From positions 62,001 to 126,000 of the forward strand of contig CAMPDV010000678.1 in the NCBI GenBank assembly GCA_946699065.1: a DNA stretch of 64,000 nucleotides, read 5' to 3'. This stretch comes from Loxodes magnus. Taxonomy: Eukaryota; Ciliophora; Karyorelictea; Loxodida; Loxodidae. A program made the position numbers and the translations under genes. Shown piece after piece: positions 1-64,000 of this stretch. How positions within the stretch are numbered: position 1 is the first letter of the stretch; every line of letters begins with the position of its first letter. The notes under the pieces are model-generated. The model saw only the letters and a program-made list of their open reading frames with translations. It had not been told where the DNA came from and searched no databases.

Positions 1-844
1 GAAGATGAACATTATCCATTATAAAAGTTTCAAGAATAGAATGACTTATTTGAAATATCAACTGCAACTGATATAATATGTCCATTTACTGAATTTTTCA
101 AAGCAACTTCATTAGAGAGAACTTCTACAAAGTTTGCTATTCCGGTTAAAGTCTTGGATGAATCATATTTGAAGCTTCCATCTACACCAGTGTATGGATA
201 ATCTGATTCAGTCTCTTGACTGTTCTATTGCCAGAATTGGAAGGCAGAGTCCACCCATCCACCATTGCATCCTTGGTTGCCAAATAAATTAGAGCAGTCA
301 ACTAGTTCTTATTCAGAGAAGGATTCCAATTGTGTCCAGTCTTTTGGAAGTAAGCTCCTTCCAAACTTCCTACATCACTGAAAGCATAGCAACTTTCTCA
401 TTGGTTTTAATCTTTGACAGATGTTAAAACTCCCTTCAATTCCCAATCAAGAGAATCAGCAACATTTTATACATATTCATATATGTAGTTCTATGCCTTG
501 TTTAAGTATCCTTGTATCCTAAGCAAGTCTTTCAGAATTCTTCGTTAGTCAAATCAGTGAAATGGTTAACTGCAAACTTTTTAATCAAGTTCATCTAGTT
601 CTAGACTTTAATCCAGTAATAGCTATCATGGAAAATATTGTAGCTTTGCTATATCTCTTAGAAATAACTATAAGTCTTGTTGGATTTCTTATCGAAGGTG
701 GAATTCAATCTATGATTATTAGCATTTTCATGAAACTTATATTTACCATAAAAGCTCTTCCGTGCTTTTTGCTGCAAGCATCGCTAAAGCGACTAAACTG
801 TTTAGGACAGCCAATAATTTAATAATTAGCTTGCTAGAAGCCAT
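1..844 (-). pseudogene. Papain-like cysteine protease (cathepsin L type), partial and decayed
   Basis: Runs off the left edge; the C-terminal part with the catalytic His is outside the window. From ATG 844 the frame gives a hydrophobic signal peptide (MASSKLIIKLLAVLNSLVAL). A 37-nt GT..AG intron (746-710) then leads into an I29 inhibitor prodomain ending FAVNHFTDLTNEEF. The mature part has DSLDW, VKDQNQ, SCYAFS with the catalytic Cys, GSLEGAYF, SEQELVDC, GCNGGW and DYPYTG. Two single-base deletions shift the frame, near 535 (after NEEF) and near 345 (after QKTG). The usual QCGSCW reads QWESCY, so the Cys upstream of the catalytic one is a TGA (Trp) codon. Identity is certain from the motifs. 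Pseudogene status rests on the two frameshifts, which could be sequencing errors. Confidence 0.8.
710..746 (-). other. 37-nt intron in the protease gene
   Basis: On the minus strand it begins GTAAATATAAG and ends ATCATAG. Removing it joins the signal-peptide frame to the I29 prodomain frame (ELLW then LNSTFDKK), which otherwise differ. Inferred from frame continuity only. Confidence 0.5.
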
Positions 845-1362
845 TTAATTTATTAAATTAGGTATTTTTAATTTAATTGGCTAACTAGAAAGAAAAACTA
901 AGTTATGTTTAATAATCTAAGCATTAAATACACTTATTTATGTCTAATACTTTACTAGTTTAAGGTTTTAATCCTTTTAGCTTTCTTATTACTTCATTAA
1001 TTTTGCATTCTTTGTTGATTACAAGGTAAAGGGTATATCTTTTAAGTTAAAGGAAAAATTATATAGCTTTGGTATGGAAAAGAGTGTTAGATTATTTTAG
1101 GATTGATAGTATAAATAGCAATTAAGAGGTTAGGCTAAGATGTTTTTTCCAGTTTAGGTAATGTGTAAGAAAGAATTTAAATAGGAAAATCCTTCTAATA
1201 GTCTGTTGTTGGTATATATCAGCATGACAATTTCTAAAGCTACAGTTAAGAGATATAAGTGAATGTCTTACTCTTTTAATTTAAGCTTTTTGATGGGAGC
1301 AAGAAATGCGAGAATATCAAAAAGCTAAATAAAAATTATAAATAAACGCAATCTAATTGATT
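845..1362. other. AT-rich spacer, nothing recognised
   Basis: Lies upstream of the protease ATG and up to the 9-bp satellite. No domain, RNA or clear repeat seen. It presumably holds the protease promoter. Confidence 0.5.
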
Positions 1363-1803
1363 CAGCTACATCAACTACATCAGCTACATCAGCTACATCA
1401 GCTACATCAGCTACATCAGCTACATCAGCTACATCAGCTACATCAGCTACATCAGCTACATCAGCTACATCAGCTACATCAGCTACATCAGCTACATCAG
1501 CTACATCAGCTACATCAGCTACATCAGCTACATCAGCTACATCAGCTACATCAGCTACATCAGCTACATCAGCTACATCAGCTACATCAGCTACATCAGC
1601 TACATCAGCTACATCAGCTACATCAGCTACATCAGCTACATCAGCTACATCAGCTACATCAGCTACATCAGCTACATCAGCTACATCAGCTACATCAGCT
1701 ACATCAGCTACATCAGCTACATCAGCTACATCAGCTACATCAGCTACATCAGCTACATCAGCTACATCAGCTACATCAGCTACATCAGCTACATCAGCTA
1801 CAT
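1363..1803. repeat. 9-bp tandem repeat (CAGCTACAT) x49
   Basis: Forty-nine head-to-tail 9-bp units with one variant (CAACTACAT, second unit). Every plus-strand frame is open: Gln-Leu-His, Ser-Tyr-Ile or Ala-Thr-Ser. The minus strand is also open under this code. The Ser-Tyr-Ile frame continues into the candidate ORF downstream. The homogeneity points to recent slippage or unequal exchange. It may be satellite DNA or a tripeptide-repeat coding tract. Confidence 0.97.
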
Positions 1804-2311
1804 TATTTCTGAGATCTAGCTAGAAATAATCAAGTTTCTGAACTAAGTTCAAAAGCAAAAGCCTCAACAATTTCCTAATAATAACCATAAAGTTTTCAAC
1901 TATTAGAGTATTTAAGAATAAACGCTTAAGGTATAAAAGCTTAATAATTATTAGTCATGCTGAAAGGGAAAAAAGTCTGAAAATTGGTAGTTCAAGCAAG
2001 GAGTTATTTAATTCATGGACGTAAAATAAAGCAGATCTGTTGAGAGTTAGTAATACTGAAGGTATTTTAGAAGTTTTTAATATGTTACAAATACAGGACT
2101 TGTGATATACTTGAGATTAAGAAACTTAGTTGTAGAGAGAAGGAAGACACATTTAGTCTAAGTAAATGAATAAATTCAACCAAATGAAGAAGAGTAAAAA
2201 ATGTAATAATTATACAAAGCTTATTTCAAGATCAAGCAAAAATTAATAGCTTCAAGAAGTGAAGGAGATAGAAGACTATAATAAATATTGACTTAGGCAT
2301 TTCTAAAATGA
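1804..2311 (+). CDS. Unrecognised open frame after the 9-bp repeat
   Basis: The plus frame in phase with Ser-Tyr-Ile stays open from the satellite to TGA 2309-2311, with only two internal TGA codons; a competing frame has about six. It is rich in charged residues and Gln (for example LVVERRKTHLVQVNEQIQ) and ends LTQAFLK. An internal ATG lies at MDVKQSRSVES. No domain recognised. With all three stops reassigned, open length alone is weak evidence, so the call depends on TGA density and residue composition. The satellite may be its N-terminal repeat region. Confidence 0.3.
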
Positions 2312-2509
2312 GCTATCATTATGTAAAATACTAAGCTTGTTTAAATTTTCTTAGTTTATAAAGCAAATAACCATTTTTATTAATATATTTATTAAAAAAA
2401 AAGGCTATTTAGTTAATTATTGCTAATATGGGTTTGAATTATACAGAAAGATTGTCAGTCAAAATTACCAGAGAGAAGTAAATTTTATTAATGCAGACTA
2501 TTGGTATTG

Positions 2510-3835
2510 TATTCTACCGAAAGTATCGTGTGCTAGCTAACTTGATAATTATAGTGATGAGAAGAAAAATTAATGAATAATAGATAATTTAAGTAGAAGT
2601 AAGTGTAGAATCTATTTTATATGTTTAATTTTTTAATTATTAAAATATAAAAGGCTTTATGTAATCATTCTGTAGAGCAACCTTGCAAGGCAATGTCGAA
2701 ACTTCACCTACTAGTTTACTATTCTTAGCTTAACAAATATCGCTCTTCTTCTTTTATTTGTAGCTTTCTATCTCTTTAGTTTCCAATTTCTTATTATTGA
2801 ACTAGAAACAGATCTTACTTGCTTTATTCTTTCTATCTCATCGCTTATATTATGACTCAAATTATTTTGGAAATTGAAACCTTCCTAATTAAGAATAAAT
2901 TTTGCTTAAGGAAAGGAAATTAAAAAATTCGAATAATCTATTCTATCTGCCAGTAATTTATCTGAAGTTCCCGAAGGTAGGAATCTTTCCAATATTCTTG
3001 AAAAGGGTTAGCTTCTTTCTACTACAGGAGGAGAAGGAAAAGATTGTTCTTATTTCGTATTTACGCTACTACTATCTAGCACTTGATGAAAATTGAGTCA
3101 TGCTAGTCTTTATTCTTAATGCTATTATCGTTACCTTCCATGCCTCTAGCCAAATTTTCTATTTTGGAGGAATTCTCTCAATTTTATCTCTTTAATAATT
3201 TCATATCCACATTAAGGATAAACTTGCTTACTATTAGCTGAATTAATTATATTTTCATCATAAAAAAGCGAAATAGTTTCCTACGGTTAAATTAATTTAA
3301 TTTCAGCGATTCAGGAATTTAGAATTTTTGGTTTATTATTACTAATTATTCTATTAAGTTTCCTTAGTCACTCGAGTAAATCCATAGCCAGTAAGGATTT
3401 TATTAATTAATTAATTTCAACCAAAAAAGTTTTTGGACTGGAAACTCCTTTCCGATTGCACAACCCGACGCTCTCTTTTTATGAAATAACGGGGATATCC
3501 TGTTGTGCTCCAGGCACAGCTGCTAGGGAGCTCCATCGCTATGAGCAGCCAGGCTTCAAGCCCCTACCAAGAGCGGATAATCTCAAAGGCAGTGTTCCCT
3601 TCAGAAAATGACTTTGACCAGGGACTTTCTTAGCGACAGGAAAGGAATTTGTTCCTAGCCATGAAACCAGAAAGTGTTGTCACGAAGGTCATTCTCAGCT
3701 CCCATCATCTTTTCAATTATAAGGATTTTATTAATATCAGCGAAATTATCCGAAGTGCCTTCTTACAATTCAAGCAGTGAACTTTTTTTAGTCTCTTATT
3801 TAAAGGCATTGGATTGATTTTCCATTTTATACATT
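2510..3835 (+). repeat. Inverted repeat 1, left arm
   Basis: Pairs with 4895-6235 in reverse orientation. Landmarks shared with the other arm: the block near 2580-2640 (AAGTAGAAGTAAGTGTAGAA), a 64-codon block at 2902-3096 that encodes exactly the same peptide as 5134-5328 on the minus strand, and the inner end near 3721-3835. Relative to the right arm it carries an extra ~160 bp (about 3235-3392) and a SINE-like insertion (3408-3720). It lacks the ~510-bp element found in the other arm. Confidence 0.88.
3408..3720 (+). mobile_element. SINE-like element with 15-bp target-site duplication (copy 1)
   Basis: A relatively GC-rich 313-bp module flanked by perfect direct repeats AAGGATTTTATTAAT at 3393-3407 and 3721-3735. 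The matching place in the other arm of the inverted repeat (about 4988-5002, reverse orientation) has one copy of that 15-mer and no insertion. That gives a filled/empty pair showing target-primed insertion. It has no protein domain. A second copy lies at 41107-41423. I could not identify a parental RNA or convincing pol III boxes. SINE is inferred from size, duplication and lack of coding. Confidence 0.75.
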
Positions 3836-4894
3836 TTAGCATTTTATTTATTTTTGCTTAAGATAATTAGAAAAATATTATAAATCTTAAATAAATTCAT
3901 CAACCTTCATAAAGCTTTAGAACTGCAGTCTATAAAGGATACCACTGACTCTTATTCTATCTATTTTTAATCTCACCTAAAATTACACTGAAGATTTCTT
4001 TTAAATTAAGAGTTTAAAGAAATCTCTAATATTTAAGCAATCTAATTATAATGTAGAGTTCTTCAGTTTATTAATATATTTTATGCAATTGCAAATTATT
4101 AAATTAAAGTTATCCAATTATATGGAATTTGATATCTCTACTTTAGTAGCATTTTAATTTTACTCACCTTTGAGATAAAGTAGATAATCCTAAATACTTT
4201 TATCTTAAATATTAGAGATATTAAATAAGTTAAATCTAGAAAATTATATGAATTTAGTTTTAAACCTTAATTGCATAATTAATAAAAGCAAGCATTTTAT
4301 ATATGATATCCCTTTTTACATTCTTTACCTTATTTATTTATTTTTATTTAGTAAGCTTTAGAAGTATTTAATTAATATGCTGAAAGATTATAATAGCAAA
4401 TGCTTTTAGCTAAATTGATAAACTTTTTATTTGGTTTTTACTTTCTAGCTTCCTTTAATAATGATTGCTATTTCTTAATGAATTAAATCTTTCTTTAAGA
4501 ATGCTTATAAACATATAATCTTATTTTCCTAGACAAATTTTAAGATAATAATATGAAAGTTCTAATTCTCTTTCTTTACTATTTTATAACTAATTAGGGA
4601 TTTCTTAATAGTAGCCTATTTATCATAGAATGCTTATGAAGTTAATTTAATGAGTATTACTAGTAATGGGATATATTATATCATAATATTCTTATTTCAC
4701 TTCCAAATTTTTTCTAATTAATTTATACTTATTAATATCTCTAACAATCCTATAGTTCTAATTATTTCTATTTATTACTTTTAAATTTACTTATATCTTC
4801 TAGCTAAAACAGCAACTTTAGACCTTATTAATATCATTTAACTTATTTTCTCATTTCCTTTCTTTTACCCTAAAAATTACTAATTTCATTATTT
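3836..4894. other. Spacer of inverted repeat 1
   Basis: AT-rich, with no recognisable gene, domain or repeat. It forms the loop between the arms. Confidence 0.5.
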
Positions 4895-6235
4895 AAAATA
4901 GAAAATCAATCCAATGCCTTTAAATAAGAGACTAAAAAAAGTTCACTGCTTGAATTGTAAGAAGGCACTTCGTATAATTTCGCTGATATTAATAAAATCC
5001 TTGCTAGTTTATCCTTAATTTGGATCTGAAATTATTAAAGAGATAAAGTTGAGAGAATTCCTCCAAAATAGAAAATTTGGCTAGAGGCATGGAAGGTAAC
5101 GATAATAGCATTAAGAATAAAGACTAGCATGACTCAATTTTCATCAAGTGCTAGATAGTAGTAGCGTAAATACGAAATAAGAACAATCTTTTCCTTCTCC
5201 TCCTGTAGTAGAAAGAAGCTAACCCTTTTCAAAAATATTGGAAAGATTCCTACCTTCGGGAACTTCAGATAAATTACTGGCAGATAGAATAGATTATTCG
5301 AATTTTTTAATTTCCTTTCCTTAAGCAAAATTTGTGCTTAGATAGGAATGTTTCAATTTCCATAAAGGCTTTGAGGTATAATACGAAATTGAGGTTACAA
5401 GAGTAAAGCAATCAAGATCTGCTTCAAATTTGATAAATAAATAAATAAATTTGATTATAGAGCGTATAGCACTCTCGTTGGTGCGCAGCTCTTTAAAAAA
5501 AATGTTTAATAGTGACAAGAATGTTTGTTACTGATAAAATTATCAGATACTGGTAGCCCTTGTTCAATACTGGTATAATTATTCAGTACTGATAAAAATG
5601 TTCAATACTGATATAATTTTAGAATACTCATAATCTTTAATACTTGTTAGAGGTCCAAGGACATGGCAGGATTGTGTCTCATTGCATCACCAAAGCAGAG
5701 GACGACATGTGTCAATTATGGGTACTTAAATTCCCCACCTCTGATGAAGCTCGCAATATTATTTCTTTTTAGTTCCAGTATTAAAAATAAATGCAACCAA
5801 GTCAAGCCAACGTCGAAGGTCTAAGAATCTTATGTCTCGAGGCCAAACCAAAGCAGAGGAAGACATAAAGTCGATTATGGGTACTTAACTTCCCCAACCT
5901 CTGATGAAGATGACCTTGTTGTTCACCTTCGAACAACTATGGCGGTTTTAAAATATGTTATAATAAGAATTGGCAAACTAAGGAGATGCTAAGCTTCGAA
6001 TTAAAAGAAGAAGAACGATGCTTGCTATGCTAAGAGCAGCTAACAAGTAGGTAAGCTTCGACTTTACCTTGCATGGTTGTTTCCAGAAAGAATGCATAAT
6101 GCCTTTTATTTTAAAGAAATAAATAATTAAAAATATAAAATAGATTCTACACTTACTTCTACTTAAATTACCTATTATTTATTATTCTTCTCATTACTAT
6201 AACTATCAAGTTAGACATCACACGCTACTGTTGGA
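4895..6235 (-). repeat. Inverted repeat 1, right arm
   Basis: Reverse complement of 2510-3835. The 64-codon block at 5134-5328 matches its partner exactly at protein level, while flanking parts have diverged. It is interrupted by a ~510-bp dispersed element (5446-5955) missing from the left arm, and it lacks the SINE-like insertion. The two insertions therefore came after the duplication, one in each arm. Confidence 0.87.
5446..5955 (+). mobile_element. ~510-bp dispersed repeat, copy 1 (non-autonomous)
   Basis: Begins TTTGATTATAGAGCG and ends GGCGGTTTTAAAA. Other copies lie at 34390-34897 (minus) and 37282-37786 (plus). The 5' part can form a hairpin around GCAC TCTCGTTG GTGC. Then come short repeats built on TACTGATA, then two diverged ~105-bp units, each containing ATTATGGGTACTTAA and CTCTGATGAAG. 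This copy has a small extra segment that breaks the 96-codon frame present in the other two. No transposase or RT is encoded, so mobilisation would be in trans. Class unknown. Confidence 0.75.
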
Positions 6236-6923
6236 TGTTAGCTTATACAATAATAATTATTAGATAAGCATAAAACATTCTAAGTATGATTTTATCTTAA
6301 GATATAAGATGTGACATTTATTATTCCTAAAAGTCTTTCTTCCAGCTAGAATCATTAGCTAACTTTTTATATCAGCTTCTAAATAAATCAACCTCTCTCT
6401 TTAATCTATTAACTTTAAATTATCTTATCTTTTCATTTGCTCTCTCATCTCAGAGGTATAGGTCTCGACATGATATATAAATTTTCTAATAGAAAAATAA
6501 AGTAAAAAGGCTAGTTTAGTAGAAAAGCCTTAATAAAATAATTAAGGAAGCAAAATAATCCTTTAGAAAGCTACTAATTATACTTAAAGTATATCCTTCC
6601 TATTATAAGTAAAAGCATTATAAATAGATAACTATTATTAGCATACAAAAACTATGATAGTAGCAATATTGATTGCATTAAAGTTCTAAATGATAGACTA
6701 CATGAGTATAGATAGATAGTAGTTGATATTATATAGATTAAATGAATTAAATAATAGGTAAATGTATAATTAAGTTAATATATGAATTCTTAATTTAGAA
6801 AAGCTTCTTAGCTTTAGACTAGTATAATAACTATCTAATTATTAATAACTTATTATTTTCTTAAGGTTTAGAATTAAACATAAATAGATTTAAACTATTT
6901 ACTTCACTTTCGTTATAATCAAT
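6236..6923. other. Spacer upstream of the RING/UBL gene
   Basis: AT-rich, no recognisable coding or repeat signal. It should contain the promoter of the gene starting at 6924, but no motif can be named. Confidence 0.5.
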
Positions 6924-9191
6924 ATGGCTGAATCTAACAGGTGCAGCTTATGCTTAGTTGATTTCGACTCCTCAATACGAATTCCTGTAACCCTTCCTTG
7001 TGGACATCAAGTATGTCAAATTTGTATTCTTGAAGAATACTTAAAAGAGGGTTCTAATCAGTGCCCAAAAAGAAAGTGTAGAAAAGTTTCATTTAATGAC
7101 CCAAAAGATTTAATAAGCTAAAATAACTAAGCAAGTGAAAGCAAATAAGAATATAAATCACTTCATCTTGAAGAAACTAAAATTGAGCTATCTTACTAGC
7201 AAAACTGAAACAAATAAAAGTCAAGATTTTAACCTTAAATAAAGAAGAAATAAACTTAACAGTAGAAGAAGAAGAAACAATTGAATAACTGAAATAAAAA
7301 TTAGAAAGACTAGAAGGAATTGACACTGATTTTTATGAACTTTATAGATAAAAAGAACAATTAGATAGTTAACATAGAATAATTAAAATGGAGAATGAAG
7401 AAGAAGTTTAATTAGATCTATTGTTTAAGAGATGTAATTAATATAAATTTTAGGAAGTGAGAAAATAAGATAAAATTTAGTTGGTAAATATTAAAAAAGA
7501 AAGTAATTAATAAAAAATTAGTTTTCGAAATAAAGAGAGAATTATATGGTAAATAAATAATAATAGAATGTAAATAATAATAAAAATTAGAAAGTATTAA
7601 ATAGTCAAAAATAAGAGAAAGTAAGAAAATTTAAAAAAGACTAAAATAACTTCGAAAAAAGTTAGAAATAAATGTATAGGAGGTAAATTTTAAAAAGTGT
7701 GTAATATAATTATCAAAAGTGAGTAATATTTTAAAGCTAGAAAGTAATAAAATTAAATTTAAGAATGTAATAAAATAAATAAGATTGTAAGAATAATAAG
7801 AAAGGAAGTAAAAATTAAATATAGAATGTATAAAATAAAAAGATTGTAAAATAATTATATTAAGTTGGTAATTTAACAAATCCAGAATGTAAATTATTTA
7901 ATATATAGCAAGTAAAAATAACAAATAAAGGAGGTAAAAATTAAAATAAGAGGGTGATTCTATTTAAAATAGAATGTAAGATATTTTAAATATTTATAGA
8001 TGGTAAGATATGTTAATAATTATAGGTAGTAAGATATCTTAAATATTTTAGAATGTAAGATATTTTAAATATTTATAGCGAGTAAGATAGTTTTTATTCA
8101 CAGTTTGTATTTAAAAACTATTATAGCTATATATTTTTATTATTATAAGAGGGTATTAAATTATCTTAGGCGGTAAGAATCTACTTCAGGTATCTTTTTA
8201 ATTTTTGATTGTAAGAAATAATTATAAGATGGTTTTAATTTTATTGAAGCTAGTATTTATTAATATTAGTTTGTAATATTTAAGCTTAGTTAGTAATAAA
8301 ATGATATAGAATGTAATATTAGTAATATTTAAAGGGGGTAATGATTGATTTGAAAAGAAAGTAATGTCTAATATAATTGATTAAAGAATGTTAAAGTAAT
8401 TATTAATTTTAGATTATTTATACTAGGTAGTTATTTTTCTATTTTAGGATGTAAATAATTTAATGATAAGTAAGTTTTTGATTATAGAGTGTAATTTTTA
8501 ATATAAGTGGAGATGGAAAACACATTTGACAGTTTTAAATATTTATCTTAAATTAATATTTTATTATTATAATATAAAATGGAAAATTACTTGCAAAAAA
8601 TCTATTCTCTAAAGGAATCATCTTAGTCAAACTACGATTAATAAAAATAATTTAAGAACTCCAAGTCATGCAATTAGAAAATTTTAAACTTTTAAAACTT
8701 TACAAGAACTCGAAAGAAAGCTTGAACATCTGATGATTAACTCATAAGAAAAAAAATTTAAAATAAGCAGCTAGGAATTATAAGGATAGAATAATTAGAA
8801 ACAAAATTTAGACAATTCAGAGTTAACTGAAAGCATATTACTGCAAAAAATGTAGATGAATACTCCGATGAATGTAGAGCAACAGCCTACAACAAATTAT
8901 ATTCCCTATTGGAAAATAATGAGATGTTGATACTGCAAACGACCAGGGCACAAAGTTAGAAGCTGCTTCTAATTCTAATAAAAATAAAAGAAAATAGTAG
9001 AAAACTAATGGGAAAATATTTTCAGGATCTATTGCAATCAAGAAGGTGAATTATACAGAAAAAAATACTCAAGCTAAACAAAGAAGCTCCAAACATATAG
9101 CATGCAATTAACAAATTTAATAAGAAATGAATGGGAATCGATCTATCAGAAACTCTCAGAAAAAAAGATTAAAAATCCTTAGAACATATGA
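6924..9191 (+). CDS. RING-finger / ubiquitin-like / CCHC zinc-knuckle protein with one-codon exon array
   Basis: From ATG 6924 a RING reads CSLC..., CGHQVC, QIC, then CPKRKC, as in E3 ubiquitin ligases. A 53-nt phase-1 intron (7135-7187) would join it to a ubiquitin-fold domain: IKVKILTLNKEEINLTV, then TIEQLKQKLERLEGID, then VQLDLLFKR, matching ubiquitin strands and helix. The domain frame runs to GAA 7454-7456. There 43 consecutive GT..AG introns (7457-8507) begin, separated almost entirely by 3-nt exons. The frame leaves the array intact at TGG 8508 and continues through a Gln/Glu-rich coil (TLQELERKLEHL) to a CCHC knuckle (CWYCKRPGHKVRSC) and RIYCNQEGELYRKK. It stops at TGA 9189-9191. The domain set recalls RBBP6/Mpe1 (UBL, CCHC, RING), but the order differs. 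A paralogous knuckle domain lies at 55756-56613. The RING and UBL are solid; the single-gene model is inferred from frame continuity. Confidence 0.7.
7135..7187 (+). other. Candidate 53-nt intron between RING and UBL
   Basis: GTGAAAGCAAATAAG ... AAAATTGAG. The RING frame and the UBL frame differ by two. Removing these 53 nt at phase 1 makes them continuous. It is longer than the other introns of this gene, so a simple indel remains possible. Confidence 0.4.
7457..8507 (+). other. Array of 43 tiny introns with single-codon exons
   Basis: The pattern AG-NNN-GTAA repeats with striking regularity. Reading GT..AG segments as introns gives 43 of them, most 14-26 nt; two longer ones (8107-8149, 8390-8426) are less certain. 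They begin at 7457, 7484, 7503, 7549 and so on to 8491. The 42 exons between them are 39 exact triplets plus three of 27, 21 and 21 nt, all multiples of three. Spliced, they read as codons in the UBL frame (for example E,C,W,K,N,I,E,N,I,L,N,Q,E,R,N,M,V,N,R,F) and exit in the zinc-knuckle frame. Introns at 7976-8078 are near copies of each other (GTAAGATATTTTAAATATTT), suggesting tandem growth of an intron-plus-codon unit. Alternative: the whole block is skipped as one 1051-nt in-frame intron. Confidence 0.75.
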
Positions 9192-10884
9192 TAAACAAGA
9201 TCTAAGCAAATATGAAGTCTTTTTTTATTAATTTTAAACTTTTGATTTGTGATTAACCAAATAAAGGTGAAATCACGTAAATTAATTAATTTTTGAATTA
9301 GATAATTTAGTTATTTTAAAGTTACCAAATATATTAGCATTATATTTTAAGATCTTTGTTAATTTTCTTACTTTTTCAATATATTAATGAAAAAGTGATT
9401 CCTATTAAGGAGAAGTTGGAATTAGTAATTTAGGTAATATTTTGATAATAGTTAGAGTTTTTTTGCTGATGTATTAAATTTTTATAATAGTTCTTTGATT
9501 CTTAAAATATGTTTAGAAGTTTTTATTTTATATCCTTTCTATTAAATATAGCTTTAGCAAGATTAATGTTTTCTTTGCTGATTGACTAAAGAAAGTATCA
9601 GTTACTGAAATCTGGTATTTTTTTGCCTTTTTATTTTATGTTAATTAAAACTAGAAAGAGAACTATTATACTGATATGTTCAAATGGTACGAAAAGATAA
9701 TGATTCTTTACTATGTTGAACTAAGTGTTGTGCTAGATAGCTTGATAGTGAATAAACCAAGTAGCAACTTCTTTAGCTAAATAGTAAATAAGATTTGTAA
9801 ATTATTAATTTATAAAATATAAATAAATTATTTTAATAATTATCATTTAATTTATTATTTTTAAGCTAAAATATGGGAATTTTCTAATATAATTTTTGAT
9901 ATATATATAAATAATAAAAATGATAGGATAAATAAAATTTAATCTTTTAGCATTTATAATATTAAAGGATAGTTTTAGTTAAAATATGTTTTTAAATAAA
10001 AGAAATAAAGTAATTTAATTATAGTTAAATATTTATGTAACTATAATTTTCTTATTATTAGCAAATTAATAATAATGGCTTATATTTAAATTTCTTTAAA
10101 CTGACAATTATAAAATAATTAATTTTACATAATTATAATGTTTAATTATATTTTGATATATAAATTAATAATTTATACTTAACTTTAAAATATAATAAAA
10201 GTTAGTTAAGATTATTATTATAATTACTTATATTATTTAGAACTAAAAATTATATATTCATTAAATATATAATTATTGATAATTCTTTATTAATTTTATT
10301 TTATACAGTTATCTCTAAAGATATGTTTAACTATATTTACTTTTTAATTCACTAAATTATTGTTTTAATTATTGTAGACATTAATTATCAAATGAGAACT
10401 TTTATATTTTTATAATCTAGTAATCAAATGCTTATTGTTAACCAATTATTTAAAACTCTTATCAAAATTATGAAAAGCATCCTCTTTATTAGTTTTAAAT
10501 TGATACAAAGATAATTAATTCTATCTAAGCATATAATTATTTTATATTTTTGATATATTATTTTTAATATTAATATCTTACTATTATAAAGGATTATTTT
10601 TAACTATATTTTGCTATCATTTAGAATTTTATATTATTAAAGTAATAAAGCTAAAGTTTCCTTTAGTTTACTTAGCACTTAAATTCCTTTTAGATACTTC
10701 TTCCTTTATATTCTCCATCTTTTATTAATTATAGTTAAATAAAGAGTTCTTTAAATGGTTTCATTAACAGTTTAATTAGCTTTTAGAATCTAAATTTTAA
10801 TACTTTTTTATAAAAATAAATGGTTTAAATTTAAGCTATTTAGTAATAATATTTCACTTTAATAAAAGAGTTATTGCATGAAGC
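9192..10884. other. AT-rich intergenic stretch
   Basis: No domain or repeat recognised. A short motif near 9250-9275 (ATAAAGGTGAAATCACGT) resembles 62225-62245 (ATAAAGGTAGAATCACGT). Otherwise featureless. Confidence 0.5.
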
Positions 10885-13640
10885 TGTTTATTTAAATTTA
10901 AAATTTAAATTAAAAGATTTTTTGACATCTATAACTGCATGAATTGCTTCCTTCAATTAAAGACATTAGTAAATGTTTTTAATGCTTTTTAATTATAATC
11001 TTGATCTCATCAATTTTTAATTACTCTTGTTGTAATCTCATCTTTTATTTCTCCCTTTTTTACTTTTTCCATTTCTAATAATTCTAGTCTTCTTGATATA
11101 AGTTTCTTATGAAATATTTTTATTTATAGATCTAAATATCCCAAATAAGAATTCGGAAGGGAGATTATAAATCCTTAATCATATATTATAAAGTGTCTTA
11201 AGTCATAATTCTCAATCTTTTACGATAATCAATCTCTTATATTAGAATAATATATGCATTTAAAAATGTGCTCAAGTGTATCATACTCTCAACGCATGCA
11301 GTAGGGATTATCAATAGGATAATGATGATCTTAAAGATCTTTTCGAAAATTATTAGATTGGGTTCTAAGTTTATATATACTAATAATTTCTTGTCTAAAT
11401 TATTTGTTCAACTTAGTGTAAATAATTACTAGAAATTGGTTAAGTTAAGATTACTAAACTGCTTAGTATATATTTTAGCTATTTTCATTCTCTTAAACTT
11501 TTGAGTAGCTGTATTATAGAAATATTATTGTATTTTGTCTCTTATATATTTAGTAAAAATTTTTAATTTGTACTAATCTTGGTATTCTACAGGTCGATAC
11601 TATAGAGGTCTGATAATTGCTAAACTTGATCATAGCATTGAAATCAAATTTTTTTCAGTTGGTAATGAAAAGAGAGCCTATTGTCGATGTTGAAAAATCA
11701 ATACTTTCTTATTTCATTTTATAATAGAATTTAAAAAACTTTATTGCCATAATGTGTTTGAAAGATAACCAGTTTAAATCTATGAAACATAACTTATTAA
11801 TGTGCTTAAAATGCTTTTCTTGAAATCATTCTCATACTTGATTCAATTCTATTCAAAACTCCAGTTTTTCCTTTCTGAATATACTATGGTTCTACCTATA
11901 CTCCATATTCTGCTTTAGGTAATGTAAAAAATCTGCATAAAGTTTTAAAATGTCAATAATCACATTCTTATATCTAATTAGTTAAAAAACAGCTTTTTTC
12001 ATTACAATTAAATACTTTATCACGACTTCTCTACAATAAGGATTAAAACTCTTCTTCTAATGTAGCATTACATCTAAATATGTTACTAGTTCCTTTTAAA
12101 TAATTGGTTAATTATCTAATCATAAATTTAAATTTTATTATTTATAATGTTTCTTTAAAATTTAGATACATTCAGATTTTATATAATTGATCTTTATATG
12201 TAAAATGCTTATTTGCTTCATTTATTAACTCCTTCATCTACTTTGCAGTTTTAGAAAGAAGAATCAGATCATCTGCTCATCGTCTGCATGCGAAACTACT
12301 ACTCCAACCCTGGCATTTGAATTTCAATCAGGTACTTTTACTTTCCAAATATCTAATTACTATGTCATAATACAACAATGCTAAAATTAGTCCATGTGAA
12401 CTTCCTTACATAACTCCATTGTTGTATAATAATGTTCTGGCGTTCTTTCCATCTATTTTAAATGAAGAATTTAGGTTTTTGTAAAACAACTCTAAGGCTT
12501 TTATTAGTCCAAGTGGTAGTTTAACTCTCTTTAATTGATCTAATAAAAGTTTTCTTTTTATTGAGTCAAACATTTTTCCAACATCTATTAGTGTTGCTAT
12601 CAATTTAGTCTTACTTTTAGCACTTTTCCGATATTTATCAATTATTTGCTATATTATTCAAATTTATTTAGTTTTTTATCTGATTTTTATAAATCCCATT
12701 TATGAAGGGTGAATCAAATTTCTCTAATAAAGCAGATTGTATAGTCTTTTTATTTAAAGCTTTATCATATAGTTTTATAATAATATTAATAAGAGAAATA
12801 GGTAGTCAGTTTTTCCAGTCATCTTTATTTCCTTTTTTAAATATTGGAATTACCGACAATGTATTTAATTCCTAAGGGATTTTTCCAAATCTTAGCATAT
12901 TATTCAGAAAAGAATGAAGGATTATTAACAAATATTATCCACCATATTTCAGAAATTCACCTTTTATTCCATCTGGACCAGCTGCTTTTCCATTCGTAAT
13001 TTCTTTTATAATTCTTGTATGGTAAAAAGATAAAATCCTTATAAATATGAGAGTTGATAATATTTAATTTCCTAAATACTATCTTATATTTTATCTATTT
13101 TTTAATTACTAAGATTTATTTATTATTTAGTTAGATTAGAATGCTTTTAAAAAATAAATGCTTCCATGAATCAATGGATTTATTTTTGATTTCTTAATTA
13201 AAGTTCATTTAATTTATTATTTTAGGCTTTTTAATTTTCTTAGTATGTGAAAATATTTCTTTAGCATCTCCATTTAGAAGCAAAAGTTTCTTTTTTGCTT
13301 TATTTTTTTAAACTTTCACAAATTAGACTTGAAGTCATTCAAAAACTCGTTTCACTGTTTCATGAATATTAGTTACTTATTTGTTTATTCTTCCAGATAT
13401 AATGTGTGCTTCTTTATATACTGAGTTAGCCCTTTTAAACCTTCATATTTCTTAGTAAGATCTCGAGGAAATTTCGTTATAACTGGAGTCTGGAATAAAT
13501 GATCCTAATGTTTAATCAGCATTGTATTAGATGTTATTTTTGATAAATTTTTATTAAACTTCAAGATTATCTTAATTTATCTTAATGAATTCTAGATAAG
13601 TTTGCAGGAAAGATTCTAAATATTTTTGACGATATATTGC
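10885..13640 (-). mobile_element. LINE-type retrotransposon copy A (RT, decayed)
   Basis: Minus-strand non-LTR reverse transcriptase. Motifs from high to low coordinate: NGKAAGPDGIKGEF (motif 0), VIPIFKKGNKDDW, LIDVGKMFDSI (motif A, near 12590), QGSSHGLILALLYYDI (motif B) and RRWADDLILLS, whose Trp is a TGA codon. Downstream frames are disrupted. The 3' end shows a conserved tail with a potential stem (GTCTTTAATTG paired with a CAGTTATAGAT-like strand), also seen in copy C. The 5' boundary near 13640 is uncertain, and no endonuclease domain was recognised. Nearly identical to copy B over its 3' half. Confidence 0.85.
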
Positions 13641-14339
13641 ATCTTATAACCTATTTATTTTATATTTCCTAAAATTCTTGCACATTTTCAATTAATCTCA
13701 CATAAAATTAAGTTTGTTTTATAAATCAATTTGCAAGAAAAAATTTTATTTTTAAGCTATAATATCATCTTATCACTGTTTATCTTATAAAAGAATTGTT
13801 TTAAGAATTAAGTTTTTATCTTTAAATAATCTAGCAATTTTCAGTTGATATCATACTTTATGAATAAATATAATTAAAATCTTTAAAATATCAATCAAAT
13901 AGATAAATGAACAATAAATAATGACTATTTAATTAGAAAATGAATATGAAAACATTTTAATTTAAATTCTTGATAAGATATTTTAAATTTAAATAAGTGC
14001 TTAATCTTTTAAAAATTATATTAAATAAAGCATTTTAAATGTTTTTATGTTTATGAATATTTAGTATCTTAAATTAAAAAATACTATATTTTATATTAAA
14101 GCAAACATTTATTAAAGGAATGCTTAAATTAAAAATTATAATTTAGTTGTCTAATAATTTAGAATAAAACAAAAAATGCTCATTTTTAAGATCATTTATG
14201 AAACTGTGTACTATTAGCATCATCGGTTTAGTAGAAACTTTGCTTTTATTATGCTATATATGTTTCTTTTTATATTGTACGAAATATTTCCCATTTTTTA
14301 TAGATATAATTATAATAGTTATTAAATTACACTTTGTAT
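13641..14339. other. AT-rich spacer between LINE A and inverted repeat 2
   Basis: Nothing recognisable. The true 5' end of LINE A may lie in here. Confidence 0.45.
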
Positions 14340-16224
14340 ATTATTTTAATTAATACAAAAGATTAAAGTTTTTCTTTTAACCTCTTTTGATATAATGAAA
14401 ACTATATTGATTTCTTAATTATTTACACTTTCATTTTACTAATTCGTATTATTTAATATTAGAATATAATTTTATTCTTATTTTAGATGGAAGTATAAGA
14501 TAATTTACAAGAAAGTGAAGATTTTTATAATTTTGCATACATTCAAATTATTTATATAGTTTACTAGCTAATGCTTTTATATGATAAGCAATCAATTTTT
14601 TAAAAAAGCTTTAAACTTTAATAAAATAGCTTCATTAGAAATTCAAATTTTAAGATTAATAAATAAAATCAATTTTCTATATACGTAGTAGATATATTTA
14701 AGTTGCTTATAATCAGAAAGTTTATCTTTAAAGCTTTTCTTTTTAATATAACAAAATGAGAAAAAATGTTGAAGAGAAAAAATACTTAATATAGCAATTT
14801 TTTTTTTTTAATAATTTTTCTCTTCTAAATTAACATCTTTTCGCAAACTAAAAACGGATAGTTAGTCGTAGTAAGCTCTTTTCAAAGTACTTTTGCTAAT
14901 CTTTTAAAATTTTTAATGCTTTTCTAATTATTATAATAAAATATTTTTTTTATTTGATTTATAAGTTTTTATTTGTATATTTGATATAGTTAGATTAGAT
15001 ATATTATTTAGATCCTTGCTAAATTAATTTTTTGGATTCTATGTAGATTGGTCTAAAATTTATTATTACAGAATCATTATACCACATTTTTCTATTTGAC
15101 TGTTCATATTTTTATAAATGGATTTTTAAACTCCTTTTAGATTAGTTTTTTAACAATTCAGAATACTATTAGAAAAGGTAACTTTAAGCACTCTTATAGA
15201 GGTTTTATTTATTAATTTGTTTCTTCCTAAAATTGTCATTTATTTTTTATATATTTATTTCTTAAAATTAATTAAAAAATTTTTCAAATATTTTAAAATT
15301 CTATCCTTTAAAAAAAATGTATCCATCCTAAAAATCTTCAGTAGCGTATAAGTCAGAGCGAAAAAAGGATAATTTTTTCACGATTTCATGGTTTATTTTT
15401 TTATATCTCCTTTTTTCTTGAGATCCTTTTCATTTAAGTAAATTCTTATATCATTAAAATTTTTAAAGCGAATTTTTTCATTTACTCAAAAAGAATTTCA
15501 AAATTAATTTTTTTTTCCAAAGCATAAACAATAATTTTTTTTATCATTTCAAAAATAATTTACCTTATCAAAAATATATTTTTAAATCAAAAACAGAAAA
15601 ATTTTGTTCAAAATTTTTCAAATCAAATAATTTTCCTACATTTTTTTTAATTTTACTAAATAACATTTCAACAAAAAAGATTTCCAAATTCTACTTTAAA
15701 ATAAATTTTTTAAATCCTATTATTTTCTCAAAAATCTTTTATATTTTGAATTTTTTCTTGAAATTTTATTCCTATTTAGGATTTTTTATCCCGAAATAAA
15801 AAAATTATTCCGTCCCAGAAATCTTTGGTAGTATAAAACGCTGACCAAAAACATATATTTTATTTTCATGAAATTTAAGCTCTACAATTGAAAGGTAATG
15901 ATAAATAAAAAACTTAATATCAGAAAATTTTATTTTCCAATAGGAAGCGAAACATATTAAACATTAAAACTAAAATTTTATAACAAATAAATAAGAATGT
16001 TTATAAGCGCTTATCACACAATTTGCGAGCAGCTCTTTCAATTTTATTATTAAGAAAAATGTTCTCATGTTTCTTGTTAAAATTCTAGAAGTCCGATGAA
16101 TCATATCAGCTTCTCCAAATGGAGAATCTTCTTATTAAAAATTATTCTTAAATCTTGAGTCAGATACTTCAGTCTTCTTGAATAAGGTCCAAAAAGAATT
16201 AATTATTAAGTTGGTAATTAGAAG

Positions 16225-16400
16225 GTCCGTCAGTCAGACTTTCATACTGCTAGAGATAACCCTCGGGTTAAGTTAGGCATGTCTCAACGGAGCTTATCCA
16301 CCCTTCCCCGTGGTGGCATCTAGTGCGAGATTACTCGCAATGCAGTATACACTGCACCAGATTACGTACTAATTTGGCTGACGTGGCCGACATCCATTTT
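16225..16400 (-). other. GC-rich structured island, candidate non-coding RNA (left copy)
   Basis: In otherwise very AT-rich DNA this ~175-bp block is GC-rich and full of short inverted repeats: TGCGAG TAAT CTCGCA, CCACC ... GGTGG, AACCC GAG GGTT, GCAGTGTATACTGC and the palindrome AGTCTGACT. That density suggests a folded RNA or a protein-binding site rather than coding sequence. It matches no tRNA, 5S, snRNA or SRP signature I know. It sits 3' of the WD40 gene in both arms. Strand unknown; given as that of the WD40 gene. Confidence 0.4.
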
Positions 16401-16948
16401 ATATAATATTTATAATAATAAATATGATTAAATAATAAATAATAATACATAAATAATAATTAATAATAATAATAATTAATATTAAATATCAATCATATAA
16501 AATAAATAAAATACTTAATTTAATTTTTTAATTAATAATCAAGATTATAAACTAACTTTAACCTTATAAATAATATTTTAACTACTTTACAAAAAATAAT
16601 TTTTACTTAACTTGAAATTTTTATAAAATCTAAAAATAAATCTATAAAATTTTATAAAATAAGATTAAGCTTAAATCTATCATAAGGCTTCATTTAACAA
16701 AATTATATTTAAAATATTTTTAAACATTACCACTTTAAATCGCATACCTCACTAATTTCTATAACCTATATTATCTACTCAACCTTTATTTTAAACCAAG
16801 AATATTAAGAATATATAACCTTTTAATAAATAAATAAAAACACTTCATAAAACTACAAACGTAGTTATCATTAAACATTCATTTAAATACATAGCCAATA
16901 TCTTATATCTTTAATCGTAAAATTTAATTAAGTCAAATCATAAGTTAC

Positions 16949-18020
16949 TCAACTCGAAACTTTCCACTTTCTTATCGTATTGTCAAGTCCTCCCGATACC
17001 AACCATCTATTATCAACACTCAATGCTATAGAAAGTATTTCATGTTGATGCCCTTACAAAGTCTATATACACTCACCCTTATCAAAGTTCCAGATCTTGA
17101 TTGTATTATCACTTGAACCAGAAAATATAGCACTTGAATCAACACTTAACTGAATACTACGTACAGCACCTGTATGGCCTTAAAGAATACGAATACACTA
17201 ACCAGAAGAGAAATCCCATATCTTAATTGTCTTGTTCCGAGAACCTGATATTATGTATCTATTATCCTTAGACACTATTACCGATCAAACTAATTCTTAA
17301 TGCCCAGTAAGAGTTCGCACAAGCTGACCAGTCTAGAAATCACAAACCTTTATAGAGGAGTCAGTATATCCCGATATAATATATCTAGAGTCATAAGAGA
17401 TTACTACCGAGTAAACTCTAGAAGTATGATCAGTTAAAGTTCTTTGGAGAGCACCATTGTGGAAATTTCAGATCTTTATGGTGTTATCGTAAGATCCTGA
17501 TACGATATAGTTAGAGTCAGGGGAGATTACTACTGAAGAAACTGGGGAAGTATGACCCGTTATAATTCTTATGAGAGCACCAGTCTATAAGTTTCAGATC
17601 TTGATGGTTTGATCAAAAGAAGCTGAAACAATATAGTTAGAGTCTGGGGAGATTACTATCGATCTAACTCAACCAGTATGTCCAGTTAAAGTTCTTAAAA
17701 GAACACCTGTCTGGAAATTCCAGATCTTTATCAAATTTTCATGATATCCTGAACCTGATACAATTCAATTCAGGTCACTTGATATGGCTACCGATAAAAC
17801 AGATGAAGTGTGACCAGTAAGGATTTAGTCTAAAAAATATTAAAGAAATACCTTTACTTTGGTCATAACTGATCTTATTTATTAGTTTTTAGTAGCATAA
17901 GTTAGGCAGAATTTCATACTTAAAATGAAGTAGAGATATTTTCCCTAGAATGTGGTTTCTCGCTCTTAAGAGTTTTCTTAAAAAAATACATTTAGTAAAT
18001 TGCTTTTCTTTTTTCTCCAT
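16949..18020 (-). CDS. Seven-bladed WD40-repeat protein, copy 1
   Basis: ATG at 18020 (MEKKEKQFTK...), a short helical N-terminus, a 28-nt intron (17857-17830, phase 1), then seven WD40 repeats recognisable by GHT, S.D...I.SGS and IKIWNFQTG signatures. It ends KWKVSS then TGA (16951-16949). TAA/TAG are read as Gln (QTG, LQGH) and TGA as Trp in KIW and GHTGW. Predicted 347 aa, the same length as copy 2, with no disruption seen. Beta-propellers are interaction scaffolds; the partner is unknown. The WD40 assignment is certain. Confidence 0.9.
17830..17857 (-). other. 28-nt intron of WD40 copy 1
   Basis: On the minus strand GTAAAGGTATTTC...TTTTTTAG. Its removal joins SYDQ to NQILTGHTSSV. The same intron is present in copies 2, 3 and 4. 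Confidence 0.75.
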
Positions 18021-18930
18021 TTATTTTTTCTCCGTTTTAATTTTTTAACTTACTTCAATAAATATTTAATTAAAATAACTAAATAAATTTTACTGAATCA
18101 ATTTCAATACAATTAAACAATAAAATTATTATTAAGCATACTTATAAATACCTTATTTCTAAAACATTGATTTAAAAATTCTATTTTTGTCTTAAACAAG
18201 AAAGATATAAAACTAATAGTGTACAAACTTGTAAATTTTAATTATTTTATATCTTTTTACTTTTAAATAAAAGGATAAATTATTATATCAAAAGTTTTAT
18301 AACGAATAATTATATCCTTATTATAATAACTTTAATATTCATTTATTAGTTACTACTTATTTGTGCTTTAAATCAAAGACTCTTAATAATAAAACCTTAT
18401 TTCGTTATAGACCCTTTTAAATTATAAATAAAATAATACAATTTTTTTAAATCTACTGTTATTAATTATTGCTTTTCACTTACATTTAATCAAAAAAAGT
18501 GAGCTTTTTTAGCTTTTACTAATTAAAAGAAATGAAATAAAATAAGTTTCTTATTAATTAGATTGAATAAATATTAAAAAACATCAAATTACTTAAAACA
18601 AAACATTTTTAGAATTTATAAGATAAACTCTTTTAATTGCCCACTTTCTTACTACTATTTCATTAAAACTTTTTATTTATAAAGATCAGTTTTAAAATAA
18701 TAAACTAATATAATTAATTATAATGTTGATTCTAAGTAGGTTATATAAATGTAATAAATATAAGTAATAGAAAGTAAATATTTAATCTAACTAGAAATGG
18801 TGTATCACTAATTTTATCTTACAATTATTAAATAGTAATATTTAATTTTATTATTAAAATAAGCTTTAATATGTTTAATTATGTCTATTAAATAATTAAT
18901 ATTTTATCCTTTTAGCTTTATTAGTTATTA

Positions 18931-21900
18931 ATTAAATTTTCTCTTTAATTTATAAAGATATTAGATTAGTTATAATTAATACATTTAGATAACTTTCTAT
19001 TTTGAAGCAAACTAATATTATATTTATTATTTATGTTATTTTTGTAATTATCATTTCTAATTAATAATACCTAAATTATTCTAGATTATTTAAAGATAAA
19101 AACTTAATTCTATTATTATATACTTATCCAAAAAATATAGTTACCACTATTAATACTCTCTTTCTTAAAATAACTTGTTTGTTACTTAGAAATTATAAGC
19201 TTTTAAGAAAGCTTATTTTTAATATCTTCTATTATTATTTTCTGAATTAATAGAAAGAGTAAACTTAGCATAATATGTTTCTTTGTCATAAGTATGAGAT
19301 AATATAAGTATTAGATTAGCTAATATAAGTTATTTAAAACTAATCTAATAGATTATTATTTACTCTTAATACATTTTATTAGTCTACTATTATTCTATAT
19401 CTTTCTGTTCCTAATAAACAATTCTCTATGTTTTGCTTTAAAAGACATCATCATTTATTAATCTTATTACAAAAGATTTAAACATAAAAAGATGATATAG
19501 TTAATTATAGAATTATTTGAAGCTGAGACATTAAAATGAGTTTTAATTTTAGATTATTTATAATTTTCCTAAATTTAAATTATATTTATATATTCCTTTT
19601 ATTAACTATCTTTTGTAATTAACTTTTGTTTGGAAAACTGACAAAAAGATACATTTTGTAAAATATTTAGTCTTAATTTATCTAAGTTTTAAAATTTTTC
19701 TGAGTATAAGAATATATTAAATTGAAAGTATTAACGATACTAGTTCTATTTAGGTAATTATATGTACTAAAATAAATAGTAAAGAGAAAGCATTATTCTT
19801 TTATATAATTAAATAAAGAAAAGCTAGCTTAAATCTTCAATAGAGTCAATTATTTACATATCTAAAATCCTCTATTTATCTTAAAATCAAGTGTTTAATA
19901 TATTATAGCCTCCTTTACTCATTTAGTAATATTAATTCATAAAAACTGAAAAGAAAATTCCTTTTTACTTTAACTATACTTGTAAATATTCTAAGTACTT
20001 TAACTAGTTAAAGATAGGTTTAATTAGAGACTAATCAGAAATATTCTTATCCTCTAGATAAAATATTTAATAAAACTGTGATTACATTTCTTATTAATGA
20101 AGAATAATATTTTAAATTAAAATAAGGAAAAATTAATATTTTTATGCTTAATAAAAATTTAAAATAATTTATATAAAATCTCTTAATATTTTATAAAAAA
20201 CCAAAGTAAATGCAAAAACATTAATTAAATATAATTTAAAAAATATTAAGAAAATTTATAATTCTAAATGATATTTTAAATAAATATTTTAATATTTATT
20301 AATGTTTAGATAAAACATATAATCAATTATGTAATCTAAATTTTAACCTTAGAAATGTAGTAAAATATATTTAAAAGCTAAATGAAAAATTATAAGGAAA
20401 ACTTAAGAAATTTTATTTTTCTATAAATATTAATATAAAATTTACTAATGATTTAATAGACATTATCAATTTCTATTAAATTATTTAAAATTATTACTAA
20501 AAGAAAAACAAAGTATAAATTAATTAATTTAAAAAATTAAAAAAAATTATATTTTTTAATTTTATATTTAGCAATAGTGACTAAGATAAATATTATAAAT
20601 AAAAATTTTACAAATCTAGCATTGATTGACTTTTTAAATAAAGAAATTCAGCATAAAAATAACTATTCTTAGAAACTTTCAATTTCAAAATATAAAAAAT
20701 TAAAAATGCTAAAAAATTCTCTAACTCTCAGTTTTTTTTATAATCAGCCTATTCGAAGATAGGCTATTTTTCATCCTTTATGTATGTATATTATGTTAAA
20801 ATTTCTAATTTTTTTATTAGTTTCAAATTTTAAACTTCTACTTAAGTGGAAACTTTTCAATATTTGAGTAAATAAGAAAAAATTATTTTTTTTATTTTCT
20901 AAACTTAACATGAAATCCAGATTCATTTTTTTAAAATTATTTTATTTTATTTAAATATTAGCATTGACTTTATATATTAAGTAAAGTAGTAAAATTAATT
21001 AAAATTTTGAAATAAAAACATATTTTTTTTAATTTTATTGATTAAAATAAGCCTACAAATAAAAAAATAAGAAACTAGGAGCATTTTTATTAAAAGGAGA
21101 GTTAAAGATTGTCTAAGAACAATAGATATACAAATAAAATAAGATTACATTTTTTAATTTGTATTAAGAAAATAAATAGTAAATTTGAATATTATTCTTG
21201 CTTATTTAAAATTTAATATTATTTAAATATTTTAATTAAAATAAAAATTTACGGTTATTAAATTTTATAAAAACTTACTAATTTATAATTACAAATAAAA
21301 GTTTTCAAATTCTAGTTTTACCAGACTGGAAAATGCTATTTTTTACTTAAAATAGATAATTCAAATTAAATAACAAAAAATTATTTATAAAATAAACTAT
21401 ATCAATAGAGTATAAATATCTTCTTATTTTTAGTTTAAATATCCCTTTATATTCAAATTAGTTTTTTAAACATTTTCTAAGAAACTAATTATAAAAATCT
21501 CTTTTGTAATAAATTAAAAACTCTATCAAGTTGATAAGTAATATTTATATTTTTATCGAAGAGAACTTCTTTCTAATTATATTATAGCAAGTGGTTATCA
21601 TACTTTCAAATATATATACAAATTAAAAAAAGTGAGACTAGAAATTTTAAAGCCTTTGCATTAAAAAAGATGTATTTTATAGAAATTAATTTAAATTATA
21701 AATTATAAAGTAAATAAATAATTTTATAAATAATTTTATATCATGAATGGATTTTTTTTATCTATTATAAAAATCTTTAATTTCTCATTATATATTAAAA
21801 TAATATATTTTTATGCTTTATAAAATAGTTTTAATTCATTTTTCATTAAATTTAGTTTATCAAAATCTTTATAAATTAAAAAGAATTTAGATATCAGATT

Positions 21901-22856
21901 AAAATATTTTGATTTGTAAAATGATTAAAAATGTAATAAAAATTATAATATTATTTTAAACTATAATTATAAATTAAAGAAAGTATAAAATTTATGTATC
22001 GTATTTAAAAATATAGTTAAATTTATTTAATATATTAAATAGCTTAAAAAGAATTCTCTTTATTTTTAAACATTTTAAGCATAGCTTTAAATAATTTTAG
22101 AAATAAATATTACTATTTAATAAAAATTATAAATTAAATAATTAAATTTATATAATTATTTCAAATTTTATTTAAGAGTATTTTGATTGCTTATTATTTT
22201 TATTGTTTATGTTTATTTATTTATAGTTTTTATTATTAGATTCTAAATATTTTTAATAGTCAAATTTATTATTTAGTATTTATTTGTTTCAATACATTTT
22301 TCTTCGTAATAATTTTATGATTTAATTGTGTCATTCATAATATTTATAATATTCTTAGATTAAATATTATCTTATACTTGTTAAATTCTTTCATAATAAC
22401 TTATTTATATCGTAATTATATTAGGCTCCAATTAATTTAATTCTTACGAATATCTTCCAATAAACTAAGTTTCTTTATTAATAAATTAATCTATTTTTCT
22501 ATATTTTTAAATTATGTTCTTTCAAATTGTCATATTCTATTAAAAAATTACGATGATGCTTAATAAAGTTAGAAAAGCTATTTTTTGGCTCATTTTTTCA
22601 CTTACATTTTATTTATATCAAGAAAAATTTGACTAAACTCTTATTTATCACAGTATCAGATCAGGCTTTTTTTCTTAACTAGAATCGAATGATTAAGTTT
22701 AAATGAAATTCATAGTTTATTTAATTGTATCATTTTAATTTTTCATTTGTATTATCGATATCCTTTTTTATACGAAATTCTAACCTTTTATAGGAAATTA
22801 AATATCTTTGGAATTAATGAGGAGAAAACGCATATTTTAAATTAAACTATTTGATT
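18931..22856. other. Spacer of inverted repeat 2, left part
   Basis: Up to about 19480 it carries the extended upstream homology of WD40 copies 3 and 4. From 19480 to 22856 it is extremely AT-rich with no recognisable gene, RNA or repeat. Confidence 0.6.
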
Positions 22857-23240
22857 TTATATTAATTTTAAATAAAGCAGCAAATAATAATTAATGTACT
22901 TATAATTATATGAAATTGTTTCTCTGCTATTAAGGAATTTCAAGAAGTACAGAGTTTCTAGTTCCTCGTTGTTCGTTAAAATTTTTGGGGCACTTTTGAT
23001 TTCGCGTTTCAATCTGCGATTTTTTAATAGTTTTACCTTTCTACATTCGAATCGGGCTTGATTATAACTCCATATTCTTCCTCTTGTATATACTTCCATT
23101 CTTATTGCAAAAAATCTTGCTCAGCCCAATTGTTTCTGTTCACTTTGCTTATCAGAAATTCCTTTGCTTCTATTGAAACTTCTTACAGTTCCGATATATT
23201 TTTTATTGGCTTTAGAAGCGAAAACATCTCTTCCTGATAA
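22857..23240 (-). pseudogene. Fragment of an unrecognised gene abutting LINE B
   Basis: A minus-strand frame with unusually high GC and protein-like composition runs from the 3' end of LINE B at 23240: SGRDVFASKANKKYIGTVRS, later MEVYTRGRIWSYNQ, CRKVKLLKNRRLKREIK and NNEELETLYFLKF. No domain recognised. Its 5' part would lie on the far side of LINE B but is absent there, since inverted repeat 2 begins. It therefore looks like the remnant of a gene cut by the insertion or rearrangement. The 3' end is uncertain because no TGA closes the frame clearly. Confidence 0.45.
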
Positions 23241-24948
23241 GAATTGCTTCCTTCAATTATAGACATTAGTAAATGTTTTTAATGCTTTTTAATATAATCT
23301 TGATCTCATCAATTTTTAATTACTCTTGTTATAGTCTCTCTTTAATGTCTTCCTTTTTTACTTTTTCCATTTCTAATAATTCTAATCTTCTTGATATAAG
23401 TTTCTTGTGAAATATTTGTATTTATAAATCTAAATATCCCAAATAAGACTTAGGAAGGGAGTTTATAAGTCCTTAATCATATAATATAAGGTGTCTTAAG
23501 TCATAATTCTCAATCTTTTACGATAATCAATCTCTTATATTAGAATAATATATGCATTTAAAAATGTACTCAAATGTATCATACTCTCAACGCATGCAGT
23601 AGGGATTATCAATATGATAATGACAATCTTAAAGATCTTTTCGGGGTTTGTAAGATTGGGTTCTAAGTTTATATATACTGATAATTTCTTGTCTAAATTA
23701 TTTGTTCAACTTAGTGTAAATAATTACTAGAAATTGGTTAAGTTAAGATTACTAAACTGCTTAGTATATATTTTAGCTATTTTCATTCTCTTAAACTTTT
23801 GAGTAGCTGTATTATAGAAATATTATTGTATTTTGTCTCTTATATATTTAGTAAAAATTTTTAATTTGTACTAATCTTGGAATTCTACAGGTCGATATTA
23901 TAGAGGTCTGATAATTACTAAACTTGATCATAGCATTGAAATCCTTTTTTTTCAGTTGGTAATGAAAAGAGAGCCTATTGTCGATGTTGAAAAATCAATA
24001 CTTTCTTATTTAATTTTATAATAGAATTTAAAAAACTTTATTGCCATAATGCGTTTGAAAGATAACCAGTTTAAATCTATGAAACATAACTTATTAATGT
24101 GCTTAAAATGCTTTTCTTGAAATCATTCTCATATTTGATTCAATTCTATTCAAAACTCCAGTTATTCCTTTCTGAATACACCATGGTACTAGTTCTCTCC
24201 ATATTCTGCTTTAGGCAATGTAAAAAATCTGCATAAAGTTTTAAAATGTCAAGGAGTCACATTCTTATATCTAATTAGTTAAAAAACTTTTTTCATTACA
24301 ATTAAATACTTGATCACGACTTCTCTACAATAAGGATTAAAATTCTTCTTTTGATGTAGCATTACATCTAAATATGTTACTAGTTCCTTTTAAATAATTG
24401 GTTAATTATCTAATCATAAATTTAAATTTTATTATTTATAATGTTTCTTTAAAATTTAGATACATTCAGATTTTATATAATTGATCCTAAAGTGCGTTTA
24501 TGTAAAATGCTTACTTGTTTCATTTATTAACTCCTTCATCTACTTTGCAGTTTTGGAAAGAAGAATCAGATCATCTGCTCATCGTCTGCATGCGAAACTA
24601 ATTCTCCAACCCTGGCATTTGAATTCCAATTAGGTACTTTTACTTTCCAAATATCTAATTACTATGTCATAATACAACAATGCTAAAATTAGTCCATGTG
24701 AACTTCCTTACATAATTCCATTGTTGTATAATAATGTTCTGGCGTTCTTTCCATCTATTTTAAATGAAGAATTTAGGTTTTTGTAAAACAACTCTAAGGC
24801 TTTTATTAGTCCAAGTGGTAGTTTAACTCTCTTTAATTGATCTAATAAAAGTCTTCTTTTTATTGAGTCAAACATTTTTTCAAGGTCTATCAGTGTTGCT
24901 ATCAATTTAGTCTTACTTTTAGCAATTTTCCGATAGTTATCAATTATT
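23240..24948 (-). mobile_element. LINE-type retrotransposon copy B (truncated)
   Basis: Nearly identical to the 3' half of copy A: LIDLEKMFDSIKRRLLLDQL, motif B, WADDLILLS with TGA for Trp, and the C-terminal region. It lacks motifs 0-2 because sequence stops at about 24948, exactly where the right arm of inverted repeat 2 begins. At its 3' side it loses the last ~40 bp of the tail and joins a gene fragment. Either normal LINE 5' truncation beside the arm, or the arm was fused into the element. Confidence 0.88.
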
Positions 24949-25866
24949 TGATTAATTAATAACTAATAAAGCTAAAAGGATAAAATATTAATTATTTAAT
25001 AGACATAATTAAACATATTAAAGCTTATTTTAATAATAAAATTAAATATTACTATTTAATAATTGTAAGATAAAATTAGTGATACACCATTTCTAGTTAG
25101 ATTAAATATTTACTTTCTATTACTTATATTTATTACATTTATATAACCTACTTAGAATCAACATTATAATTAATTATATTAGTTTATTATTTTAAAACTG
25201 ATCTTTATAAATAAAAAGTTTTAATGAAATAGTAGTAAGAAAGTGGGCAATTAAAAGAGTTTATCTTATAAATTCTAAAAATGTTTTGTTTTAAGTAATT
25301 TGATGTTTTTTAATATTTATTCAATCTAATTAATAAGAAACTTATTTTATTTCATTTCTTTTAATTAGTAAAAGCTAAAAAAGCTCACTTTTTTTGATTA
25401 AATGTAAGTGAAAAGCAATAATTAATAACAGTAGATTTAAAAAAATTGTATTATTTTATTTATAATTTAAAAGGGTCTATAACGAAATAAGGTTTTATTA
25501 TTAAGAGTCTTTGATTTAAAGCACAAATAAGTAGTAACTAATAAATGAATATTAAAGTTATTATAATAAGGATATAATTATTCGTTATAAAACTTTTGAT
25601 ATAATAATTTATCCTTTTATTTAAAAGTAAAAAGATATAAAATAATTAAAATTTACAAGTTTGTACACTATTAGTTTTATATCTTTCTTGTTTAAGACAA
25701 AAATAGAATTTTTAAATCAATGTTTTAGAAATAAGGTATTTATAAGTATGCTTAATAATAATTTTATTGTTTAATTGTATTGAAATTGATTCAGTAAAAT
25801 TTATTTAGTTATTTTAATTAAATATTTATTGAAGTAAGTTAAAAAATTAAAACGGAGAAAAAATAA

Positions 25867-26938
25867 ATGGAGAAAAAAGAAAAGCAATTTACTAAATGTA
25901 TTTTTTTAAGAAAACTCTTAAGAGCGAGAAACCACATTCTAGGGAAAATATCTCTACTTCATTTTAAGTATGAAATTCTGCCTAACTTATGCTACTAAAA
26001 ACTAATAAATAAGATCAGTTACGACCAAAGTAAAGGTATTTCTTTAATATTTTTTAGACTAAATCCTTACTGGTCACACTTCATCTGTGTTATCGGTAGC
26101 CATATCAAGTGACCTGAATTGAATTGTATCAGGTTCAGGATATCATGAAAATTTGATAAAGATCTGGAATTTCCAGACAGGTGTTCTTTTAAGAACTTTA
26201 ACTGGACATACTGGTTGAGTTAGATCGATAGTAATCTCCCCAGACTCTAACTATATTGTTTCAGCTTCTTTTGATCAAACCATCAAGATCTGAAACTTAT
26301 AGACTGGTTCTCTCATAAGAATTATAACGGGTCATACTTCCCCAGTTTCTTCAGTAGTAATCTCCCCTGACTCTAACTATATCGTATCAGGATCTTACGA
26401 TAACACCATAAAGATTTGAAATTTCCACAATGGTGCTCTCCAAAGAACTTTAACTGATCATACTTCTAGAGTTTACTCGGTAGTAATCTCTTATGACTCT
26501 AGATATATTATATCGGGATATACTGACTCCTCTATAAAGGTTTGTGATTTCTAGACTGGTCAGCTTGTGCGAACTCTTACTGGGCATTAAGAATTAGTTT
26601 GATCGGTAATAGTGTCTAAGGATAATAGATACATAATATCAGGTTCTCGGAACAAGACAATTAAGATATGGGATTTCTCTTCTGGTTAGTGTATTCGTAT
26701 TCTTTAAGGCCATACAGGTGCTGTACGTAGTATTCAGTTAAGTGTTGATTCAAGTGCTATATTTTCTGGTTCAAGTGATAATACAATCAAGATCTGGAAC
26801 TTTGATAAGGGTGAGTGTATATAGACTTTGTAAGGGCATCAACATGAAATACTTTCTATAGCATTGAGTGTTGATAATAGATGGTTGGTATCGGGAGGAC
26901 TTGACAATACGATAAGAAAGTGGAAAGTTTCGAGTTGA
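25867..26938 (+). CDS. Seven-bladed WD40-repeat protein, copy 2
   Basis: ATG 25867 (MEKKEKQFTKCIFLRKLLRA), a phase-1 intron 26030-26057, then seven repeats: IKIWNFQTG, IKIWNLQTG, IKIWNFHNG, IKVCDFQTG, IKIWDFSSG, IKIWNFDKG and the closing IRKWKVSS before TGA 26936-26938. Predicted 347 aa. Five internal TGA codons stand at Trp positions (LNWIVSG, GHTGWV, KIW twice, VWSV). TAG gives Gln in QTG and TAA gives Gln in LQGH. Transcribed away from copy 1, divergently across the spacer. Intact; a recent duplicate of copy 1. Confidence 0.92.
26030..26057 (+). other. 28-nt intron of WD40 copy 2
   Basis: GTAAAGGTATTTC...TTTTTTAG, phase 1. Without its removal the N-terminal exon and the propeller are in different frames. 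Confidence 0.75.
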
Positions 26939-27484
26939 GTAACTTATGATTTGACTTAATTAAATTTTACGATTAAAGATATAAGATATTGGCTATGTAT
27001 TTAAATGAATGTTTAATGATAACTACGTTTGTAGTTTTATGAAGTGTTTTTATTTATTTATTTAAAGGTTATATATTCTTAATATTCTTGGTTTAAAATA
27101 AAGGTTGAGTAGATAATATAGGTTATAGAAATTAGTGAGGTATGTGATTTAAAGTGGTAATGTTTAAAAATATTTTAAATATAATTTTGTTAAATGAAGC
27201 CTTATGATAGATTTAAGCTTAATCTTATTTTATAAAATTTTATAGATTTATTTTTAGATTTTATAAAAATTTCAAGTTAAGTAAAAATTATTTTTTGTAA
27301 AGTAGTTAAAATATTATTTATAAGGTTAAAGTTAGTTTATAATCTTGATTATTAATTAAAAAATTAAATTAAGTATTTTATTTATTTTATATGATTGATA
27401 TTTAATATTAATTATTATTATTATTAATTATTATTTATGTATTATTATTTATTATTTAATCATATTTATTATTATAAATATTAT

Positions 27485-27662
27485 ATAAAATGGATGTCGG
27501 CCACGTCAGCCAAATTAGTACGTAATCTGGTGCAGTGTATACTGCATTGCGAGTAATCTCGCACTAGATGCCACCACGGGGAAGGGTGGATAAGCTCCGT
27601 TGAGACATGCCTAACTTAACCCGAGGGTTATCTCTAGCAGTATGAAAGTCTGACTGACGGAC
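27485..27662 (+). other. GC-rich structured island, right copy
   Basis: Reverse-oriented partner of 16225-16400, with the same run of hairpin-forming segments, lying ~550 bp 3' of WD40 copy 2. No such island follows WD40 copy 3 or 4, so it belongs to the inverted-repeat segment rather than to the WD40 family in general. Confidence 0.4.
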
Positions 27663-29553
27663 CTTCTAATTACCAACTTAATAATTAATTCTTTTTGGAC
27701 CTTATTCAAGAAGACTGAAGTATCTGACTCAAGATTTAAGAATAATTTTTAATAAGAAGATTCTCCATTTGGAGAAGCTGATATGATTCATCGGACTTCT
27801 AGAATTTTAACAAGAAACATGAGAACATTTTTCTTAATAATAAAATTGAAAGAGCTGCTCGCAAATTGTGTGATAAGCGCTTATAAACATTCTTATTTAT
27901 TTGTTATAAAATTTTAGTTTTAATGTTTAATATGTTTCGCTTCCTATTGGAAAATAAAATTTTCTGATATTAAGTTTTTTATTTATCATTACCTTTCAAT
28001 TGTAGAGCTTAAATTTCATGAAAATAAAATATATGTTTTTGGTCAGCGTTTTATACTACCAAAGATTTCTGGGACGGAATAATTTTTTTATTTCGGGATA
28101 AAAAATCCTAAATAGGAATAAAATTTCAAGAAAAAATTCAAAATATAAAAGATTTTTGAGAAAATAATAGGATTTAAAAAATTTATTTTAAAGTAGAATT
28201 TGGAAATCTTTTTTGTTGAAATGTTATTTAGTAAAATTAAAAAAAATGTAGGAAAATTATTTGATTTGAAAAATTTTGAACAAAATTTTTCTGTTTTTGA
28301 TTTAAAAATATATTTTTGATAAGGTAAATTATTTTTGAAATGATAAGAAAAATTATTTTTTATGTTTTGGAAAAAAAAAATTTAATTTTGAAATTCTTTT
28401 CGAGTAAATGAAAAAATTCGCTTTAAAAATTTTAATGATATAAGAATTTACTTAAATGAAAAGGATTTCAAGAAAAAAGGAGATATAATAAAATAAACCA
28501 TGAAATCGTGAAAATATTATCCTTTTTTTCTCTCTGACTTATACGCTACTGAAGATTTTTAGGATGGATACATTTTTTTAAAGGATATAATTTTAAAATA
28601 TTTGAAAATTTTTTTAAATGACTTTTAAGAAATAAATATAAAAAAATAAATGACAATTTTAGGAAGAAACAAATTAGTAAATAAAACCTCTATAAGAGTG
28701 CTTAAAGTTACCTTTTCTAATAGGTATTCTGAATTGTTAAAAAACTAATCTAAAAGGAGTTTAAAAATCCATTTATAAAAATATGAACAGTCAAATAGAA
28801 AAATGTGGTATAATGCATCTGTAATAATAAATTTTAGACCAATCTACATAGAATCCAAAAAATTAATTAAGTAAGGATCTAAATAATATATCTAATCTAA
28901 CTATATCAAATATACAAATAAAAACTTATAAATCAAATTAAAAAAAATGTTTTATTATAATAATAAGAAAAACATTAAAAATTTTAAAAGATTAGCAAAA
29001 GTACTTTGAAAAGAGCTTATTATGACTTATTTGTTTGATTTTAGTTTGCGAAAAGATATTAATTTAGAAGAGAAAAACGAGTTTTTAAGAAAAATTGCTA
29101 TATTAAATATTTTTTATCTTTAAAATTTTTCTCATTTTGTTATATTAAAAAGAAAAGCTTTAAAGATAAACTTTCTGATTATAAGCAACTTAAATATATC
29201 TGCTGTGCATGTTGAAAATCGATTCTATTTATTTAATCTTAAAATTTGAATTTCTAATGAAGCTATTTTATTAAAGTTGAAAACTTAAAAAAAATCTATT
29301 GATTGTTTATCATATAAAAAGCATTTGCTAGTAAACTATATAAATAATTTGAATGTATGCAAAATTATAAAAATCTTCACTTTCTTGTAAATTATCTTAT
29401 ACTTCCATCTAAAAAAAGAATAAAATTAATTCTAATATTAAATAATACGAATTAGCAAAATGAAAGTGTAAATAATTAAGAAATCAATATAGTTTTCATT
29501 ATATCAAAAAAGGTTAAAAGAAAAGCTTTAATCTTTTGTATTTATTAAAATCA

Positions 29554-30465
29554 TTAATTAGTCATTTTTAAGAATTAATTAAAGAGCTAATTCATAAATA
29601 GAATTTAACCTGAAGTATAAACAGATTTAAAAATAATAAGATAGTCATAAAATAAAAAGCTTCTATAACTACATAAAACCAAACAATGCTGATGATTAAA
29701 GAAAGTAAGAGGTAATTTAATTTAATATATTAGCTGTAAATAGTTTAAAAGCTATTTAAGATATTAAAAAGTTAATTATAAGCTTCTAAAATTAGATAGC
29801 TCTATTAAACATTAATTAACAAGCAACTCTATGATTATTAATAGATACTCTAATAGCATTTATAAACAATCAAATTAAAATTAGAGATATCTAATATTAA
29901 GGAATATATCCATATGCTATTTCAAATTCTTATTATAATATATTCAAGATATAAACCATATAGTTATTTACTAGTTTATAAATTAATGATAATTAATGTG
30001 GGCATTAAGCAAACACTACTAAAAATTAAAGCTAATTTTTAATTAAATTGTAACTAAATAAACTTAAGAATATCAACTCAAACTAAGATCAAATCTTATA
30101 TAGATGTACCAAATACTTTGTAACGCTTAGAAGTTTAAAAGAAGAGAATATTAAAATTTATAAGTTTCTAATCTTTAAAAGCTTATAAATAAGAGTTATC
30201 TAGACTTTTTTTCTTCTAAATTTAAAAAAGTGGTATTTCACGATGTAGTATAAGAACAACAACAAGCAATATAATTAAAAGATAAGTAATTTTACTTTAC
30301 AGTTTCTTAAACCTTTGATTAAATGTTGCTAAATTATCCTGCTGATTTCAAACAAAATGGAAAATTACTTTCATATAAATAGAAACTTTAAAATAAAGAT
30401 TATAGAAAAGACTATAATTAACTTTAAAATAGTCAAAAATATATAATAAGGTTAGGTAAGTTTAA
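29554..30465. other. AT-rich spacer
   Basis: No recognisable gene or repeat. Confidence 0.5.
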
Positions 30466-30777
30466 ATGGTTTCTAATTAATTTAGAAATTTTATATATAA
30501 AACAACTAGCCCCAGCTTATTCTAGAAGTCCCAAACTTTTTTCTTCAAAAATTAAGTTTAAGAGAAAATCAATCTTTCTGAACGCACATAATATGAATTG
30601 TTCCAAGGTATTCTTGCTAAGCACTGGTTTAAATTGAATATTTATAATCTCTAGAAAAAAGTGGAACTGTCTCGCGATAATAATAAAATCTCATATATGA
30701 GCAACTGCCAGCTCTTCTAGGAACTTTACTAGATGATCCAAATATTTTAGAATATTAAATAGCGTTAAGAACTTTGA
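30466..30777 (+). CDS. Unrecognised small protein (103 codons)
   Basis: ATG 30466 to TGA 30775-30777 with no internal TGA. TAA/TAG are read as Gln. The peptide includes KINLSERTQYELFQGILAK, HWFKLNIYNLQKKVELSRDN and QLFQELYQMIQIFQ. Local GC rises relative to flanks, as in other coding regions here. No domain recognised. If the terminal TGA is Trp, the frame continues to a GC-rich stretch near 30900. Confidence 0.35.
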
Positions 30778-33700
30778 TTATTCTAGTTCAGATTTATAAG
30801 TATGAATATACAAGAATTTAGAGCTCTCAACCAGGGAAGGAAATGTGCTTTGAATTATCAGTAGAGAAAAAATTTTCTGTTGAGTTTGATTCTAGTCTGG
30901 CGCGTAGAGCGGAGTAGGAGGTGTAAATAAATGGGAGACCGCGATCTTAAGTACCACTTTTCTTTATTTCACTTTACTTTCCCTGTATTTCTTAGAGCTA
31001 ACGTAAATAATCTTAAGTAAGTTTAAGCTTAAATGTTAAAATTCCAATTTAGTTTGCTATAATCTTTGAGTGCTAATTTAAGGCTACTGACTATTTAATA
31101 TTTATTCAAGGGAAATTTCTTTTTTATGCTAAATAAATAATCCAGACGCCCCTAAAGTTTATTTAAGAAACTTCAGGACTTTCTTCTTCGAATTAGTTAG
31201 TGACTATTCCAGTTGTCAAAATTTTCTAAAGTAATGATGCTAACTGTTTCAAATTAAAAACCCTCTTTCTTGAACTCAAGCCCATGAATCTGCTTTCCTT
31301 AATTCTTCAGAATTAGCAAAGAAACTTACAAGTTTGACTTATTTTTATCATTTTTCCTGTCAAGCATTACTATCTCTATATCAATTATTTTAGCATTCTT
31401 TCTTTATTTTATTAATTAGATCTATACTTTATATATTATCTTAAAAATCCAAATCACTAGTGAAGAATTAAGAACACTTGAAATCGAACTTGTTAAAAAG
31501 AAAATATTCTTTTTAATGTCTATTTAAAGATACTTAAAGTCACTGAACTAGTTCTGCTCGTATTAGAATATTCGGACCTTATCACCTTTTTTCCTTACTT
31601 ATTTTTGATTGAAAGTAGTCGGAATCCATTTCTTTTCATGCTCTGAATACTGTAAATGTCGTGCTTTTAAGAATATTCTTTTTTAGGATTAAAAGGTAAT
31701 TTCATTATTTATTAATCAGAAGTAGATACGTTAAAGACTTCTCTTGATTTTTTCTTTCTATTTTAGCTATAGATCTTTTTACGCAGATAAAACCCTCCTA
31801 GTATTTTTTCCGAGCGAAAGAATCAAATGTGCTATAGAATAAGAATCTTCTATCAATTTGATTATTTTAAATAGAAATATTCATCTTTCATCTCTTCTTT
31901 ATTTTCTAAATATTTGCTAGTTTTTTTTTGGGTATAGATAAGTGATTTTTAGTTGTAGCTGAATATTTTCCATTTTATTTGGCTTTAAAATTTTAAGATT
32001 AACTAAAATTAAAAAAATTATTAAGCTAGACTACTTCTAAAGCATTTAAAGAGTTAAAGTTAAAGTTAAAAGATAATTAAAGTGCTTTAGTTAAGATACT
32101 ATATTTAATATCAAAAATAATCTTAAATTAAAAGAAAACTTTAGCTCTTTATAAATACTAACCTTCTCTAGTTTTAATGTTCTAAGTTTCTTTTTGCTGT
32201 TCTAAGCTCATAAGTATATCTTAATTGTATTTTAATTATTAGTTATGTGAACTGTGAATAATTAAGTATTAACTTGTAGATTCTATTATTCAATCTTATA
32301 TCCAAAATAAAGACGCTATTTAAATACTTGAGGTAAATAAATTTACCATAGTTTGCTATATTAGTGATTAGATCTATATTTCTTTTATTCGTTTATTCTA
32401 GCTGTGTATCAAGCTCAGTAGTATGCTTGTTTTATTTTCAAATATTTTGTATCTTTCTAATATTTTAAAATAATTTTCGGCTAATGTAGTTCATTCAATT
32501 CTTTTAGTGGAAATATTGCTTAATAATAAAAATAAATAAAATGCTAATAAACATATAGTAATAGTATAAGATACCTATTGATTAAGATTAACTTAAGAAA
32601 GGAATAATTAATTTATTAGTTACTTTTAAAATACTAAGCTTCTTAATATTAGTTATATAGCCTTAGTTAATTACTTATATAAGCTTACTAATGCTATTAT
32701 TTTTAAATTTTATTTTATTATTAATTTCCTTTATTAAGTTTATAATACATTATTATTATAGCTATAGACATTTCCTTATAATTAAATGCATTTAATAGTT
32801 ATAGATTAGTTAGTGCTTCTTTTATCTATTATTTATAAAGCTTATATTTTTAAGATTGCTAAGAATAATAGCTTAAATATAGTTAAATTAAAGATTTATA
32901 TTCTGGTATTTCTCTTTTTTAAATTTCTTCAGCTTTTGCAAGATTCAAAATTTAATTTTATAATCTCCTGATTTAGCTTAAGATAGCTTAAATAGTTTTG
33001 TGAAATCGATGTTAAAAATCCCTCAGGTCCTTTCTATCAATACATGCTAACAAAATTTTATTAGAAGAAATAAAAATTAGCTTTCTAGATTTATTTTGAT
33101 TTTTAGATGCTTTTATTTGAGTCTTATTTCCTAAATTTTTTCCTTATTCTATACATTAAAGATCTTCCTCTTAATTCTATTTTTTCACTTCCCATTTATT
33201 GAATTGAAAGCTGTAGCTAATTCTATGGTCTAAAATTATCTTGCTTCGCTATTTTTGCCACTTTTGTAATTATTTAATGGAACATTTCTTTTGTTTTGCG
33301 AAGATTTTTCTGAATTCTCAAATTCAGAATTCAAACTGATTATAATATTTCCTATTTGTTTATTTTATACTTCTTAGATTTTATTTTTAGCAGGTGTTTT
33401 TGTAGTTTTTTACTCTTATTCTGCCTAATTAATCCCTTTTCTTTTTCAAATAGAAATAATTTCCAATAGCTTCATTAAGCCTTAAAGTCTAGAGACTTTA
33501 TTTTTGATGTCTATTAATTTCTTTATGATTTATGACTTAAAATTTCTTATTTGCAAATTATAATTGTTATTCTTATTTACTTGCTAAGTCTAAAATCCTT
33601 ATTTTGGGATATTTTTTCAGTCAGTTTAGATGGAGTTAAGGGTTTAGTGAAGTTTAGAAGGTATTAAAACATTTATTGTTCCCAGTTAAGACTTTTATTT

Positions 33701-34389
33701 TTTTAATTTAAATGAAATAGGAAGCTTTCTTTTATTTAATAAAGATTTATATTAAATTAAAGATATTCAATTAATGTATTAATAGAAATACTTTTAGTTA
33801 AGAAGTCTTCTACTATTATTATTTTTCTTACTCTTAAAATTATGCATAATTTCCTTTATCTAAACTTGAGTCTTATTATTATTATTTTAATCCCTTCCTT
33901 ATTTTTAAATAAGATGATATTATGATTTTGCTCTAATGCTTTATAGCTAAAAGATTAAAATTTAAATATTATTAAAAGATAACCAAGCAAACTAATGTTC
34001 TTAATCTAAATAATCTAATGGATATTAAAATTATTAAATGAATCAAGTTCACTTAAAGGCTTAAATCATTATTTCATATCTATAACTTATTCCAAAACTC
34101 TTCCTTTTTCCACTTCTATTCCCTTTTAGTTATTTTTGTTTTTTGGAGTTCTTGATGTTCCAGCCAATCGAGAATTGACTTCTATAAAATCCTTGAATTT
34201 AAATTACAACTTTCAGCTAATCTCTTCAATTAACTTCAATGCTTTTAAACGTCTTATTTGGAATCTTCTTTTCTGCTTAAAAATTGTTCTTTAAGTTAAG
34301 TCATAGTATTTTTAAGAATGGAAATCTCAGCATGATACCATTTAAGAATTTTAAAGGGAGCTTGAAATTCACACCTTTAAGTTTTATTA
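30778..34389. other. Gene-poor AT-rich stretch
   Basis: A GC-richer patch near 30890-30960 and several stop-poor frames on both strands (for example minus strand about 33000-33500) are the only structure seen. None carries a recognisable domain, and frames compete, so no gene is called. Confidence 0.4.
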
Positions 34390-34897
34390 TTATATATTAT
34401 TTTTTAAAACCGCCATAGTTGTTCGAAGGTGAACAACAAGGTCATCTTCATCAGAGGTTGGGGAAGTTAAGTACCCATAATCGACTTTATGTCTTCCTCT
34501 CCTTTGGTTGGCTCGAGACATAAGATTCTTAGACCTTCGGCACTGGCTTAATTTGGATTGCATTCTGGAACGAAAAAGAAATAATATTGCGAATTTCATC
34601 AGAGGTGGGGAATTTAAGTACCCATAATTGACATATATCGTCCTCTGCTTTGGTGATGCAATGAGACACAATCCTGCCATGTCATTGGACCTCCAGCAAG
34701 TATTAAAGATTACGAGTATTCTAAAATTATATCAGTATTGAACATTTTTATCAGTACTGAATAATTATACCAGTATTGAACAATGTCTATCAGTATCTGA
34801 TAATTTTATCAGTAAGAAACATTCTTGTCAGTATGAAACATTTTTTTTTTAAAAGCTGCGCACCAACGAGAGTGCTACGCTCTCTATAATCAAATTT
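34390..34897 (-). mobile_element. ~510-bp dispersed repeat, copy 2
   Basis: Minus-strand copy with the same ends as copies 1 and 3. It holds an uninterrupted 96-codon frame (MAGLCLIASPKQRT...) nearly identical to that in copy 3. The frame spans two diverged ~105-bp units, each with YGYL..SP, so it may be a by-product of the internal duplication. Hairpin end near 34850-34890. Confidence 0.78.
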
Positions 34898-35399
34898 ATT
34901 TATTTATTATTTATTAAGTTATAATTATACATACTAATGTATTAAAGTTTCTTACCTTAGTCTTCATTTGTTACTTCTAATTTTTATATTATTCTATTAA
35001 GATTTAAATCTCTTTCTCAATCTTGCAAGCTAACTGTTCACAACTTACTTATGAATAGTATCACAAAAATAGAAGGTTTAGCTGATTCTATAACTAATCT
35101 ATAATAAAATTTAGTCTCTACAGCTAATACAATCGCTTAGTAAGTTTTATTAAGTTTGATAATGATTTACTTGCTTCAATAAACTAAGGATTAGCTTTTC
35201 TTCTTTTAATTAATTTAATTTAAAAATTAATAAAATGTAAGTGTCTATTTATTAAAATAGAGTCAAAAAAAGAGTTCATTAATAACCCTTCATTACAGTT
35301 AGTTCTTAGTTATTAAAAATTAATAAAGTAATTTAAGCTTTTTAAGTAAACAGAACATAGAAAGTCGAAGACTCCAATTATAAAAAATTAGCCTGAATA

Positions 35400-35855
35400 T
35401 TTAACTATACAGCTAAACATTCCTATAGAAATATCTCATTGGAGATTAGATGAGAAGTAAAATTTATAAAAGACGAAACTGTATAAAAAGTGTAATAATA
35501 TGAAAGAAAATCTATATTGCAAGATGCATAAATAATAAAAGAGTAAGTATTTGTAAATTTAGAAAAATTAGAAGAATAAAGCTAATTAGAATCTTAATTG
35601 GTAAGATAATAAGACTAATTAGTTCATCAATTGAAGAAATTTTTAATAAAGAAAGTAAAACTTAATTTCCCTACTTAAAAACAGCTAAGAGAAATAGATT
35701 TTAGAATTAAAAGCTTCCATCAACAATTATTGAAGAGAAGAATTGAAATCCTATAGTGGAATGAGGAAATACTACAGTGGCAGAACGATTTGGATAAAGT
35801 TGTAGCAGTAGGAGGAGAAGAACAAGAACAAGAAGAAAAAGAACATGAGCAATGA
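35400..35855 (+). CDS. Unrecognised coiled-coil protein, 5' end unclear
   Basis: A plus frame rich in Glu, Gln, Leu and Lys runs to TGA 35853-35855: VNLEKLEEQSQLESQLVRQQ, DFRIKSFHQQLLKRRIEILQ, WNEEILQWQNDLDKVVAV, then an acidic GGEEQEQEEKEHEQ tail. Heptad-like spacing suggests a coiled coil. No in-frame ATG was found, so it is partial, or its start lies across an unseen intron. No homology recognised. Confidence 0.4.
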
Positions 35856-36829
35856 ATAAAATAGGAATGATGAATTAGATGTAAAATAAACAGTTTTATT
35901 ATCTATATGAAAATATAGTAAAGACATATTAAATGATATGATGATAAAGAAAGTAAAATTTATAATAGATCAGAGGAATATTAATTATTAAGGAAATTTA
36001 AGAAAATAAGCTAATATCTATAGGTACTAAATGATAATAGCCTGCTTAAATAAATTATTCTTCATTGATATTCAAATTAATATCCTAAAATTTATTCTTA
36101 GATATTATATTTCTCAGCTGTTGGAATTTTTGAATGAAAAAATTATAAAGTTAAGAAATAGAAGAGCTATGAAAATGTATACATTTAATTGAGAAGCACT
36201 AAGAAATAAAAAAATATGCAATTAATTTTGTTAGAATAAATAAAGGCACAAAAATAAATTAAAATTTAGGTTTGAAAAAACTCTAAAGGATTAAATAAGC
36301 CAAAGCACGCACTCAAAATTATCATAACATCTTTATAAATCGCAATTAGAGATCTAATTCTTGTTCTTTTAAGTTTTGTTCGAATTTCTACAGTGATATA
36401 TCGAATGTTAATTCTACTCATTAGAAACAAGTATTGCTTGAATTTATGGTTATTCAACTTTTTTTCTAGTTTTATTTTCATAGTTATGTTTATATTCAGC
36501 ATGCTTTATATTTCTTTTTCTTTTAGCGCTGATATCTAGCAGAAAAATTACACAAAATAACTTTATCTATATATTTAGGCCTTCTTTTAATTTTATAGCA
36601 TCTCAGTTTTTTTCTTAAATTTATCTTTTTATTATTGTTATTTCTCTCATTTTATCTTTTGTTTTATTCTATTAATCTTTCCTAAAATTGTTTTATGCAA
36701 TAGCTATTTCATACAATTTTTCAGCTTTTGAAGGTAATTTTCATCAAAATTGCAATCTCAAATTTCAGCTTTAACTTAAATATAATTTACTTAGTTATAA
36801 ATTTTCTAGGTGTAACTTATTTTTGTTGA
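35856..36829. other. AT-rich spacer
   Basis: No domain recognised. A 78-codon stop-free minus frame (36266-36502) has no distinguishing feature and is not called. Confidence 0.4.
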
Positions 36830-37281
36830 TTTAATGAAGTTCTTATTTTATTAGATTATAGCTTTTCATTAGCTTTTAATCATATTATTCCTGTTATCCT
36901 TTTCTTGAACAATGTTTAACTAGCTTTAATTTTATTTTTCAACAGCAACACCTAACATGATTAAAAATGAGATCCTTAATTATATAGTAAAATAGCTTAT
37001 AAATAGAATAAATTATTAGTCTTAGTTAAAGAAATGTAAAGTGAGTTAAAGCCAAAGGCTTAATATTAAGAGAGATAGTAAATTTAGTATAAATAAGTAA
37101 TTTAGAAAGGTTTAATCCATAGCTATTATATAAGATAGCATGTTTTTAGTTGTTAGAGACTTAATTTTAGTTTGAAATAGATTGATTAAAATAATTAGAA
37201 ACTTAATTTTAGTTGATTGATTTTATAATGGTAATTGATGTGAGTATCTAATTAGTAGAAATGAGATAACTAAATAAATAT

Positions 37282-37786
37282 ATTTGATTATAGAGCGCGT
37301 AGCACTCTCGTTGGTGCGCAGCTTTTAAAAAAAAATGTTTCATACTGACAAGAATGTTTCTTACTGATAAAATTATCAGATACTGATAAACCTTGTTCAA
37401 TACTGGTATAATTATTCATTACTGATAAAAATGTTCAATACTGATATAATTTTAGAATACTCGTAAACTTCAATACTTGCTGGAGGTCCAATGACATGGC
37501 AGGATTGTGTCTCATTGCATCACCAAAGCAGAGGACGATATATGTCAATTATGGGTACTTAAATTCCCCACCTCTGATGAAGCTCGCAATATTATTTCTT
37601 TTTCGTTCCAGAATGCAATCCAAATTAAGCCAGTGCCGAAGGTCTAAGAATCTTATGTCTCGAGCCAACCAAAGGAGAGGAAGACATAAAGTCGATTATG
37701 GGTACTTAACTTCCCCAACCTCTGATGAAGATGACCTTGTTATTCACCTTCGAACAACCACGGCGGTTTTAAAAAATAATATATAA
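37282..37786 (+). mobile_element. ~510-bp dispersed repeat, copy 3
   Basis: Starts TTTGATTATAGAGCG and ends GGCGGTTTTAAAAAATAAT, with the 96-codon frame intact. The homologous segment near 53127 has an uninterrupted empty site (GAGATAATGCAATCTAATAC), so this is a true insertion after the segmental duplication. No clean target-site duplication could be defined in the AT-rich flanks. Confidence 0.8.
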
Positions 37787-39550
37787 TAAAATCCAATACA
37801 ATTTAAATAAAGATAAGTGGTTAAAATAAGATAATAATTTTAGCTTATACTTGGCGTTTAATTAAGCATAATATAATTAATTTTTTTAATTTTTTAAGCT
37901 AAATTTGTGTTCTTAATTCATTTCACTATTTGCTAATCTTTTTTACACTTATCTTAGATTAAATTCAACTTTTCTCTAAAATTCCTCTTGCTTAGTTTCT
38001 ATTTTCTTTGTTTAGTTAATTCATTATATAATAACGTATGTTCATTAGATCCCAAAAAAATATTTGCCAACTACTTTTTAATTTGATAAAATTTTTTCAA
38101 TGTATCTTTTCTTCCTTTTTTAATATTTCTTTAATGTAATATTTTACTATAAATCTATTTATTACTTCAGTTTTTCTTATTGATTATGTATTCAGTATTC
38201 AAATTTGTAACTGCCTCATATATGTGTATTAGTTCAAAGTTTGGTAGATCTATTAGTTCTAACCTGTTATTGAGGTAAATGTTGTACAATTAAGATTTAC
38301 ATCTTTCTCTTTCTTCCATATATTATTCTCATGTACTTATGATGGGAGTTTCGTCTTATACTCCAATATTGCAGAATTTACAAATGATGATGTGCTATAA
38401 AGCAAAACATGAAGTATTGTTTATTAGGAACCGAAAGATATAGAATAATAGCAGATTAATAAAATGTATTAAGAGTAAATAATAATCTATTAGATTAGTT
38501 TTAAATAGCTTATATTAGCTAATCTAATACTTATATTATCTCATACTACAAAGAAACATATTATGTTAAGTTTACTATTAATTCAGAAAATAATAATAGA
38601 AGATATTAAAAATATGCTTTCTTTCTTGAAAGATTATAAATTTTCTTAATAGTAAACAACTAATTTTAAGAAAGAGAGTATTAATAGTGGTAACAATATA
38701 ATATAGATTTGTATAAATAATAGAAAAGAAGTAAGTGTAATATAAAGTAAAATAATTTAGGTATTATTAATTTGAAATGATAATTCCAAAAATAACATAA
38801 TTAATAAATATAATATTAGTTTGCTATAAAAGAGAAAGTTATCTAAATGTATTTATTATATTTATATATTTTGCTTAGAATCAGCATTAAAAGTAATAAA
38901 TTATATTAGTTTATTATTATAAAAGAGACCTTTATAAATAAAAAGTTTTAATTAAATAGTAGTAAGAAAGTGTGCAATTAAAAGAGTTTATCTTATAGAT
39001 TCTAAAAATGCTTTTTTTTAAATAATTTGATGTTTTTTAATATTTATTTAAACTAATTAATAAGAAATTTATTTAATTTCATTTTTTTAATTAGTAAAAA
39101 GCTTAAAGAAATCAATTTTTTGATTAAATGTAAGTGAAAAGCAATAATTAATAACAGTAGATTTAAAAAGAATTATAATATTTTATTTATCATTTAAAAG
39201 AGTCTACAGGTTTTCTTATTAAGAGTCTTTGATTAAAGCACAAATAAGTAGTAACTAATAAATGCATATTAAAGTTATTATAATAATGATATAATTCTTC
39301 GTTATAAACTTTTGATATAATAAATTATTCTTTGATTTAAAAGTAAAAGGATATAAAATAATTAAAATTGTAAAAGTTTGTACACTATTAGTTTAATATC
39401 TTGTCTTGTTTTAAGACAAAAATAGAAAAATCAATGTTTTAGAAGATACTTATAAGTATGCTTAATAAATAATTTTATTGAAATTAAGTCAGTAAAATTA
39501 ATTGAGTTATTTTAATTAAATAGTTATTGAAGTAAGTTATAAAAATTAAA

Positions 39551-40619
39551 ATGGAGAAAAAAGAAAAGCAATTCACTAAAATTATTTTTTTAAGAAAACT
39601 CTTAAGAGCGAGAAGCCACATTTTAGGGAAAATATCTCTATTTCATTTTAAGTATGAAATTCTGCCTAACTTATGCTACTAAAAGTTAATAAATAAGATC
39701 AGTTATGACCAAAGTAAAGATATTTCTATAATATTTTTTAGACTAAGTCATTACTGACACTTCTCCTGTTTGATCGGTAGCTATATCAAGTGACCTGAAT
39801 TGAATTTTATCAGGTTCAGAATATCCTGAAAATTCGATAAAGATCTGGAATTTCCAGACAGGTACTCTTCAAAGAACTATAACAGGACATACTATTTCAA
39901 TTTACTCGGTAGAATTCTCCCTTGACTCTAGCTATATAGTTTCAGCATCTTACGATAAAACCATAAAGATCTGAAACTTATAGACTGGTTCCCTCATAAG
40001 AATTTTAGCAGGGCATACTGACTCAGTTAGATCGGTAGTAATTTCCCCGGATTCTAAATATATTATATCAGGATCTTCTGATGCAACTATAAAGATCTGA
40101 AATTTCCACAATGGAACTCTCTAAAGGACTTTGTCTGGACATACTTCTATAGTTTTCTCGGTAGTAATCTCTTATGACTCTAGATATATTATATCGGGAT
40201 CTTCTGATGCAACTATAAAGATCTGGAATTTCTAGACTGGTCAGCTTGTGCGAACTCTTACTGGGCATTCATGCTGAGTTTTATCAGTGATAGTGTCTAA
40301 AGATAATAGGTATATAATATCTGGTTCCCGGGACAGTACTATTAAGATATGGGACTTCTCTTCTGGTTAGTGTATTCGTACTCTTTAAGGTCATGCAGGT
40401 TCTGTATCAAGTATTCAGTTAAGTGTTGATTCAAGTGTTATATTTTCTTGTTCATGGGATGAAACAATCAAGATATGGAACTTTGATAAGGGTGAGTGTA
40501 TATAGACTTTGTAAGGGCATACGTGATGAATATGGTCTATAGCATTGAGTGTTGATAATAGATGGTTGGTATCGGGAGGACTTGACAAGACGATTAGAAA
40601 GTGGAGAGTTTCGAGTTGA
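39551..40619 (+). CDS. Seven-bladed WD40-repeat protein, copy 3
   Basis: ATG 39551, 28-nt intron 39714-39741 (GTAAAGATATTTC...TTTTAG), seven repeats, ends KWRVSS then TGA 40617-40619. 346 aa, one residue shorter than copies 1-2 because three bases are missing at the first GHT (reads ITDTSPV). Repeats 2-4 have diverged (for example YDKTIKIW, SDATIKIW), whereas the last repeats are close to copy 2. Frame intact from start to stop. Confidence 0.88.
39714..39741 (+). other. 28-nt intron of WD40 copy 3
   Basis: GTAAAGATATTTC...TTTTTTAG at the same phase-1 position as in copies 1 and 2. Confidence 0.7.
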
Positions 40620-41106
40620 ATAACTTGCTATTTGACTTAATTAAATTTTACGATTAAAGATATAAGATATAAGATATTGGTAATGCATTTAAATGAAAGT
40701 TTAATGTTAACTATGTTTTTAGCTATATGAAGTGTTTTTTATTTATTTATTAAAATTTGTTATATTCTTAAATATTCTTGGTTTAAAATAAAGGTTGAGT
40801 GATATAGGTTATAGAAATTAGTGAGGTATGTGATTTAAAGTGGTAATGCTTAAAAATATTAAAAATATAATTTTGTTAAATGAAGACGTAAAATAAGTAT
40901 AAGTTTAATTTAATTTTATAAAATTTTATAGATTTATTTTTAGATTTTATAAAAATTTCAAGCTAAGTAAAAAATTATTTTTTTTGTGGAGTAGTTAAAA
41001 TATTATTTATAAGGTTAAAGTTAGTTAATAATTTTTATTATTAATTAAAAATTTTAATTAAGTATTTTATTTTATTTTAAATTTTGTTTTTTATTATTTA
41101 TTATTT

Positions 41107-41423
41107 AATTAATTAATTTCAACTAAAAAAGTTTTTTGGACCAGAAACTCCTTTCCGATTGCACAACCCGACGCTCTCTTTTTATGGAATAACGGGGATA
41201 TCCTGTTGTGCTCCAGGCACAGCTGCTTGGGAGCTCCATCGCTATGAGCAGCCAGGCTTCAAGCCCCTACCAAGAGCGGATAATCTCAAAGACAGTGTTC
41301 CCTTCAGAAAATTACTCTGACCAGGGACTTTCTCAACGACAGGAAAGGAACAAGTTCCTAGCCATAAAACCAGAAAGTGTTGTCACGAAGGTCATTCTCA
41401 GCTCTCACCATCTTTTCAATTAT
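41107..41423 (+). mobile_element. SINE-like element, copy 2
   Basis: Clearly homologous to 3408-3720 and ending at the same TTTTCAATTAT. Flanks share TATTATTTATTA-like sequence, a possible but low-complexity duplication. Its reading frame from ATG 41208 happens to stay open into LINE copy C, probably by chance since the solo copy at 3408 has no RT. It sits exactly between the WD40-3 segment and LINE C. Confidence 0.8.
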
Positions 41424-43205
41424 TATTATTTATTAATTATAATTAATTATTGTGCTAAAGGTAAGACTAAATTGATAGCAACACTGATAGACGTTGAAAA
41501 AATGTTTGATTCAATAGAAAGAAGACTCTTGTTTGATTAACTTAAGAGAGTTAAACTACCACTTGGAATAATAATAGCCTTAGAATCGTTTTATAAAAAC
41601 CTAAATTCTTCATTTATCATAGATGGAAAGAGCACCAGAACTTTATAATTCAACAATGGAGTTATGTAAGGAAGTTCTCATGGACCAGTTTTAGCATTAT
41701 TGTATTATGACATAGTAATTAGATATCTGGAAAGTAAAAGTAACTAATTGGGATTTAAATGCCAGAATTCAAGTATTAGCTTCGCTTGTAGAGGATGGGC
41801 AGATGATCTTATTCTTCTTTCCAAATCTGCAAAGTAGATGTAGAATTTAATAAATGAAGCAAATAAAGTTTTTGTATGAACACATTTAAAGATTAATGTT
41901 ACCAAATCTGAATGCATCTAATTTCTAAAGAAGAATCAGAAATAATAAATTTTAAATTTATGATTAGGAAATTAACCAATTGCTTAAAAAGAACAAGTAA
42001 CATATTCAGGAGTTATTCTACATCATAAGAAGAACTTGAATCCACATTGCAAAGAAGTCGCATTCAAATATATAGCTGCAATGAAGAAAGCTGATTTTTA
42101 ACTGATGAGATATAAGAATGTAACTCCTTGACATTTTAAAACTTTATGTAGACTTTTTACATTACCTAAAGCATAATATGGAGGAGACTTAGTACCATGA
42201 AGTATTCAAAAAGGAGTAACTGGAGTTCTGAACAGAATAGAATCAAGCATGAGATTAATTTCAAGAAAAGCTTTTTAAGTAGCAACTTCAACATTTAATG
42301 AATCATGTTATATAGACCTGAATTGATTACCCTTTAAGCACATTATGGCTATAAAATTCTTCAGATTCTACCATAAAATTAAATAAGAAAGTATTGATTT
42401 TCCAAGATCAACAATAGGCTCTCTTTTCATTAATATATGGAAAAAAGGATTTCAATACTAAGATTAAGTGTAGCAATTATCAGACCTTTATAATATCGAT
42501 CTGCAGAATTAATAGAATAATACCAATCTTAAAACTTTTACTAAACATGTAAGAGAAAAAATATAACAATATTTCTACAAAGTAGCTACTAAAAAATTTA
42601 TGAGGATGAAAACAGCTAAAGTATATACTGAATAATTTGGTAATCTTTAACAATTTCCACAAATTACTTATACTAAATTAAGCAAATAGTATAGACGAGA
42701 AATTATCAGTATATATAAACTTAGAACCTAAACTTATAATTTCCGTAAGGATCTTTAAGATCGTCATTACCCCATTGATAATCCCTATTGTATGTGTGGA
42801 GAGTATGAAACTTTCGAGCATATCTTTAAATGTGTGTACTATTCTAATATAATGAATTGATTATCGGAAAAGATCGGAAATTATGACTTAAGGCGCCTTA
42901 TACTATACGATCAAGAATATCTAAACTCATTTTCAAGGTCTAAATTGGAGTATTTAGACTTATAGATCAAAATATTTCATAAGAAGCTAATGACAAGGAG
43001 ACTTGAGATTCTAGAAATGGAGAAAGCAAAAAAGGAAGAAGCTAAAGATGAATAAAAAGAAGAACTAATTAAAGAAAAATGATGAAATGTAAACAAGATT
43101 AAAAAACAATTAAAAAACATTTACTAACGTCTATAATTGAAAGAACCAATTCTTGCAATTAAAGACGTCAAAAAACTCTTTTAGTTTAAATTTATTTAAT
43201 TTATT
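41424..43205 (+). mobile_element. LINE-type retrotransposon copy C (5'-truncated, RT frame intact)
   Basis: Open frame starting near KGKTKLIATLIDVEKMFDSI (motif A). Then QGSSHGPVLALLYYDI (motif B), GWADDLILLS (catalytic motif, near 41796), a thumb-like region, and a C-terminal zinc motif CMCGEYETFEHIFKC typical of non-LTR retrotransposon proteins. A basic/acidic tail follows. The frame is continuous from 41208 past 43190. In-frame TGA codons (VWTH, PWHF, PWSI, NWLP) stand at plausible Trp sites. RT motifs 0-2 are missing, so it cannot encode a whole RT. The 3' end carries the family stem-loop (GTCTATAATTG ... CAATTAAAGAC). Confidence 0.88.
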
Positions 43206-43559
43206 TATTATGTATAATGCATTAAGGACTATGAAAATCAACAAAATTTATACAAATTAAAATAAAAATTTTCAGGATTCTTCGTAGCTCCAAAAAGTAG
43301 GAGTTGACAATATCCTTAAAGTCAATGACTAGGAAAAGGATATCTAAAAGGTCACCCTTAGGATGAGTTTCTAACCTCTAAAGAAAAAGTTAGTAAACTG
43401 GCTAAAATATAATGTGCACTCAAGTCACGAATATCTCCAATAAAGAAGCTTAAGGAAAAACTTGAACTTGAAGAGGAAATAGAATCGAGATTCATGGCCT
43501 AAGAAAGAGACCTTAACTCATTTTTAAACATTTCACAAGACTAGATATGTTAATCTCAA
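43206..43559. other. Spacer 3' of LINE C
   Basis: Stop-poor but without a recognisable domain. Confidence 0.4.
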
Positions 43560-45180
43560 AAATAACAGTAGTAGAAGAAAGAACTGGACAGCAAGTTAAA
43601 AAAATAGAAAAAAATCAATAAAAATTACAGCGTTTAATGGAACTGAAAGAATAATAGTATGATCAAATGATAATAAAAGAAGTAAAAGCTCAAGATTTAA
43701 ACCCAAACGACAAGAAAAATGATTAAATTGAAAGTGCAGATCCAGTTATTAGAAAAAGTACAGATTAACTAATCAGCAGTAATCTTGAAGTATGAAAGTT
43801 AGAATTTAAAGTTTAGTCAGTGACAAAATTGAAATCTCTGTCTCAGTTCTAGAAAAAATACAATCTTGTAAAACAACAGAAATCTTGAAGACTGAAGATT
43901 AGAGTTAAGAGATTGGTATCCGATGAATTTAAGCTCTTATCTTTATTTTTTAAAAAGGACAGATAAGAAAGACAGCAGAAACTTTGAAGACTGATAGTTA
44001 TAATTCAAAGATAAGTTAGTGATAAAATTGAAGTTCTGATTCAGTTCTCAAAAAAAGGCAGAGTAGCGAATAAACATAATTCTTGACTACTTAAAGTAAA
44101 CAATAAAAGTTAAGCCACTGATTAATATGAGAACTATGATTCAGTTATAAGAAAAAGAACAGATAAAAAAGACAGCAATAATCTTGAAGTATGAAAGTTA
44201 GAATTAAAGGGTAAGTAGTGATAAAATTGAAATCTCTGATCAAGTTCTTAGAAAAAGGATAGATAAGAAAGACAGTGAGATAAACGAAAAATCTGAAATA
44301 ATTTAAGACTTTTAGAAAAGAAAGAATAAAATCTCGGTTCTACTCGAAACTCTGTTCTGGATCACATAGAAGTTCTTAGAAGTTTTAAAGCATAGTGATA
44401 TAGGAAATAAAAGAGAAATTTGATTTTACGACTACAATATACTTGACAACTCTGATATAGATCACATATGAATTCTTAGAAACCATAAATCTGAAGTAAA
44501 TAAATAATGAAAAAATAAATTCGGTTTTTAACTTCGACGAACTTGAGAGTTCCCTTCTACATTTCATATCAAGTCTGATAAGCGAAAAATCTGAAGTACT
44601 TAAAGACTTAAAGTTGAACAAGGAGTCAAGTCTCTGCTCTACTCGAGAGCTCTGTTCCAGATCGCATATAAATTCTGAGAAACCATAGTCCTGAAGTACA
44701 TTAAGATTTGAGTAAAACTAGAAGTTAAGACTCCTTTTTTCTTAAGAACTCAGTTTTTTTCTCAAAATTAGTCATAGAAGTGATAAGCGGAAGTACTTTA
44801 ACTTAAAATTTAGCTTTGATTTAACTCCATTATACTTGAGTTCTAATAAATTTCGATAAATGATAAAGCTAAAATCTTTATCGTGGAGACTTGAAATTAA
44901 AAAATGAAAGTATCTTACTTGAAATCTCTGAATTAATTCTCAAATAAGATTGAGTTTATTAAGCTGAAGAATTTTGGAGAATGAAAATAAGCTTAGAGTT
45001 AAGAAAGTATCTTCGTAAGCTCTGTTTAATTTCTCAGAAAAAGATTGAGTCGCGATAAAGTAAAAATTAATTGATGAAAAGTAGAACTTTGAGGTAAGGT
45101 TGAATTCTACATGAAATCTCTGAACTACTTCTCAAAATAAGAATAAGTATCGATAAAGTTAAAAACTTAATCGATGGAAA
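43560..45180 (+). repeat. Degenerate tandem array, left
   Basis: Imperfect units of roughly 100-200 bp recur, recognised by CTTGAAGTATGAAAGTTAGA, GTGATAAAATTGAA and CTCTGTCTCAGTTCT-like blocks (near 43770, 43865, 43975 and 44180, later more diverged). A coiled frame at its start (VKKIEKNQQKLQRLMELKEQ) may be coding. Read in reverse, it resembles the array at 50340-51700 (CGATACT...CTTATTTT...AG.TCA), so the two lie in opposite orientation around the TPR genes. Alignment by eye only. Confidence 0.5.
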
Positions 45181-45184
45181 GTAA

Positions 45185-45480
45185 GATCAAGTTGTATAGT
45201 CATAGTTTAGCACTAATAGAATCTTTATCTTTTCCAGTATTAGCAAAAGCAAGTCCCTTTTTAGTGGTAGATATTCTTATCTTTGGAATCAATTTAAATT
45301 TCCTTGTCATAGCAATCATTAAGTTCAACAAATTTTCCTTAATTTTCTAAATTTAACCTTTTGTATTAGTAGGCAGTTATTTCACTTGGATTTTCTATAT
45401 TGCTTTGCTATTAAATTCAATAGAATCATCGTTTTTATCTAATTTTATAACGCCTTTTTGTCTTTCTACTACTAAGAAAA
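45185..45480 (-). pseudogene. Degenerate TPR-repeat fragment
   Basis: Minus-strand fragments match tetratricopeptide repeats: DDSIEFNSKAI, then ENPSEITAYQYKRLNLENQG with CYDKEIQIDSKDKNIYHQKG, then GLAFANTGKDKDSI. Successive pieces are in different frames, so at least two frameshifts separate them. It resembles the repeats of the TPR-kinase gene at 47270-49957 and is probably a decayed relative. No intact start or stop seen. Confidence 0.55.
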
Positions 45481-46182
45481 AAGCTTAAGTTTTCAGAGTA
45501 GTATTTAGCAGCCAAATTTTTAGTTTACTTTTACTTTTTCTTTTACTTAGTTTTTCTACGGAACATTAGTCTCCAAATCGTGATATAAGTTTATACTCAA
45601 AAGTTAAGGAAATCTCATAATCTTCTCTTTGCAATCAATTATTTTACTAATTTTTTTCAAGTTTTAAGCGAGGTTTTGTCAGTTTTCCGTTTTAACTACA
45701 TAACTTTATTCTATAGATAATAGCTTAGCGTAATATCTCTATTTATCGTTGAACTATGACGAAGAAATGATGAAAAGCTCCTAATATAAACCTGGCAGCA
45801 TATTCAATTCAAAAGTTTCTGTTGAGCATATTAATGTAAAGTAAGATACAAAAATTCTTTTTCTATTTACTTATTTAGCAGTTTATTGCTATAGCTATTT
45901 TACTAAGATAAATACATATTCTCCTATTTTTCAGAAAGCCTTGCATCTATAATCTTTAAAAGAACTTCTATCAGCAAAATTTAAGTAATGAGGCTTTATT
46001 TAATTCCTTTTATCGCTGAATAGTAAAATAACGTTTCCATAATATTGCTCTTTATTTAGTCTTAATACCATTATAATTCTAATTTCTTAAATATCACTAT
46101 ATAGTCGTTAGTACATTCCTTAGTATATATTAAGAAACTATACCATTAACATCGAAAATAGTCTCATAAGGAATATAATGGC
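45481..46182. other. Spacer, nothing recognised
   Basis: AT-rich. The frame of the following candidate gene can be extended upstream into this stretch without a TGA for some distance. Confidence 0.4.
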
Positions 46183-46869
46183 ATGGAATATTTTAAATAA
46201 TATTTCCATTTATTTTACAAAGGACTAACGCTGGAAAAATCAAACTTGGAATAGCTAAATCGTCTAATTATATCTATTTTTTGCCCTCAGTAGATATAAA
46301 GTAGAATCGAAAAATTATATATACACCTCAGAACTAAATTTCTCATAAATTTAAGAGAGAAGGCTTTGGGAACTTAAAATGAGAGTATTATTTACACTTT
46401 TCCTTCAGAAAAAGCGCCTTATAATTGTAACTAAGAAGACAAAGTTATTCCTTTTCTATTTCAAGATGTATGATGAATAAAACTCTAAAGTATATAATCT
46501 AAGCTTGAAATAAAACTGAGCACAAGACATTGATTAAGTGGGTAATTAACATATTAAAATGATTTAAATAAATTCCTTAATAAGCATAAAACATATCTGT
46601 AGACTAAGTTGAGCTTGAATCCCAGTATAATTGATCTAAATAAAGAATTAACTTTAGCATTTCTATTAATTGATTCATATCAGTTTAATAAATAGGAAAT
46701 AATGCTTAATAAATTTAAAGGTATTAATGGAATAAGTGATTTTAAATACCTGATAATTAAAAGTGTAAATAATGGTGAAGAATGAAATATAGAGCTTATA
46801 AGGATAATCTTTTATGAAAATGAGTTAGTAAAGTGGTAGATATAGTAGCTTGGGATTAGTTATTGTTGA
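46183..46869 (+). CDS. Unrecognised protein with a possible ubiquitin-like N-terminus
   Basis: ATG 46183 (MEYFKQYFHLFYKGLTLEKS) to TGA 46867-46869, about 228 codons with four internal TGA. The start FHLFYKGLTLEKSNLEQLN faintly resembles the ubiquitin region L.F.GK.LED...L, but the N-terminal strands are not evident. Later parts (SEKAPYNCNQEDKVIPFLFQ, KYLIIKSVNNGEEWNIELIR) look protein-like. A competing frame (KIKLGIAKSSNYIYFL) is also open but holds more TGA codons. Convergent with the TPR-kinase gene. Confidence 0.3.
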
Positions 46870-47269
46870 ATCTAAATAATATTTAAAATTTTGTTTCCTG
46901 AAACGTAGAGTTTTATGTAAACTAAGTTTCAGTAGTAAAGAATTTTTTAATTTTATTGAATTGGTAACTATAAATACTCCGTTTAGTTTAGAGTCAAATT
47001 TTATATATAATAGACAATTATATAAGTCTTTTCTTACAATTTTCAAATAATTTAACTACTTTCTTTTGTTTATAAAATAATAGCTCTAAATTATCTTCTT
47101 TCCATCTAATTATATCCCAACCTCTTCATTTATTTATCTATTTTATAAAGTTACTATAGAATATTTAATTTAATAAAGATGTAAATACTATAAATATAGA
47201 AACTTAAATTAGTTATTAACTTTCATAAAGAACTTAAAAAATTATATTGTCTATATAAAGTTTCTCCAT

Positions 47270-49957
47270 TCAACTCTTCTTCTCATCAAATTTACTTATT
47301 TTTAAACTTTCAAACTTTAATTCTTATGAGCCTTCATCTAATAAAAAAACTATATCTTAACTTTATTATTTTATACTTTATTCTTACTTCATCGTTTTAG
47401 ATTGGCTCTACTAACTTATATTTCCATCTTATTTTTATGGATTTCACTTTAACTTTAGTCTTTCTATCTAATTTATAAAGCTATCTATATCAGGTCTAAT
47501 GTTTTAGTCGAAAGCCAAGCATCTGTAGAATAGATCAGTTAATTCAGGTTCTTATAGTATTTCTCTGGAAAACATAGGAATCATTTTATTAATATAAACT
47601 ATTTACTTTAGTTATTCTTACTCATTTATATTTGGATAAAGCATTTCTTCATTGAATATTTCTATTCCAATACAACCTAAAGATCAGATATCACTTTTCA
47701 TAGTCAAATTTCTGTCAAATTACTCAGGAGCCATTCATTGATGTAATCCTCTTTACTTTATTGTTGTTAACCAGTTATTATTATCGAATAATCCTAAAAT
47801 AACTATTTTAGGTTAATATTTCTCATCTAGTAGAATATTTAGAGATTTTAGTTCTTTATGTATTAAGTTTCTAGAGTGAATAGCCTTTAAACCCTCCGCT
47901 ATTTAACTAAGTAAATTAAGTTTCTAGTAATATCTTAAATGAGATCCTATTTGACTTTCTTTGAATAGCTACTTAGTCTAAGTTTATTAGAATAAACTTG
48001 CAAATCACTAAAAATCTGTTAAGAGGCATAAATTGAAACTTCCTTGTTCTTAAGTATCAATAGCAACTCCTGTAAGTCTTTAAACTCTTAAGCTATTTAT
48101 TAATAGAAGTTCTTTACACTCGAAATAGAACTAATTTAGTAAAGCCTGAAGATCAGTATTTTAGTGAAATACTTTAAGTGCATAATAAGACCCATCGATA
48201 GTAATAAGATACACAATTCCATATTAATCTTTAGCTAATACTTAGTAGTTATCTAGAAATTCAATATTAGGAATTAAGATTCTAAAGTTTAATATTCTAA
48301 TTTTAGACTTACAATCATAACCTGCACCATTTTAATATAAAAGCTGTCAAATTTGTTCTAAAGTAATGGAATTCTAATGCTATAAATCTAAAGAATCATT
48401 ATCTATTTAGGGAATTTCAAGTTAGGGGTTTAATTTTTTAGCTTTAATAAAACATTAGAGTGCTTCTTTAGTTTTTTTTAAAGCTTACAAAGATAAACCT
48501 TTGTAGTAATGAGCTTTTGCATAGTTTGAATTAAGCTAAATAGCTGTGTTAAAACATTAGATTGCATCATAAAAATTTCCAAGTTTATATAGAGAAAAGC
48601 CTTTATATTTGTAAAATTCTGGGAGAATAGAATTTAACTGAATAGCTTAGTTAAAACTTTAAATAGCTTCCTAGTATTTCCCTAACTTTCCCAATGTCGA
48701 TCCTTTATTACTATGTACAGTTACATCGTTAGGATCTAGTTTAAGAGCTACATCATAACTATAAATCGCTTCTTAATATTTTCCTAACTTTTCCAATGCA
48801 AATCCTTTGTTATTATGCGCAGCTGCATAATCAGGTTCTAGTTTAAGAGCTACATCATAACTATAAATCGCTTCTTAGTATTTCCCTAACTTTTCCAATG
48901 CCGATCCTTTGTTATTATGTGCAGATGCATAATTAGGGCTTAGTTTAAGAGCAACATCATAACTCTAAATCGCTTCTTAGTATTTCCCTAACTTTCCTAA
49001 CGCCAATCCTTTGTTTTTGTGTACAGTTGCAATATTAGGGTCTAGTTTAAGAGCTAAATTATAACTCTAAATCGCTTCTTAGTATTTTCCTAAGCTTTCC
49101 AAGGTGAATCCTTTGTTATTATGTATAATTGCAATATTAGGGTCTAATTTAAGGGCTACATCATAACTATAAATCGCTTCTTAGTATTTCCCTAAGCTTT
49201 CCAAGGCGAATCCTTTGTTATTATGAAAAATTGCATTATTAGGATCTAATTTAAGAGCTACATCATAACTCTAAATCGCTTCTTAGTATTTCCCTTACTT
49301 TCCTAACGCCAATCCTTTGTTATTATGTACAGTTGCATTATTAGGATCTAGTTTAAGAGCTGCATCATAACTCTAAATTGCTTCTTAGTATTTTCCTATA
49401 TTTCCCAATGCCAATCCTTTGTTATTATGTACAGTTGCATCGTTAGGATCTAGTTTAAGAGCTACATCATAACTCTAAATCGCTTCTTAGTATTTTCCTA
49501 TATTTTCCAATGCCGATCCTTTGTTACTATATATAGTTGCAATATTAGGGCTTAACTTAAGGGCTACATTATAACTCTAAATCGCTTCTTAGTATTTCCC
49601 TAACTTTCCTAACGTCAATCCTTTGTTATTATGTACAGTTGTATTATTAGGATCTAGTTTAAGAGCTACATTATAACTCTAAATCGCTTTTTAGTATTTT
49701 CCTATATTTTCCAAGGTGAATCCTTTGTTACCATGTGCAGTTGCATCGTCAGGGTTTAGTTAAAGAGCTGTATCAAAGTTCTATATCGCTTCTTAGTATT
49801 TCCCTAACTTTCCCAATGCCAATCCTTTGTTATTATGTGCAGTTGCATCATTAGGGTCTAATATTATAGCTATATTGAAATACTCAATAGCTTCGAGATA
49901 GTTTCCTTCTTTTATTAATTAGATTCCCTTTAGATTATACTGATTTGCTTCTGACAT
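47270..49957 (-). CDS. TPR-repeat protein with C-terminal pseudokinase domain
   Basis: ATG 49957 (MSEANQYNLKGIQLIKEGNY). About fourteen to fifteen 34-residue TPRs (residues ~5-505) follow, most nearly identical: LDPND.T.HNNKGLALGKLG then KYQEAI. A kinase-like domain follows: LAKDQYGIVYLI (degenerate Gly loop), ALKVF with Lys 595, IHSRNLIHKELKSLNILL, KIVILGLF, MAPEQF (742-747), KSDIWSLGCIGIE with Trp 758 as TGA, and RCLAF..NIRPDIDSF. HRD reads HKE (700-702) and DFG reads LGL (721-723). Both catalytic Asp residues are thus lost and the domain is probably inactive, acting as a scaffold or regulator. No intron is needed. The end is either TGA 47446-47444 (837 aa), right after the C-lobe, or TGA 47272-47270 (895 aa) with a Gln-rich tail; the longer model is given. 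Confidence 0.9.
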
Positions 49958-50339
49958 CTTTATAAATGTTAATAGACAGATGATTTAAGATTGAATACTT
50001 TGTAATAGTTTATAATATTTGATTATTTGATTATTTTAATGCTTGAATATTTGAATAATGATGAAATAAAATTAAGGAAGAGATTTCTTGGTTTATAGTA
50101 GATTTAAATAGCGTAGTTAATAAGGAAATTTAGATTTAGTTAATAGATTGGTTAGTTAATTGTATATATAATAGTTATGATTTAGGTGATTGATTAGTGT
50201 TGATGATTTATATTTGCTAGTAGTAAATAGATATTTAGTTATCTACTAAATAACTAGATGCTTATTGCTTAAATAACTAAGTTGGATAATATTAATGCTA
50301 GTATCTTTTATATTTAGTGCTAATAAGCATTTATTTAAA
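49958..50339. other. Upstream region of the TPR-kinase gene
   Basis: AT-rich. Presumed promoter region; no motif identified. Confidence 0.4.
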
Positions 50340-51700
50340 TGATTCTAGATGCTTTATCTTTTTTGATTTGTTGATATTTATACTCAGATTTATTTTCATA
50401 ACTAGATCAAACTTTCAAACATATCTTAGTTTTATCTAAAAGTTTACTTTCAAACCATATTTCAACATCTATTTTCGATACTCTGACTTTGGATTTTGGA
50501 AATAAATCAAGTTCTTTAGTAGAATACAGCTTTAATTTAAGGTTTAACTTTTAAGCCTCCACAATTAGGCTCTTTTTGATACTCAGACTTGATTTAAAGC
50601 TATCAAGTTAATCGGAGAAAAGTTTTACTTTTAAGCCTTTATATAATGCTTATTATCGATATAGACTTATTTATTGAACTAGATCAAGCTTTCAAGCAGA
50701 TCTTAATTTTACCTCCACGTTTAAATTTCAATCTTTTTTATTTAATCTACTTGTTTCTTTATTCAGTTATTTTAGAACTGGATAAAGTTCTAGATTAGAA
50801 CGAAGATTTTTCTTAGGTTTAGCATTCAAGATTTATCTCTTTTGCTATTAACGATAATCAAATTTATTTTTATAACAGAATCAAGCTTTAAAGTAAACTG
50901 ATATTTTCTCAAGAATAGACTTAAAAGCCTTAGATCTTCGACTAATTTTAATACTGAAACCTAATTTTTAGAATTAGATAAAGCTTTAAAGTATAACGAG
51001 ATTTTCATTTAAGTTAAGTTTTCAAAAAATTAGATATTTTTTCTTGTTTCCCTAGTCAGACCTAAATTTTAAACCTCTGAAATAAAACTAAGTTTTCTCA
51101 AAGTTAAAATTTCAAGGATCAATTATTTCGCCAATTTTTTATTTCAGGCCTATTTATAGAACTAGTCAAACTCTAAATTTGATTGAATTTTAACCCCACA
51201 TTTAACTTTTAAACTTTCATATATGTCTGTTTTCGATATTCTATCTTTATTTTTAGAACTAGATCAAACTTTACGTTAGAACGAAATTTTTTCTTATGTT
51301 TAACTTTCAAATCTTATTTCTTATCTAATATTATTACTCAGACTTGTTTTCAGAACTAGATCAACCTCTTAATTTGATGGAGCTTTTTTCTATTTTTACC
51401 TTTCAAGCATTGATTCATCGGTACTTTTCGATACTCAGACTTATTTTCAGAATTAGATCAAGCTCTAAGAAAAGCAGTTTTTTTTCCTTATGTTTAACAT
51501 TTCCAAGCCTTTCATTTCTTTAGCTAGTTTCATTTTTCAGCTTCTTTAAAAAATAGATAAAACTCTACTCTAGAACTAGTTCTGTCTAGAGATTTAACTT
51601 TCAAGCATTAATTCATTTGCTAGTTTCATTATTCAGATTTAATTTTATAGCAAAATTAACTCTTCGCTTCTTCAAAAATATCTAAAGTAAATACTTATAT
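50340..51700 (+). repeat. Degenerate tandem array, right
   Basis: Roughly 100-160-bp imperfect units with recurring TTCGATACTCAGACTTATTT, TCAGAACTAGATCAA and TTTAACTTTCAAGC. It is oriented opposite to the array at 43560-45180 and lies immediately 5' of the TPR-kinase gene. Whether the units encode a repetitive protein on the minus strand (frames with SENKSEYRK-like pieces) cannot be decided. Period and copy number need a dot plot. Confidence 0.55.
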
Positions 51701-52679
51701 TTTCTTAACTCACCTCTTCAGGACTTAATCTAAATGCTACATAAATACATCTAAGCTTCTTTATATTTATAAGCAAGTTAAATGAATTTTATTTATATTT
51801 ACAATCCATAAGATGTACATTCTTACACCCTATAGCTTTTCATTACACTTTTAACATTTAAAATTTATCATCAATACAGTATGTCATTTTCATATGTTAC
51901 ATGCTAATATTACTTATTTCACTAAAGGTTGATGGAGAAGTGTTTTGATTCTTAGTTGACATTCTTTAGTTTTAAGTAATTGCTAATCTAAGATTTTAAT
52001 ATGCCACTGTTCCTATCAAAAGGCAAGATTTGATCTAAAATTTTTGCCTTTAATGCCAATTTCCTTAATTTTATTAAGGAAGAAACAGCAGGTTAATGAG
52101 ATTAATTACTTATATACAATGAAAGAATCAGATTTAAATTCATTCTTCTAATCATAACTCTAAAGCTCCCTTAAAAGAATATCAGCAGTCTTCTCTGTTA
52201 AGAAGATCAAAAACCCTTCAGTCAATAAAGAGCAATTTAAAAAAGGAGAGAGGCATTATGACTCTAGTAAAGTCTTTATTTTGACTGCCTTATAGATTAT
52301 TAGTAAACTTTGTTTAAATTATAATATAAGTCGTTTAGTTACTCGTTAGCAACGATATTGGAAAAACATTACTTTCATAAGATAGAAGCGTCATTCGCAG
52401 GAGATATGAAAGATAGACTTCTTAAAAAAGCTTCTGCTTTGTATTTTATTTTAAGCGAATTTTACTAAACTTAGACCTTATAAATTTGATAGCTAATGAA
52501 AAAAAGCAACCAGATATGGAGTGAAAAAGTTGAAGAAAGTTGAGCATAAAGGAAGCCAAGTACATAAATGGAAGATTAAATCGTATGCCCCAGTCTTCTT
52601 AGCTGAATAAAAACTTGAAATGGTCTTAAATATTTTTACTTAGTTTTAATTTTCTAGAAGTAATTTGTTTTGGTTGATT
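51701..52679. other. Spacer
   Basis: No recognised gene or repeat. Confidence 0.45.
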
Positions 52680-55640
52680 TAATGAAGTTCTTATTTTATT
52701 AGCTTATAGATTTTAGATTTTATTTAGCTTTTAATCATATTAGTCTTGTTAACCTTACCTTAAATAATATTTAACTAGCTTCAATTTTATCGTCTAACAA
52801 CACCTAGTATGATTAAAAATGTGGTCCTTAATTTGCTAAAGTAAAATAGCTTATAAATAGAATAAATTTTTAGTTTTAGTTAAAGAGATGTAGAGTAAGT
52901 TAAAGCTAAAGGCTTAATATTAAGAGAGATAGTAAGTTTAGTATAAATAAGTAATTTTGAAAGGCTTAATTTATAGCTATTATATAAGGTAGTCTGCTTT
53001 TAGTAGTTAGAGACTTAATTTTAGTTTGAAATAGATTAATTAAATAACTAGAAACTTAATTTTAGTTTAGTTGATTTATTTTATAATGGTAATTGATGTG
53101 AGTATCTGATTAGTAGAAATGAGATAATGCAATCTAATACAATTTAAATAAAGATAAGTAGCTAAAATAAGATATAATTTTAGTTTATGCTTGGCTTTTA
53201 ATTAAGCATTATATATAATTAATTAATTTTTTAATTTTTAAATCTAAATATGAGTTCTTAATTCATTTTCACTATCCTTTCATCTTTTTTTCACTTATCT
53301 TAGATTATATTCAACTTTTCTCTAAATTCCTCTTGCTTTCCCTTGCTAAATTTCTATTTTCTTTTTCTAGTTAATTCATTATTTAATAATTTATGTTCAT
53401 TAGATCCCAAAAATATTTGCCGATTACTTTTTAATATGATAAAATTCTTTCTATATATTCTTTCTTCTTTTTTCTAATATTTTTAATGTAATCTTTTACT
53501 ATAAAATCTATTAATTACCTCAGTTTTTCTAATTGATTACTTATTCAGTATTCAAATTTGTAACTGCCTTATATAATGTGTATTAGTTCAAAGTTTGGTA
53601 GATCTACTAGTTCTAGCCTTTTATTGAGATAAATGTTATACAATTAATATTTACATTTTTCTCTTTCTTCCATATATTATTCGCATGTACTTATGATATG
53701 ATTTTCATCTTCTACATCATTATTGCAGAATTTGCAAATTGATGATGTGCTATAAAGTAAAGCAAGAAGAATTGCTTATTAGGAACCGAAAGATATAGAA
53801 TAATAGTAGACTAATAAAATGTATTAAGAGTAAATAATAATCTATTAGATTAGTTTTAAATAGCTTATACTAGCTAATCTAATACTTATATAATCTCATA
53901 CCTAGTACTAAGAAACATACTAAGCTAAGTTTAGTCTTTCTATTAACTCATAAAATAATAATACAAGATAAACATATTTTATTTCTTAAAAGCTTATAAT
54001 TTCTTAGCGTCAAACAAGTAATTTTAAGAAAGAGAGTGATAATAGTGGTAGCTATGTTTTTAGTAAGAAAGTGGATAATTAAAAGATTTTATCTTATAAA
54101 TTAGAAATTTAAATGCTTTGCTTTAAATAATATGATGTTTCTTAATCTCTATTTAAACTAGTTAATAAGAAACTTATTTTATTTCATTTTTATTAGTAAA
54201 AAGCTTATAGAAGTCTTTATTAAATGCAAGTGAAAGATAATAATTAGTAACAGTAGCTTTAAAAAATTGTAATATTTACTTATCATTTAAAAGGGTCTAT
54301 AAAGAAATAAGGTTTTCTTATTAAGAGTCTTTTATTTAAAGCGCAAATAAGTTGTAATTACTAAATGAATATTAAGGTTATTATAATAAGGATATCAATT
54401 CTTCGTTATAAACTTTTGATATAATAATTTATCCTTTCATTTAAAAGTAAAGAGTATAAAATAATTAAAATTGAAAAAGCTTTTACATTGTACTATCTAT
54501 CTTGTTATAAGACTAAAATAGAAAAATAAATGTTTAAGAAATAGGATATTTATAAGTATGCTTAATAAATAATTTTATTGTTTAATTGTATTGAAATTAA
54601 GTAAGTAAAATTTATTGAGTTATTTTAATTAAATAGTTATTAAAGTAAGTTATAAAAATAAAAATGGAGATAAAAGAAAAGCAATTTACTAAAATTATTT
54701 TTTTAAGAAAGCTCCTAAGAGCGAGAAGCCACATTCTAGGGAAAATATCGCTTCTATATTTTAAGTATGAGATTCTGCCCAATTTATGTTACTAAAAAAT
54801 AATAAATGGGATTAATTACACAAAAGTAAAGTTATTTTTTTAGTTTTTTTAGACTAAGTCATCACTGGTCACACTTCAGCTATTTTATCGGTAGTCATAT
54901 CAAGGGATATGAATTGAATTGTATCAGGTTTAGATTATCCTGAAAATTCTATCAAGATTTGGAATTTCCAGACAGGTACGCTCCAAAGAACTATAACAGG
55001 ACATACCTATGGAGTTTTTTCATTAGTAATCTCCCTTGACTCTAGCTATATAGTATCAGGTTCTGGTGACAGAACTATAAAGATCTGTAATTTCTACAAT
55101 GGAAATCTCATAAGAACTTTGTTGGGGCATACTTCTACAGTTTTATCGATGGTAATCTCCTATGAATCTAGATACATTATATCAGATTCTGCTGATAAAA
55201 CAATAAAGATTTGGGATTTCTAGACTGGTTAGAATGTGCGAATTCTTACTGGGCATTCGGGTTATGTTTGATCGGTGATAGTGTCTAAGGATAATAGATA
55301 TATAATATCGGGTTCTGAGGCAGGACTATAAAGATATGGGACTTTTCATTTGGTTATTATATTGTACTCTTTCAGGTCACTCAAGTTATGTACGTAATAT
55401 ATAGTTAAGTGTTGATTCGAGTGTAATCTTTTCTGGTTCATGGAACAATCTAATCAAGATCTGGAATTTTGAAACGGGAGAAAGTATCTAGACATTATAA
55501 GGGCATACAAATTCAATAAATTCTATAGCATTGAGTGTAGATAAAAAATGGTTAGTATCGGGAGGATGGGACAATACGATTCGAAAGTGGAGGTTTTCGA
55601 GTTGAGTGTTTTTGATTTGACTTAGATTAATTTTCATTTT
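52680..55640 (+). repeat. Segmental duplication carrying WD40 copy 4
   Basis: Upstream part 52680-54060 is homologous to 36830-38700 and lacks the ~510-bp insertion found there. It continues into the WD40 gene. More diverged than copies 1-3, consistent with being the oldest or least constrained member. Confidence 0.85.
54664..55605 (+). pseudogene. WD40-repeat gene, copy 4, frameshifted
   Basis: Starts MEIKEKQFTK at ATG 54664 and ends KWRFSS then TGA 55603-55605, but is one blade shorter than the others. Compared with copy 3 it has single-base losses near 54822 (end of exon 1), 55318 (SGS..GTIKIW region) and 55360. The intron equivalent is 54826-54852 (27 nt). WD40 signatures IKIWNFQTG and IKIWDFQTG remain clear. 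Probably a pseudogene, unless the indels are sequencing errors. Confidence 0.75.
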
Positions 55641-55755
55641 AAGATATTAATAAGTTCATATGAATGCCTAATTATTTTTAAGTATTTTGTTGGTTTTATG
55701 AAGTGTATAGTTTTTATGTTTTATTAAAAGTTGTATATAGAAAAATTCCAAAAAA

Positions 55756-56613
55756 ATGAAGTCTTAAAATCTTGTTCCCTGCTTTTTCTTGAGCAAAGAA
55801 GAGAAAAAAGCTCTAGAGAAAAAGCAGGCATAAAAAAAGTATCAAGAGTCTTCTTCTCCCCACTTACAAAACTAATAGAGAACCTAATAACTATAATAAA
55901 CACCTCCTAAAGTAATAAAAAGAAAGGAATCTAATATAATAACAGGAAAAGAACTTCCATCAACGATAATTAAAAAGGAAATTAATATTTAACAGTTAGT
56001 ATTTGAAATATCCAATCTCTAGGAAGAGATTAAAGTGCTTAAGTAGGAAAATTAAGAACTAAGAAACTTATTATTGCTTGGATAAGATAACTTAGAGATT
56101 AGAATTATTAATTAAGAAAGGGAACTCCAAGCATATTGGAACATTTAAACTGAACATAGATAAGAAACAGCAAGGCTTGGAAATATCGTATAAAAACAAG
56201 AGTTGGAGTTTATTAAGCAAAAGAATATTAGCACAAACATAACTAATTAGACAAATTAGATGGAATTAGAATAAAAAGAGATTATAAATCGAAAACCAAT
56301 CAGGTAAGTAAGGAAGAAATGCTACTACTGTAAGAGTAAGTGACATTTGTACAAAAATTGCTAAAAATTTTAGAATTTCAAGAAAAAATTTTGGCGTAAA
56401 GAATAAGAAAAATACTAGAGGCTCTATTGCAACTAGCATGGAGATATTTACAGAAGAAAATGATGTGAAGTACCTTTTGAAATAATAAGAACAAGAAATC
56501 AAAGAAACTGAGAAGACCTTAGTGAAGATAATTTCATTAGAAAATCAAGAATGATGAGAAGTGTTGCTGATAAAACAACTTATTTTAAACGGTGTCCAGA
56601 TTGGCACTGTTGA
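55756..56613 (+). CDS. Coiled-coil CCHC zinc-knuckle protein
   Basis: ATG 55756 to TGA 56611-56613, 285 codons, one exon. Basic Gln-rich N-terminus, then a long coiled coil (LVFEISNLQEEIKVLKQENQ, then ELRNLLLLGQDNLEIRIINQ). The zinc knuckle CYYCKSKWHLYKNC (C-x2-C-x4-H-x4-C, near residues 187-200) follows, then RLYCNQHGDIYRRK. Three internal TGA codons read as Trp (SKWHL, RKWCEV, RNWEDL). The knuckle and the YCNQ.G..YR.K block match the C-terminus of the gene at 6924-9191, defining a small family. A single CCHC knuckle suggests nucleic-acid binding, as in Gag or LINE ORF1 proteins and RBBP6. No RT is encoded next to it in the same orientation. Confidence 0.8.
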
Positions 56614-57429
56614 ACATTTTAATTTCATTATTATTATTTAAAAGTTGTATATTCTTAAGTTATTCTTAATTTATGATTAATTTTATTATGTAGATTATAT
56701 GTTTTATATCTTGATTAGAAGTTTGCGAAAGTATGTGATTTAACAAGTGTATGTTAAATTATATTTTAAATATATTTATAAGCATTTAAAAAATTGATTA
56801 ATATTTTTATTTTTTGTTATTTTATTTTAAATTGAATTTTTAAATATTAGTAATAGTAATTATTTATAACTACTTATAATAATTATTTATTATTATTGTG
56901 ATTATTAAATTTTAATTTTTATGTTTAATATGTTTAGTTTCTGATTATTAAATAATTTTTCCTATAGTAAGTTTTTTATTTATCTTTTCAATTTTAGAAT
57001 ATGAATTTCGATAAATTAAAAATTTGTTTTTACTCAGCGTTTTACACTAGAGGACATTTTCGGGAAGAAATGATTTTTTTATTTCGGGACAAAATCTTAA
57101 ATAGGAATAAAAACCCTAAATAAGAATAAAAATTTTGAAAATAGTGTTTAAAATAGTTTTGACAATTATTTTTAACAACTTTTCAGCAAATAATTTTGAA
57201 AATAACTATCTAACATCTTTTAAAATAAAACTTAGAAATTAATTTTAAAAAATTTAGAACATTTTTAAGGAAAAATTTTTGATAATTATTTAGATAAAAA
57301 TTTTTACCAATAGTTTATAAATTAAGATACCAAATATTAAGCTTATGAACTTCTTAACACATTGCTAAATAAGTTTGATGAGAATTCACATATACTGATA
57401 GAAGATTTAAACACTCTTTTATTAGATTT
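56614..57429. other. AT-rich spacer
   Basis: Near 57030-57120 it resembles DNA of the inverted-repeat-2 outer flank (TTTATTTCGGGA...AATAGGAATAAAA, compare 28085-28120), a trace of the wider WD40 segmental family. No gene. Confidence 0.45.
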
Positions 57430-57720
57430 TTTAGATAATTCTGAAAAGTCATAATGGACCAATTTACTATTGTTGTATTGCTATATAGTAATTTGATTCT
57501 TTGAAAATAAAAAAAATAATTTAGGTTCAAATGTAAAGTTCGAGTATTAGTTACGCATGAAAAGGATTAAAAGTAGATGAAGGAGTTAATAAATGAAAAA
57601 AAGTAAATTTTCGTATAAAATCACTAAAAATCTTATGTAAAGAATCCAAATGAATCTAAAAAAACAATAAATAAAAAAGAAAAATAATATGATGAGAAAC
57701 AAACCATTTAGTAATAAAGT
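57430..57720 (+). mobile_element. Highly degraded LINE fragment (copy E)
   Basis: Aligns by eye with copy C from motif B (TCATAATGGACCAATTTACT compared with TCATGGACCAGTTTTAGCAT) to beyond the catalytic motif, which is deleted (runs from TTACGCATGAAAAGGAT straight to AGTAGATGAAGGAG). An old remnant. Confidence 0.6.
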
Positions 57721-57890
57721 GTAAGCTAGAGAATAATTAAAGAACTAATTTTAAGCAAATTTTAACTTTTATGAAATTATGTTATTCAATCTTAAAATGA
57801 CAAACATTAAATAAATCTTTAAAAATTTAATTAAAAAAATTTAACTATAAAATATCTAAGTAAGAATCGAATTTCGAAGATATAAAAAAA

Positions 57891-58160
57891 ATGATTTCAT
57901 AACTTATTGATAAAAGAGAAAATAACAGTGACAAAAAGGAATTAAAAAAGAAGTTAGAATTTCAGTTTTAAATAAATTATAAAAACTTTGAGATATGGAA
58001 TTAAATTATTTTGAATAAGTAAGAGGATAGCATTAGAATAAAAAATGAAGAAGAAAAGTCTGAAGAGAAATTAGAAATTCAGTTTTAAAGGAAGTTTTAA
58101 CAGCTTCGAGATATTGAATTCAAGAAGTTTGAAGAATTAAAAGGAAAGTATTAAGTATGA
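57891..58160 (+). CDS. Small coiled-coil protein, unrecognised
   Basis: ATG 57891 (MISQLIDKRENNSDKKELKK) to TGA 58158-58160, 89 codons with no internal TGA. It contains two similar blocks, KKLEFQFQINYKNFEIWN and EKLEIQFQRKFQQLRDIEFK, an internal duplication supporting coding. Strongly charged and helical. It may also be a relic of a LINE C-terminal tail, which in copy D is similarly acidic. Confidence 0.4.
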
Positions 58161-58234
58161 AAAGTAAAAAAGAAAAGTAAGAAAAGAAATAAGTATTTAA
58201 TTTTAACTAAAATTGTCTTGGGACATCTTTTCAT

Positions 58235-60780
58235 TGTTGGAATTGCTTCCTTCAATTAAAGATGTTACAATGTTATTTAAAAATTTTTCTTTTCTTCACA
58301 TTTTCATCTTCTTCAGCTTGATCATATTCTTCATCAGTTTATTCCTTATATTCTTCCTTTTATTCTTCATGTTCTTCTTCCTCCGCTTTATCTTCCTCAT
58401 GCTCTTCATCTTTTTCTTGATTTTTAATTTCTTCTCTCTTAGTTGCAGAATTTTCTAATCAATCATCTTTTTCCAGTTCAAATAATTCTAATCTCCTTTT
58501 AAGTAACTTTTTATGATAAATTTTAATTTGTAGATTAATGTATTCTAATTTGTTTTTTGGAAACTATTTTATATAGTTTTAGTCATATGTTGTTAATCTT
58601 CTAATATCGTTTTATCCAATCTTTGCTATTATCCATTCCCAAATGTCTATATAGCAATCGCAATCCAGAATATGCTCAAACTTATCAAATTCTCCAAAAT
58701 GCAATGAGGATTTTCGATTGAATAATGTCTGTTTTGAAAGTTTTTTCGAAAGTAGTAGCTTTATGTTCTGAGTTTATATATACTAATTATTCCTTTTCGA
58801 TATTATTTATTTAATTTCATATAGGTAATTTACGGTTATTATTATTATTATTAAAATTATTCTATAAATAACTTTGCAGTGAGCATCCTTTTTAATCTTT
58901 AATTGGTTACTTTATAAAATTAATGTTGAATCTTACTTTTAACAATTTCGTAAAAGTATTAATGTTACTATTATATTCCTAATTATTAATATCTATTTCG
59001 TAATATTCAGATAGTCTTGCTATTTGACTCTATATTAATAACCTTCTTATCAGTTATTCTTGAAAAGAGATCCTATTGTTGATAAAGGATGATTAATACT
59101 TTCTTATCGTGTTTTGTAAAAAAATTTGAAAAACCTCAGAGTCAAAATATGCTTAGATGGCATTCAGTTAAGATCTATATAATAAGATTCATTAAAAATA
59201 TTTTCAGATACTTAAAAGGCTTTTCTTGCTATCATTCTCATGTTTTTATAATTTTATTTAATGTTGCAGTAATTCCATTTTACATAGGTCAAGGTACTAA
59301 TTCTCCTCCGTATTCTACTTTAGGAAGCGTGAACATTCTACACAAAGTCTTAAAATGTCAGGGTGTCACATTTTTATTCTTTGATAAAGCAAATACTGCC
59401 TTCTTTATAGCAGACAGATATTTAATTATGACCTATTTGCAGTGATTAATTAAGTCCTTTATTTAATGCAGAGTAATTCCTAAATATGAAACTTGCTATT
59501 TTTATGTTATAACCTGATTTATAATCTTCAAATTTAAATTTTCCTCTTTTCTTTGATGTTTTTTTAGAAACTGAATAGCTTCGCATTTAGAGGTATTTAT
59601 TTTAAGCTAAGCTCAATTAAAAACTCTATTTGTTTCAATTATTAATGCTTATATGTTCTTTTTAGATTTTGAAAGGAGTATTAAATCATCTGCCCATCTT
59701 CTGGAAGTGAAAATTTTATTGAAGCTATTACATTTGAATCCAATATTATTTCCTTTACTTTCTATATATCTGATAACAATATCATAATACAGTAACGCGA
59801 GCACTTGTCCATACGAACTTTATTACATTACTCCATTGTTATTTTTAAGTTTTTTAAAAAGCTTCCATTTTTAAGGAATTAAGAACTTAGATTTTAATAG
59901 AAAGATTCGAATGTTAATATCAATTCTAAAGGTAATTTAACACGCCTCAGTTGATAAAAAAGTAATCTTCTTTCTATCAAATCAAACATTTTCTCCTAGT
60001 CAATCAAAATTGCTATTAATTTAGTTTTCTTATTGGCTTAATTCCGAAATAGATCTATAATTGATTATATTACCAAATCTACTAAGCTGTTTGTCTATTT
60101 TTCATAAATCCCATTTAGCTAGGATGAATTAAGTTACTCTAGTATATAATATTGTATAACCTTTTCGTTAGAGCTTTATCATACAATTTCAGTATAGAAT
60201 TGATTAGTGAGATTGGACGCCAATTTTTTCATTCATTTTTTGTTTACCTTTTTTAAAAATTGGAATTATAACTGAAGTGTTAAATACGTCAGGTATTCTT
60301 CCAAGTCTAAGCATATTATTTAGAAAAGAATAAAGTATTATAGTAAGATAATTTCCTGCATACTTCAACAATTCTCCCTTGATTCCATCTGAATCTGCCG
60401 CTTTACCATTTGGGATTTCTTTTAGAATTTCTTAAATTTCTTTTAAAGTGAAAAGTTCGAAACCTTATAAGTATGATAATGGTTAGCTAATGAGTTCTTA
60501 ACTATTTTAATATATTTTATTTATTCTTTGGTTACTAAAGTCAATCTATTGCTTTTTCAAGTTTAAATGTTTATTAAATACTAAATTTTCTCTTGAATTA
60601 GCAAAATTTTCTTATTTCTCTTGGTTAAAATGCATTTTATTTCTTTGTCTAGGGTTAAGAATTTCCTTGCTTGTGAAAACATATCTGTATTATTTTCATT
60701 GGGAAGAAGAAATTTTTGATTTGCTTTATTTTTCTTAAATTATCATAGGTTGCGTTTAGAATTATTTCATAATTTACTGG
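58235..60780 (-). mobile_element. LINE-type retrotransposon copy D (divergent)
   Basis: Minus-strand RT with more of its 5' part than B or C: LKEIQEILKEIPNGKAADSD, GIKGELLKYAGNYL, FNTSVIIPIFKKG, a motif A reading EKMFDLIERRLLF, and RRWADDLILLSKSKK with TGG for Trp. The C-terminal zinc region is degenerate (FGEFDKFEHILDC without the first Cys pair). A long acidic tail rich in Glu/Lys precedes the family 3' end (CTTTAATTGAAGGAAGCAATTC on the minus strand). Several frame breaks are likely. The 5' limit is uncertain. Confidence 0.82.
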
Positions 60781-61693
60781 ATTTGTTATGAAAGTTAATG
60801 ACTTATCAGTCTAAACTTTAGTAGTAGATAAAGATGAATAAAACATTTATTCTTTCGGAGGTTTAAATTAGAAAGGATATATGAAAGTATAACATATAGA
60901 ATGATAGATGGAGTAAGTAAAATTTGAATCTTCCTGAAGCTGTTGATTTTCCTGTAGTTTCTTTAGAGTCTTTTGTCGTAATCGGAGGTTGAAAAAATCT
61001 ATTTACGAAAGAATATTCAAGAAGAATATATAAAAGAAACAATGAATAAAGGTAATAAAGTTAAATTTTTAAAGATATTTTAGCTTTAACGGAAATTAAA
61101 ATAAGAGGTGTCTATGGATAAGCTTTTGCTTAAGAATAGGAAAGAGTTTCAATAATGAGGATTGATTTAGAAAAGTTGAGTTATAGAAGTGTTAAAGGGC
61201 ATAACTGAGATAATAATAATATTGATATGATTAATATTATTGATAATAAATATAGTTTTATATGTAAGTAGTTTAAATATCTATAGTAAATATGTTACTA
61301 CTTATTAATATGGTTAATCTATACTTATTAATGTTGTATTTTTATAAGTTTTTTTGTATGTTTAAGTGTATATATGATGTTGATATGATAATGTAGTTAT
61401 AGCTATGTAGTTGACAATAAAGATTATTTTCCTTACTAGCTCTTTTTAAAGCTGAAATAAATAAAGAATCAAATTTTATCTAAACATCTTTAAAAATCTA
61501 TTATTCAAATATTATCATTATTCAGATACTAACATACAGCTTATAACATACCAAAACATATTCAACAATGTCAAAAAACTATCTTTAATATATCCTTATA
61601 TTTAAATTATACAAGTACAGATTACTATTTATCTAATCAAAACTATAATCAAATTATCATTAACCTATATCTAAATACAAGTCATTATTACTA
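60781..61693. other. AT-rich spacer
   Basis: No domain recognised. It may include missing 5' sequence of LINE D. Confidence 0.4.
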
Positions 61694-63259
61694 TCATACA
61701 CTCTAAAATACATACTTTAATACCAACTACTAAACTTTCCTATACACATATATCAAATCAGGCCATTATAACCCCTATACTTTTTATAAAAGTTCAATCA
61801 TAATAAATAAATAATAATAAATAAGAACTTACACTTGTGTGATAAGCCTTACTTATTTGAGGGTTCTCAATCGGTACCAAAATCTAACTAGGGTGCTGAA
61901 GTCCAGGTCTCAGAGTAATCCTGCCTCTATGTCGTTAATCTGGTTAGGAATTGGAAAAACCTGAAGACATGACTGAGACAAATTATATCTTTAAGTATAA
62001 AATTAAATTCGATTGTGAAATTTGGCACAAAAACTGGATTTTATTCTATTCTCTTTTAACTTTAGCCTTCGGAAAGAAATACAAGAATTTTGAGAGTAAA
62101 GGTAATAAATTTTTATTTAAAAAACTGAGACAAAAGTGACCAAAGAGATCAGACGAAGCCAGAAAAATTTATAGACTATTTTAACAACAAAATTTGGTTT
62201 TTGTATTAATCGTGGTGAACCTAATAAAGGTAGAATCACGTTAATTTATTTATCTTTAGAAACATTCTCATCAGATTATTAAATCCTAGACTCCTTATAC
62301 TTAGCAGATAAAACTTCCCTTTTAAATTTAGTCTTCTAGGTAGCATTCAAATTAATATTTACTTCTGTGATATTCGATTTTAACTTAGAAAAAGATGCAA
62401 GAGAGTAGAATTTACATAATTAAAATTTTAAGTTATCATAAAATAGTGTAATTTATTACTTAGTAGCACATGAAGGTTAATTGAACTGTCTAAATATTAT
62501 GAATAATCCTTGAATTAAATTAAAAGTTCTGAAGAGCCCTATTAGAGAGTAAAGATCTCCTAATGTCAGTGTATCAGGAAAAATATTGAGACCTTTGGCA
62601 TTACGGAAAAGCTCTAGTGTAGTAAAATGTATTTCTGATATTGATATTTTTGTAAGAAGAGGAGTGGTCACTGGAGATAATCCTTTTGAATTCATAAATT
62701 ATGGAGTAAAAGCGTTATAGATTTGTCCTTTTGTTTAAAATTAGACTTTTCAACAGTGCTCTATGATCTTAAAACAAGTCTGAAAGCTCATTTTTACCTT
62801 TTGAATTAAAAGCATCTTGTTGAGAAGTGATGATATGGTAAGTTCCCACAGCAAATTAGGATAAAATTAAAATCCAAATTTTTATGAAGAAAATAAAGAA
62901 TTTCTCAGGATAATTGATTTGGCAGGTTCTTAATTAAAGTATATTTATCCTATATAAAAAAATGTATATAGGATAATTTAAAGTTCCAATATTTAACAGT
63001 GATAAATGCTTTAAATGTGTAATAAGTCTTATTATCTAGATTCTGGGTATCAGTCAATAAAATTAAAAATTTCAAAGTTTTTCTGAAATATTTATTAAGA
63101 CAACACAAAATTTTCTCATACTAAGCTGTATGTTCAGTGAAAGAAACAATCCAGACGGTTCCAAAAACATTACTATATCAGGTGTGTGGGGGAGCAGAAA
63201 TTAATCCTGATTATCCGAAAGAACGTTAATAAATTTATCCTCTTTTGAACAAAATGAAG
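61694..63259 (-). CDS. Unrecognised protein (about 520 codons)
   Basis: A single minus frame is open over ~1.55 kb with only about five internal TGA codons, near normal Trp frequency. It includes FIDWYPESRQQDLLHIQSIY, NLLWELTISSLLNKMLLIQK, MNSKGLSPVTTPLLTKISIS, LNIFPDTLTLGDLYSLIGLF, VILPLLGSPRLIQKPNFVVK and LLWDLDFSTLVRFWYRLRTL. GC is higher than in flanks. The end may be TGA 61912-61910 or 61696-61694. The 5' end is uncertain. Hydrophobic stretches suggest possible membrane segments. An overlapping plus frame at 61840-62260 is also open but has more TGA codons. No domain recognised. Confidence 0.4.
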
Positions 63260-63659
63260 GTTTACAGTTAATTTTTAGTATTTAGATTTGAAATAAGAAT
63301 GGTTACTTGGTATTTAAGATAGAGTAATAACAATTTTATAACATAAGCTTCCTAATTTGAACATTAGTTATTAAAGAATTAAATATATTAATTAAAAGTA
63401 GGTAAATTATTGTTTAAGGGGTATAAAAATAAAGATTGGCTTTTAAAATTGAATTTAATAAAATCTAAATAAATTAGGCAAAAAATAAACATTAACAAGT
63501 TTGGATTCAAAAATTAGATAGATATAACTTATATTAATTATTGAAATGATAGATAATTAATTAAATATATAGCTTTTATATATTATCGTATAAAGAAAAT
63601 AATCAGTTTAGTTTTATTGAATGTAATAATTCTTAAGCTTTCTAAATTAAGCTTATATC

Positions 63660-64000
63660 TTATAAAAGTTAAAGATATCTTAAAATCTTATTGATATAAT
63701 TGCCTGGCTTATTCTATTTATTCCTTAGACTAATTACACTTCAATATTTAAACTTTTATTTTAGTATTATTTAACTTTCTAAATCTTTCTTCTGTTTCAG
63801 TATTAAGTTCCACTTACGAAGCAAATTTATCTAGCATAGTTCTTTCCTTTAAATAAAAATCTGCTGACTTATTTTAATATCATACTTTTAAACTCTCCTT
63901 TGCTTCTGTTTGACTGTAGTAGAATATTACAAAAAAGCATTTTCTCCACCAAATTGCAAAAAAGTCTATCATTGATATTTAAAGGCATAACTGTAAATCT
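63660..64000 (-). CDS. Unrecognised coiled-coil protein, cut by the window edge
   Basis: A minus frame enters from the right edge: SQTEAKESLKVWYQNKSADF, YLKERTMLDKFASQVELNTE, then EERFRKLNN and EQIEQARQLYQQDF. One internal TGA (Trp). Charged helical pattern typical of a coiled coil. Neither start nor certain stop is in view. Confidence 0.4.

Follow-up and report, generated by a model that had tools for sequence, protein, structure and literature searches.

The window, a 64,000-nt stretch of the Loxodes magnus genome, holds one copy of a high-copy gene family in which a RING finger and a ubiquitin-like domain (RING-UBL) are followed by an array of short units and then by a C-terminal exon. One 30-mer of the family occurs in 110 exact copies. 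The window copy is laid out as follows (L015 and C4 are two other family copies).

6924..7433, + strand: RING finger, then ubiquitin-like domain, forming the first exon (Pfam, in sister copies)
7434..7453, + strand: array intron 1, GTAATTAATATAAATTTTAG, phase 1 (20 nt in L015, 21 nt in C4)
7454..7975, + strand: 5' zone, with 22 introns of 15-24 nt, 3-nt exons and 27- and 21-nt exons
7976..8103, + strand: satellite zone, short in the window copy, with 5 introns akin to GTAAGATATTTTAAATATTTATAG and variable triplets between them
8104..8507, + strand: 3' zone, with more tiny introns and 3-nt exons, and a 21-nt exon at 8190-8210
8127..8152, + strand: lost 5' splice site in the window copy and near relatives (CTA followed by GTATTTTTT in others, here CTATATATTTTT)
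8508..8573, + strand: start of the C-terminal exon, whose phase-1 frame reads EMENTFDSFKYLSQI (frame from 8510, after sister copies)
8574..9280, + strand: insertion with a zinc-knuckle-like reading frame, missing from 27 of 36 locus entries
9281..9445, + strand: remainder of the family's C-terminal exon, to a TGA that is its predicted end

The window array is beyond chance. As had been predicted, AG-NNN-GTA recurs throughout 7457-8507, where 30 of the 43 GTA[AGT] sites sit exactly 3 nt past the nearest AG. The longest run of GTA..AG introns separated by 3-nt exons is 13, against a maximum of 4, reached in 2 of 300 second-order Markov shuffles. On the + strand of the 64-kb window, chains with 3-nt spacing are restricted to the array region, and no chain of four or more was found at exon spacings of 1, 2 or 4-9 nt. 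We parse the region into 43 introns and 42 exons. Of the exons, 37 measure 3 nt; the other five have lengths of 27, 21, 21, 9 and 26 nt. The original prediction had also counted 42 exons; its statement that all are multiples of three holds only with another parse, for instance with 8127-8152 inside a longer intron.

The frame at both ends of the array has to be read differently from what was first proposed. GAA at 7454-7456 had been taken as an intact codon of the UBL frame; it is rather a single-codon exon behind a missed intron, 7434-7453, and because the array begins with that intron the codons are split in phase 1. Only if 7434-7453 is treated as an intron is one frame kept in both L015 and C4. 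Phase 0, the frame assumed before, was a plausible reading, but it omits this intron and leaves C4 frameshifted; a count of 1 in-frame RING-UBL in 52, which assumed it, was discarded. Of the 37 distinct, locatable first exons, 34 fall in one length class (7 entries were not located). At the exit, the match to the zinc-knuckle frame is no evidence, because the knuckle (zf-CCHC, E=0.026, below cut-off) lies in an insertion of ~707 bp (~8574-9280) that most copies lack. Where the junction of a locus entry could be read, 9 of 36 entries carry it; these come from the window and four near relatives, five places in all. A role of the knuckle as the family's downstream exon is not supported. A sequence ~74% identical to it lies elsewhere in L040, in the opposite orientation. 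The TGA of the C-terminal exon occupies one shared position among the copies compared, though in another frame where a copy is frameshifted.

Two sister copies score 25.7 and 23.3 bits for Pfam zf-C3HC4 (curated cut-off 21) and E=2.6e-4 and 5.6e-5 for ubiquitin, both below that family's cut-off. The window copy is not supported as an intact gene; by its sequence it is decayed, with a 1-nt deletion at ~7201-7204 that puts RING and UBL in separate frames and, compared with other copies, a 5' splice site lost near 8130 and a TAG acceptor lost near 7614. Some of these defects recur in its near relatives. Common boundaries were seen near 6102 on the 5' side and near 9545 on the 3' side. Mobility was not concluded from these ends, as many copies share flanks farther out.

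Conservation of splice sites and exon lengths among family copies

We compared 52 family entries, which correspond to 50 places (L010 and L039, and L014 and L040, are the same places) and yield 47 unique 5'-zone sequences. L042 (no start) and L001, L003-L007 and L009 (overlaps or another copy) were left out, and L002 and L008 were merged as C10. Across the 47 5' zones, exon lengths are mostly kept and intron lengths vary, with an extra 6-nt exon in many copies. We found 39 distinct gaps confined to introns versus 2 confined to exons (P=0.006) in an alignment where introns 7594-7617, 7723-7740 and 7744-7763 are partly misaligned. One spanning deletion, present in two copies, takes out whole units. 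A frame-blind parse, obtained for 46 of the 47 copies, made 926 of 949 5'-zone exons multiples of three; their total is divisible by three in 29 copies and not in 17, for which decay and parse errors are both candidate causes. Without splicing, the phase at the start of the satellite zone is scattered over the three frames (21/16/10 across the 47 copies). Diversity by codon position across the 47 copies gave no clear purifying pattern for the triplets themselves.

The middle of the array is a satellite of 27-nt units (24-nt intron plus 3-nt exon), and here the proposed growth by tandem duplication is supported for the RING-UBL family. The 47 satellite zones hold 6 to 72 units each, several zones being truncated, and units turn over fast between copies; introns are of 24 nt in 1375 of 1549, with 23, 22, 21 and 20 nt also occurring. 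When units were aligned without requiring GT or AG (unit, intron-length and TGA counts for the satellite zone are slightly doubled, as truncated units of L014 are also in L040), A23 deviated in 4 and G24 in 0 of 1624 units, against 0.7-6.9% for positions 3-22. Counted as distinct variants per site, the lowest values were 0 for G24, 1 for A23 and 3 each for G1 and A14, the next lowest being 6 and the interior mean 12.1. The branch-like A14, although among these four, does not stand out in C4, where it changes in 10.8% of units, and gives no visible signal in the L087 and L088 profiles. TAG to TAA would be synonymous in this code and is nevertheless absent from satellite units, a constraint that suggests a 3' splice site and not a glutamine codon.

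The satellite triplets behave otherwise. They are hypervariable (40-62% non-consensus), and exon indels are not depleted in the zone (8 of 82 distinct contexts, 9.1 expected). Phase-1 TGA occurs in 2 of 1469 codons, versus 183 and 172 for the two remaining phases, while random pairing of triplets predicts 4.4. Hypermutation of the triplets was considered, but unit pairs with identical neighbours between copies gave 148 comparisons with 4 distinct differences, all in introns, too few to judge.

The diverged copy C4 (C4:2193000-2198900) retains AG-NNN-GT/GC in nearly all of its ~96 units, with introns of 15-27 nt (parser limits 14-30; the chain shuffles for C4 used GT donors only). Change there amounts to 2.1% at G1, 8.3% at T2 (7 of 8 to C), 0% at A23 and 2.1% at G24, against 18.1% in the interior, and introns hold 76 indel positions while exons hold 1 (P=0.001, counted by position and not by event). 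The ratio of splice-site to interior change is 0.08 in C4 versus 0.53 in the decayed L089 (32 units), where the motif is not kept. In a parse of C4 against L015 made by hand, 17 exon pairs have equal lengths, and the introns are 76.5% identical with 11 of 17 differing in length. The RING-UBL part of the two copies has a dN/dS of 0.253/0.757 (0.33). A similar value for the joined linker (0.28/0.86, phase 1) was set aside, as it rests on 7.5 synonymous differences and phase 2 matches it. The amino-acid identity of the joined 5' zones (17/34, 15/34 and 18/33 by phase) does not single out phase 1, and in-frame TGA in C4 (3 in phase 1 versus 6 and 8, of 109) is a weak contrast with some exons misplaced, including the 27-nt one. 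Altogether, these comparisons lend support to the tiny GT-AG, sometimes GC-AG, introns between single-codon exons that were predicted from the window.

We also searched the genome for already joined copies. A 209-nt joined L015 query matched 79 places (40 of 241 candidates scored), and no joined (retro) copy of the 5' zone was seen among these matches; the best rows end with the UBL exon, and eleven further rows (74-76% over query positions 73-165) come close behind listed UBL-exon matches and so fall inside family arrays. A 39-aa joined phase-0 peptide had no match in the genome, which says little either way as its phase is wrong.

Recurrence of the architecture at other loci

The single case from which the prediction started is real but not alone: the same architecture is found at at least two further loci, C16 (C16:344698-346981, with predicted 3-nt exons) and C10:1009300-1011900. 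Frame-blind parsing of C16 gave 98 introns, all 98 distinct, and 93 of 97 exons in multiples of three, 14 of them of zero length, compared with a multiple-of-three fraction averaging 0.33 (maximum 0.51) in 20 shuffles. At C10:1009300 there are 89 introns, 87 distinct, and 83 of 88 exons are multiples of three, 7 of them with zero length (in shuffles 0.32 on average and at most 0.71); a third array in this parse had 118 of 124, zero-length included. Introns measure 16-26 nt in C16 and 16-25 nt in C10 (parser limits 15-26). Their base composition is the same in the two arrays (P=0.45), whereas that of the exons differs (P=5e-6). AG and GTA abutting with no exon between are frequent in C16 (15 pairs, versus 2 with a 1-nt and 1 with a 2-nt spacing) and not in C10 (8 versus 11 and 3).

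A kinase ORF precedes the C16 array (PF07714, E=2.5e-33), the predicted gene spanning C16:343900-346981. Read through in the kinase frame, the mostly one-codon exons would encode 66 aa, of which 1 is charged, with a mean hydropathy of 1.55 that 5 of 2000 shuffles of exon order reach; the protein parser favours multiples of three, and the part tested stops before the first non-multiple exon. The number of strongly hydrophobic windows in C16 is not unusual (reached in 278 of 2000 exon shuffles), and in-frame TGA shows no contrast there (1 versus 2 and 0 of 95). A Pfam search of the joined stretches yielded no significant domain, the best E values being 0.03 and 1.6. The latter value, to TMEM43, was rejected as an identification of the C16 stretch, the genome's three TMEM43 matches lying elsewhere, and neither the PDB nor a phage collection had a match to this stretch.

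Proposed splicing of single-codon exons and competing readings

We infer, with a probability of roughly 0.84, that the arrays consist of real spliceosomal introns of ~15-27 nt, each removed singly, with the 3-nt exons joined in frame after the N-terminal domain. Their GT/GC..AG ends are kept above the interior, and their lengths fall in the published L. magnus range, mostly 16-25 nt. Recognition would follow intron definition, with each intron forming one unit, and every splicing event would lengthen the upstream exon by one codon. As the introns of one run would share phase 1, every codon would be split, and each 3-nt exon would contribute positions 2 and 3 of one codon and position 1 of the next. 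Loss or duplication of an exon would be frame-neutral, because exons are whole triplets and introns share a phase. For the RING-UBL family, the central part of the array would have become the 27-nt satellite and expanded by tandem duplication, and unequal exchange within identical 24-nt introns may then reshuffle single codons, giving many linker variants per genome. The order of these events and the making of a protein are likewise inferred. Points against this reading are the undepleted exon indels of the satellite zone, the 17 copies whose 5'-zone exon total does not divide by three, the decay of many copies, the window's among them, and the absence of a joined copy from the genome matches.

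The same splicing step could occur with codons of no importance: a non-coding insert would be tiled with splice units for a spliceosome limited to ~15-27-nt introns, leaving triplets as neutral, frame-keeping scars. Such an insert would account for the hypervariable satellite triplets, the lack of exon-indel depletion among them and the exonless AG-GTA pairs of C16, though C10 lacks this excess; it sits poorly with the hydrophobic stretch that the C16 triplets give in the kinase frame and with an exon composition that differs between C16 and C10 where intron composition does not. We regard it as possible, if rather unlikely. The chance is small that one long intron runs from the first GT to the last AG, with the inner sites as decoys or relics. 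The flanks can indeed be joined by themselves and the satellite zone looks repetitive, yet there would be no reason for inner GT/AG and triplet spacing in ~96 C4 units and 98 distinct C16 introns, and introns described for L. magnus are short (mean 19.3, mode 17, 93% at most 25 nt; PMC11441545).

High copy number, decayed copies and fast unit turnover are what one would expect of a non-functional satellite or decaying mobile repeat that inherited its pattern from an ancestral unit; this is improbable in view of the contrast between splice sites and interior in C4 and the satellites, the RING-UBL dN/dS of 0.33 and the nearly all distinct introns at the other loci. Another reading takes the 27-nt units as unspliced coding sequence, a repeat of V-R-Y-F-K-Y-L-Q-X in which a single residue varies; for it speaks that the dominant unit makes 9 codons that are open in this code. 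The frame is not conserved among the 47 copies, units with 23- to 20-nt introns exist, TAG never becomes synonymous TAA and other arrays have mixed intron lengths, all of which makes this very improbable. DNA excision is common in ciliates, and the array might be eliminated in nuclear development like an internal eliminated sequence (IES). This we consider exceedingly improbable, because the array is present in an assembly whose size of 705.7 Mb agrees with the published macronuclear one (706 Mbp) and classical IESs were not detected in L. magnus (PMC11441545); its boundaries are, moreover, GT/AG and not TA repeats.

Relation to known systems

If the introns are spliced singly as proposed, the arrays would bring exon and intron size together near their lower limit ~100 times per transcript, and would test exon bridging, exon holding by U5 and the minimal footprint of the spliceosome. 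They would also offer a natural substrate for whether splicing must run 5' to 3'. Under such splicing, part of the L. magnus coding sequence would also escape ordinary RNA-seq alignment; Hisat2 mapping with a minimum intron length of 10 is expected to miss 3-nt exons. In plants and animals, microexons are known as isolated exons beside long introns and are not known to form runs of dozens. Single ones, down to a few nucleotides, can be spliced in, according to the reports consulted (PMC8831610, PMC7821500, PMC12409088).

Micro-exon genes of Schistosoma mansoni, as described in PMC10526429, have 10-20 exons per gene, mostly of 15 bp (range 6-81 in its text, 3-81 in its abstract), and introns of 0.1-5 kb. 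The likeness lies in genes that consist mainly of tiny exons, usually a multiple of three in length, and that are hard to annotate automatically, which applies here to the array part only; the arrays differ in having exons mostly of 3 nt, ~90-130 introns of ~15-27 nt in apparently one phase, and a ciliate host. In size and AT-richness their introns resemble the tiny introns described for karyorelicts and heterotrichs (L. magnus, PMC11441545; Stentor, PMC9505925). The published L. magnus mapping used Hisat2 with a minimum intron length of 10, and the main text of that paper carries no report of consecutive single-codon exons, "exon" words appearing only in two reference titles (PMC11441545). 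Introners and intron gain by tandem duplication share with the satellite zone the multiplication of near-identical introns and the duplication of intron plus exon, and in these accounts introners are not described as head-to-tail arrays with one-codon exons (PMC4974935, PMC4457414). The literature searched yielded no comparable array of single-codon exons. We lean toward the view that the architecture has not been described before, with codons each split by their own tiny intron in several unrelated L. magnus genes and a RING-UBL cassette array that would reshuffle codons by unequal exchange. Intron multiplication would be represented at several ages, from fresh satellites through an older, diverged copy to the fully diverged arrays at other loci. 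The proposed atomized stretches spend ~25 nt of DNA per codon, with ~90-130 introns in a row.

The window array and its RING-UBL family

We searched a genome of 705,730,643 bases in 7,843 contigs, which includes the window (G000:C678:62001-126000), and translated TAA/TAG into glutamine and TGA into tryptophan, a reading under which known domains were recovered from the genes here. For Loxodes magnus, a karyorelict ciliate, PMC11441545 gives a 706-Mbp macronuclear assembly, introns that are very short (mean 19.3 nt, mode 17, at most 25 nt in 93%) and UGA as the sole, ambiguous stop.

Parsed as GT..AG introns, 7457-8507 holds 43 introns and 42 exons, in agreement with the original prediction of about 43 micro-introns separated by single-codon exons. 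The exon sizes differ in this parse: 37 rather than 39 are of 3 nt, and the others comprise single exons of 9, 26 and 27 nt and two of 21 nt, the 26-nt one not being a multiple of three. In this interval, 30 of 43 GTA[AGT] sites lie exactly 3 nt past the nearest AG. Up to 13 exons of 3 nt follow one another in a chain; 300 second-order shuffles reached no more than 4, and that in 2 of them. No second array of this type was found elsewhere in the 64-kb window, where the array strand lacks any chain of 4 at exon spacings of 1-9 other than 3; the opposite strand carries one chain with 5-nt spacing, inside a simple 9-nt repeat.

The window copy is a decayed one among many, with a 1-nt deletion between RING and ubiquitin-like domain (UBL), a donor lost near 8130 and a TAG acceptor lost near 7614. 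A RING query returned at least 150 scored matches out of 3,465 first-look candidates, and a 30-mer from the RING exon occurs exactly 110 times in the genome. The copies read have in common the RING, the UBL and the array, as well as the C-terminal exon where this was read. The zinc knuckle, to whose frame the array exit had been matched, sits in a segment of ~707 bp present in 9 of 36 locus entries (five places including the window) and missing from the other 27, and the exit-frame argument therefore falls. Homology starts or stops sharply near window positions 6102 and 9545 in several family copies; these may be the ends of a mobile unit.

Splice-site conservation and reading frame

The array comprises a 5' zone of ~22 introns and a 3' zone, both conserved among family copies, and between them a satellite whose 27-nt unit pairs a 24-nt intron with a triplet; the 47 listed zones, several of them incomplete, have 6-72 units. 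One pattern for the satellite unit occurs 27,235 times genome-wide and its reversed control 0 times. The cyclic unit served as reference for aligning 43,784 satellite nucleotides, with neither GT nor AG required. A23 was variant in 4 and G24 in 0 of 1624 units, G1 in 1.0%, T2 in 2.2% and positions 3-22 in 0.7-6.9%; 26 of the 36 changes at T2 were to C, creating GC donors. Across 129 distinct 24-mers, variants were fewest at G24 (0), A23 (1), G1 (3) and A14 (3), the next lowest position having 6 and the interior a mean of 12.1. A14 stands in TTTTAAA, which we take to resemble the branch site in UACUAAC. A change of TAG to TAA at the unit end was never observed, though it would be silent in this code were the unit coding.

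In the 5' zone, mean diversity was 0.021 at GT and 0.013 at AG, compared with 0.062 in intron interiors and 0.068-0.118 in triplets (a few introns being misaligned). Of the distinct gap intervals among 47 unique copies, 39 were confined to introns (426 columns) and 2 to exons (109 columns), P=0.006; a deletion present in two copies removed whole units. In family copies L055 and L035, complete units of tiny intron and exon are deleted at window 7551-7616, leaving what may be a GT..AG intron. Unspliced lengths up to the satellite are spread over the three frames (21, 16 and 10 copies). When the zone was spliced by a frame-blind parse, 926 of the 949 exons were multiples of three; the summed exon length of a copy was a multiple of three for only 29 of the 46 copies parsed (one further copy was unparsable).

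Two relatives were compared with the satellite unit or with family copies:

C4:2193000-2198900, old family copy with intact RING-UBL frame
L089 on C6, decayed relative, 72-74% identical to the array of family copy L040, with UBL matches in two frames

Between the C4 copy and family copy L015, RING-UBL dN/dS is 0.253/0.757. Frame-blind parsing of the C4 array gave 114 introns (113 distinct), and 105 of the 113 exons measured 3 nt; chains of 3-nt exons reach 36, or 50 with GC donors, against at most 5 in 200 shuffles (GT donors). A hand-made parse against L015 found equal exon lengths in 17 of 17 pairs (3, 3, 27, 3, 3, 6, 21, 3 ...), while 11 of 17 introns differed in length at 76.5% intron identity. 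Relative to the satellite unit, C4 indel positions were intronic in 76 cases and exonic in 1 (P=0.001), and intron interiors in C4 changed by 18.1%, G1 by 2.1%, A23 by 0 and G24 by 2.1%, whereas in L089 the values are 23.2%, 15.6%, 3.1% and 18.2%, so that there much of the contrast between splice sites and interior is lost.

L015 and C4 differ by one nucleotide in the length of the interval 7434-7453 (20 versus 21 nt), and the UBL frame survives in both only if this interval is removed as an intron. That puts the whole array in phase 1 and overturns the earlier reading of whole codons continuing the UBL frame at GAA 7454. First exons have a phase-1-giving length in 34 of the 37 distinct ones located. 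In the phase-1 frame, the C-terminal exon of several copies encodes a common protein (FKYLSQI ... EKLIPIKEM) with one TGA end; other copies have frameshifts there, and L040 has an extra TGA upstream of the common one. Over 1469 satellite-zone codons, phase 1 contains 2 TGA and the other frames 183 and 172, random pairing of the same triplets already predicting 4.4 in phase 1. The 109 codons of C4 contain 3 in phase 1 and 6 and 8 in the others.

Arrays at two other loci

The pattern TAGNNNGTAN{9,13}TAGNNNGTA matched the genome 1,782 times against 549 for its reversed control, with simple repeats contributing. Among the matches listed (the first 100, on contigs C1-C16), clusters led to two loci:

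C16:344600-347000 (L087), kinase-array gene
C10:1009300-1011900 (L088), array locus

A third cluster, on C6, proved to be L089. By blastn, similarity of the C16 and C10 loci to L089 and the RING-UBL family is confined to short stretches (29-100 nt, 76-93%). Frame-blind parses gave 98 introns, all distinct, at C16 and 89, of which 87 distinct, at C10. Exons were divisible by three in 93 of 97 (74 of 3 nt, 14 zero-length) and 83 of 88 cases (69 and 7), respectively; in 20 shuffles each, this fraction averaged 0.33 (maximum 0.51) and 0.32 (maximum 0.71), and no shuffle had more than 8 (C16) or 5 (C10) 3-nt exons. At C16, GTA directly follows AG 15 times, versus 2 times at a spacing of 1 and once at a spacing of 2; these junctions look like recursive splice sites or introns that abut. 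The corresponding counts at C10 are 8, 11 and 3, and the zero-length excess is thus not general. The kinase-array gene appears twice on C16 (266181-267145 and 344600-347000), in opposite orientation and with identical matched strings, which may reflect either an artifact of assembly or a recent duplication in inverted orientation.

The kinase ORF 5' of the C16 array (PF07714, E=2.5e-33) is interrupted in phase 1 by the array's first intron, and the 95 array codons contain 1, 2 and 0 TGA across frames, with 1 in phase 1. In a parse that favors multiples of three, 61 non-empty exons precede the first one not divisible by three, and these were joined. In the kinase frame they encode 66 residues (WEICCFYTIMFMGFGQGWIIMIFGIFLLAGW...) with 1 charged residue and a mean hydropathy of 1.55, versus 12 and 4 charged residues in the other two frames. 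Of 2000 random exon orders, 5 reached this hydropathy and 12 gave no more than one charged residue; strongly hydrophobic windows were not unusually numerous (278 of the 2000 orders reached their observed number). The stretch could form a membrane segment. By eye, the C10 array appears to start in phase 1 and its joined stretch appears charged and helix-like. Introns at C16 and C10 have the same base composition (P=0.45) and exons differ (P=5e-6). Pfam searches with the joined stretches and a PDB search with that of C16 returned no significant match.

Predicted splicing, triplet function and other repeats

In the satellite zone, exon indels show no depletion (8 of 82 distinct contexts versus 9.1 expected) and 40-62% of triplets are non-consensus; frame constraint is therefore visible in older parts but not in the youngest. 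The preferred reading is that the codons matter, the rival one that they are frame-keeping scars of tiled insertions; in the satellite zone either may hold, and the C16 array argues for a coding role of the triplets. In the most probable mechanism, every tiny intron would be recognized individually and each removal would add 3 nt to the upstream exon, uniform phase and exon length keeping the frame safe at any unit number. In the RING-UBL family, unequal exchange between near-identical introns would then gain, lose and reorder codons.

Provisionally, we regard these arrays as a new form of tiny-intron, microexon genes. Runs of single-codon exons were not reported in the titles and abstract openings of the literature searched (subscription papers and preprints being mostly outside its reach), and the L. 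magnus paper has "exon" words, in its main text, in two reference titles only (PMC11441545). The nearest described gene type is the schistosome micro-exon gene, with exons mostly of 15 bp and introns of 0.1-5 kb (PMC10526429); Stentor introns are given as 15-16 nt (PMC9505925).

The window also carries other repeats:

1362-1803, 9-bp repeat TCAGCTACA, 49 copies, 99% alike
17368-17731, 26229-26514 and 39837-40321, tandem repeats of 126 bp, named by eye as probably WD40 coding
48655-49860, tandem repeat of 102 bp, 11.8 copies, a length that would fit a 34-residue repeat such as TPR, a guess from length
10941-12648 and 23241-24950, long repeat pair, 95% identical
14343-16000 and 27887-29551, long repeat pair, 95% identical, inverted
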